From positions 1 to 34,832 of the forward strand of contig JAFSBM010000168.1 of NCBI GenBank assembly GCA_017437285.1: a stretch of 34,832 bases of DNA, in the 5' to 3' direction. Numbering within the stretch: the stretch's first letter is position 1; each line of letters begins with the position of its first letter. Source of the DNA: Ruminococcus sp. (GTDB lineage: Bacteria > Bacillota > Clostridia > Oscillospirales > Ruminococcaceae). Shown here piece by piece: positions 1 through 34,832 of the stretch. Made by a program: the position numbers and the translations under genes. The notes below the pieces were generated by a model, which did not search any database, had not been told where the DNA came from, and saw only the letters and a list, made by a program, of their open reading frames with translations.

Positions 1-141
1 ACCAGCAGTAGTTTTACCAAATTTAGACCAAAGCGTTTTTCCAACTGTATTTTTTAATGTTGAGCCTGCTCCTGTAAAAGCAATATCAACTGCGTCAAAA
101 GCAGCTTCAATACCTGAAGAAACTATAGCCTCATCTATCGC
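1..141. repeat. Terminal direct repeat, left copy (circular overlap)
   Basis: These 141 bases are repeated exactly at 34692-34832. The large minus-strand reading frame stays open and in phase when the two copies are merged (1227 bases before the join and 5385 after it, both multiples of three). The simplest reading is that the molecule is circular, or circularly permuted, with a unit length of 34,691 bp, and that the overlap comes from the assembler. Overlaps of exactly one k-mer (141 is a common maximum k) are a known assembly signature. A real short terminal repeat is the alternative. Confidence 0.93.
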
Positions 142-1227
142 TGCCTTTATAGCTGTTTCAGTATCCATTCCGCTAAGAATATTCTGTCTGATTGCAGAAC
201 CACGGGCTAATTTATGAGAATACTCCATTCCTTTCAGTTTGCCGCCAGCATTAAAAACTCTTAAAGCTGCATTAGGTGCGCCTAATGAAGCAAGTATACC
301 TCCGACTAAGCCACCAGCAACATAACCGGGCAATGCTTCAATTGTCTGTCCTTTGAGCTGTGGCAAATATCCAGCAAACTCATTTGTAAGCCAATTTCCT
401 TTGCCTATAACATCTTCATTGTTTTTGTTATACTGTTCGGCAATCTTTTCAAGCTCTAAAGCATACTGCAGGTTTTCTTCTGTAGGGTTAAGACCCCACT
501 CATCCCACGCAAAGCTTGCCGCAATGTTAATATCGCCTGCCGCATAGTTAGCTTTTGAATGACCTATAGAATTGTCCTCGTTATCATCTTTCAGATAATC
601 AGAATAGTCATAGATTCTAAGTTCCTCATCAAGCTTTTCATACTCAGCCTCAAGTTCAGGTATTCCTCTCTTTTCCGCCCAATCGTTTATCAACCATTTA
701 TTTTCTGCAGTATTGTCCTGATAGTTGTAATATTCAGCATTATACTGCTTAAGCTTTTTATCAAGTTCGGCACGCCTGTTTCTCATCACCTCTACTTCTT
801 CATCACTTTTGTATTTAAATTCAGGAGTAGAAGTAATCAAAGAATCAATGGTATTTTTTGAGGTAGAGGCGGCGTTTTTCGCCACCTCCGTTTTTGTATA
901 TCCGTCTCTCTCTTTGTTATAAGAATAGCCGCCGTACTGCTTATCAGTGATTTCTTTTGCCATTTTTCTATCATCATCGCTGATAAGACTATTCAGCCTG
1001 TCAATGCCTCTTGCATTTTTTGTTGTTGTGTTGTTGTTCTGTTTAGTTGTAGTGTTGTTCTCTTTATTAGTAGACGAAGTGTTGTTGCTTGTTTCCTTTT
1101 CTTTTTTAAAATTGTTTGTTTCTTTGCTGTAGCTATAAGTGCCATACTGCTTATCTGCACTTTCCTTAGCTTTTTTTCTGTCATCATCGCTAATCAGTTT
1201 GTTTAATCTGTCAATGCCTGATGCCAT
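1..1227 (-). CDS. Giant polyvalent ejection-type protein, N-terminal 409 codons
   Basis: This is the 5' part of a gene that continues through the circular join into 29307-34691, about 2,203 residues in all. The ATG at 1227 follows a strong GGAGGTG site seven bases upstream, 16 bp after the previous stop. The N-terminus carries two copies of a roughly 35-residue unit (GIDRLNxLISDDDRK...DKQYGxYSYxKE), at about residues 4-35 and 74-108, separated by a linker rich in Asn, Thr and Lys. Next come a charged helical stretch and a Gly/Ala-rich, possibly membrane-active segment near residues 300-325 (VAGGLVGGILASLGAPNAA). No enzymatic domain is visible in this part. In short-tailed phages such giant proteins are usually packaged and ejected into the cell with the DNA. 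That role is inferred from size, late position and the domains of the C-terminal part. Confidence 0.85.
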   Translation of the reverse strand, partial: MASGIDRLNKLISDDDRKKAKESADKQYGTYSYSKETNNFKKEKETSNNTSSTNKENNTTTKQNNNTTTKNARGIDRLNSLISDDDRKMAKEITDKQYGGYSYNKERDGYTKTEVAKNAASTSKNTIDSLITSTPEFKYKSDEEVEVMRNRRAELDKKLKQYNAEYYNYQDNTAENKWLINDWAEKRGIPELEAEYEKLDEELRIYDYSDYLKDDNEDNSIGHSKANYAAGDINIAASFAWDEWGLNPTEENLQYALELEKIAEQYNKNNEDVIGKGNWLTNEFAGYLPQLKGQTIEALPGYVAGGLVGGILASLGAPNAALRVFNAGGKLKGMEYSHKLARGSAIRQNILSGMDTETAIKAAIDEAIVSSGIEAAFDAVDIAFTGAGSTLKNTVGKTLWSKFGKTTAG

Positions 1228-1242
1228 TATCACACCTCCATC

Positions 1243-3102
1243 TTACTTATCTTCTTTAACCAAGCCGTAAGTCTGCTGTAATTTTGCTGCCTGTGCAGAG
1301 TTAATCTGTTTACCTATACAACTTGCAAGATATTCAGCCATTTCGTCTTTCGATGAACCTCTATTACTCATACGGCGGAGCGTTCCTGATACACTATAAT
1401 AACTATCGGTGAAGAGGTCTGAACCGCCCCATGTTTCATATTCTTTAGGGGTATATGTTGAGTCTCCAGTTATGGAATAGTCATAGCCACCGCCTCCAGT
1501 AGGTACGGCTGAAGGCTTAGGTGCAGGAGTAGGTGTAGGGTCTCCTGTCACGGGTGTATAGCCATTACCATCGCCGCCTCCGCCACCAGTTCCTTTGTTT
1601 CCTTCCGCTACCACTTTAGCAATAAAAGCCTGTGCTTCTGTTGTACTGATGCCAGCTTTAGCAAGAAGGTCAGCAGAAGGCATAATACCCATGCTGAGGA
1701 AATCCATCGCCTGATTATAAGCTTTGTCATAAGCGTCATTGCTATCAGCAACAGCGTCACGGTTAGCCTCATAATCAAACTTCTGCTGCCACTGGTCTCT
1801 TGCGATGTCATCCTGATACATACCGTAAGCAAAGTCTCTGTCATTACCCCAATAAGCCATATCATCTGTGTACTTGCCATACGCAAAGTCTCTGTCATTG
1901 CGCCAGTTATCTAATGTATCAAGGTATCTCTTGTACTCTGTTTCATCCATCTGCTGAACAAGTCCTAACTTATCTACCTTCATTTCAAAGTTATCAAGCC
2001 ACTTGTCATAAGCAAGGTTATAAAGCTCAGGTATAATATCTCCAAGCTGGGCGTTGTAGTAATTCTGCGCCTGATTAGCTGCACCAATAGCGTAACTGTT
2101 CATACCACCTGCTCCTGCTGCTGCGGAAGCGAGAGTATCATTCATCGCTCTCTGCCCTTCTCTTAAATACTGGCTCTTCATCTGCTGGTATAAAGGGTCA
2201 GAGTTCACATCATAAGAGAAATCCTCACGGGTCAGGATGTCATTAAGTAACTGTTTAACAGTATCATCGTAGTTGCTTGTGAATGTAGGCTGAGGCTCGC
2301 TGTAGTTGTATGTAGGCTTTGCTACATTCCAGTAAAAATCACCGCTATCAGGCGTATTAGTAAGTCCATATCCAAGCTCAAAATACCCTGAACCATCAAC
2401 GCCGCCTGAATATCCGTACTGCTGTCGAATAGCCTCTGCTGCTTTGTGTGCGGCATCCATGCCTGCTTTGTCCCCGTTTGCCTGTGCTATCGCATACTGA
2501 TTTTTATAGTAATTGATGTCATTTAAAGCGTTAGTGTTTTTTATTCCACTATCATTGTATGTTCCTAAGGGAGTGTAGCCCTGCATGGTTGTTACACCGT
2601 TGTTATTGCTGTAATAGTTATTACCAGCCTTATAAGCCGCCGCCTCGTCATTTGATATATAGTCATAAATACCTGCGCCAAGGTCTGTAGTTGGTATTTT
2701 ACCTCCACCATACAAAGTAATGTTTTCGTTTAAGAATCTGTTAGCCTCATTTGCATTTACATAAGAAGGAGCTGTTATCGCCCAGCTAAGGTCATCTGTT
2801 ATACCGTTCTGATTAGCGTATTCAACCCAGTTATCGCCTGCAAAGGTATAAGTGTTACCGCCTTTTGTCTGTGCTGTTGTTGCTTTTACACCGTTTTTCG
2901 GGCTTTCGTATGTTGTTGCTATAGGTTTATAGCCTGTACTGCCATCCACACGGTTATTGCTACCGCTGTACCTTTCTACGCCGTTGCTATCAACGTATGT
3001 GTCATCGTCATCATCCTGTGGATTTGCTTTTTTGTTCCCATAACCTGAGTAAGCAAAAAGCTGTAAATCCACTTCAAGTAACTTAATTTTGTCTGTGTTC
3101 AT
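1243..3102 (-). CDS. Virion protein with Prp-type cleavage motif, ejection/tail candidate
   Basis: A 619-residue protein starting with ATG at 3102 behind GAGGTGAT. Residues 11-17 read VDLQLFA, the same kind of N-terminal motif as the capsid protein, and match the sequence Prp removes from ribosomal protein L27; cleavage after Ala17 is predicted. The N-terminal half is rich in Asn, Tyr, Gly and Asp. Residues around 300-470 are Gln/Ala-rich and helical, with a duplicated unit (NDRDFAYGxYxDDxAxW) near residues 394-430. A Gly-rich and Pro-Thr linker lies near 500-535. Similar proteins occur in the tail region of Clostridia prophages without a proven role. Its place beside the giant polyvalent gene suggests an internal or ejection protein. 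A tail component is the alternative. Confidence 0.75.
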   Translation of the reverse strand: MNTDKIKLLEVDLQLFAYSGYGNKKANPQDDDDDTYVDSNGVERYSGSNNRVDGSTGYKPIATTYESPKNGVKATTAQTKGGNTYTFAGDNWVEYANQNGITDDLSWAITAPSYVNANEANRFLNENITLYGGGKIPTTDLGAGIYDYISNDEAAAYKAGNNYYSNNNGVTTMQGYTPLGTYNDSGIKNTNALNDINYYKNQYAIAQANGDKAGMDAAHKAAEAIRQQYGYSGGVDGSGYFELGYGLTNTPDSGDFYWNVAKPTYNYSEPQPTFTSNYDDTVKQLLNDILTREDFSYDVNSDPLYQQMKSQYLREGQRAMNDTLASAAAGAGGMNSYAIGAANQAQNYYNAQLGDIIPELYNLAYDKWLDNFEMKVDKLGLVQQMDETEYKRYLDTLDNWRNDRDFAYGKYTDDMAYWGNDRDFAYGMYQDDIARDQWQQKFDYEANRDAVADSNDAYDKAYNQAMDFLSMGIMPSADLLAKAGISTTEAQAFIAKVVAEGNKGTGGGGGDGNGYTPVTGDPTPTPAPKPSAVPTGGGGYDYSITGDSTYTPKEYETWGGSDLFTDSYYSVSGTLRRMSNRGSSKDEMAEYLASCIGKQINSAQAAKLQQTYGLVKEDK

Positions 3103-3117
3103 GCCTTATATCACCTC

Positions 3118-3504
3118 TCAATCCCATGTGCCACTATCTATAGATAAATTAGTATTTTTGGTTATCACCAGTTCACCGCTACTGTTAAGGTATAACACCT
3201 GAGTACCGCCTTTACCTTTAACCTCAAACTTAAACTGTCCTGAGCTGCTGTCATTGCCTGCTTTGAACACTTCTCCGTTCTTGCCGGAAAGAGAAATAGC
3301 ATCACTTGATATAGTTACTGAACCTGTGGAGCTTGAGATGTTGGTCTTGTCCGTCTCAATCTCTGTAATGTTGCTACTATCAAGGTTCATAAGTGTAAAC
3401 TCAAGCTGTTCCTGAATGTATTTGATATGCCTTTCCATAGTCCTGATAGCTTCAGCAGGCTTTGTAGGGTCAATGTTTCTAAGCTGCTGTGTAAAAATCG
3501 GCAT
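3118..3504 (-). CDS. Small conserved phage structural protein
   Basis: 128 residues; ATG at 3504 behind GAGGTG, 3 bp from the stop of the upstream 517-residue gene. The first 45 residues are helical (AIRTMERHIKYIQEQLEFTLMN). The rest is Ser/Thr/Gly-rich and beta-prone (GSVTISSDAISLSGKNGEVF), as in fibre or appendage proteins where a helical attachment segment precedes a beta-structured shaft. It sits between the tail-hub-like protein and the 619-residue virion protein, so a tail or tail-appendage part is likely. The family is familiar from Clostridia prophages but I know no function for it. No enzymatic motif is seen. Confidence 0.65.
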   Translation of the reverse strand: MPIFTQQLRNIDPTKPAEAIRTMERHIKYIQEQLEFTLMNLDSSNITEIETDKTNISSSTGSVTISSDAISLSGKNGEVFKAGNDSSSGQFKFEVKGKGGTQVLYLNSSGELVITKNTNLSIDSGTWD

Positions 3505-3507
3505 ACA

Positions 3508-5061
3508 TTACACCTCGCTTCCAACGTAGAAGTCACGCACAAAGCTCTTGATTTTACAGTATCCTTTGCCTGTCAGCCTTACTTTAAAGCTGTCACAGCG
3601 ATTAGGATGTATCGGCACAGTGATAGTCTTAGCAGCCTTGTTATGCGTTGTATAAACCTCTTTCCATCTCGCATTGTCTGCCTTAACTTCAACCTTAAGC
3701 CAAGAACCTTCATCAAGCTCAAGCCTCATGCTCATTCTTGAGTAGCCCTTCCTCTCGTTCACCGTCTCATTAAACGGGCAGAAGGTAGCCATCCAGTTTA
3801 TCTCTTCATCGTTTGTATCATTTTCTACAGACATCTTGTAGAGCTTTCCGTCATCGGCAACAAAGTATAATCGCCCTTCAACATCGGCAAACTGCAGCGC
3901 TTTTGTGTTATCTTCCTTAAGCCATAAGTTACGCATAACATCATAAACAAAGATGCCTCTTTCATCGCCGCTTGTCATAGAGATGTAGTATTTATCTCCG
4001 TCACTTCCAGCACATCCGTCTGCAAAGCGCTTAGTACCAAAGTTTGTACTTATAAGCTCAGGAATACCACCAGTGAAGGCGTATACGCCGTTCCTGCCGA
4101 GGTAGTAAAGAGTCTCGTTTATGATGCACATACTCCTCTCACAGCCTTCCTGAACGCCAAATACGCTGCTGTTCATAAGCTGATAGTTAGAGGGCTTGGT
4201 GCCGTAGAGCTTGTGCAGTACATCCTCTTTAAAGAAGCAGATATATGACGAATAAGGTATACACCCTGTCCAAGCGCCATCGCTGCCAACCTGAATAAAG
4301 TAACTGTCACCTGCGCTGTTATCCACCGTCTGAAAGTTAAGAGGGTCGCTGTACTTACTGCCGTAAATCGTATCACCTGCACAGCCCCAAAGACGGTAGT
4401 TGCTCTCGCAAACAAACTCAAGGTCAGGTATGGGTCTTTTTATAGTGATAACGCCTGTCTCTTTGCCATCCGTAAAGCTGTTTTCATAAAACTTAAGCAC
4501 TTTGCCATCAACCTCACGAACAATAATCGTCTGATTGTTCTCAGGATTTACTGTGCATCCGCTTATCTCAAGACCGTCTCCAGCTCTGAAGTTAAAGTCA
4601 GCTCCCGTAGTAGTGATTGTGGCGTATTTCTGCCCGTCTCCTGAGCTTGTTGATGCAAAGGTAATCTGTCCTGCACCTGAGGTATAAACCTCTTCCATAT
4701 CGCCAAATACCTTGCTATCCACGTTGTAATACTTCTTGTCAGGGAAGATAACAACATAGTTGCCGACAGCAGCCATCTGTTTACGCCCTTCTGTTACCGT
4801 TCCTACGTTCTCGCCGTTATGCAGTACCCTTGTACCGTCTATAACGAAAAGCCCTGCCTTTGAGAAGAGAGTTGTAGGACTGATATATTCAGACTCTCTC
4901 GCCCTCTTTTTCCTCTGTGTCATATAGGGAAAGTCATCGGTAGAAAGGTTAAGGCAGTCCTCAAGCTCTCCGCCTCTTGTCTGTGCGCTATAGTTAAGAC
5001 CGAGGAAATTGATTATGCTCTGTCTTGATTTATTGTTTTCAATTAACTGTGGTAATCTCAA
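3508..5061 (-). CDS. Beta-rich tail hub / DNA-stabilisation-like protein
   Basis: 517 residues. The start is a TTG at 5061 with GGGGTGAT placed correctly upstream; no nearby ATG gives the conserved N-terminus MRLPQ. The sequence is dominated by short beta strands with repeated YxxxG/WxxG patterns (LYYLGRNGVYAFTGG, YYISMTSGDERGIFVYD, LYFVADDGKLYKM), suggesting a beta-propeller. Phage proteins of this shape in short-tailed phages form the tail hub or plug that stabilises packaged DNA (P22 gp10 type). Homology to gp10 is inferred from architecture and genome position, not from a diagnostic motif. It lies between the adaptor-like 121-residue gene and the ejection-protein genes, consistent with a hub at the tail base. 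Confidence 0.6.
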   Translation of the reverse strand: MRLPQLIENNKSRQSIINFLGLNYSAQTRGGELEDCLNLSTDDFPYMTQRKKRARESEYISPTTLFSKAGLFVIDGTRVLHNGENVGTVTEGRKQMAAVGNYVVIFPDKKYYNVDSKVFGDMEEVYTSGAGQITFASTSSGDGQKYATITTTGADFNFRAGDGLEISGCTVNPENNQTIIVREVDGKVLKFYENSFTDGKETGVITIKRPIPDLEFVCESNYRLWGCAGDTIYGSKYSDPLNFQTVDNSAGDSYFIQVGSDGAWTGCIPYSSYICFFKEDVLHKLYGTKPSNYQLMNSSVFGVQEGCERSMCIINETLYYLGRNGVYAFTGGIPELISTNFGTKRFADGCAGSDGDKYYISMTSGDERGIFVYDVMRNLWLKEDNTKALQFADVEGRLYFVADDGKLYKMSVENDTNDEEINWMATFCPFNETVNERKGYSRMSMRLELDEGSWLKVEVKADNARWKEVYTTHNKAAKTITVPIHPNRCDSFKVRLTGKGYCKIKSFVRDFYVGSEV

Positions 5062-5067
5062 AATCTA

Positions 5068-5433
5068 TCACCCCATTATGTTCCTGAAATTATAGAATGT
5101 CGGAGGTACGTTCTCTCTCATGTACTGCTTCGCATAAGCATCCATAGCCTCATTAAACATAATGATTGAGTTGTTATATGTGTCATACTCCTTGTTGGTG
5201 AAATCTATCATCGCCTGAAGGTAGTAGTCATATATAGCATCGTTAGGGAACGGCACAAGCAGCTCCTTATCTCCATCCTGAGGATATGTGTAGTGTACGG
5301 GAGGCTCACAGTGCATTATCTCCTTGCTTATACGCCCATCCAAACGATAAAGCCAGTCAGCCTTTGTCTGTTCCTCGTAGGTATTAGGCTTTATCTTGTC
5401 ATTCCTTTCAATTACTTCGTTTATCGTAGGCAT
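5068..5433 (-). CDS. Conserved phage protein, head-tail adaptor candidate
   Basis: 121 residues; ATG at 5433 after GAGGTGATATAA. The pattern is MPTINEVIERNDKIKPN, then LYRLDGRI, then PQDGDKELLVPFPNDAIYDYY, then EYDTYNNSIIMFNEA and YAKQYMREN. I recognise this series from a common family in Clostridia prophages, usually just upstream of a tail-hub-like gene. It is mostly helical with a conserved acidic/aromatic surface and has no catalytic residues. An adaptor between portal and tail is the usual guess; I do not know an experimental function. It follows the endolysin gene with 14 bp spacing in one transcript. Confidence 0.6.
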   Translation of the reverse strand: MPTINEVIERNDKIKPNTYEEQTKADWLYRLDGRISKEIMHCEPPVHYTYPQDGDKELLVPFPNDAIYDYYLQAMIDFTNKEYDTYNNSIIMFNEAMDAYAKQYMRENVPPTFYNFRNIMG

Positions 5434-5447
5434 TTATATCACCTCGC

Positions 5448-6038
5448 TTATCTGTTCATGATTACAAGCACCCTCACCATATCCTCTGATAAGTCAATGT
5501 TGTTGGCATCCGCAATCTTCTTCTCATTTACAAGCTTCTGAATAGTAGGTTTAGCCCATGCAGGAAGCTCATCTACTGTTTTGTATCGTTTCATAGCATC
5601 TTCCTCCACATATTCAATGTCACAAATCTCAAACCAGTGTGTAAAGTTAGTCTTTGCCAGCTTGTTACGTCTAACGCCGTGTGCGCTGCCATCGGCAGCA
5701 ATGTACTCGCCGTTACCTGTATATATGCCGATGTGTCCCTGTCTCCATACAGCCACTCCTAAAGGAGCAGAGTCTATAGTAGAGATAGGATGCACTTTCT
5801 TAGCCATCTGTTTATACTGGCTTGAGCCTCTTAATTTACCTGTAGCCCAGCTAATAAGTCCTGAACAGTCAACGCATACCCAATTAACCTTCTTCTTATC
5901 GCTGTCCCATACCAAGCTGCCGTATGTTTTCTTAAGGCTATTGTACTTCGCAAGGGTCATCACTTCGCCCTTCATTCCGTAAACATAAGGCACTCCAAGC
6001 TTACTTTCAGCAAATTTAATCAGTTCAATGTTGTTCAT
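5448..6038 (-). CDS. Endolysin, NlpC/P60 cysteine peptidase
   Basis: 196 residues; cell-wall hydrolase that cuts peptide stems of peptidoglycan at the end of infection. The NlpC/P60 domain covers about residues 1-140: KLGVPYVYG at the start, catalytic Cys58 in VDCSGLI, and His102 in GHIGIY followed by NGEYIAADGS. There is no signal peptide, so export should depend on the holin. Residues 150-196 (YKTVDELPAWAKPTIQKLV ... LSEDMVRVLVIMNR) match a small C-terminal module often found on Clostridia phage lysins and thought to bind the wall or help folding. It lies directly downstream of the holin candidates, giving a compact lysis cassette. Confidence 0.9.
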   Translation of the reverse strand: MNNIELIKFAESKLGVPYVYGMKGEVMTLAKYNSLKKTYGSLVWDSDKKKVNWVCVDCSGLISWATGKLRGSSQYKQMAKKVHPISTIDSAPLGVAVWRQGHIGIYTGNGEYIAADGSAHGVRRNKLAKTNFTHWFEICDIEYVEEDAMKRYKTVDELPAWAKPTIQKLVNEKKIADANNIDLSEDMVRVLVIMNR

Positions 6039-6044
6039 CGCTCT

Positions 6045-6350
6045 TCACTTCCCTGCTATCTGTTTGAACGCCTGTACCACCTTGTCATAACCTACCATCG
6101 CACATATCCAGCTCATAACAACAAAGACAACATACACCGCTATCGAAAGCTGATTTAACTCCGTACCTGAATATAAAATATGTCCATAACAGGTAAAACC
6201 ACCTACAACAACAGATACAACACCTGCAAGCATATTGCTTGAGTATGCCATCTTAAGACCATCGAGGCAGGTTTTAACCGCCTGTGTAACAAGTCCTGTA
6301 GCTACACTCACTGCAAATAACATTGTCATAAAAACTTCAATAGTCATCAT
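6045..6350 (-). CDS. Holin, three membrane segments
   Basis: 101 residues; ATG at 6350 behind GGAGGG, overlapping the end of the preceding 73-residue gene by 14 bp. Three hydrophobic segments are visible at about residues 5-25, 38-58 and 68-88 (IAVYVVFVVMSWICAMVGYD), ending in a short basic amphipathic tail (KVVQAFKQIAGK). Holins form the membrane lesion that releases the endolysin and sets lysis timing. Size, topology and position immediately upstream of the NlpC/P60 lysin support the call. Two other small membrane proteins lie just upstream, so which is the true holin and which modulates it cannot be settled here. Confidence 0.75.
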   Translation of the reverse strand: MMTIEVFMTMLFAVSVATGLVTQAVKTCLDGLKMAYSSNMLAGVVSVVVGGFTCYGHILYSGTELNQLSIAVYVVFVVMSWICAMVGYDKVVQAFKQIAGK

Positions 6351-6558
6351 TCTGTTTTCCCTCCTTGTCTATCTTCTTTTTCTTAATGTCCTTCAGCATC
6401 CACAGCTCGCCTGTAGTAAAGGCGAACCATGCTGCTATAAGTGCTGTTGGCTCAAAGCTTGTATCACGCATGAGCATCATAATCTCTCTCGTAAACCAAA
6501 CATTAAGCCCTATTACAAGCAGCACTATTATCGAGGCAAATCTAAAGTTTATCTTCAC
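6337..6558 (-). CDS. Small two-segment membrane protein of the lysis cassette
   Basis: 73 residues; starts with GTG at 6558, eight bases after AAAGGAAG, directly after the stop of the 75-residue gene. Two hydrophobic segments (about residues 7-23, IIVLLVIGLNVWF, and 37-52, ALIAAWFAFTTGELWML) precede a strongly charged tail (KDIKKKKIDKEGKQNDDY). The arrangement fits a class II holin or an antiholin. No family motif is recognised. It is translationally linked to the three-segment holin candidate, whose start lies inside its 3' end. Confidence 0.6.
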   Translation of the reverse strand: MKINFRFASIIVLLVIGLNVWFTREIMMLMRDTSFEPTALIAAWFAFTTGELWMLKDIKKKKIDKEGKQNDDY

Positions 6559-6562
6559 ATTA

Positions 6563-6790
6563 TCAACTTCCTTTGTGATACTCCTCTAAATCATCAAGCC
6601 TGTGATTTATAACCTTAATCTGTTCTTCCACCACAGGCATACGCTGTGCAAAGTGATTGTGTTCTCTTACTTCTCTTGTAAGCTCATCCAGCTTCGCCTC
6701 AGTTACCGCCTGTGATTTACTGTTTGCAACAATTACACCAGCAAGCGTTAGTCCGCCTGTAATCAGAGCAACAATAATGCTTGTCTCCAT
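6563..6790 (-). CDS. Membrane-anchored coiled-coil protein (XhlA/holin-accessory type)
   Basis: 75 residues; ATG at 6790 after GGTGAGGAT. One N-terminal membrane segment (about residues 3-23, SIIVALITGGLTLAGVIVAN) is followed by a helical coiled coil (LDELTREVREHNHFAQRMPVVEEQ ... INHRLDDLEEYHK in register). This layout resembles small lysis-cassette proteins of Gram-positive phages such as XhlA and related holin accessories. It opens the lysis block after the carbohydrate-binding protein. Assignment is by topology and position only. Confidence 0.6.
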   Translation of the reverse strand: METSIIVALITGGLTLAGVIVANSKSQAVTEAKLDELTREVREHNHFAQRMPVVEEQIKVINHRLDDLEEYHKGS

Positions 6791-6802
6791 ATCCTCACCG
6801 CC

Positions 6803-7237
6803 TTATTCCGCCAAGCGCCAGCCCTGAGGATAGCTTTCAGGAGACCAAGTGTTACCATCAATAACAGACTCATAGATAACGCAGTTATAACTTACCTTGT
6901 CTCCTTTGTTGTAGGCATCACTTGCCCCTAAAGGCTGTACCCATTCAGGATAGCCCTCTGCCGTAACGCCGATTGCTTTATATAAAGAAGGTGTGCTATC
7001 AGGCGCCCATTCTGCCGCTGATGTATGCTCCTGTAATACCTGATAAAGCTGCACATCGTCTACGCCGTTCAGACCATAGCCAAATACATCTTTGGGCTTA
7101 TACAGCTTGCCTACCTCATACTCTGGGTACACGCTTGCTATCTCCATGATTTTATCCGCCTGTGTATCTGCATCAAGAGTTTCAAGGAAATACTGAATTG
7201 CTTTTCTTAATTCAAGTGCTTCTTTTGTATCGAACAT
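6803..7237 (-). CDS. Protein with C-terminal CBM5/12-like carbohydrate-binding module
   Basis: 144 residues; ATG at 7237 behind GGAGGTATAAG that overlaps the previous stop. The N-terminal ~45 residues are helical (EALELRKAIQYFLETLDADTQADKI). The C-terminal half has the aromatic pattern of family 5/12 chitin-binding modules: YNKGDKVSYNCVIYES, then NTWSPE and GWRL, preceded by a partial related unit (YKPKDVFGYGLNGV, QHTSAAEW-like). Such modules bind beta-linked GlcNAc polymers. Placed between fibre-like genes and the lysis cassette, it probably decorates the tail tip or recognises cell-wall sugars. No catalytic domain is present. Confidence 0.7.
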   Translation of the reverse strand: MFDTKEALELRKAIQYFLETLDADTQADKIMEIASVYPEYEVGKLYKPKDVFGYGLNGVDDVQLYQVLQEHTSAAEWAPDSTPSLYKAIGVTAEGYPEWVQPLGASDAYNKGDKVSYNCVIYESVIDGNTWSPESYPQGWRLAE

Positions 7238-7240
7238 AGC

Positions 7241-7624
7241 TTATACCTCCTTACCAGTGAGAAGTGCGTTCATTGCAGCCTGCATAATTGCCATCTGATT
7301 CTCAGCGTAAGTACGCTGAGCCATGCTTACAAATACACGCTCTTCTGTGACTGCGTCTGTCTCTGTAGTTGCTTTCTGCACTTCAACCTGTTTTTTCACA
7401 AGCTCTGCTCTTAATGTATATCCATTATAGATAGCTTCTTCTTCATCGTTGATAATGCTGATAGTTTCACAGTTTTCAGCAGTAAAAATACTATCCATTT
7501 CATCAAGGCTTACACCAGCAAATACAAAAGTGAGCGTATCTCTACTTGCACCCTGTATGTATCTGCTCTCGCCAGTTACCATAATGGGGTTTAATTCTGT
7601 TCCGTTTGTTAAAGTTACTTTCAT
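7241..7624 (-). CDS. Conserved tail-region phage protein of unknown function
   Basis: 127 residues; its ATG at 7624 overlaps the stop of the upstream 190-residue gene (ATGA), so the two are translationally coupled. The N-terminal ~80 residues are beta-rich (MKVTLTNGTELNPIMVTG ... RDTLTFVFAG ... SIINDEEEAIYNGYTL), and the C-terminal ~40 are helical (TYAENQMAIMQAAMNALL). Proteins of this design are common just before the lysis cassette in Clostridia phages and are usually annotated only as hypothetical. A baseplate or fibre-associated role is inferred from position. Confidence 0.6.
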   Translation of the reverse strand: MKVTLTNGTELNPIMVTGESRYIQGASRDTLTFVFAGVSLDEMDSIFTAENCETISIINDEEEAIYNGYTLRAELVKKQVEVQKATTETDAVTEERVFVSMAQRTYAENQMAIMQAAMNALLTGKEV

Positions 7625-8193
7625 TTTGCTTTACCTCCTTCAAATATAATAGGTTCACCGTCAATTTTAAGATTGCTTATTTGAACACTACCACTACCAT
7701 AAAGGTCATTTGCAGTCCATATTGTAAACTGAATACGCATAGCATCATCAATTATTCTGCCACTATACGAACCATTAGTTTTTAAGTATGTTTTTGTTGA
7801 CTCAACATACCCACTGGATATACTTTCCATATAGTAGATTGTGCGATTATATATGTTGTATCCGACGGGTGTGTAGTCAAAGGATATGTCTTTTCCACCC
7901 AAATCTCCAGATATTAAGATTTGGATTACACCACCATTTGATGGTGCATTAGAGCCACCATCGTTAGTAACAGTGATACCTATAACATCACCTTCGATGT
8001 CAAACGTGTAATTGCTGTATAACGCTTCATTATCTATATTAGTGGTAATCTTATAGTCCCCACCAAACACCAGCCTTGCTACATTATCAACACCCCTATA
8101 TTCTTTGGATATTTTTCTTGCAACATTGTCTATACCTCGATATTGCTTGGTGACTTTTCTTGCAACATTGTCTACACCTCTATATATTGCCAT
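7621..8193 (-). CDS. Tail-fibre-like protein with three N-terminal 14-residue repeats
   Basis: 190 residues; start ATG at 8193. Residues 4-45 are three consecutive 14-residue repeats of YRG[VI]DNVARK[VI][TS]K[QE], the last diverging to LVFGG. Similar GV..VARKV repeats occur in tail proteins of Clostridia phages. The remainder is beta-rich with many Gly, Tyr, Asn and Ser (ITTNIDNEALYSNYTFDI ... ISSGYVES ... GSGSVQISNLKIDG), as in carbohydrate-binding fibre tips. No enzyme motif is seen. It is one of a series of fibre-like genes (10591 to 7241) and is probably part of the receptor-binding apparatus. Confidence 0.65.
   Translation of the reverse strand: MAIYRGVDNVARKVTKQYRGIDNVARKISKEYRGVDNVARLVFGGDYKITTNIDNEALYSNYTFDIEGDVIGITVTNDGGSNAPSNGGVIQILISGDLGGKDISFDYTPVGYNIYNRTIYYMESISSGYVESTKTYLKTNGSYSGRIIDDAMRIQFTIWTANDLYGSGSVQISNLKIDGEPIIFEGGKAK
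8059..8184 (-). repeat. Tandem 42-bp repeats within fibre gene
   Basis: Three tandem units of 42 bp encode the YRG[VI]DNVARK repeats at the start of the 190-residue fibre-like protein. On the plus strand, TTTTCTTGCAACATTGTCTA recurs once per unit for the first two full units, and the third is more diverged. Such arrays can change copy number by recombination or slippage and alter fibre length. Confidence 0.8.
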
Positions 8194-8205
8194 TTCGCCA
8201 CCGCC

Positions 8206-8853
8206 TTATTTGTACATCTGATAAATACTGCCATTTTTTAAAGATGATGTTCCAGCAGTTAAATCAGCAGTTCCACAAGTTACGTTGTGTTCACCGAATA
8301 TATTATAATAGTCGGCTGTTCCGTCTATCATTTTCTGCAACCTAACCGCCCTTGTCCAATCTTCTGCGGTTTCGGGCAGGAGATAAAGTGCTGTTCGGGT
8401 GTTAGAATTAAGTGCATTTCTAAAATACACGTTTCCGTCACCACTTACATACACGTTCAAATAACGCCCACTTGTTGTGTGAGTCATTATTAACTCAGGT
8501 GTAGTTTTTTTTATCTGCAAGTTCCCTGTCAACGTTCCACCTTTTAAAAGAAGATACTCATTAAATCTTCCTTCAAGGTAAGCATTTGTATCAGCGTTCT
8601 GTATGAACGCCATGTGTTCATCTGTGTCAAGGATAACCTTTACAATAGCATTAGCCGTAAATAAGTTATTGATATTACCTACGTTGTTTCTATTAGCATC
8701 CGCTAATATAAAATCCTGTGATGTTGTAACACCTTCGCTGTTTGGATAATAAACTCTTAAACCTGTTATCTTTGAGCAATCAGCAGGTGCTTTAAACGTA
8801 ACAGGCATACCGTCATAAATCGGTATCGGTAAATCTACTCTAATATTTGCCAT
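8206..8853 (-). CDS. Tail fibre / receptor-binding-like protein
   Basis: 215 residues; ATG at 8853. An N-terminal beta domain (MANIRVDLPIPIYDGMPVTFKAP) is followed by the fibre signature LLLKGGTLTGNLQI near residues 100-115, a motif common in tail-fibre shafts, then a beta region (ELIMTHTTSGRYLNVYVSGDGNVYF) and a C-terminal part with YNIFGEHN. The same YGEHN element ends the neighbouring 8868-9767 fibre segment (KIYGEHNK), so the two genes probably share a structural unit. This places it in the fibre complex. Host receptor cannot be inferred. Confidence 0.7.
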   Translation of the reverse strand: MANIRVDLPIPIYDGMPVTFKAPADCSKITGLRVYYPNSEGVTTSQDFILADANRNNVGNINNLFTANAIVKVILDTDEHMAFIQNADTNAYLEGRFNEYLLLKGGTLTGNLQIKKTTPELIMTHTTSGRYLNVYVSGDGNVYFRNALNSNTRTALYLLPETAEDWTRAVRLQKMIDGTADYYNIFGEHNVTCGTADLTAGTSSLKNGSIYQMYK

Positions 8854-8867
8854 AATTCATCACCCCT

Positions 8868-9767
8868 TTATTCTACACTTGCAGGTACAGCACCAATTAA
8901 GGGGAGGATAGTCTGTATCAAGAGGTCTTTATTATGTTCGCCATAAATCTTATACTCTGTTGCAGAGCCATCATCCGCCATATCTGTAAGCACTAAAGCA
9001 TCAGCCACATTGCTTTTGCCGTATTTGGCGTTAAACAATGTAAGCATCCTGCTGCCATAACCGCTTGCAAATACATCATCCATAACAGCAAGGAATAACT
9101 GCTTATAATCAACAGCGATAATTCCTGTGCCATTTTCAAACTTCAGCATCCCGTTCATAGCCTTGCTGCCATCACGGGGAAGATAGTCATCAGGGTCAAA
9201 GTCAGGATTCTCCATGTTCTCGTAAAGCTCATTTAATGCGCCTGCGATAACCTCTAAAGCATCATCCATTGTTTTCTCCTCGCTGAAGTTCAACGAGTCA
9301 GCCGCCGCATCTGAAAGAATAACCTTATCACTTGTTGTCTCTACATCCTTTAAGTTCTTGATAGCCTCTTCAAACTCTGTATTTGTTACAAAGTCACCTT
9401 CGATGTTTTCCTTTGCCATTTCAGAATACAACTTCGCCTGCTCTGCATAGCCTTTAGCCTCGTTGACTTTACCTGTTGCCTCATTAACAACGCCTTCCAT
9501 GTAGGCTTCATCTATTGCTATGCTCTCAGCACTTGCCTTTGCTTCCTCTGCGGATTTATTAGCTTCAATAGCGCTATTGGCAGCTCTGTTAGCTATCTCT
9601 GCTGTGGTATTCACAATATCGTTAGCTTCTGCTATTGCTTCATCCAGTTTGGCTTCTACCTGTTCAGCATAGCCTTTAGCCTTATTTGCATGGCTTTGAG
9701 CATTGCCAACAGCAACATTTATCAATCTACTGCCGTTCTCTATTACCATTGCTGCCTCTTCAGCCAT
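8868..9767 (-). CDS. Tail-fibre-like protein, C-terminal part of a frameshifted gene
   Basis: 299 codons from the first ATG (9767), but that ATG has no ribosome site and the frame is open upstream to about 9893. The reading from 9838 onward (EELLPIIQEDKLAAEQAAERAAD) continues the same Ala/Glu coiled coil, which strongly suggests this is the 3' part of the gene at 9800-10267, displaced by one base. Residues 10-125 are a long coiled coil of Ala, Glu and Lys (VEAKLDEAIAEANDIVN). A compact domain with LPRDGSKAMNGMLKFENGTG, another fibre-shaft signature, follows, then KIYGEHNKDL. If rejoined with the N-terminal piece the product would be about 466 residues, a trimeric fibre or baseplate arm. Confidence 0.7.
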   Translation of the reverse strand: MAEEAAMVIENGSRLINVAVGNAQSHANKAKGYAEQVEAKLDEAIAEANDIVNTTAEIANRAANSAIEANKSAEEAKASAESIAIDEAYMEGVVNEATGKVNEAKGYAEQAKLYSEMAKENIEGDFVTNTEFEEAIKNLKDVETTSDKVILSDAAADSLNFSEEKTMDDALEVIAGALNELYENMENPDFDPDDYLPRDGSKAMNGMLKFENGTGIIAVDYKQLFLAVMDDVFASGYGSRMLTLFNAKYGKSNVADALVLTDMADDGSATEYKIYGEHNKDLLIQTILPLIGAVPASVE

Positions 9768-9799
9768 ATCTGCGGCACGTTCAGCCGCCTGTTCAGCAG

Positions 9800-10267
9800 C
9801 TAACTTGTCCTCCTGAATGATAGGTAAAAGCTCTTCAACTGTTCCTGAAGCTGCTCTGCCTGTGTAGGAGTAGGGTCTACAGGTTCGCTTGCATCATTAG
9901 CTATCATGGCTGCATCTACCATTAAGGTATCCTGAACGCTTCTCTTGCGTTTACCACCTGCATAACCGTCAATAATGAAGGTCATATAACCCTCATGCAC
10001 AAGAGGTTCAGCAGGGATAGGCACGTTGTATTCAAGTAAGCTATTGCTTATATCAACGAGAAGGTCTGCTGTAAGAGTCCTCTCAACAGGATTCTCGCCT
10101 CTGCTGTCCCAAAAGGTAACCTTTTTAGCAAGCTCCGCCCAAGATTCATCAAAGATAATGTGCATTATCGTTACATTGCCTTCACCCTGTATGCCTGCTC
10201 TGTTATGATTCTTCCTTAAGTAACTGCCGTTTACATATATATCAATCGTTTTATCCACAATATTCAC
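9800..10267 (-). CDS. Tail-fibre-like protein, N-terminal part of a frameshifted gene
   Basis: 155 codons from ATG at 10267. The N-terminal ~115 residues form a beta-rich attachment domain (IDIYVNGSYLRKNHNRAGI ... IIFDESWAELAKKVTFWDSRG ... GYMTFIIDGYAGGKRKRS) familiar from the N-termini of Clostridia phage fibre proteins. A Pro/Thr linker follows, then EQLQEQ, the start of a coiled coil. The last 12 codons (LKSFYLSFRRTS) break that pattern and end at a stop, while the -1 frame continues it perfectly. One missing base near 9837 would explain this. Either the gene is broken, the assembly has an indel, or ribosomes shift frame here, though no canonical slippery heptamer is present. Confidence 0.7.
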   Translation of the reverse strand: MNIVDKTIDIYVNGSYLRKNHNRAGIQGEGNVTIMHIIFDESWAELAKKVTFWDSRGENPVERTLTADLLVDISNSLLEYNVPIPAEPLVHEGYMTFIIDGYAGGKRKRSVQDTLMVDAAMIANDASEPVDPTPTQAEQLQEQLKSFYLSFRRTS

Positions 10268-10285
10268 CGCCTTTCTGTGAATCGT

Positions 10286-10591
10286 TTATTTCATTATGCC
10301 TGCTGTTTTCAGGCTGTTTATTAAACTGTTAATGCAACTTACTGCTGCCGTTACATCTGCTCCTGCATCAAGGGTATTTACACTCGCTGCCTGATTCGCT
10401 GTGAGCTTCTTAGCCATGTCTGCGGTCAAAGTGTCGATAGCTTCAGCAAACTCGCCTGAACCTACAAGCACGTTCCCTCCGGCACTTCCTATAAAAAGCT
10501 CCTTTGTATCTGTGCAATACCCAAGCTCACCCTCAAGCAGAACAGGCAATGTTGCTTTCTTACCTCTAAACTGCTGCTGTCTGTCTGCCAT
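10286..10591 (-). CDS. Short tail-fibre head protein, tropism-determinant N-domain type
   Basis: 101 residues from ATG at 10591, chosen because GGAGG lies eight bases upstream; an in-frame TTG five codons earlier is less well placed. The N-terminus (QQQFRGKKATLPVLLEGELGYCTDTKELFIGSAGG) matches the small domain at the head of many phage fibre and tropism-determinant proteins, where RG...LP.L..GELG...DT..L.IG is conserved. The rest is a short helical/Ala-rich tail. It is the first gene after the terminator at 10612-10647, opening the fibre block. It may be a trimeric connector for the longer fibres. Confidence 0.65.
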   Translation of the reverse strand: MADRQQQFRGKKATLPVLLEGELGYCTDTKELFIGSAGGNVLVGSGEFAEAIDTLTADMAKKLTANQAASVNTLDAGADVTAAVSCINSLINSLKTAGIMK

Positions 10592-10611
10592 CTTTAAAAC
10601 CTCCAAATATT

Positions 10612-10647
10612 AAAAAAGGATAGAGTATAGCCGTAGCCTCTCTATCC
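10612..10647 (-). terminator. Terminator or attenuator between head and fibre genes
   Basis: Read on the minus strand, GGATAGAG (10647-10640) pairs perfectly with CTCTATCC (10625-10618), with a 14-base loop, and is followed by a run of six T. The fibre gene at 10591 starts only about 20 bases later, leaving no room for a separate promoter. Partial termination that lowers fibre expression relative to capsid expression is therefore likely. An adjacent pair, CCTAAG/CTTAGG (10646-10651 and 10658-10663), overlaps the stem by two bases and could compete with it. Confidence 0.7.
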
Positions 10648-10696
10648 TAAGCCAAGTCTTAGGCAATAAATAATTGCATCATGGTAGGGTATTCAA

Positions 10697-11128
10697 TTAC
10701 ATGTTATGTTCCCTTGCAGATGCCTCATACTCTGCCGCCTTAGTATCCATATACTGACCTGTCATTAAGTCCTGCATGCTGCTCTGTTCAAGCACTAACG
10801 CAAATTTCTTTTTGATTTTTGTCTTGATTCCTCTTTTGATAAGACAGTTTTCGCCGTTTACAGCAACGTAAACATCGTCTTTGTACTTGTCATTATCTTT
10901 AAAAAGCTGAATCTCAACGTATTCCTCAAGCTCAGCATTAGCCTTAGCTGTATCAGCATCTACTTTAGCGCCGTTCATCTCTGCGGCTCTTTTCTCTGCT
11001 GCTTCAATGATTTCATTAGCCTTCTCTTCTGCTGCTAAGAGCATTTTGGCAATCTTCTCATCAAGAGCTTTGAGTATATCTTCATTCATCTCAGGAGTTA
11101 CCTGAGCTTCTTCTTTCTTAGTTGCCAT
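10697..11128 (-). CDS. Small conserved protein following the major capsid gene
   Basis: 143 residues; ATG at 11128 with AAGGAGAAAG just upstream. Residues 14-75 are a charged helical coiled coil (EDILKALDEKIAKMLLAAEE ... IIEAAEKRAAEM). The C-terminal half has the pattern VEIQLFKDNDKYKDDVYVAV, then CLIKRG, then FALVLEQSSMQDL, known from small proteins placed right after the capsid gene in Clostridia phages. Head decoration or a head-tail joining role is plausible but not shown. Its leader is the unusually structured spacer 11129-11394. Confidence 0.65.
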   Translation of the reverse strand: MATKKEEAQVTPEMNEDILKALDEKIAKMLLAAEEKANEIIEAAEKRAAEMNGAKVDADTAKANAELEEYVEIQLFKDNDKYKDDVYVAVNGENCLIKRGIKTKIKKKFALVLEQSSMQDLMTGQYMDTKAAEYEASAREHNM

Positions 11129-11394
11129 GACTTTCTCCTTTCTGCTTGTTTCCTATGCAAAAGATTTGCTACAGCAGGTTGTATAATTATCTTTATCCTG
11201 ACAAGAGGCTTATCACCTCTCTTATTTATGGATTTGATAGTCCTACTGTAGCGAAATCCCTTGTCATAGAGTGTAAAATGGGTATTTCCTGATGTCTGCT
11301 TTCCATACAGCCGCTTTTCTGTATGGCATCAGGGCTACTTGTATTACGCTACCCTCCGCACAGGGCTATGGCGAAGGGCAGTTTATACCTTTAA
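11129..11394 (-). other. Structured spacer RNA candidate downstream of the capsid gene
   Basis: A 266-bp spacer without an open frame. On the minus transcript a bulged hairpin comes first: 7-bp outer stem (11288-11294 with 11327-11333) and 8-bp inner stem (11303-11310 with 11319-11326), both perfect. It is followed by an 11-bp pairing of GCTACAGTAGG (11252-11242) with CCTGCTGTAGC (11178-11168), whose single non-Watson-Crick pair is a G-U wobble only in the minus-strand transcript. GACAAG (11265-11260) pairs with CTTGTC (11205-11200), crossing the former as in a pseudoknot. A small hairpin lies at 11204-11220. Role unknown: mRNA stabiliser, processing site or a separate phage RNA. Confidence 0.5.
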
Positions 11395-12651
11395 TTAGTT
11401 GCTGGGACTGTCAAATGTAGAGCAAGTCTCGATACGAACCATGTAAGGCTCAACAAGTCTTTCTGCTGTCTTTGTAAGTTTCCAGCCTACTGTTGCTCTC
11501 TGATTCAATGCATCCGCCGTTCCGGCTGAACCAAGCTGTTTAACGATGTGCTGTAAGCCACCGCCTTCAATCTCTGTTGTGCCGTATGCGTTGTCACCGA
11601 GGATAAGTGTTGAGTAAACAGCTCTGCCGTTTGCACCGCCACCTACTGTTGCAATAGCGGCGCCTGATGCTGCTGAAACAGCTACGTCAACAACGATTAC
11701 AGCATTACCTGCTGCGCCTGCTGTTGCTGAAAGGATTGTTACAGGGTTTGTAACTCCTGCGATAGTAACCTGTTTACCAGCCATTCTGAACGCCTCGTCT
11801 GCTGTGATAGCCTCAGCTACAGGGATGATGTTTGTCTCTGTAACCACAGCTTTTGTTTTTAATGAAGCAGCCGCTGCTGTAAGGTTAGAAGCTTTGAAGA
11901 TTTTAGCCTCTGTTGACTCTACGAAACGAACACCAGCGATTTTGCCGATTTCGCCTGCGTACCAGTCCTCAGGGTCATAGTCTTTAACATCTTTCCATGC
12001 AGGGTCACTCATTAAGTCATAAGAGATGTCGGGATGAATAATAGCTACATAGCTATCACCGATTTTCTCTGCGTTCTGATTTTTAAGTGTTCTAACAGCT
12101 CTTCTGATAGCATCAACTGTGAGATAGTGATTGCCTGTCTCCTGACCGCCTGTGAGCTGCGCTCTTGAGCTAACCTGTCCTTCTGCGTACTGTACGTTTG
12201 TACCGCCGTTAAGAACCTCTCTTGTGATAGTGTCAGAAGTCTCACCAGCCTGTTTACCAAGAAGCTTAGTAGCCTGTACTAAGTTGTTGTCGATAGCTGT
12301 GAGTAAGAGCATATCAGAAAGTGTAATGTAAGCACCGTACTGACGAACCTCTGAACGAATTACGCTCATTGTGAGTTTCTGTCCGTCAGGAGTTACACCC
12401 TCTGTTAAAACTGTTAAAGCTTTAGGAAGAGGGTCATATTTTCTGAACTCGATAATCTTACCGCCGTTTTTAGGGATAGGATGTTTCTGCCCAAACTGGT
12501 CATGTACGAGTTTAGGGCTTGCCATGTCGATAAGATAATCGCTGTAGAAAACTTTCATTTCATCTGAAAGTCCGCTGTCTGTAGTTACGTTTGTGTTTGC
12601 TTCAGCAAAAAGCTGTAAGTCAATAAATCTTAAATCTAATAATTTTTCCAT
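11395..12651 (-). CDS. Major capsid protein, N4-gp56 family, with Prp cleavage motif
   Basis: 418 residues; ATG at 12651 behind a full AAGGAGGT site. It forms the icosahedral shell. Family features include YYSDYLIDMASPKLVHDQFG-type N-terminal sequence, GGKIIEFRKYDPLPKALTVL, LTEGVTPDG, and TAIDNNLVQATKLLGKQAGE, typical of the N4-gp56 capsid family. Residues 10-16 read IDLQLFA, so Prp-type removal of the first 16 residues is predicted. Residues about 255-345 are an Ala/Val/Gly-rich segment (TIAGVTNPVTIL ... GGGANGRAV) that looks like an inserted surface domain. It is preceded by scaffold and followed by a structured spacer that may stabilise this abundant message. Confidence 0.9.
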   Translation of the reverse strand: MEKLLDLRFIDLQLFAEANTNVTTDSGLSDEMKVFYSDYLIDMASPKLVHDQFGQKHPIPKNGGKIIEFRKYDPLPKALTVLTEGVTPDGQKLTMSVIRSEVRQYGAYITLSDMLLLTAIDNNLVQATKLLGKQAGETSDTITREVLNGGTNVQYAEGQVSSRAQLTGGQETGNHYLTVDAIRRAVRTLKNQNAEKIGDSYVAIIHPDISYDLMSDPAWKDVKDYDPEDWYAGEIGKIAGVRFVESTEAKIFKASNLTAAAASLKTKAVVTETNIIPVAEAITADEAFRMAGKQVTIAGVTNPVTILSATAGAAGNAVIVVDVAVSAASGAAIATVGGGANGRAVYSTLILGDNAYGTTEIEGGGLQHIVKQLGSAGTADALNQRATVGWKLTKTAERLVEPYMVRIETCSTFDSPSN

Positions 12652-12679
12652 TTTGTTTAACCTCCTTCAAATGAGAGGC

Positions 12680-13699
12680 TTAAAACTTAATAATCTCGCC
12701 TCTCGCTGCTCGTCTTGCTATTTCCATCCTGTCTGCTTTAGTCAGTTTGGAAACATCGTTTTTGATGACAGCACTACTTGAGGAAGATGTTCCGTTCTCT
12801 GAGGGCCTTGCGGCTTTACTCTTAAGCTTGGCTACGGTATTCTGCTCCGCTTTCTGTGCGGCTACTCTCGCTGCACCTGTTAAAAGCTCGTTCATGTGTA
12901 TTACCTCGTAAGCTGTCTGCATAGCGATGCCGTTCTTAAGCATCTTTGCAAATTCAGGGTTACGAAGCTCGTTCTTAATATTGAAATCAGGGTATATCGC
13001 CTTAACAGCCTCACCCTGTCTTACCCATTCGCCAATCTGTGCGTTAGCCTGCTGCTGTCCAATAGCCTGCATCTGCGCCCTTTTGAACGCCTCGTTCTCA
13101 CGCTGGAGCTTCTGTACTGTCTTGTACTGCTCAACCGTCAAGCCTGCCTCTTCTGCGGCTTCTTCCCAATAAGTGTCATCTTTGTCTATAGCCTGAGTAA
13201 GCTTACCTATGTCACCGTCTGTAATCTTGTATTTGCTCATAAGCATGTCAATTACAGGCTGCTGTCCTTTAAGCTGTGCCTCAAGATTCTTCGTCTCTTT
13301 GAATCTGCGGTCAATGATGCCCTGAGTCCTCTCTGTGAACATATCTTTGTATTCACCTGAGATAAGCTCCTCAAAGGCAGCTCTCTTAGCATCCAAAGTA
13401 TCAGAAGATGTGGAAACATCTGTTGTGCTTCCTGTTCTACCCTCGGCGGCAGGGTTTACAGTATCGGCATCCTGTTTGCCGTATACCACGTTACTTAATG
13501 CGCCCGTACTTTTTCCTGAACGGCGGCTGCTTCCGTTCCTTTTAGTTTCAGCCTGAAATGTTGTACTCTGTGTGCTTGCATCTGCTCCTGTTGATGTTGA
13601 ACCAGCGCTATCGCCACCTCCTACGGCTGCTCCGCCACCTGCGGCAGCACCTCCGTCAAACATCTTAAGATTGATGTCACGCAATTTAAACTGATACAT
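12680..13699 (-). CDS. Capsid scaffold protein with Prp-like N-terminal motif
   Basis: 339 residues; ATG at 13699 behind AAGGAGGTAC. It should direct procapsid assembly and then leave or be degraded. Residues 9-15 read INLKMFD, related to the IDLQLFA of the capsid protein. Residues 16-110 are disordered and rich in Gly, Ser, Thr and Ala. About 105-290 is helical and charged (KRAAFEELISGEYKDMFTERTQ ... LQRENEAFKRAQMQAIGQQQ), typical of scaffolds, and the C-terminus is basic (KLTKADRMEIARRAARGEI), fit for binding the capsid shell. Position between protease and capsid genes agrees. It lies 28 bp upstream of the capsid start. Confidence 0.8.
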   Translation of the reverse strand: MYQFKLRDINLKMFDGGAAAGGGAAVGGGDSAGSTSTGADASTQSTTFQAETKRNGSSRRSGKSTGALSNVVYGKQDADTVNPAAEGRTGSTTDVSTSSDTLDAKRAAFEELISGEYKDMFTERTQGIIDRRFKETKNLEAQLKGQQPVIDMLMSKYKITDGDIGKLTQAIDKDDTYWEEAAEEAGLTVEQYKTVQKLQRENEAFKRAQMQAIGQQQANAQIGEWVRQGEAVKAIYPDFNIKNELRNPEFAKMLKNGIAMQTAYEVIHMNELLTGAARVAAQKAEQNTVAKLKSKAARPSENGTSSSSSAVIKNDVSKLTKADRMEIARRAARGEIIKF

Positions 13700-14019
13700 C
13701 TTTGTACCTCCTTACACATGGTCTTTCCCAAGAGTCACTATAACTGTATAGAAATTAAAGGAATTATCGTTGTTAGTTTGTTTCAAGTCATTCTCCTAAG
13801 GGGGAAGGCTAAGGCACACAGCAAGGTCTTTTCGGAGAAGAACCTTAGCCCTCTATGGAAGCTTACTTTCATTTAGGGAAGCAAAATAAATTAAGGAGAA
13901 ATCTTAACCACTGCACTATGGAAACATGGACTTGAAAACCATTCAACCTTGCCGCAAGCCTAATATATCAAGGCTCTTTTCTGCTTTCGCCCCACGTTTT
14001 ATACTTTTTTGAAATATTT
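13700..14019 (-). other. 320-bp non-coding spacer between protease and scaffold genes
   Basis: No open frame with a ribosome site was found on either strand except the scaffold's own AAGGAGG near 13706. The spacer holds a perfect 8-base inverted repeat (GGCTAAGG 13807-13814 with CCTTAGCC 13843-13850), an inner partial pairing (AAGGTCTT with AAGAACCTT), a hairpin AGCCT/AGGCT (13957-13961 with 13971-13975), an overlapping alternative CCTTG/CAAGG (13947-13951 with 13969-13973), and CTATGGAA twice (13853-13860 and 13916-13923). No convincing promoter is visible. It is the mirror partner of the structured spacer after the capsid gene, so the scaffold-capsid message may be processed at both ends. 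Confidence 0.5.
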
Positions 14020-14337
14020 TTATTTATATCTGCTGGTGTCCACGCTGATATGCTCAGGGTAGCTCTTCTCAAGCTGTAAAAAGCCTATAACAGCCATATT
14101 GAACGCCGTTTTGACTATCTTCTTATCACCCACACAGCTTATCTCCAGCTCTCCGCTTCTCTCGATAGTGTCCATATCACTTACTGTAGGGCAATTCTCA
14201 AGAAAGCCTAAGAGCGCATAAGCAAGTGATGAAGCTGCTGCACACACAATGTCATTACCCTTATTAGAGTAGTTTGCGTGTCCGTTCATGCTAAGCTCGT
14301 ACTCGTTACCACTTAAACTGAATACTATCTCAATCAT
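14020..14337 (-). CDS. prp: Prp-type ribosomal-processing cysteine protease homologue
   Basis: 105 residues; its ATG (14337) overlaps the portal stop (TAATG). Prp in Bacillota removes the N-terminal extension of ribosomal protein L27. Here the catalytic pair is visible: His20 in NGHANYSNKG and Cys32 in NDIVCAAAS, with the same 12-residue spacing as the catalytic His and Cys of host Prp. Length is that of the family. It sits where head-maturation proteases usually lie, between portal and scaffold, and three virion proteins carry N-terminal L27-like motifs. It therefore very likely processes capsid, scaffold and the 619-residue protein. Whether it also processes host L27 is unknown. Confidence 0.88.
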   Translation of the reverse strand: MIEIVFSLSGNEYELSMNGHANYSNKGNDIVCAAASSLAYALLGFLENCPTVSDMDTIERSGELEISCVGDKKIVKTAFNMAVIGFLQLEKSYPEHISVDTSRYK

Positions 14338-16325
14338 TAAGCACCAGCTCCTCTGTTCATATCTGTCTTAGCCCTTGAAGCTAATCTCTCACCGTAGTTT
14401 GTCATATTGGCTGTCTGAGCGTTTTTCTGCGCTGCTGCCTGTGTATCATGGCTTGCCTGTCTCTGAGGCTGAACCTGCCTTCCGCCCTGTATAGGCTGCA
14501 TAGGTAACGCCTGTCCTGTAAGCTGGGCTATAAGCATGTTCTGCTGCTGTAACTGAGCTGATAGCTGCTGCACTACATTAAGAAGAGTCTGTCCCTCCTG
14601 TACCTTCTGTCTTACTTTGTCATCACCATCAAACTCCATCATATCAAGGCAAGTCATAGCAGGTTCTGCTCTCTCAGGCTCAAACAAGCCTAAGCCGTAA
14701 AGCTCTTTAGCAAGCTCGTTCTGTGCCATACGGCTATATGCGCTCCTCTTCTGAGGTTTAATAACAACATCAAATACGGGTACTCTTGTTGCCTCCTGAT
14801 AATTAGGGTCAAGCTGCTGTCCTGCAAAGGCAGGGTCAAGAGGAACGCCCTGAATACGGTCATTGCTGTACTGGATATATTCAAAAGCTCCCTGTTTACC
14901 AATGATACGGAAGCTGCGGTTTTCATCGTAGAACTGCCTGATAAGCTCGATAATGAGGTGATTAAGCTTTGTATAGCTTCTGTATGATGCAGCAATCATG
15001 TCACGGCTTGTCTTATTACCTGCTTCCTGCAATGCAGCAATGGCAGCAGCAGCCGTTACGCCACCACTTGAACTACCCTGTGAGAAGTCCCTGTTAGAGC
15101 TTGTCTCCTTAAGTTCGTCAATCTTCATCTGTAACACATCAAGTACACCTGAAGGAAGAGAAGGCATTGTAATGGGTACAAGCCTTTCATCGCTTATCTG
15201 TCCCTCTACATGAACGATAGGCTTTGACCAGTCAAGGAACTCCTCTTCATTAACGCCCATACCGTTCTTAGCAAAGTAACGAGGCTTAGCACCCATAATC
15301 GTATTCTCAAGCACAACCTGTGAGAGCTTATCAATATACATCTGAGGGTCTTTCATAATGCTTAAATAGCCAAAGCCATAAGGTGTACCAGCCTCAGGGA
15401 AGAGAACATCAAATACGATAGGGTACTCGCCGTGTTCATACCATCCGTTAGGATAGTTCTCAGGCTCGTTCTCTGATGCAAAAAGGACTTCTCCGGCAAC
15501 AAACTTGCAGTAATGAAGCACAGTCTTATTGCCAACAGCCTTTTTGTAATACCAGTCAACAACAACACTTTTATCACTTGTATCAACTGTGTCATCATAC
15601 ACATACTCTTTTACATCAATTACCTTGCCACCAAGCTTGCCCTTGAGCTGAGGGTACTGCTCCTCAAGTAAGTCTGTGTCAGCAAGAGCTACGATAAAGA
15701 GGTTACGGCTATCCTGAATGTCTGTGATGCCACTCTCCCAAAAGAGGTTAAGTATATCAAGCTCTTTAATGTTTATATCTCCTAAGCCGTTCTCAAGGCT
15801 ATTATCCCAAAATACGCCGTAGGGAGTTGTGCCATGCTTAAGCTTGTACCACCAGCCGTTAGAATATGTTCCTTCAAAGTTGTTACGCTCAAGAATAACA
15901 GGGATGATAGAGCTTAATACATCTGCATCCTTTTCATCTGACTGTTCTCTTGGTAATACGTTAGGCTCAGGGTAGTTGTCCATAGCATCAGCATGTTTAT
16001 TAGCAAGGGAATTGAATAACCACGCACTTGTAGGCTCAGGTCTATCATCACCTGCTGCTCGTTTGCCATCTGTATTAGCTCCACCTCTTACAATGTCCCA
16101 ATGCCTGAGCTTATACCATTGCTCATTCTCAACGATGCGGCTCTCAAGGTTGGACTTGCCTTCCTTATACTTCTGAAGAATGTTTACCGCCTCTTCAATC
16201 TCGTTTTTACCTATGGCTTTAAGGCTACCACTTGTCACTTCCTCACCGATGCCTGATACCTCCTGCTGGTCAATGGCACTTTCTGTAGGCATGCCTAAAG
16301 CCCTCTTTAAAAAATTTTCAAACAC
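14337..16325 (-). CDS. Portal protein
   Basis: 662 residues; ATG at 16325, 17 bp after the large terminase stop. Portals form the dodecameric DNA channel at one capsid vertex. Supporting features are ENEQWYKLRHWD and PTSAWLFNSLANKHADAMDNYPEPNVLP-type N-terminal sequence, KHGTTPYGVFWD, GEYPIVFDVLFPEAGTPYGFG in the wing, SQGSSSGGVTAAAAIAALQEAGNKTSRD in the crown-stem part, and a long Gln-rich C-terminal helix (QQLSAQLQQQNMLIAQLTG), the barrel found in short-tailed phage portals. Neighbours are large terminase upstream and protease, scaffold and capsid downstream, the usual order. Confidence 0.9.
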   Translation of the reverse strand: MFENFLKRALGMPTESAIDQQEVSGIGEEVTSGSLKAIGKNEIEEAVNILQKYKEGKSNLESRIVENEQWYKLRHWDIVRGGANTDGKRAAGDDRPEPTSAWLFNSLANKHADAMDNYPEPNVLPREQSDEKDADVLSSIIPVILERNNFEGTYSNGWWYKLKHGTTPYGVFWDNSLENGLGDINIKELDILNLFWESGITDIQDSRNLFIVALADTDLLEEQYPQLKGKLGGKVIDVKEYVYDDTVDTSDKSVVVDWYYKKAVGNKTVLHYCKFVAGEVLFASENEPENYPNGWYEHGEYPIVFDVLFPEAGTPYGFGYLSIMKDPQMYIDKLSQVVLENTIMGAKPRYFAKNGMGVNEEEFLDWSKPIVHVEGQISDERLVPITMPSLPSGVLDVLQMKIDELKETSSNRDFSQGSSSGGVTAAAAIAALQEAGNKTSRDMIAASYRSYTKLNHLIIELIRQFYDENRSFRIIGKQGAFEYIQYSNDRIQGVPLDPAFAGQQLDPNYQEATRVPVFDVVIKPQKRSAYSRMAQNELAKELYGLGLFEPERAEPAMTCLDMMEFDGDDKVRQKVQEGQTLLNVVQQLSAQLQQQNMLIAQLTGQALPMQPIQGGRQVQPQRQASHDTQAAAQKNAQTANMTNYGERLASRAKTDMNRGAGA

Positions 16326-16342
16326 TCACTCTCACCATCCTT

Positions 16343-17770
16343 TTAATACTTTCTCATAAACGCATATCTATCTACTTTCATATCATCAGTGCTTAACGGG
16401 TCATAAACCTGTGCCACACGTTCTTTTACCATTACAGGCTTCATAGGATTCGCCATACACATATATCTCGTCTCATCCGCTATATGGTCTTCCTGCTTGG
16501 TGTCTACATCCTCAGGCTTATTCTCGTCATACAGCAATGTCGGTATTGTCCTGATAAATCCTTTACAGTTAGAGAAGATATACATCATCGGTATGCCCTC
16601 TTCGTCAAACTGTAAGCGATAGTGCATCTGCATCCAGCCTGCAAGTCTCTTATGGTCTCCTTTATCGAAGTACACGCCATACTTCTCTGCGGTCTCGGCA
16701 ATACTCTCGCCATGCGATGCTTCCCATATAGCAGGGTCAGCTACACCCTGTATGTTCTTTCCTGCAAGCCATCTATGCTCGTTCTCTATTCTCTTAATCT
16801 CCTTGAATATCTCATTTGGAGACCAGCGTAAACCTGTGTCAGGCTCATCCTTAACACAGCCATAAAGCTCTAATATCCTGTATAGCCTGCCATCATAGTC
16901 AACAGCCCACCACGCACATGAAAAGGGCTTAGAGTAACCAAAGTCAAAGCTCCTGTATATCCTCCATGTAATAGGTATCTCAAACGGCGCAATTACATGG
17001 GTATTCTTCCTTGTATAGTAGTTTGTTTCGTCATCCACAAACTCTTCAAATACGGCGCCGCCATCTATACCCCAGTCACCCAATCCAGCTACCTTATAAC
17101 GCTTAGGATTGTTCTTCTTCATCATCTCAAACTTCCTAAGGTCAGCTTCATCTAACCACTCATTGCACATATAGTTTGTGGTCATTGCCAGTATGTCAGG
17201 GTCAGGGTCTGCATCAAAAAACCTCTTCTTAAGCCAATGCGTTGAACTCCACGGGTTAAAGGTAATCGTAATCTGCTTGAATAAGTAATCAGGCATATCG
17301 CCTCGTATAGACTCGTCAAGCATATCGAAGTCCTCTTCGCTATCTATCTCATAGGCTTCCTCTATCCACATCCAACAAAGATAACCTTTAGGAACGGAGA
17401 TAGATGCTATCCTCTTTGAGTCATCCAAACCTCTGAAGTATACGAGCTGTCCTGTGGGCTTATATTTAGCCATCAGAGGGCTTAACGTAAAATCCCATAG
17501 ATGATATACCCCAAACCTCTGTGCAGCCCATTTCAGGTCAGAATAGCAGCTATCCTTAAGGGTATTGAATACCTTACGCACTACAACAAGGTTTGCATCA
17601 GGGTACTTCATCAGGTTATAGATGTACCACAAAGCAGTGGTCTTACTCTTCTTAGATGCTCGGCTGCCCTTGCACACCCTGTAACGCCCTGTGTAATGCC
17701 AGTAAGTAGCGTAACCGCCACCGACTATATCCGGCAGATAAATCTTAGTCCCTAAGCTCATCTTCGCCAT
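16343..17770 (-). CDS. terL: Large terminase subunit, PBSX-type
   Basis: 475 residues; ATG at 17770 after AGGTGAT, overlapping the small terminase gene by 26 bp. It is the ATP-driven packaging motor and DNA-cutting nuclease. The ATPase domain shows KGSRASKKSKTTALWYI (residues 33-49), a Walker A loop in which the usual GK is replaced by KK as in many PBSX-family members, and Walker B YLCWMWIEEAYEI near 128-140. ITITFNPWSSTHWLKKRFF follows. The RNase H-like nuclease domain has SFDFGYSKPFSCAWWAVD and GVADPAIWEASHG with the expected acidic residues. Packaging mode (cos or pac) cannot be read. Confidence 0.93.
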   Translation of the reverse strand: MAKMSLGTKIYLPDIVGGGYATYWHYTGRYRVCKGSRASKKSKTTALWYIYNLMKYPDANLVVVRKVFNTLKDSCYSDLKWAAQRFGVYHLWDFTLSPLMAKYKPTGQLVYFRGLDDSKRIASISVPKGYLCWMWIEEAYEIDSEEDFDMLDESIRGDMPDYLFKQITITFNPWSSTHWLKKRFFDADPDPDILAMTTNYMCNEWLDEADLRKFEMMKKNNPKRYKVAGLGDWGIDGGAVFEEFVDDETNYYTRKNTHVIAPFEIPITWRIYRSFDFGYSKPFSCAWWAVDYDGRLYRILELYGCVKDEPDTGLRWSPNEIFKEIKRIENEHRWLAGKNIQGVADPAIWEASHGESIAETAEKYGVYFDKGDHKRLAGWMQMHYRLQFDEEGIPMMYIFSNCKGFIRTIPTLLYDENKPEDVDTKQEDHIADETRYMCMANPMKPVMVKERVAQVYDPLSTDDMKVDRYAFMRKY

Positions 17771-18197
17771 TTATAATCACCTGCTTCATGCCCTCAAGGT
17801 CAAGGCTCTGCTTCTCACGCCATCCTTCAAAGTTATTCGCAAGGCTAAACTTAGCCCCGTTTGAACCCTCCTTGTCGAATAGCCTCGTCTCTGCATACTC
17901 CTCAACTCTGCTCTTCGCCCGTGTAATCGTGTCATTGAACTCATCCTTACCCTGATAGTTTAATAACGCCTGCCTGCTTGCAAATCCCAGCGCAAGCGCA
18001 AGCCCTGTCACAGTAGGAGGCTTAGGCTGAACCTTATATATAATCACGCCCTTATCAGTAAAGAAAGGCTTTCCTTCCTCGTCAAAATAAGGCTCACCCT
18101 CACACAGCTCAAAATATTCCTCTATTTTTTCTTTCATCTGCTCCACCGTCTTATACATAGGCGGACAGCCTACTTTCTTCTTTTCTTTCTCTGCCAT
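17745..18197 (-). CDS. terS: Small terminase subunit
   Basis: 150 residues from ATG at 18197, preferred over an in-frame GTG three codons upstream because AAGGTGAG is spaced correctly for the ATG. It recognises phage DNA for packaging. Typical elements are GCPPMYKTVEQMKEKIEEYFELCEGE, then TGLALALGFASRQALLNY (helix-turn-helix), FNDTITRAKSRVEEYAETRL, and GAKFSLANNFEGWREKQ near the C-terminus, a layout shared by small terminases of PBSX-type systems. It is the first late gene, about 50 bp after the tandem terminators that end the early operon. Confidence 0.88.
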   Translation of the reverse strand: MAEKEKKKVGCPPMYKTVEQMKEKIEEYFELCEGEPYFDEEGKPFFTDKGVIIYKVQPKPPTVTGLALALGFASRQALLNYQGKDEFNDTITRAKSRVEEYAETRLFDKEGSNGAKFSLANNFEGWREKQSLDLEGMKQVIINGEDELRD

Positions 18198-18247
18198 AAA
18201 ACTCACCTTCTTTCATCGGCTACCAATAGCAAATCACAAAACCAAAT

Positions 18248-18272
18248 AAAAAAAGCCCCATAAACAGGCTTT
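18248..18272 (-). terminator. Intrinsic terminator, second of a tandem pair
   Basis: On the minus transcript AAAGCC pairs with GGCTTT around a nine-base loop and runs into seven T followed by ATTT. With the hairpin at 18289-18313 it closes the early operon immediately before the terminase genes. Confidence 0.75.
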
Positions 18273-18288
18273 ATTTTCTGCATATAAC

Positions 18289-18313
18289 AAAAGGGAAGGC
18301 TTAATGCCCTCCC
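18289..18313 (-). terminator. Intrinsic terminator, first of a tandem pair
   Basis: On the minus transcript GGGAGGGC (18313-18306) pairs with GCCTTCCC (18300-18293) over eight positions, one of them G-U, with a five-base loop followed by TTTTGTT. It lies just past the stop of the last early gene at 18317. Late expression must therefore come from read-through by antitermination or from a promoter I cannot identify between here and 18197. Confidence 0.78.
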
Positions 18314-18316
18314 TCT

Positions 18317-18517
18317 TTATTTTTTACCGAATACCAGCTCATCCAGCGTACAGCCAAAAGCTCTCGACAGCTTTATCAATGCGTATAAGCTGGGAGTTAC
18401 AATATCCCTCTCCCACTTTGATATATGTCTGCTTGATACGCCTATCAGCTTTTCAAGCTCTCCCTGCTTGATGCCCTTCTCCTTGCGTAACCTCTTAAGA
18501 TTGCTCCCAAATGACAT
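18317..18517 (-). CDS. XRE-family helix-turn-helix regulator at the early/late border
   Basis: 66 residues from ATG at 18517, which overlaps the upstream stop (TGATG). An almost complete Cro/C1-type helix-turn-helix covers residues 5-60: LKRLRKEKGIKQGELEKLIGVSSRHISKWERDIVTPSLYALIKLSRAF. There is no other domain. It is the last gene of the early operon, directly before the tandem terminators and the terminase genes. A role in switching on late genes or shutting off early ones is an inference from that position. It is distinct from the repressors of the lysogeny module. Confidence 0.85.
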   Translation of the reverse strand: MSFGSNLKRLRKEKGIKQGELEKLIGVSSRHISKWERDIVTPSLYALIKLSRAFGCTLDELVFGKK

Positions 18518-18828
18518 CACCCTTCCACCTTCTCCTTTGTCCTTCTGACTGCCTTCAAGATATAGCAGCCGTTCTCCTCGTCTAACTTAGGCTCTACTAC
18601 ATAGCTACTTGCATCCGCCATAATTCTCTGAAGCTCTTTCTTCTTAACCTTACGCTCCCTGCCTTTAGTCAGGATAACAATATACGCTGCAAGCATATCA
18701 TTCACCTGCTGCATCCCTGCCATATCAGCCTTCATATCCTCAATAAGCTGGTCACGCACAGTAACCGCCTTTTTAAATCTTCCAAGCTCGTACTCAAGCT
18801 CTTTCTCTTTATTTGCAAATGGTATCAT
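18517..18828 (-). CDS. Small helical early phage protein, unknown function
   Basis: 103 residues; ATG at 18828. The N-terminal two thirds is a helical coiled coil (KEKELEYELGRFKKAVTVRDQL ... ADMAGMQQVNDMLAAYIVIL) and the C-terminus is a short charged beta segment (YVVEPKLDEENGCYILKAVRR). Similar proteins are common in Clostridia phage early regions. No catalytic or DNA-binding motif is seen. Its stop overlaps the start of the XRE regulator, so the two are probably translationally coupled. Confidence 0.6.
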   Translation of the reverse strand: MIPFANKEKELEYELGRFKKAVTVRDQLIEDMKADMAGMQQVNDMLAAYIVILTKGRERKVKKKELQRIMADASSYVVEPKLDEENGCYILKAVRRTKEKVEG

Positions 18829-18834
18829 TCAGCA

Positions 18835-19164
18835 TCACTCCTTTGCTTCTCCAACACATCTCATAGGCGCATTTAAATCAATATTTTCAAAAACAGCCCT
18901 CAATTCAAGAATGTGTAAGTATTCTCCCATAATTCTCTGCTGGTCTCTTAATACTTCACGAGGGCAGTCATGCTTCACCTGCCTAGCATTAACCATATTG
19001 CTGTATGGTGATGGCGTATATCTTACTAGTTCTTCCGCTTCTATCTTTGTATTAAATTCTTTCAGTTTTTCATATCTGATTTTTGTCTGCCAGTATTCAG
19101 CAATAAATCTTTCTTTATAGTCTGCGCTGTTCATTAAATCTACTGTATCTTTTAAGTTTGTCAT
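18835..19164 (-). CDS. Conserved early phage protein, unknown function
   Basis: 109 residues from ATG at 19164, chosen because AAAGGAG lies eight bases upstream; an in-frame upstream start has no site. The opening, LKDTVDLMNSADYKERFIAEYWQTKIRYEKL, matches a very common small phage protein family whose function is unknown. The middle has YTPSPYSNMVNARQVKHDCPREVL and the C-terminus is helical (QQRIMGEYLHILELRAVFE). It is part of the early operon between two other conserved unknown genes. Confidence 0.65.
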   Translation of the reverse strand: MTNLKDTVDLMNSADYKERFIAEYWQTKIRYEKLKEFNTKIEAEELVRYTPSPYSNMVNARQVKHDCPREVLRDQQRIMGEYLHILELRAVFENIDLNAPMRCVGEAKE

Positions 19165-19218
19165 ATTGTTTTCTCCTTTCACCTATCCTGTGGTTATTTC
19201 CAAAATGGAAAATGCCAC

Positions 19219-19611
19219 TTATCCTTCTAACTCCTTCAACTTCGCTACCGCTTCTCCATATGTGAGGAAAACCGTCTTGCCTATGTCCCTTAACCAAAAC
19301 TCAGAAAACGTCTTTTCTTCAATCACTCTTATAAACCTTCCGTCTATGTCGCTTCTCCCACAAGTAGAAACCAAATAAACTGTATCACCTATCTTACAAG
19401 GCAACCTCAACAACAGCCCCTGCTCTTCAAGGTCTTTATACTCCTGCAATAAGTCATTTAGCCTCTGTATCTCCCCAATTTGTATAGTTGACACGAAAAT
19501 GTCATAACCATGGTTAAGGACGGTAGGCTTAAGGATTGACAAAAAACTCTCTATACTTACCTCATCAATATCCAACTTTTCAAGCAACGCATCAGCATCT
19601 ATCGGTCTCAT
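19219..19611 (-). CDS. Conserved small early phage protein (MRPIDAD type)
   Basis: 130 residues; ATG at 19611 behind GGAGGTGCG. The sequence begins MRPIDADALLEKL and ends with RLPCKIGDTVYLVSTCG ... IGKTVFLTYGEAVAKLKELE, a pair of elements seen together in many small proteins of Gram-positive phages. The C-terminal half looks like a small beta-barrel. No function is established that I know of. It overlaps the end of the 235-residue gene by 20 bp. Confidence 0.65.
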   Translation of the reverse strand: MRPIDADALLEKLDIDEVSIESFLSILKPTVLNHGYDIFVSTIQIGEIQRLNDLLQEYKDLEEQGLLLRLPCKIGDTVYLVSTCGRSDIDGRFIRVIEEKTFSEFWLRDIGKTVFLTYGEAVAKLKELEG

Positions 19612-20299
19612 AGCGCACCTCCATAATCTCTTTGATATACGGCAATTCCTTCAGCACTTCCACAAACTTTCTCCATTCATCAAGCTTATGACCGCTTCGC
19701 TGCTTGATAATATTCACAGCCGTTTCATAGCTGAAATCAACAGTCCTTCGCTGATTGTAACTTGAGGGAAGAAGCTGTATCATCTGCCACCAGCACTCTT
19801 TATCCCTTGTTTCGATAAATCTATTGCGGTAATAATTTAGGCTCGGAATAATATAAGTGTCTAACACATCCATGTTGTCTATATACAGGTGTTCGTGGCT
19901 AAAGTCATCAAGCGCAAACTCCTTATCGTGTATCTTGTGCATAGTGCTTGTGGAGTTTGATGTAGTGGCTATTTTATAAGTGTCCCATTCCTTGAACCAG
20001 TACATCGGAGCAGTAATATCCATCTGAACGTGTATCATCCTCAAATACTTCCTATGCTCCGTACCGCCTTTATAAAGCCTCTGCATCAAGCCAAGGTCAT
20101 TTTCACCGATGCAATAACCAAACTTCCCATCATTGCACTTGATTGCAGGCTCATGTCCGTTCTCAACCATCTGACAATCTAACCCAAAATCTATCAAACA
20201 ATGGTGACTATCACTCTTAGCCCAGCTATTCATAGGGTTACGCATCCCTCTTATAGCAGCCTCCCAGCCAAACACCTCTATGTTTTCAACCTTTATCAT
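19592..20299 (-). CDS. Conserved early phage protein, possibly ThyX-like
   Basis: 235 residues; its ATG overlaps the previous stop (ATGA). I recognise a widespread Clostridia phage family: VFGWEAAIRGMRNPMNSW, then IGENDLGLMQRLYKGGTEHRKYLRMIHVQMDITAPMYW-type sequence, FKEWDTYKIATTSNSTSTMH, and WWQMIQLLPSSYNQRRTVDFSYE near 168-190. The HRxxxR plus SxxSTMH pattern faintly recalls flavin-dependent thymidylate synthase, which would make it a nucleotide-metabolism enzyme, but the standard ThyX motif is not intact. I treat this as a possibility only. The MazG-like gene in the same operon also acts on nucleotides. Confidence 0.65.
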   Translation of the reverse strand: MIKVENIEVFGWEAAIRGMRNPMNSWAKSDSHHCLIDFGLDCQMVENGHEPAIKCNDGKFGYCIGENDLGLMQRLYKGGTEHRKYLRMIHVQMDITAPMYWFKEWDTYKIATTSNSTSTMHKIHDKEFALDDFSHEHLYIDNMDVLDTYIIPSLNYYRNRFIETRDKECWWQMIQLLPSSYNQRRTVDFSYETAVNIIKQRSGHKLDEWRKFVEVLKELPYIKEIMEVRYETDRC

Positions 20300-20547
20300 G
20301 CTTCCTCACCGCCAAACTCTTCTTCATATTCTTCGGGTGTTATAATTTCAATATCATCTACCGTCATAAATCTCCCCAAGCCCGTATTTTCTAAAAGAAC
20401 TTCTTTATTTAAAGCACCAGCTACTTTGTCGTAGTCAACATCTTCTTTCTGTTGTCCCAAAGAAATCGTCATACCAACGTCACAAGGGTTATCCTGTTCA
20501 TCAACACCAAAATTTTTAAGCTTAAAATATAATATAAATTCTTTCAT
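20296..20547 (-). CDS. Small acidic early phage protein, unknown function
   Basis: 83 residues; ATG at 20547 preceded by GAGGGAGA. It begins with a short beta segment (EFILYFKLKNFGVD), has a central VDYDKVAGALNKEVLLENTGLG, and ends in a strongly acidic tail (ITPEEYEEEFGGEEA). No domain is recognised. The acidic surface would fit a DNA-mimic or protein-binding role, but that is speculation. It is coupled by ATGA to the 235-residue gene. Confidence 0.55.
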   Translation of the reverse strand: MKEFILYFKLKNFGVDEQDNPCDVGMTISLGQQKEDVDYDKVAGALNKEVLLENTGLGRFMTVDDIEIITPEEYEEEFGGEEA

Positions 20548-20553
20548 TCTCCC

Positions 20554-20748
20554 TCACCTCTCATAAGCCCTTCTGTTCCAATCAAACGTAGCCACCTTAA
20601 CATTTATCTCTTTAGCGCTTGCGCCCTTAATAACCGATGTACCACAAAGGCAGGTATCACACTGTATCCATACCCCGTCATTATCCTCATGCACCGATGC
20701 TCTACCACCGCAGAAAGGACAAAGCCTCAGGCTATTCTTTTCTCTCAT
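20554..20748 (-). CDS. Lar-like restriction-alleviation zinc protein
   Basis: 64 residues; ATG at 20748 overlapping the previous stop (ATGA). Two Cys pairs form a zinc ribbon: LCPFCGGRASVHEDNDGVW (Cys10, Cys13) and IQCDTCLCG (Cys29, Cys32). The C-terminus AKEINVKVATFDWNRRA is the A...W N.R pattern of the Lar/Ral family, whose members relieve host type I restriction by acting on modification. Family membership is visible. Anti-restriction activity in this phage is inferred. Confidence 0.75.
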   Translation of the reverse strand: MREKNSLRLCPFCGGRASVHEDNDGVWIQCDTCLCGTSVIKGASAKEINVKVATFDWNRRAYER

Positions 20749-20921
20749 TTGCCATCATCCTCAAATCTCTTAAGCTGCTTAAACAAGTGACATTCTGAAG
20801 CGTTTGACGTTAAGTTACATTCAGGAAGCTTTTTAGTGCAGCATCTGTACTGCCCATTTACAAAGCAGCTATAATCACATTCCTTTTTCTCTTTCGGTAA
20901 CTCAGTTACCCAATACTTCAT
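20745..20921 (-). CDS. Small Cys-rich early protein (58 residues)
   Basis: A short gene with a strong GGAGGGGG site before ATG at 20921. Its start overlaps the stop of the MazG-like gene and its stop overlaps the start of the Lar-like gene, so all three are chained. It contains six cysteines (residues 15, 19, 27, 28, 35 and 44) in the order ECDYSC, RCC, PEC, ECH, consistent with one or two metal sites. The sequence begins MKYWVTELPKEKK. No function known. Confidence 0.75.
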   Translation of the reverse strand: MKYWVTELPKEKKECDYSCFVNGQYRCCTKKLPECNLTSNASECHLFKQLKRFEDDGK

Positions 20922-21250
20922 ATATCCCCCTCCTGCCTGTGTAAGCTCTTCTCAGCCTCAAAGCCCTCAGGGAAACGTGCTTTAAGCTTTTCTATGTTAA
21001 GCCTCATAATCTCTTCAAGCTCCCAGCCATGTGCCGTACAATACTCAGCTATAAACCAAAGCAAATCGCCAAGCTCCTTTTTAGCATGGTCAACATCAAA
21101 ATGATGCCCCTGATATTTTTTCTGATAGATTGAATGAAGCTCACCTATTTCTCCTACCATACCGTGAAGAGCATGTTTGCCCTGCTCTTTCCAAGTCAAA
21201 TCATAGTTAATGGTTCTTGCTGCTAATTTCTGATACTCGTTACCTCTCAT
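20918..21250 (-). CDS. MazG-like NTP pyrophosphohydrolase
   Basis: 110 residues from ATG at 21250 (ATG at 21253 is adjacent; GGAGG is seven bases from the former). The all-alpha NTP-PPase fold is recognisable: HGMVGEIGELHSIYQKKYQG (EIGEL) and HAKKELGDLLWFIAEYCTAHGW (KELGD), which supply the Mg-binding acidic residues, then LEEIMRLNIEKLKARFPEGF. Phage MazG-like enzymes hydrolyse nucleoside triphosphates, possibly including alarmone-related or damaged nucleotides, to reshape host metabolism. The exact substrate cannot be told. Confidence 0.85.
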   Translation of the reverse strand: MRGNEYQKLAARTINYDLTWKEQGKHALHGMVGEIGELHSIYQKKYQGHHFDVDHAKKELGDLLWFIAEYCTAHGWELEEIMRLNIEKLKARFPEGFEAEKSLHRQEGDI

Positions 21251-21273
21251 CATTCTTCCTCCAAACCTGATTC

Positions 21274-21438
21274 TTACTTTGTTATGTTCAAATGCTTGCA
21301 TGTAAGCACTCCGTTCTTGCATCCTCTCTCGCACCTCTTAGCGTTCTCGCAGTAATGGCAGCACTGCCACTTATACTTGCTCCTGTTGCAGTTAAACTTC
21401 TCGCATCCAAAAAGTGCAACCTGCCTTTCCTTTCCCAT
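21274..21438 (-). CDS. Small Cys-rich zinc-type protein (54 residues)
   Basis: ATG at 21438 after AAGGTGAGG, five bases past the previous stop. It has eight cysteines and two histidines in 54 residues: GCEKFNC, then QCCHYCENAKRCERGC, then LTCKH. The Cys spacing (CxxxxC, CCxxC, CxxxC) suggests two small metal sites. A longer open frame on the same strand at 21288-21506 overlaps it but has no ribosome site and an unlikely composition. Function unknown. Confidence 0.75.
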   Translation of the reverse strand: MGKERQVALFGCEKFNCNRSKYKWQCCHYCENAKRCERGCKNGVLTCKHLNITK

Positions 21439-21442
21439 AGCC

Positions 21443-21604
21443 TCACCTTATGCTCGCTGTATATAGCATTGTTACAAGCACCGCCAACACGCCGTAATGA
21501 ATACATCTGTATATATCCCTGTCATACTCAGCCTTAACAAACTTAAAGCCGATATAAGCGATGCAAGCCATGAACCATATAAGCTCTATGTATATAACCG
21601 TCAT
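21443..21604 (-). CDS. Small two-segment membrane protein (53 residues)
   Basis: ATG at 21604 overlaps the upstream stop (ATGA), with GGAG nine bases upstream. Two hydrophobic segments are evident, about residues 2-23 (TVIYIELIWFMACIAYIGF) and 36-50 (HYGVLAVLVTMLYTA), joined by a short charged loop with KAEYDRD. It ends SIR. A membrane protein in an early operon could be a superinfection-exclusion or host-takeover factor, but nothing in the sequence proves it. Confidence 0.72.
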   Translation of the reverse strand: MTVIYIELIWFMACIAYIGFKFVKAEYDRDIYRCIHYGVLAVLVTMLYTASIR

Positions 21605-21798
21605 CCAAAAAATCTCCTTTGCTTCTTAGCCCTGAAATCATTACATTTTCGCCTTGTATAGCACTCTACAGATGCGTTTTTGTATGCCTGTTTCCTGAAC
21701 GCTATCCTGTTGATGTCATAGACCGTCTTATCTATACAAGGGCAATTCTCGTCATCCTTCCCCTCACAATGAGCGCATGGTGAAGTCTCTATCTTCAT
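21601..21798 (-). CDS. Small Cys-rich early protein (65 residues)
   Basis: The start at ATG 21798 is set by AGAGG eight bases upstream; an earlier in-frame TTG is badly placed. Cysteines occur as PCAHC, NCPC, ECY and KCND, with a basic C-terminus (YTRRKCNDFRAKKQRRFFG), suggesting a metal-stabilised nucleic-acid-binding protein. A stable hairpin lies upstream at 21820-21879. No family recognised. Confidence 0.65.
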   Translation of the reverse strand: MKIETSPCAHCEGKDDENCPCIDKTVYDINRIAFRKQAYKNASVECYTRRKCNDFRAKKQRRFFG

Positions 21799-21819
21799 TT
21801 GCAAAACCTCTTTCAGAAC

Positions 21820-21879
21820 GGGTATTCATCCCTGTGCAACCAAACAGTAATATCAACTATCAACCTGCACAGGATACCC
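21820..21879 (-). other. Intergenic hairpin in early operon
   Basis: GGGTAT (21820-21825) and CCTGTGCA (21831-21838) pair with TGCACAGG (21866-21873) and ATACCC (21874-21879): two perfect stems of 6 and 8 bp with a five-base bulge on one side and a 27-base loop. It begins immediately after the stop of the 74-residue gene. No T-run follows, so it is not an intrinsic terminator. A processing or translation-control element is possible. Confidence 0.6.
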
Positions 21880-22104
21880 TTAATTCTTTTTATCATTATC
21901 TAACCTTTCATAATGGCTTATAGCACTCTGAGCTATGCTGCATCTCTCCCATCCGCTAATAGAACCGCAGTATTTGCATACAAACTCTTTGCGCTCCTTA
22001 TCATCAGGGAAGTTGATAACAGCTCGCTCGCACTTGATACGCAGCTTTCCGTTCTTGTCTTTGTAGTCCACCGTTAAAAACGGGCAATACATAGTAACCG
22101 CCAT
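21880..22104 (-). CDS. Small zinc-type early protein (74 residues)
   Basis: ATG at 22104 behind GAGGTGACTTAAG. The sequence MAVTMYCPFLTVDYKDKN ... IKCERAVINFPDDKERKEFVCKYCGS ... WERCSIA contains five cysteines (CPF, KCE, CKYC, RCS) in a layout I have seen in many small Clostridia phage proteins, whose function is unknown. It follows the DUF1064 nuclease gene with 11 bp spacing. Confidence 0.65.
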   Translation of the reverse strand: MAVTMYCPFLTVDYKDKNGKLRIKCERAVINFPDDKERKEFVCKYCGSISGWERCSIAQSAISHYERLDNDKKN

Positions 22105-22115
22105 CTTAAGTCACC

Positions 22116-22532
22116 TCAACGCACATGTATCTCAACATCAGGGAACTTTTCTTTTAACGCCTTCATTTTATTTTTGAACACAGGCGTTACCGTAGCCTCG
22201 CTCTTTGTGTCGATGATTTCATACGTTCCATCGTTATGCAGTACAACAAAGTCAGGCTCATACGTTGTAGCCCTCTCCTCGCTGCTATCTCCGCCAGTAG
22301 TACAAATCATCTTGCCATGTACGATATATCCGGCTATCAATCCGCCCTGCCTCTCAAGCTTAAGCTTGCTGTAATAATCAGCTTCCTTCTTACTGTCAAA
22401 GCAGATGCCGTCACGCCATGTCTTTTTAGCACCGTACTTGTTAGTTTTTTTCTTTTTTCCTATATCGTTTATAGGTACTGCCTTCTGCCGTTTAGCTAAG
22501 GCAGCCATGTATTCTTCCTCTGTCCACCTCAT
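22116..22532 (-). CDS. DUF1064 / Holliday-junction-resolvase-like nuclease
   Basis: 138 residues; ATG at 22532 after GGAGGAGC. The family signature is clear: NKYGAKKTWRDGICFDSKKEADYYSKLKLE near residues 31-60, TTYEPDFVVLHND with the metal-binding Asp, and YEIIDTKSEATVTPVFKNKMKALK with the DTK of the PD-(D/E)XK fold. DUF1064 proteins are predicted to resolve branched DNA during phage replication and recombination, which suits the neighbouring annealing protein, SSB and initiator. Activity is inferred from fold. Confidence 0.82.
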   Translation of the reverse strand: MRWTEEEYMAALAKRQKAVPINDIGKKKKTNKYGAKKTWRDGICFDSKKEADYYSKLKLERQGGLIAGYIVHGKMICTTGGDSSEERATTYEPDFVVLHNDGTYEIIDTKSEATVTPVFKNKMKALKEKFPDVEIHVR

Positions 22533-22644
22533 ATTTGCTCCTCCACGTCATCTTTATATCTTCCTCGATAAAACACTCATCCTATACCATAAAACGCTTG
22601 TATGTAGGCTCACGCATTACCACAGCAACACGCAAGCCATAGCG

Positions 22645-23184
22645 TTACATCTTGCTTTTCTCAGCTATCGCCATTAAGCCATCATTAAACGCTCCAAGCA
22701 GATTATTAGCCTTCTGCTTAACACCAAGCGATAACACAGCATCTTCCTTTTGTCTCTTGCTTATCTGCTCATGGAGCATACGGAAGTTAGCCCTATCGTT
22801 CATAATGTTCTCGCTCATACAAAGCTCTTTCCAACCTAACCGCTTAACTACCTGCCTTGAAGTCTCGTCTAAGCTCTCAAGCCCTTCTGTCTCTCTGTAA
22901 TAGCCATACTCACGGATAGCTTTTAAAACGCTCTCCCAGCCATCGCCCCAGTCTTTAGGCTTGCCCTGTACCATCGTTGTAGAAAGCTCTCTCAGCTCCG
23001 CTACAGTAGGCGGAAACTTACTGCTCATCATGTGCTGCTGTATAGCTACGTTCAGAACATCATAAGGAATATCCTGTAAAAGCCTGTACCACATCTTTAT
23101 TGCAAACTCGTCAGGCAGGAAGTTAGGCTGAGTATATACAGCTCTCATTCCTTTACAAAGAACCTGAAACTCTTTAAACTCCAT
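22645..23184 (-). CDS. Replicative helicase loader-like protein
   Basis: 179 residues; ATG at 23184, just after the initiator gene. The N-terminal domain (EFQVLCKGMRAVYTQPNFLPDEFAIKMWYRLLQDIPYDVLNVAIQQHM, in several blocks, then SKFPPTVAELRE) resembles phage helicase loaders of the G39P type. These proteins bring the host DnaB-type helicase to the phage origin. The C-terminal half is charged and helical (NFRMLHEQISKRQKEDAV). No phage helicase or polymerase gene is present, so host replication enzymes must be recruited. The 112 bp after its stop hold no recognisable gene. Confidence 0.7.
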   Translation of the reverse strand: MEFKEFQVLCKGMRAVYTQPNFLPDEFAIKMWYRLLQDIPYDVLNVAIQQHMMSSKFPPTVAELRELSTTMVQGKPKDWGDGWESVLKAIREYGYYRETEGLESLDETSRQVVKRLGWKELCMSENIMNDRANFRMLHEQISKRQKEDAVLSLGVKQKANNLLGAFNDGLMAIAEKSKM

Positions 23185-23187
23185 CCT

Positions 23188-23949
23188 TTAGTCCCACCCT
23201 TCCGGCATCTCTATATTGTCTATCCAGTCATACCTGCTGCTGCCTTGATTGCCGTTGTTGTTCTTCTTTCGGTCTCTCTCTTTCACAGCATCCACTACCC
23301 ACTTCCTGATAGCGAGGTAATGACTCTTAGCCTTGTACCCTTTCATCTCGATATATTCATCAAGGAAGGTTATACTGTTATCCGTCAGCCATTGCCCGTA
23401 CTCGGTGTAGAGCTTTTCCTTTTCTTCAGCCGTCAGGAGTACATGCTTATACTCACCATGCTTACGCTTAGATGGGCGTTTGCTGCCGACATTTATGTCG
23501 GTGGCAGGTATATCTTTTTCTATACTATCCTTACCTAACTCTAACCTATCCTTACCTAACCTATCCTGTGTATCCATTTGGTATGTCACTTGGTTGTCAC
23601 TTGGTATACCAACGGTATACACTCCGTTTTCTTTAACCTGTAGCAATGATTTTTCGTCTTCATAAACAGTAGGTTTATATCTATCATTGCGGTTGTAGTT
23701 GTGAATCTTACAATGCTTGATAACTACTATTCCGCTTTCAAAAGGAATGATAAATCTCTTAGCTATCAGCAGTTTCAAGTCATCATCAGATGCTCCTATC
23801 ATTCGCTGTATCTTTTTGGGATTGTTTATAAAACCATCATCGTCAGCTCTCATAGACAAGTGAAAATATAAAGCATGAGCTGATAGAGGCATATCAAGGA
23901 AAGCATCGCTATCAATTATCGTTTTTGCAAACATTCTTCTTTCCGCCAA
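23188..23949 (-). CDS. Replication initiator / replisome organiser
   Basis: 253 residues. The start is TTG at 23949, giving MAERRMFAKTIIDSDAFLDMP, the conserved N-terminus of this family, with AGAGGTGAT correctly spaced; a GTG three codons earlier overlaps the ribosome site. Residues 1-95 form a winged-helix DNA-binding domain (YFHLSMRADDDGFINNPKKIQRMIGAS). Residues about 130-145 repeat DRLGKDRLELGKD, the product of iteron-like DNA repeats. The C-terminal part (YTEYGQWLTDNSITFLDEYIEMKGYKAKSHYLAIRKWV) is DnaD-like and probably contacts the helicase loader. It is expected to bind the origin within its own gene. Confidence 0.8.
   Translation of the reverse strand: MAERRMFAKTIIDSDAFLDMPLSAHALYFHLSMRADDDGFINNPKKIQRMIGASDDDLKLLIAKRFIIPFESGIVVIKHCKIHNYNRNDRYKPTVYEDEKSLLQVKENGVYTVGIPSDNQVTYQMDTQDRLGKDRLELGKDSIEKDIPATDINVGSKRPSKRKHGEYKHVLLTAEEKEKLYTEYGQWLTDNSITFLDEYIEMKGYKAKSHYLAIRKWVVDAVKERDRKKNNNGNQGSSRYDWIDNIEMPEGWD
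23525..23620. other. Candidate replication origin (iterons inside initiator gene)
   Basis: Inside the initiator gene, CTATCCTTACCTAAC occurs at 23525-23539 and again at 23546-23560 (21 bp apart, two helical turns), with a partial third copy at 23561-23567. Next to it GTCACTTGGT occurs twice 11 bp apart (23585-23594 and 23596-23605), followed by the palindrome GGTATACC (23603-23610) and a further GGTATAC (23614-23620). Arrays like these inside initiator genes serve as origins in lambda-type and lactococcal phages. That this one does is inferred. Confidence 0.6.
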
Positions 23950-23961
23950 TGCTATCACCTC

Positions 23962-24384
23962 TTAGAACGGTAAATCTTCATCGTCAATGCCCTCTACAGG
24001 TACAAAGTCAACATCTTCCTCAGCCTCAGGAGCAGGAGTATAAGCTTTGTTTGTTTCAGAAGTTGCTCTGCTTTCAGCAAAATACTGCTCCTCTACAACT
24101 ACATCTGTACTCCAACGTGCCTGACCGTTTGAGTCATTCCAGTTACGCACCTGAAGTCTGCCTACGATGCTTACCATCTGACCTTTTCTGAAATATTTTT
24201 CTGCAAACTCCGCAGGCTTACCAAACGCAACGCACTCAATAAAATCTGCATCAGTTTCTCCAGCTCTTTTAAAACGTCTGTTTACTGCAAGCGTATATCT
24301 TGCTATTGCTACAGGTTCATCCGCCTGTGTGTATCTAACCTCAGGGTCTCTTGCTAATCTTCCCATCAAAATAACTTTATTCAT
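23962..24384 (-). CDS. ssb: Single-stranded DNA-binding protein
   Basis: 140 residues; ATG at 24384 overlaps the annealing-protein gene by 8 bp. The OB-fold is evident: MNKVILMGRLARDPEVRYTQ, IARYTLAVNRRFKRAGETDADFIECVAFGKPAEF-type core in several pieces, KGQMVSIVGRLQVRNW. It ends in the acidic tip DDEDLPF, which recruits host replication and repair proteins. It protects single-stranded DNA during phage replication and works with the Rad52-like protein encoded just upstream. Confidence 0.96.
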   Translation of the reverse strand: MNKVILMGRLARDPEVRYTQADEPVAIARYTLAVNRRFKRAGETDADFIECVAFGKPAEFAEKYFRKGQMVSIVGRLQVRNWNDSNGQARWSTDVVVEEQYFAESRATSETNKAYTPAPEAEEDVDFVPVEGIDDEDLPF

Positions 24385-25006
24385 TTTCTACCTCTTTCTC
24401 TTTCTTTGCCTTGCACTCTCCACAGATAGGTTCGCCGTTCTTCTGTTTGCTCAAGCGATACATCTGCTGCGCTGTATGTTTTACGCCTTTTGGCGATACC
24501 CAGTCCTCAAACTTCTTACCGCATCTGCAACACTTGTATTCCTCTTTAGGTTTTACAGCTTCCTCAGGAACACGGCTGTATTTGCTGTCTCTTCCGCCTT
24601 CCCAATACACGTTAGCTCCAAATCCTAAAGCCTTACATGCCACACTTAATGCATCTGTGAGTGCCATTTTAAAAACCTCGTCTGATGTATAAACGCCATT
24701 ACTCTCTTTAGCTACAAAAGCACTTCCGCCTGTTCCGGGGATTCCTCTGCTCCACTCACCATCAACTTTGATATAGAGCGTTATATTGCAGAACCCACAT
24801 ACAACACCGTCTGCACCCGTCTCAAGCCACTGCTTGTCTATGGTGTATGTCCAACCTATGCCACACACTCCAAATGCCTCTGTAAGCGCTTTGATACGCC
24901 ACATGGGATTTATATCGGTGAAGCCCTTTAAACGCCCTCCTTTAATAGGTTTCTTGGCATCTTCAGGTACTTCCGCCACCAAGTTATATAAATCAAGATT
25001 ATCCAC
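24377..25006 (-). CDS. Rad52-superfamily single-strand annealing protein with zinc ribbon
   Basis: 209 residues. The N-terminal ~150 residues carry the series GGRLKGFTDINPMWRIKALTEAFGVCGIGW, GEWSRGIPGTGGSAFVAKE, and SDEVFKMALTDALSVACKALGFGANVYW (shown in blocks), typical of a phage Rad52-like annealing family found in Clostridia phages. These proteins pair complementary single strands for recombination. Residues 157-200 add a zinc ribbon (CCRCGKKFEDW ... ICGECKAK) before a charged tail. The SSB gene overlaps its 3' end, and DUF1064 nuclease is in the same operon, giving a recombination set. Confidence 0.8.
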   Translation of the reverse strand: MDNLDLYNLVAEVPEDAKKPIKGGRLKGFTDINPMWRIKALTEAFGVCGIGWTYTIDKQWLETGADGVVCGFCNITLYIKVDGEWSRGIPGTGGSAFVAKESNGVYTSDEVFKMALTDALSVACKALGFGANVYWEGGRDSKYSRVPEEAVKPKEEYKCCRCGKKFEDWVSPKGVKHTAQQMYRLSKQKNGEPICGECKAKKEKEVENE

Positions 25007-25008
25007 TT

Positions 25009-25182
25009 CTACTCCCCTTTTCTTGCCTTCTCCACAGCATCATCTACAACCATATCCATCTGTTTAAGCAGCTCTTCCTTTTTTGCCTTTTCGTCTTTCA
25101 AGGCAACATATAAACCTGCGATACGCTTCTCTGTAGCCCTCAGCTCAAACGCTAAGTCCACCATAGCCTCAGTATCCAGCAT
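25009..25182 (-). CDS. Small helical early protein (57 residues)
   Basis: ATG at 25182 behind GAGGTGGTAGAGG, overlapping the end of the upstream gene by 14 bp and ending 2 bp before the annealing-protein start. The sequence is one charged helix, probably a coiled coil (VDLAFELRATEKRIAGLYV, then KAKKEELLKQMDMVVDDAVE). No motif is recognised. The tight spacing suggests co-translation with the Rad52-like protein and a possible accessory role. Confidence 0.68.
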   Translation of the reverse strand: MLDTEAMVDLAFELRATEKRIAGLYVALKDEKAKKEELLKQMDMVVDDAVEKARKGE

Positions 25183-25354
25183 CCTCTACCACCTCGCATA
25201 TCTCTTCAGGGAAGCTGCTTCCCTTTCCATACCAGCACCCCGTATCAGGTTTATATAAAAACTGTCCCTCAAGCTCAAACGGCTCTACATTTACACATTT
25301 TGGTGTAATTCTTAAAACACCCTCAAAAGCTTTGTATCCTTCAACCTTAATCAT
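25169..25354 (-). CDS. Conserved small phage protein (MIKVEGYKAF type)
   Basis: 61 residues; its ATG overlaps the previous stop (ATGA). The pattern IKVEGYKAFEGVLRITPK, EPFELEGQFLYKPDTGCWYGKG and SFPEEICEV is a familiar small protein of Clostridia phages, beta-rich in the first part and ending in a short helix. Function is not known to me. Its place upstream of the recombination genes is usual for the family. Confidence 0.7.
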   Translation of the reverse strand: MIKVEGYKAFEGVLRITPKCVNVEPFELEGQFLYKPDTGCWYGKGSSFPEEICEVVEDAGY

Positions 25355-25584
25355 TTGCTTCCCCTCCTAAACATGTAGCCATCCCTACGCATACTCTCAA
25401 GGCAAATATCCTCAAAAGCTCTCTCTGTATCTCTTATGTCCCTGTTCCTTGTCCTTGCAAGGCGGCGCATATCTTTGTTGTGTTCCCTCTGCTCAACGTA
25501 TGATAAGTAGAAGTACAACGCCGCCAAAGCTACTATAAGGACTAAACAAAGGATAGTTAATGCCATACCCGTTTCAATACTCAT
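25351..25584 (-). CDS. Single-pass membrane protein of the early operon
   Basis: 77 residues from ATG at 25584, chosen because GGGAGG is seven bases upstream; the frame is open further upstream but without a start site. One membrane helix (about residues 7-28, MALTILCLVLIVALAALYFYL) is followed by a highly charged helix rich in Arg (REHNKDMRRLARTRNRDIRD). It is an N-out or signal-anchor type protein with a basic cytoplasmic part. No family is recognised. Confidence 0.68.
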   Translation of the reverse strand: MSIETGMALTILCLVLIVALAALYFYLSYVEQREHNKDMRRLARTRNRDIRDTERAFEDICLESMRRDGYMFRRGSK

Positions 25585-25586
25585 AT

Positions 25587-25796
25587 CTAAGCCTCCCAAC
25601 ACTCTTTTACATCCTCTGCATACTCTTCTATCAAACAATGTTCACAGCCTAAAATACCGTGACGTTTGCTTCTGAAAATACGTTCATCAGGACTTAATAT
25701 CGCCATGCACTCAGGGCAGCGAAGATTGATATTCCCTTCAAAGCACTCTCCGCAGCCATCGCACTCTTTGCAGCCATTAACACATACCATTGCCAT
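25587..25796 (-). CDS. Cys-rich small early protein
   Basis: 69 residues from ATG at 25796 (a GTG at 25805 and ATG at 25790 are alternatives; the ribosome site AGGGAG lies inside the overlapping upstream gene). It has ten cysteines: VCVNGCKECDGCGECFEG, LRCPEC and GCEHC, then KECW. The first block resembles a DnaJ-type CxxCxGxC knuckle, the second a zinc ribbon. It probably binds two zinc ions. Function unknown. Confidence 0.68.
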   Translation of the reverse strand: MAMVCVNGCKECDGCGECFEGNINLRCPECMAILSPDERIFRSKRHGILGCEHCLIEEYAEDVKECWEA

Positions 25797-26202
25797 TCTT
25801 GCCACGCTCCCTCTCCACAGCCTTGATATAAGCCACCGTTCTATTGACTATCGTTATAACCTCGTCTCTTGTGGTCTGCGGCAAGAACTGAGTCAGCTTG
25901 TTTATATACTGAAGGCTGTCTATTAAAAGGTCTGTTTCTGTCTTCAGCTTAGAGCCACACATACTACAGAAGCATGCCTGCGGATTGCTCTCTTCATGTC
26001 CGCACTTCCAGCAAACCTTCTTCTGTGTGTTTTTCTTTTTAAAGGTTTTTCTTGCACTAAGCCCTGCTTCCTTAAGCCACGCATAACCTGTTGAATAGTC
26101 AATGCCGTATTCAGCACATAAATCCTTCATGTTTTCTCCGCTTACATATCTGTCAAGCAACGCCTGTTTCTGTTCTTCGCTTAATCTTGTGTATATTTTC
26201 AT
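25777..26202 (-). CDS. Helix-turn-helix protein with central zinc ribbon
   Basis: 141 residues; ATG at 26202 after AAAGGAG. Residues 7-45 form a transposase/Hin-like helix-turn-helix (SEEQKQALLDRYVSGENMKDLCAEYGIDYSTGYAWLKEAG). Residues 63-83 are a four-Cys zinc ribbon (VCWKCGHEESN ... CFCSMCGSKL). The C-terminus is helical (LLIDSLQYINKLTQFLP ... VNRTVAYIKAVERER). DNA binding is likely. No recombinase catalytic residues are present, so it is a regulator or accessory protein and not a transposase. Confidence 0.7.
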   Translation of the reverse strand: MKIYTRLSEEQKQALLDRYVSGENMKDLCAEYGIDYSTGYAWLKEAGLSARKTFKKKNTQKKVCWKCGHEESNPQACFCSMCGSKLKTETDLLIDSLQYINKLTQFLPQTTRDEVITIVNRTVAYIKAVERERGKNGNGMC

Positions 26203-26226
26203 CGTAAGATTTCTCCTTTTCTTCCC

Positions 26227-26424
26227 TTAGCTTCTCTTCCCGTAAAGCTCGTACACCTTTTCAGGGTAAATAATGTATGTGAAATTTTCTGAACCTTCTC
26301 TTTTAAAGGCTGTGCCGAAGTCGAATATCCCCAGCCTTAAACCGAGGCGTATGGTCTGCGGACTGTGACCACTCATTCTTGCAACATCCTCTACCTTCAT
26401 TTTTGCTGTTTCCTCAACCGACAT
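26227..26424 (-). CDS. Excisionase-like / MerR-type small DNA-binding protein
   Basis: 65 residues; ATG at 26424 behind GGAAGGGGG. The helix-turn-helix KVEDVARMSGHSPQTIRLGLRLGIFDFGTAF with a short wing (ENFTYIIYPEKVYELYG) is the layout of phage excisionases and related winged-helix proteins. As second gene of the early operon in a phage with a tyrosine integrase, a role in directing excision is likely. A purely regulatory role is the alternative. A perfect operator palindrome lies 22 bp upstream (26446-26462). Confidence 0.7.
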   Translation of the reverse strand: MSVEETAKMKVEDVARMSGHSPQTIRLGLRLGIFDFGTAFKREGSENFTYIIYPEKVYELYGKRS

Positions 26425-26445
26425 TTTGTTCCCCCTTCCTTAAAT

Positions 26446-26462
26446 GGCACTTAACAAGTGCC
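26446..26462. promoter_or_regulatory. Repressor operator, perfect palindrome, over the cro stop codon
   Basis: GGCACTTAACAAGTGCC is a perfect dyad (GGCACTT, three bases, AAGTGCC). The same half-sites occur in the divergent promoter region at 26684-26700 and 26730-26746. Here the site includes the stop codon of the Cro-like gene and precedes the excisionase-like gene, so bound repressor could block transcript elongation into that gene. Confidence 0.72.
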
Positions 26463-26660
26463 TTCTTTGGCAAAAAAAATATCTCCCGGATTTTTAATTG
26501 ATAAAAGTTCAATCATAACCTCTATCTCATCGCTACAAAACACGCCTTTTTTCATCTTTTCATAAAAGGTTTTTGGCGTAATACCAATGTATTTAGCGAC
26601 TTCCTGCTGGGTCATTCCTTTTGCAACAATAATTCCCTTTAATGTGTTTACATCAATCAT
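26451..26660 (-). CDS. Cro-like helix-turn-helix regulator, first early gene
   Basis: 69 residues from ATG at 26660. An ATG three codons upstream abuts the GGAG site and is too close, while GGAG is nine bases from this one. The whole protein is a helix-turn-helix (MIDVNTLKGIIVAKGMTQQEVAKYIGITPKTFYEKMKKGVF), followed by SDEIEVMIELLSIKNPGDIFF. It is divergent from the repressor at 26802 and shares its operator region, as Cro does in lambda-like switches. It should turn down repressor transcription during lytic growth. Confidence 0.8.
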   Translation of the reverse strand: MIDVNTLKGIIVAKGMTQQEVAKYIGITPKTFYEKMKKGVFCSDEIEVMIELLSIKNPGDIFFAKEGTC

Positions 26661-26683
26661 TAAACCCATCTCCTTTCATAATT

Positions 26684-26700
26684 GGTACTTAACAAGTGTC
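26684..26700. promoter_or_regulatory. Repressor operator, near-palindrome
   Basis: GGTACTTAACAAGTGTC differs from the perfect operator at 26446-26462 by one base in each half. It lies just downstream of the early promoter -10 box (26714-26719) and upstream of the Cro-like start, so occupancy would block early transcription. Confidence 0.7.
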
Positions 26701-26713
26701 TTTTTCAGCTACC

Positions 26714-26741
26714 AGTATACTCTAATTTTGGCACTTGTCAA
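26714..26741 (-). promoter_or_regulatory. Early lytic promoter
   Basis: On the minus strand TTGACA (26741-26736) and TATACT (26719-26714) are separated by 16 bases, a strong sigma-A-type promoter reading into the Cro-like gene and the long early operon. The -35 box overlaps operator half-site AAGTGCC/GGCACTT at 26730-26746, so the repressor can occlude it. Confidence 0.8.
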
Positions 26742-26746
26742 GAGTT
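26730..26746. promoter_or_regulatory. Repressor operator with one consensus half-site
   Basis: GGCACTTGTCAAGAGTT has one perfect half (GGCACTT) and one degenerate half. A further GGCACTT half-site begins at 26761, next to the repressor promoter. Together with 26684-26700 these give up to three sites in the divergent region, like a lambda-type operator set. Confidence 0.6.
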
Positions 26747-26753
26747 TTTTTTC

Positions 26754-26781
26754 TTGCATTGGCACTTATTTGTGTTATAAT
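26754..26781 (+). promoter_or_regulatory. Repressor maintenance promoter
   Basis: TTGCAT (26754-26759) and a perfect TATAAT (26776-26781) are 16 bases apart and read into the repressor gene, whose AGGAGGTGA begins at about 26788. The leader would therefore be very short. The half-site GGCACTT at 26761-26767 lies in the spacer, allowing autoregulation. Confidence 0.75.
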
Positions 26782-26801
26782 GTAAAAAGGAGGTGAGATA
26801 C

Positions 26802-27164
26802 ATGACTAAAGGAGATAGAATAAGAAGGCTGCGAGTCGCTAAAGGATTGTCTCAAGAAGAACTATCAAAAAAACTAAATGTCTCGAAGCAAGCTATTGGG
26901 AAATATGAAAAAAACATTGTTACCAATATTCCTTCAGACAAAATAGAAGCTCTTGCAGAAATTCTCGACAGTACACCTGAACATATTATGGGCTGGGAAA
27001 CAAATGTCCCACATTCGGAAGCCTCCGAACAAGCTATTTTCGATGCAAAGATGGCTAAAGACAAAGACATTCGCCATATGCTTAAAATGTTTATGGCTTT
27101 ACCAGATGATAAAAAGAAAACCATCAAACAAATGGTCGAGGACTACTATGACGCATTTGCATGA
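26802..27164 (+). CDS. Phage repressor 1 (XRE/C1-type)
   Basis: 120 residues from ATG at 26802, eight bases after GGAGG; an earlier in-frame GTG overlaps that site. The helix-turn-helix covers residues 4-58 (GDRIRRLRVAKGLSQEELSKKLNVSKQAIGKYEKN). The C-terminal ~50 residues are helical (KDIRHMLKMFMALPDDKKKTIKQMVEDYYDAF, in blocks) and closely match repressor 2 at 27461. There is no LexA-type peptidase domain, so self-cleavage during the SOS response is not expected. It should maintain lysogeny by binding the GGCACTT operators and blocking the early promoter. Confidence 0.85.
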   Translation: MTKGDRIRRLRVAKGLSQEELSKKLNVSKQAIGKYEKNIVTNIPSDKIEALAEILDSTPEHIMGWETNVPHSEASEQAIFDAKMAKDKDIRHMLKMFMALPDDKKKTIKQMVEDYYDAFA

Positions 27165-27191
27165 TGATTTCAGGTGATGATTTTCTTTTCG

Positions 27192-27338
27192 TTATTTTAG
27201 GGCTTCTGCAACTTTCGCAGTTTTTTTCGCACCGGCATCAATTTCCACTTGGAAATATTCTTTGATGTAAGTGTAGACATAACACAACTGCTCTTCGTTA
27301 AGGGCTTCAAGCAGCTTAATAACTTCACTAACAAGCAT
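27192..27338 (-). CDS. Small protein divergent from second repressor (48 residues)
   Basis: ATG at 27338 is preceded by AAGGAG at eight bases and by a good promoter (27378-27407). The product is a short helical protein (LVSEVIKLLEALNEEQLCYVYTYIKEYFQ ... KKTAKVAEALK, in blocks), with no helix-turn-helix. It lies antisense between the two repressor genes and is divergent from repressor 2, with a long inverted repeat between them. It could be an antirepressor or an adaptor that binds the repressors' similar helical C-termini. This is inferred from location only. Confidence 0.72.
   Translation of the reverse strand: MLVSEVIKLLEALNEEQLCYVYTYIKEYFQVEIDAGAKKTAKVAEALK
27206..27227 (+). terminator. 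Weak intrinsic terminator after repressor 1
   Basis: CTGC (27206-27209) pairs with GCAG (27217-27220) around a seven-base loop, followed by seven T. It is placed 40 bp past the repressor 1 stop and inside the antisense 48-codon gene. The stem is short, so strength is uncertain. Confidence 0.5.
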
Positions 27339-27352
27339 TATTATTGCTCCTT

Positions 27353-27404
27353 CCATAACATTTATGCTACGCCTAAAATTATACGGTTATGCAAAATGTT
27401 ATGG
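27353..27404. promoter_or_regulatory. Inverted-repeat operator pair for the second switch
   Basis: CCATAACATTT (27353-27363) is repeated in perfect inverted form as AAATGTTATGG (27394-27404), 30 bases apart. Both extend to a nearby GC, giving CATAACATTTATGC and GCAAAATGTTATG. They bracket the -10 box of the minus-strand promoter and overlap its -35 box. The sequence is unrelated to the GGCACTT operators, so it should be read by a different protein, most simply repressor 2. Confidence 0.65.
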
Positions 27405-27407
27405 CAA
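27378..27407 (-). promoter_or_regulatory. Promoter for the 48-residue gene
   Basis: On the minus strand TTGCCA (27407-27402) and TATAAT (27383-27378) are 18 bases apart, leading into AAGGAG and the ATG at 27338. It lies inside the CCATAACATTT inverted repeat and so is probably regulated. Confidence 0.65.
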
Positions 27408-27460
27408 CAGGAAAAGGATGACAAATTCTTTTACATATCGACACAAAAAGAGGTAAGTTT

Positions 27461-27835
27461 ATGAATGTAGTAAATGTTGGCTTAAGAATAAAAGAGAGAA
27501 GAAAAGAGTTAAAAATAAGCGCTGAGGAGTTAGGAAAGCGCTTAGGCAAAGACCGTTCCACCATTTATAGGTATGAAAAAGGAGAAATTAAAAATCTCCC
27601 TATTGAGTTATTAATGCCTATTGCTATTGCCCTTGAAACTACACCTGAACGCCTTATAGGTCGGGAAGAAGTTGCTCCTTTTGCAAAAATCTCAAAACGC
27701 TCTGTTTTCTATGGAAAAATATCTAAAAACAAAGAATTTTGGCAATTTTTCGGAATGTACACAGCTTTGCCAGATGATAAAAAGGAAGCCATCTATAAGA
27801 TGGTTGAGGACTACTACGAAACGTTTTCACGATGA
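27461..27835 (+). CDS. Phage repressor 2 (XRE/C1-type), paralogue of repressor 1
   Basis: 124 residues; ATG at 27461 behind AGAGGTAAG. The helix-turn-helix is at residues 7-60 (GLRIKERRKELKISAEELGKRLGKDRSTIYRYEKGE). The C-terminus (KNKEFWQFFGMYTALPDDKKEAIYKMVEDYYETF, in blocks) aligns with repressor 1 over ALPDDKK..I..MVEDYY..F, while the recognition helices differ (SKQAIGKYEK versus DRSTIYRYEK). The pair probably arose by duplication or by acquiring a second switch. Like repressor 1 it lacks a self-cleavage domain. It likely controls the divergent 48-codon gene and perhaps the integrase downstream. Confidence 0.82.
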   Translation: MNVVNVGLRIKERRKELKISAEELGKRLGKDRSTIYRYEKGEIKNLPIELLMPIAIALETTPERLIGREEVAPFAKISKRSVFYGKISKNKEFWQFFGMYTALPDDKKEAIYKMVEDYYETFSR

Positions 27836-27846
27836 TTTTCTTTTTG

Positions 27847-27874
27847 TTGCTTCAAGGCTGTAATTTCACATAAT
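27847..27874 (+). promoter_or_regulatory. Possible integrase promoter
   Basis: TTGCTT (27847-27852) and CATAAT (27869-27874) are 16 bases apart, about 70 bases before the integrase start. Both boxes are imperfect. Transcription from the repressor 2 message is the alternative. Confidence 0.35.
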
Positions 27875-27946
27875 CTGCATGAAAGGATGTGAGGCTTACA
27901 AGAAATAATGGGAAGCAACCAAGAATAACATAAGGGAGAGATGAAA

Positions 27947-29005
27947 ATGAGCCGCAACGGGAACGGCTATGGAAGCTGCCACAAGATAGGCGGAAAAGTA
28001 AAACGTGCAAAGCCCTTCCGTGTCAGGGTAACGGATGGCTGGGAATGGGATGAAGGAAAACAGAAAGCAATACAGAAGTACAGAACGCTCGGTTACTACG
28101 AGTCACGCAAGGAAGGTTTGATAGCTCTTGCAGAGTACAACAAGAATCCTGCTAAACGAGGCACAGCAGAGCTTTTGTTCTCTGACCTCTATAAGTTATG
28201 GTTTGAAAACAAAAAGCCTGAAGGACAGGCTATGAGAGCCTACAGGAACGCTTATAATCAATCTGCTGCATTACACAACATGAAAGTCAAAGACATTAAA
28301 GCTGAACATCTTGAAAGCGTAATGAACAGCGTAACTGTAGGAGTAGCTGGTCAGAAGATACTCAAGACATTTTGGAATCAGGTTTTCGATTTCGCCGTAG
28401 GCAGAGACATCATTCACAAGAACTATTCAAAGATGGTGAGAACCAAAGATAAAGATAGCCGCACCTCTTCTCGCCAGCCGTTCACAAAAGAAGAGATACA
28501 ACTACTTTGGGATAATGTAGATAAAATTGAACACATTGATGCAATCCTTATCCTGATTTACACAGGCATGCGCCCATCTGAATTATTAGGAATACACAAA
28601 GATAATGTGTATTGTAGTGAACGCTACATGATAGGCGGTATCAAGACTGAAGCCGGAAAGAATAGGGTTATACCTATCCATAAAAGTGTATTACCGTTCA
28701 TTGAACGTAGGTTACAATCCTCAGACTACCTTGTATGTGACTCTGAGAATCCAAGCGAGCCTATGAGTTACGATTTTTTCAGAAGGCATTGTTTTGTACC
28801 TGTTATGAAGGCTTTAGGGCTTGAACACACAGCCCATGAGTGCCGCCACACAGGAATATCACTAATGACTATGGCAGGCATAGACGAAAGACTAATCAAG
28901 AAGATAGTCGGTCATAGTAGCGGAGACATAACCCAAAGATATACTCACGCCTACATTGAAACACTTGTTGAAGCCATCGACAAAGTTGATTTGTGTGTAT
29001 TGTAA
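27947..29005 (+). CDS. int: Tyrosine site-specific integrase
   Basis: 352 residues from ATG at 27947, eight bases after AGGGAG; an ATG two codons earlier is only two bases from it. The enzyme integrates and, with an excisionase, excises the prophage. The N-terminal part (residues 1-60, KPFRVRVTDGWEWDEGKQKAIQKYRTLGYY in blocks) is an AP2-like arm-binding domain. A SAM-like core-binding domain follows to about 165. The catalytic domain shows Arg209 (YTGMRPSELLG), Lys in GGIKTEAGKNRVIPIH, HxxR at His297/Arg300 (AHECRHTG), a GHSS motif and nucleophile Tyr332 (ITQRYTH). All key residues are present, so it looks active. Confidence 0.95.
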   Translation: MSRNGNGYGSCHKIGGKVKRAKPFRVRVTDGWEWDEGKQKAIQKYRTLGYYESRKEGLIALAEYNKNPAKRGTAELLFSDLYKLWFENKKPEGQAMRAYRNAYNQSAALHNMKVKDIKAEHLESVMNSVTVGVAGQKILKTFWNQVFDFAVGRDIIHKNYSKMVRTKDKDSRTSSRQPFTKEEIQLLWDNVDKIEHIDAILILIYTGMRPSELLGIHKDNVYCSERYMIGGIKTEAGKNRVIPIHKSVLPFIERRLQSSDYLVCDSENPSEPMSYDFFRRHCFVPVMKALGLEHTAHECRHTGISLMTMAGIDERLIKKIVGHSSGDITQRYTHAYIETLVEAIDKVDLCVL

Positions 29006-29265
29006 TGTGTATTGCAGGTAAGATTTCAAGGAATTTCACCAGTATTTTATCATTTTCTTGAAGTCACTAAAATGACCGCAAACCATTGATTTTACGGGCT
29101 TTTTAGCCCTCTCCCTCTCGTTCCTGTATCAGCAAGAAATAATATCTTGTTGTAATACGGTGTTATATTTTCGTTCAAGAAATGCCGTATTTATCAGGGT
29201 TTCAATGAGGTTGTGTGTATTATAAAGTGGGTTACGGGTAAGAAACGAGGGAATTTTACAAGAAG
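29006..29265. other. Probable attP region downstream of integrase
   Basis: About 300 bases without a gene follow the integrase. TGTGTATT occurs at 28994, 29006 and 29214 (and inside the integrase gene at 28606), the two outer copies extending to TGTGTATTGTAA and TGTGTATTATAA. GGTAAGA followed by AGGAATTT(C/T)AC occurs at about 29018-29037 and 29238-29259. An inverted repeat AATACGG/CCGTATT lies at 29154-29160 and 29185-29191, and a hairpin GGGCT/AGCCC at 29096-29109. Repeated arm-type sites flanking an inverted core are usual for attP. The exact core cannot be fixed without attL/attR. Confidence 0.5.
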
Positions 29266-29295
29266 AAAGCAGGGCTTTTACACCCTGCTTTTTTT
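29266..29295. terminator. Bidirectional terminator between integrase and giant gene
   Basis: AAAGCAGGG (29266-29274) and CCCTGCTTT (29283-29291) form a perfect 9-bp stem with an eight-base loop, followed on the plus strand by a T-run to 29295. On the minus strand TTT then TTCTTC follows. It lies between two convergent genes and should stop both transcripts. Confidence 0.88.
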
Positions 29296-29306
29296 GTTTA
29301 ATCTTC

Positions 29307-32300
29307 TTATTTTCCGAAGTACATAATGTAGTCATCGTCCTTTTTAACAGACGGGTACTCTGTGCCAAGTAAGAATAAATATTCCTTGTAATTGTCACAT
29401 GCAGAACTGAGATACCTTTCAATCTGTTCTCGCCTGTCTTTACCTGTCATGCTCTCCATTTCCATAACAGCACTTAAATACAATTCGGCGGATATTCCGT
29501 ACTCCTCTGCTTCCTTTGCACTTTTACGGGAATAACGGTTAGTGAATAACTGGTATATTTCATCATCGGTAAAGTCTCCCTCAAGGAGAATATCGACAAT
29601 TTCAACCTGATTTACTTTTCCGTCATCGCCTGCCATAGATACCTTCGTTTCATAGTCAACCATTTTATCAAGAGAAATATCGCCATACTTCTCATAGTAT
29701 TCGGTTTCCTTAGCGCCGATTCTTGAAAGCACCCTGTTTGCAGCCTCTTCCTGTGCAAGTTTCTTTGCTGCCTTTAATACGGCAGCCTTTTCTTTGTTGC
29801 TGCTTGCATAATAGAAGTTTTCCTCTACCGCTTCCCAATAGATGCGGAGATAATCGGTCTGATACTCAGCGTACTGTATATCGGATAAGCTGTGCTTATT
29901 TCCGTTACCGTCAGTTACCGTTGTACCCATAACAGAAGGAAGGTATTCTGTGCTTTTCATTTCATAGCACAAATCATTTACTGCTGCTTGTGTTTCAGGG
30001 AATGTGCCGTTGTCATCTACCTTGCGATACTCAAACATCATATCAAGTACCGTCTGACGAACACCACGCCTTAATTCGGTCTCAGGCTTATCTTTCGCAA
30101 GTTTATAGTAGCGAGAATAGAACGTTGTCATGTTGCTGTCTAACTTAGCGATGATAGCTTTATCCATATTGTTAGGGTCGCTGGCTTTAGCTTTTGCCGA
30201 GGCATCCGCTTTATCATACATCCAGTCAATTATATCTGTTGAATACTGGTTGTCTTTAATGTATGTGCCACGAACACCTAAAGTATAGTCCACGTTTTCA
30301 CCGCCAACAGGGAATAACGCCTTCTGATACTTCCACCAGCCGCCTAAAGTCTGCTGGAAGAAATAATCTATCTGCATAGGGCTTGTATTGAAAGCCTGTC
30401 CCAACCAGTAAGCAATCTTGCTTGTGCGGCTTGTATACTGGTCTTTCGGTTCTAAGTTCTGCAGGCTGCTTGAAACAATAGGATTTCCGAGGAAGTCTCT
30501 GTTTGCTCCGAGATAGCCTACAACGCCTATTATACCGAGGTTGCCTACAATCGCCATGCCTGTTTCAGTAAGTCCCTTCTGTCCCACCTGAGCAACGTCT
30601 GAAGCTACCGCAGGCAAGAAGTTGTCTGTTGCATATTCGTAGAACTCGTCAAAGGCGTGAACATTCTCGCCTATTCCGTATTCCATGCAAGTCTCAAAGA
30701 ATGAGCTTAACACGCCGATTTCCCTCGGCTTAGGTATTGCAAAATACTTACCGTCTCCTAAAGGAATGTTCCAAAAGCTGTTTTTCTGATAGTTGGAAAG
30801 CTGCTCGTAGTCCTTCTCCTCTTCATCGTCTCCGTTGTTAAGAGCATAAACTATTGCAGCGAGTACAGCACTGGTCACAAGATAGGAGATAGTTCTTGAG
30901 CGAATAACCTTAGCACGTTCAAGTTTTCCTGCATCCTCTGCTGTTATCCAACGGCGGAACTTATCAAGACCCTGTACCGAGGCATTAAAGAACGGAATTA
31001 TCTTGTTTAATTCACGAGATACACGTCCTCCACGCCTAAAGTTTACGGTAATATCCATAGCACCATAGAACGCTTCCTGAGGCTCTACGCCTGCTTCACG
31101 CAGGAGCTTATATGTTGCAAAACGAGGACCCGACTCAATGAGGCTGCTTATAAATGCAATCCAGTCAAGAGGATTTGCGCTAATCTTCTTACCTGCAAAG
31201 CTCTTTCTCGCACGTTTCGCAAGGTCTCTGTCTGCTGTGTATGCACTCACAGAGCCACCACCCATCGCAAGGAACTCACGATAGAGAGGGTCAACATCTT
31301 TGCCAAGTGAATTGTTTACCTTGTTCACATAAGTGCTACCCATTGAGCTGAACAGCTTTAAGAGGTTTTTATTCTTTGAGTATGTGAACAGGGTCATCAT
31401 GTCACGAGGGAAGTTTGAGAACAGCGACCATATAACGTTGTTGCCTGTAATGTTAGCTGTCATAAAGCGGCTTGCAACGGCATACGCATCGAGGATGCCC
31501 TCCATCGCTTTTGGTGACATAGTAGTTATTGATGACAACAAGAGAGGGTCATTGATTTTCCAAAACTCCGGCTCACCATTTTTTAATACTGTAATTACAT
31601 CACCATACGCTTTACCTCTTCCAAACTGGAGGAGTATGTCATCAATGCCACTTACGATTTCATCAGCAATTATCTGGTCATCTACCTTCATGTTGCTGTT
31701 TTTGATTTTCTCGCTCAAGTCTACCTTCAAGCCTGTTATATTCATTTTTGTGGCTTTCATCGGTGTAGGTACTTTTTCTAAGAAAAGAGCATCCGCACCC
31801 ATCATTTCAGCAGCGTTTGTAATGGTACGCATAACATTGTTTCTTGTACCTGCATTTACTACTCTTACGATGTTGTTAATTAAGTTATCCACAGGATGAA
31901 TGAAGTCAAGACCGCTGCCTCTCGCTTTTTTAATTGTGCTGTTCTGATTTGCAAAACCACGTTTAGCACCGATGCGGTTTTTATCGCCTACATCACGGTT
32001 TAAGGGAACGTAGTATTCCCAGCGTTCGCCCCAGCCATCAAGCGTTTCCTGAGAAATCAAGCCAGTATCTACAGCCCATGTGTTGTAGAAATCTTTGATA
32101 AACGTATAAAGTCTATCGGCTGCTGCTTTAAACTCAGGATGCTGCTCTTCAAGCTCTGTTGCCCTACGCTCCATAAATGCTGTAGAGTTCTTACGGTCAT
32201 CCGCAAACACACGCAAACCTTCTGCAAGGCGTTCAGGACCATGTTTCACTACAAGGTATTCACCGAATAAACGGTATTCGTTTTTATCTTTAAGGTTAAT

Positions 32301-34832
32301 GCCATGTAAAGCACTTTTAAGACCCTGTGATACATACTGACCGTTTATGTCAGTTAAGTCACCCATGATTATCTGTCCTGCTACTGCATCGGAATATGCA
32401 GCGTTATTAGCGAGTGTATAGGCGTTTGAACCTGTTGCCTTATCGAACAGCTTAATACCTCTGTTAGCATCTACCCACGCCTGATAGAATACGTTAGCTT
32501 TTCCCTTAATCTTTTCTTTGATAGACCCGAAGTCTTTTCCGCTTTCTTCGCTTAAACGAATAGAGCTTGTTGCTGTATCTGCATCTAAGGAATAGTATGC
32601 GTTTATCTCGTCTGCAAGCTGTGTTAAAAGCGCTGCTTCTTTGGCATCCATAGAATTGAGGAAATGCTTTGTAAACTCAGGATAGTCAATAGCTGCTGTC
32701 TCTCTGTTCTGTAAGAACTTACGCACAAACTCTGAAAGACCTTCTTTTTTCCATTTCCTTTCAGGGTATTTTTCTTTCATAGCTTCATCTAAGCCATCCA
32801 CAAGCTCTTTTTTAAGCTCAGGTGTCAGGCTTGAACCTGTTAAGCCATATTTATTGTCGAGGTAGTGTCCTAACTCATGTGATATTGTCGGAAGGTCATT
32901 TGCAATCTTAGAACGGATACCGTTGTTATTCTTGCTATACAGACCTCGTACATCTTTACCACGAACATGACCTGTTGTGATATTGATACCAAAGTCCTTA
33001 CGGATTTTATTAACAATGTCACTTAAGCGCATAGGCGTTTTATTTTCATCACCTACACGGGTAGTATTCCACTGGTCAGGATGTGCAGCGCCACCGTCTT
33101 TAGAATACATAACATCATCTGACTCGGTGCTTATAAACGCCTCTTCACCGTCATCATCCTGCATGTTTTCTGACGCCAGTTCGTCCAGTAGTCCGCCATC
33201 ACTCTCCCTGCGTAAGTCAGACTCCAATACTCTTCCTTCGTCAGGTACTTCGCCCATTTCTCGGCTGCCATAGTCTACACTCTCCTTTTTCTGCTGTTCT
33301 AATACTTCAGGATAAAAACTGTGGGCAGCAACGCTTAACATCTCGTCAATGGCTTCCTGTCTTGTTGCAAAAGGACCATTTGAATAAAGTTTTGAACGTG
33401 CATTTACTACTCGCCCACCTAAAACAGAGTCATCACGCTGTATCTCGATGTAATATCCGTCAGGTTTAATATCCATAGAATATTTAATGCCATCTACTGT
33501 GGCTACATCATACGCAGATAAAGTCTCTTTTAATTTAGTATAATTTTCATTTACAAAATTTTCAATAACAGGCTGAGTGCTTGTTTCGACAGGTTTGGCT
33601 TCAACGCTATCAACAGTATTTTTCGCCTGAGTATCGTTCACACCTGCCATATAAGCCGCCTGCTGAGCTGCAGGGCTTATGTTGCGGCTATAAACTGTAT
33701 CAATCTGCTCAAAAGGTAAACCTACCGTTCCAGCCTCATAAAACCTTACAAAGCCTTCAACGTATTTGTTATATTCTTCAAAGCCGTTTCCGTCCCAGTA
33801 ATACGACAAAGCTTTTTTGCCACTTTCGCCAATTTTGGATATATCGGCTTCTCCCTCAAAGAACGTATCATTATCTTCCTGAAACGTTGTTTCGATAGGT
33901 TCACCAATCTCTTTAACGTTTGTCTCTGCCTCCTGTGTGGTCTCCTTTGCCTGTTCCTGAGCTAATTTCTGCAATTCGGTGATTGTTTCATCGTCTACGC
34001 CATCAAAAGCTCCTGTAGGCTCATTTTCCGCCTCCTGCTGTGTGCCTGCAACTGTTTCCATTTCGGAAATATTTCTTACATTTTCTGCTTCCTGCTGGAT
34101 GCTTACAGTTTCCTCTTCCATAGCAGTCTTTACATTCTCAGAATAGAGCTTTCCAATCTCTACATCGGCAACAGGTTCGCCAGCTTCACGCTTAGCCTGC
34201 AATTCCTCGGCAATCTTGTGACTCTCTGTGTCAGGCGCATTATTAAGACCTGTTACAATAACTTCATCAGTAATATCAGCCTCTTTGATAGCAGTACCAA
34301 TGCCACTGTATACATTGTTGTCTTTTGCTGTAAACGCTGCATTTGCAGCAGAACGAGCAGTAATATTTACCGCACCATGGAAACCACTTGACAACACGTT
34401 TGTTACAATAGCAATTTTCATTGCATGGTCTCCGGTCTCTTTAAGCTGTGCCTTTTCTTCATCTGTTAAATTGTTAACCTTATCCCAGCTTTCACCGATA
34501 AGATTTTTAATGCCTTCCCAAGAACCAAGACTTTCTATTGTTCCGCTTGCTAACCTCTTCTGATTAGCCATTCCAACAACGTCCTGAGCCTGTTCTTCAA
34601 ATCTTTCAGTTACAGCATTCTGAGCTCCCGAAAACACAACATCAGCAAGTGTATCGCCTGCTATTCTTTTAAATGTGTTTTCAGCTACCTGACCAGCAGT
34701 AGTTTTACCAAATTTAGACCAAAGCGTTTTTCCAACTGTATTTTTTAATGTTGAGCCTGCTCCTGTAAAAGCAATATCAACTGCGTCAAAAGCAGCTTCA
34801 ATACCTGAAGAAACTATAGCCTCATCTATCGC
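29307..34832 (-). CDS. Giant polyvalent ejection-type protein with zinc-protease motif, C-terminal part
   Basis: This continues the gene that starts at 1227 and crosses the circular join; 34692-34832 duplicates 1-141, and the stop is at 29307. In whole-protein numbering (about 2,203 residues), SHELGHYLDNKYG places a zincin HExxH motif at 1014-1018, typical of polyvalent-protein metallopeptidase domains. About 1330-1640 contains NNIVRVVNAGTRNNVMR, NFPRDMMTLFTYSKN and RRGGRVSRELNKIIPFFNAS, a series I associate with the LPD38 domain of large phage proteins. A hydrophobic segment (TISYLVTSAVLAAIVYALNN) follows, then a charged helical C-terminus. Such proteins are carried in the virion and ejected ahead of DNA to form a channel or act on host targets. 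The substrate of the protease is unknown. Confidence 0.85.
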   Translation of the reverse strand, partial: AIDEAIVSSGIEAAFDAVDIAFTGAGSTLKNTVGKTLWSKFGKTTAGQVAENTFKRIAGDTLADVVFSGAQNAVTERFEEQAQDVVGMANQKRLASGTIESLGSWEGIKNLIGESWDKVNNLTDEEKAQLKETGDHAMKIAIVTNVLSSGFHGAVNITARSAANAAFTAKDNNVYSGIGTAIKEADITDEVIVTGLNNAPDTESHKIAEELQAKREAGEPVADVEIGKLYSENVKTAMEEETVSIQQEAENVRNISEMETVAGTQQEAENEPTGAFDGVDDETITELQKLAQEQAKETTQEAETNVKEIGEPIETTFQEDNDTFFEGEADISKIGESGKKALSYYWDGNGFEEYNKYVEGFVRFYEAGTVGLPFEQIDTVYSRNISPAAQQAAYMAGVNDTQAKNTVDSVEAKPVETSTQPVIENFVNENYTKLKETLSAYDVATVDGIKYSMDIKPDGYYIEIQRDDSVLGGRVVNARSKLYSNGPFATRQEAIDEMLSVAAHSFYPEVLEQQKKESVDYGSREMGEVPDEGRVLESDLRRESDGGLLDELASENMQDDDGEEAFISTESDDVMYSKDGGAAHPDQWNTTRVGDENKTPMRLSDIVNKIRKDFGINITTGHVRGKDVRGLYSKNNNGIRSKIANDLPTISHELGHYLDNKYGLTGSSLTPELKKELVDGLDEAMKEKYPERKWKKEGLSEFVRKFLQNRETAAIDYPEFTKHFLNSMDAKEAALLTQLADEINAYYSLDADTATSSIRLSEESGKDFGSIKEKIKGKANVFYQAWVDANRGIKLFDKATGSNAYTLANNAAYSDAVAGQIIMGDLTDINGQYVSQGLKSALHGINLKDKNEYRLFGEYLVVKHGPERLAEGLRVFADDRKNSTAFMERRATELEEQHPEFKAAADRLYTFIKDFYNTWAVDTGLISQETLDGWGERWEYYVPLNRDVGDKNRIGAKRGFANQNSTIKKARGSGLDFIHPVDNLINNIVRVVNAGTRNNVMRTITNAAEMMGADALFLEKVPTPMKATKMNITGLKVDLSEKIKNSNMKVDDQIIADEIVSGIDDILLQFGRGKAYGDVITVLKNGEPEFWKINDPLLLSSITTMSPKAMEGILDAYAVASRFMTANITGNNVIWSLFSNFPRDMMTLFTYSKNKNLLKLFSSMGSTYVNKVNNSLGKDVDPLYREFLAMGGGSVSAYTADRDLAKRARKSFAGKKISANPLDWIAFISSLIESGPRFATYKLLREAGVEPQEAFYGAMDITVNFRRGGRVSRELNKIIPFFNASVQGLDKFRRWITAEDAGKLERAKVIRSRTISYLVTSAVLAAIVYALNNGDDEEEKDYEQLSNYQKNSFWNIPLGDGKYFAIPKPREIGVLSSFFETCMEYGIGENVHAFDEFYEYATDNFLPAVASDVAQVGQKGLTETGMAIVGNLGIIGVVGYLGANRDFLGNPIVSSSLQNLEPKDQYTSRTSKIAYWLGQAFNTSPMQIDYFFQQTLGGWWKYQKALFPVGGENVDYTLGVRGTYIKDNQYSTDIIDWMYDKADASAKAKASDPNNMDKAIIAKLDSNMTTFYSRYYKLAKDKPETELRRGVRQTVLDMMFEYRKVDDNGTFPETQAAVNDLCYEMKSTEYLPSVMGTTVTDGNGNKHSLSDIQYAEYQTDYLRIYWEAVEENFYYASSNKEKAAVLKAAKKLAQEEAANRVLSRIGAKETEYYEKYGDISLDKMVDYETKVSMAGDDGKVNQVEIVDILLEGDFTDDEIYQLFTNRYSRKSAKEAEEYGISAELYLSAVMEMESMTGKDRREQIERYLSSACDNYKEYLFLLGTEYPSVKKDDDYIMYFGK
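34692..34832. repeat. Terminal direct repeat, right copy (circular overlap)
   Basis: Exact copy of 1-141. See the left copy. Both lie inside the giant polyvalent gene and are translated in the same frame, so one copy should be removed when the circle is closed. Confidence 0.93.

Follow-up and report, generated by a model that had tools for sequence, protein, structure and literature searches.

Among the closest described systems are phages whose structural proteins are processed by the Prp of their host. According to PMC5744158 and PMC9405229, the capsid and scaffold proteins of phage 80alpha carry an N-terminal F↓A tag and are cut 13-14 residues from their start by the Prp of Staphylococcus aureus. 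As reported in PMC5744158, cleavage of the 80alpha capsid and scaffold is dispensable and an intact scaffold N-terminus is required; it also calls unclear why structural proteins of staphylococcal phages should be processed by a ribosomal protease that is essential. The same source places a Prp motif on the major tail protein of Staphylococcus phage phi13, where the presumed enzyme is again the host Prp.

Other phages carry a prp gene of their own. In Enterococcus phage phiFL3A, Brochothrix phage BL3 and Oenococcus phage phi9805 the gene (annotated as 'peptidase') lies just downstream of the portal gene, both scaffold and capsid are tagged, and the major tail protein appears as an extra substrate. 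The literature on phage-encoded Prp that we found comprises a review of SaPrp, the work on 80alpha and otherwise short or unrelated mentions; PMC8987985 and PMC6893505 were also consulted. No account of Prp/tag co-evolution was found in the open literature searched.

The locus studied here shares with the S. aureus/80alpha system the protease family and the N-terminal tag on capsid and scaffold, but differs in that the phage encodes the enzyme, has a head of the N4-gp56 type and bears a third tag on a tail-block protein of 619 residues. Siphophages of the phiFL3A/BL3/phi9805 type differ from it in their unrelated head, long tail and lack of a tagged 619-aa protein, and phi13, with a tag outside the head as here, differs in tail type. 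The nearest relative, IMGVR_UViG_3300010283_000416 (L004, L116, L440), has a capsid 87% and a Prp 66% identical to those studied here; its capsid and scaffold are tagged, whereas its homologue of the 619-aa protein is not.

The window, i.e., the whole analysed stretch of 34,832 nucleotides, is contig C158 within a 4.13 Mb genome of Ruminococcus sp. Its ends are identical over exactly 141 bases (1-141 and 34692-34832), and because of this overlap we regard it as a circular molecule of 34,691 bases. The head genes are transcribed in the order terminase small subunit, terminase large subunit, portal, prp, scaffold, capsid (Table 1). The large polyvalent protein comes after the 619-aa gene: its 2,208-codon frame spans the circular junction, with the N-terminal part at 1-1227, and no Prp tag was detected in its first 120 residues. 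Jointly with the processing scheme set out below, it is likely that the window represents a circular temperate phage genome with an N4-gp56-type head, probably short-tailed. Rfam and tRNA searches gave no match, and a promoter scan found no more sites than in shuffled sequence. A second prophage fragment of 12.45 kb (L105; G000:C70) was revealed in the same genome. It contains the same tail block as the window, with homologues of the 517-, 128- and 619-aa proteins followed by a large open frame, and is free of both tag and Prp.

Table 1. Features of the window considered in the analysis
Feature	Position	Strand	Basis or remark
619-aa tail-block protein	1243..3102	-	Core at about residues 270-370 conserved, N-terminal part not conserved
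Prp tag VDLQLF↓A of the 619-aa protein, residues 11-17, predicted cut after Phe16	3052..3072	-	Matrix score
517-aa virion protein, tail block	3508..5061	-	PHROG 511 'internal virion protein', 3e-64
Major capsid protein, N4-gp56 family	11395..12651	-	NCBIfam TIGR04387 308.9 bits (cut-off 60); PHROG 1357 major head protein
Capsid Prp tag IDLQLF↓A, residues 10-16, predicted cut after Phe15	12604..12624	-	Motif score
Scaffold protein	12680..13699	-	Place and size; PHROG 13908, no assigned function
Scaffold Prp tag INLKMF↓D, residues 9-15, predicted cut after Phe14	13655..13675	-	Motif score
Phage-encoded Prp cysteine protease, 105 aa	14020..14337	-	PF04327, PHROG 4478, PDB sequence matches
Portal protein (P22-like), directly upstream of prp	14337..16325	-	PF16510 101.1 bits
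Terminase large subunit	16343..17770	-	PF04466 178.9 bits
Terminase small subunit	17745..18206	-	PHROG 606, 3.2e-27
Tyrosine integrase	27941..29005	+	PF00589 72.5 bits
Large polyvalent protein (LPD38), C-terminal part	29307..34691	-	PF18857 105 bits

The initial annotation had assigned the 105-residue frame with its His20/Cys32 pair to the Prp family, and this assignment was confirmed. The minus-strand frame matches PF04327 (Cysteine protease Prp, MEROPS C108) with 57.9 bits at a curated cut-off of 27, PHROG 4478 'peptidase' at 1e-20 and, at the sequence level, two Prps of known structure, 4peo/7kld and 2g0i; used as a single query in the viral scan, the protein gave no matches. Its key residues are Gly19-His20, Gly27, Asp29, Cys32 and Ser36, with His20 and Cys32 12 apart. 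In this stretch it aligns without gaps with 4peo/7kld, and all six residues are invariant in the 20 phage Prps of our alignment A2, which were chosen for their long loop. The counterparts in SaPrp are the hinge G21 before the catalytic H22, G29 and D31 of the loop, the catalytic C34 and S38 (PMC9405229). Against the NCBIfam equivalogs of ribosomal Prp the phage protein reaches at best 53.9 bits at a cut-off of 171 and remains below cut-off in 11 of the 11 models matched. Nor does its gene lie beside a gene for long L27, the position by which cellular Prps are recognised; in this genome the L27-adjacent Prp is another gene, on contig C219.

Tags were scored with a 7-position matrix trained on 43 distinct capsid tags of relatives; the training set included the window's own capsid tag (found also in L059), whereas the scaffold and third tags were outside it. 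The capsid tag scored 21.1 bits, that of the 619-aa protein 20.4 and that of the scaffold 15.2, which are ranks 1, 2 and 3 among 21,491 positions in window ORFs of at least 60 aa. The next-best position scored 12.6 bits and has no start codon near it. The initial annotation had placed the three motifs at the same residues as in Table 1, and the scan upheld them as the best three matches in the window. The view that the tags are chance matches was rejected on these ranks and on the number of matches expected for the third tag (about 8e-5, see below).

The substrate motif [N/D]LQ(F/L)F↓A near the protein start is fitted by the capsid and by the 619-aa protein, and the scaffold (INLKMFD) fits only a looser phage form. 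The scaffold tag is the weakest of the three, with Lys for Gln at P3 and Asp at P1'. Scaffold and capsid tags of the same phage are often unlike, the scaffold having Asp, Asn or Ser at P1', and the window follows this pattern. In the viral loci, 77 of 80 capsid homologues show a tag-like N-terminal pattern. Scaffold tags of at least 10 bits were found in 27 of the 37 clusters of relatives with Prp and were missing at that level in 10. A 'scaffolding protein' is annotated at the same place in phages LuckySocke and StenR_269.

We consider it likely that these genes form a phage-encoded set of protease and substrates that would trim the capsid, the scaffold and, most likely, the 619-aa protein. 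The phage would make its own Prp endopeptidase from a gene between portal and scaffold, and the enzyme would cut N-terminal tags of the form [N/D]-L-x-x-F↓A/D behind their Phe, shortening the capsid protein by its first 15 residues and the scaffold by its first 14 during head assembly. The same tag now heads the 619-aa protein, of which Prp would most likely trim the first 16 residues. Enzyme and tags would be a pair, for the most part moving and changing jointly and not necessarily dependent on host Prp or host L27. The enzyme and the three tags can be read directly from the sequence, as can the association of tags with Prp across phages and the singularity of the third tag; that Prp cuts, that it cuts all three proteins and that the 619-aa protein belongs to the virion, we infer. 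Against the scheme stand, among other points, a scaffold tag that differs from the published motif in its P3 and P1' residues, the lack of the third tag in all homologues examined, and both the clustering on the tree and the exceptions to the associations described below.

The 619-aa protein had no match of its own in Pfam, PHROG, NCBIfam or PDB, no solved relatives of its family were found, and as a single query in the viral scan it gave no matches. A Shine-Dalgarno-like site and a spacing of 15 bases from the gene upstream support the assigned start of its gene. Judging by its place, between the genes for the 517- and 128-aa proteins on one side and that for the large polyvalent protein on the other, it may be a tail or ejection protein of the virion. 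The conserved core is common to 16 viral loci, 17 loci of other genomes and the second prophage fragment of the same genome, and a scan with a profile of the core gave 46 viral loci, overlapping with the first 16, of which 31 are distinct and one is cut at the N-terminus.

With Gln at P3 and Ala at P1', the third tag belongs with those of capsids. The probability that a random 7-mer reaches its score is 6.5e-8, and about 8e-5 N-terminal matches of this score are expected by chance, assuming 45 genes with 27 N-terminal positions each. No other position with a score of at least 17 lies outside the capsid/scaffold region among the 709,291 positions of 81 sequences scanned, many of these sequences being too short to reach the tail block and 16 containing a homologue of the 619-aa protein. 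None of the other homologues in the overlapping sets of 16, 18 and 46 has the tag. That of the nearest relative (L004), also untagged, begins MASITVTSSQRKK, unlike the protein of the window. The possibility that the tag is an old feature of the family was rejected for the homologues examined, all of which are untagged.

At the DNA level the third tag is identical to the capsid tag in 17 of 18 positions, with dissimilar flanks, and the five codons shared by the two have a probability of 0.027 from codon usage alone; this gives weak support to the tag being a copy. The same near-identity, codon usage notwithstanding, and the lack of the tag in every homologue examined would be compatible with a reading in which only capsid and scaffold are processed and the third tag is a chance match or a very recent neutral copy that stays uncut. 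We regard this as unlikely. The expected number of such matches is very low, the tag starts at residue 11, a usual distance from the start, with the Gln at P3 and Ala at P1' of capsid tags, other phages tag a tail protein or, once, the portal, and a good N-terminal site would probably be cut in a cell that makes Prp. We read the third tag as a singular, recently added substrate site in the tail block. As to the third substrate of the initial annotation, the tag itself is clear, but it is lacking in all homologues examined, and the term 'ejection protein' derives only from the position of the gene.

To see how enzyme and tags are distributed, we compared loci with related capsids. In the N4-gp56-type relatives the prp gene usually lies beside the portal gene, upstream of scaffold and capsid. 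It was present in 67 of 80 viral loci, and 11 of the 13 misses have less than 1.75 kb of upstream sequence; the two with more are L006, without Prp and tag, and L054, with a tag and no Prp in a contig of 10.6 kb. A wider table combined loci from four viral scans with seven named phages and the window itself, 80 of 498 confirmed loci being used from the viral Prp scan, and capsids with at least 2.5 kb upstream were clustered at 90% identity. Of the resulting 86 clusters, 65 had both Prp and tag, five Prp and a sub-threshold capsid N-terminus (INLQLMT, LRLNLFN, LDLQWFN, ISLAVFD and SILDLFN, the last with -2.1 bits), 15 neither and one a tag without Prp. Since 31 of the 65 clusters came from the search with Prp itself, the table was also counted without loci from that query (34, 3, 15 and 1, respectively). 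All 16 clusters without Prp were rechecked with no limit on frame length. The 15 clusters with neither are not independent, because eight of them are Pony-like and six are phages of distant kinds or hosts. In Pony, API480 and LuckySocke, which belong to the capsid family of the window and have no Prp between portal and scaffold, both scaffold and capsid are untagged.

Prophages in bacterial genomes gave a similar picture with more exceptions. Fifty-eight clusters, drawn from the 76 of 78 loci with 2.5 kb upstream, comprised 37 with Prp and tag, four with Prp and a sub-threshold capsid N-terminus, 10 with neither and seven with a tag without Prp. Two loci, L262 and L313, were counted here as Prp-bearing: the profiles missed the strongly divergent Prp of L262, which was recognised by eye, and in L313, as in L222, capsid and scaffold are tagged and the prp gene lies about 19 kb from the capsid gene, not beside the portal. 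In L308 a divergent Prp-like gene was found and no tag. Among relatives without Prp nearby, the tag is absent in 15 of 16 viral clusters but in only 10 of 17 prophage clusters. The comparison of relatives with and without prp, proposed in the initial annotation as a check, is less clean for prophages than for viral loci; the claim that protease and tags form one set holds in that the two mostly occur together (65 of 86 viral and 37 of 58 prophage clusters).

A tag without Prp nearby was detected in 10 of the 76 prophage loci, i.e., in a group of seven and in L261, L265 and L312. The group of seven (L316-L320, L323, L325) has the capsid tag LDLTLFD or a similar one, no Prp within the sequence examined (the capsid lying at about 10000) and no scaffold tag where the scaffold was read. 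In five of the seven genomes there is a second Prp, which in the three checked is on a contig other than that of the capsid. No portal was seen just upstream of the capsid in L316, L319 and L325, and a gene upstream in L319 resembles, by eye, a spore germination protease gene. These loci are possibly decayed or domesticated heads.

On a tree of 64 capsids at least six changes are needed for Prp and at least five for the tag; only two to six independent pairs can be drawn, with which a sign test is unable to reach significance. The tree was built after removal of the short L162 and L163, of every second tagged row with Prp and of the five clusters without Prp that are most distant (LuckySocke, Y3, StenR_269, BS162P1 and Kumquat). 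The sequence comparison points to a kit, in which enzyme and tags for the most part move and change jointly. In comparative terms this is well supported, with the exceptions given above.

According to PMC9405229, in SaPrp with substrate the P3 glutamine holds a flexible loop through Gly29 and Asp31. We compared the form of the loop between the catalytic His and Cys with the P3 residue of the tags. In the first 37 viral clusters with readable enzyme and tag, Gln occupied P3 in 15 of 15 cases with the canonical loop and in 3 of 22 with other loops (Fisher 9e-8). With all viral and prophage clusters included, Gln stood at P3 of the capsid tag in 41 of 43 clusters whose enzyme has the canonical His-Cys loop, the exceptions being L267 and L271 (LDLTLFG), and in 11 of 48 with other loops; with the shortest loops (His and Cys no more than 8 residues apart) it was found in none of 14. 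In prophage clusters alone the rule is weak, with figures of 7 of 9 against 7 of 22 (p 0.04). Gln at P3 with the canonical loop would be expected if it contacts Gly29 and Asp31 of the loop. On the first tree, loop form and P3 need only three and four changes, so that relatedness may explain much of this association. In sequence terms, P3 Gln tends to go with loop form, but there are exceptions and the independent changes are few. The generalisation from viral loci alone, namely absence of the tag in most relatives without Prp and P3 Gln in every case of the canonical loop, was weakened by the prophage counts.

It should be noted that phage Prps with a short loop (8 instead of 12 residues from His to Cys; L038, L039, L057, L064, L070 and others) form a class not found in the sections of PMC9405229 consulted. 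The enzyme of L040 has an odd loop, and His stands at P1 in both its scaffold and capsid tags.

These data also bear on whether cutting is the function of the tag. The tag might instead be a signal for assembly or folding that binds Prp or a chaperone, with cutting incidental. Such a role would agree with 80alpha, which needs an intact scaffold N-terminus and not its cleavage and in which capsid cleavage is dispensable (PMC5744158), and with the loci that keep a capsid tag and have no Prp gene nearby. By analogy with 80alpha, a tag can persist for a reason other than cleavage, and the coupling of head and ejection-protein maturation put forward in the initial annotation is a possible role. On the other hand, both the retention of the catalytic pair in the aligned phage enzymes and the tendency of P3 to follow loop form fit selection for cutting, and we hold a mere signal to be distinctly unlikely.

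The host of the window has its own Prp beside a gene for long L27 (contig C219). The host L27 begins MFKISMQFFAHKK, and its site, ISMQFFA, scores 3.9 bits as compared with 15-21 for the phage tags. We looked for L27 in 58 genomes among those of the 78 prophage loci and found it in 48, with a readable start in 46. In seven of the 46 genomes L27 starts at MAHKK and has no cleavable extension. Five prophages in such hosts keep Prp and tags (L262, L309, L315, L326, L329), and three are without both (L256, L257, L258). One of the five, L326, belongs to a Faecalibacterium prausnitzii genome; its Prp lies on the same contig of 985 kb, and a further head locus of this type carries a second Prp. The other short-L27 genomes are metagenome-assembled, with mis-binning possible. 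A Pfam search of whole genomes was negative for Prp in the case of L256, L258 and L262; in the genome shared by L257 and L329 it gave a single match, below cut-off, with the loop of the L329 enzyme.

The retention of Prp and tags where host L27 is short implies that phage Prp probably serves phage proteins. The idea that it is mainly an L27 protease was rejected for the same reason, and the suggestion of the initial annotation that the enzyme might act on host L27 found no support in a host that has its own Prp beside L27 and an L27 site unlike the phage tags. A phage Prp directed mainly at host L27, altering the ribosome, would accord with the family, which is named for L27 processing (PMC9405229). 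We consider this extremely improbable: short-L27 hosts still have Prp-bearing phages, prp lies upstream of scaffold and capsid in most loci, the host site scores far below the phage tags, and the protein is far below the cut-off of every ribosomal-Prp equivalog matched.

The converse arrangement, with cutting by the enzyme of the host and a superfluous phage copy, would be open to the phage of the window, given the Prp beside L27 in its host. It would have a precedent in a clade with no Prp of its own within the sequence examined (L054, L261, L265, L312), whose tags are nearer to the L27 of their hosts. The L261 scaffold tag LNIQLFA equals the L27 site of its host, L312 has LNIQRFA and LNIQHFA, and L265, with FNLQHFA, is less L27-like. 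The only Prp in the L261 genome is beside L27, the L312 genome has two copies, each beside an L27, and the L265 genome has an additional Prp with the loop of the enzyme of another prophage, L303. The tags of this one clade fit the use of host Prp, as in 80alpha. For Prp-bearing phages, redundancy of the phage copy seems highly improbable to us. Of the 32 prophages that encode Prp themselves and whose hosts have a long L27 with a readable start, none has a tag 7-mer equal to that of the host L27, Prp-bearing prophages persist where host L27 needs no cutting, and the L27 of the window's host reads ISMQFFA. The proposed freedom from host Prp is supported by the prophages of short-L27 hosts, in the sense that such phages need not depend on it. 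Overall, the observation of the initial annotation was confirmed and its interpretation supported in part.

In many Bacillota phages, the comparison suggests, Prp works specifically on the virion, through tags of its own and independently of L27. A broader, tentative hypothesis, which we put forward as possible rather than probable, is that phage Prps have radiated into co-evolving pairs of protease and tag that are orthogonal in part. With a shorter loop, Gln would no longer be needed at P3, phages that drop their Prp would lose the tag or drift toward that of L27, and the tag would be portable, being added to new virion proteins such as the 619-aa protein here, the portal in L176 and the major tail protein in siphophages. 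If so, one enzyme would mature head and tail-block proteins in one particle. The comparison supplies sets of enzymes and substrates for work on specificity, orthogonality and origin, and the simple N-terminal tag would let further virion substrates be read from sequence.

In this connection we analyzed, with the same score matrix, nine Prp-bearing siphophages with unrelated heads: phiFL3A, PLgT-1, TP712, TMW 1.1365 P3, BL3, Krappator27, phi9805, phiS11 and DO134P1. They are part of longer overlapping listings (16 and 31 records, many of them duplicates), phiS13 being among those left out. The gene slightly upstream of prp is named portal in seven of the nine; in TP712 and DO134P1 the neighbours are unnamed, and scaffold, capsid and tail proteins were assigned by gene order. 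The scaffold is tagged in all nine phages and the capsid in eight, DO134P1 having the variant LGLQVFT. The major tail protein has a tag of more than 11 bits in five of the nine and a weaker one in TMW 1.1365 P3 (TDLQKFA, 8.5 bits) and, by eye, in DO134P1; none was found on that of PLgT-1 and TP712, and the MuF, neck and tape-measure proteins scanned were untagged. A substrate outside the head module, as initially claimed, is consistent with the tag on the 619-aa protein, but is less novel than supposed: tagged proteins outside the head are not new in kind, being present in phi13 (PMC5744158) and, clearly, in five of the nine siphophages.

Weak N-terminal tag-like matches of 9.6-12.3 bits were also detected in genes other than capsid and scaffold (L133, L134, L257, L268, L280, L296, L325), possibly by chance. 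In L176 (7935-10000), a phage with its own Prp, the portal-like protein starts MNLQLFAQPTEED and has the strong N-terminal tag MNLQLFA, while its capsid N-terminus is the variant INLQLMT. The tag on this portal would be an addition comparable to that on the 619-aa protein.
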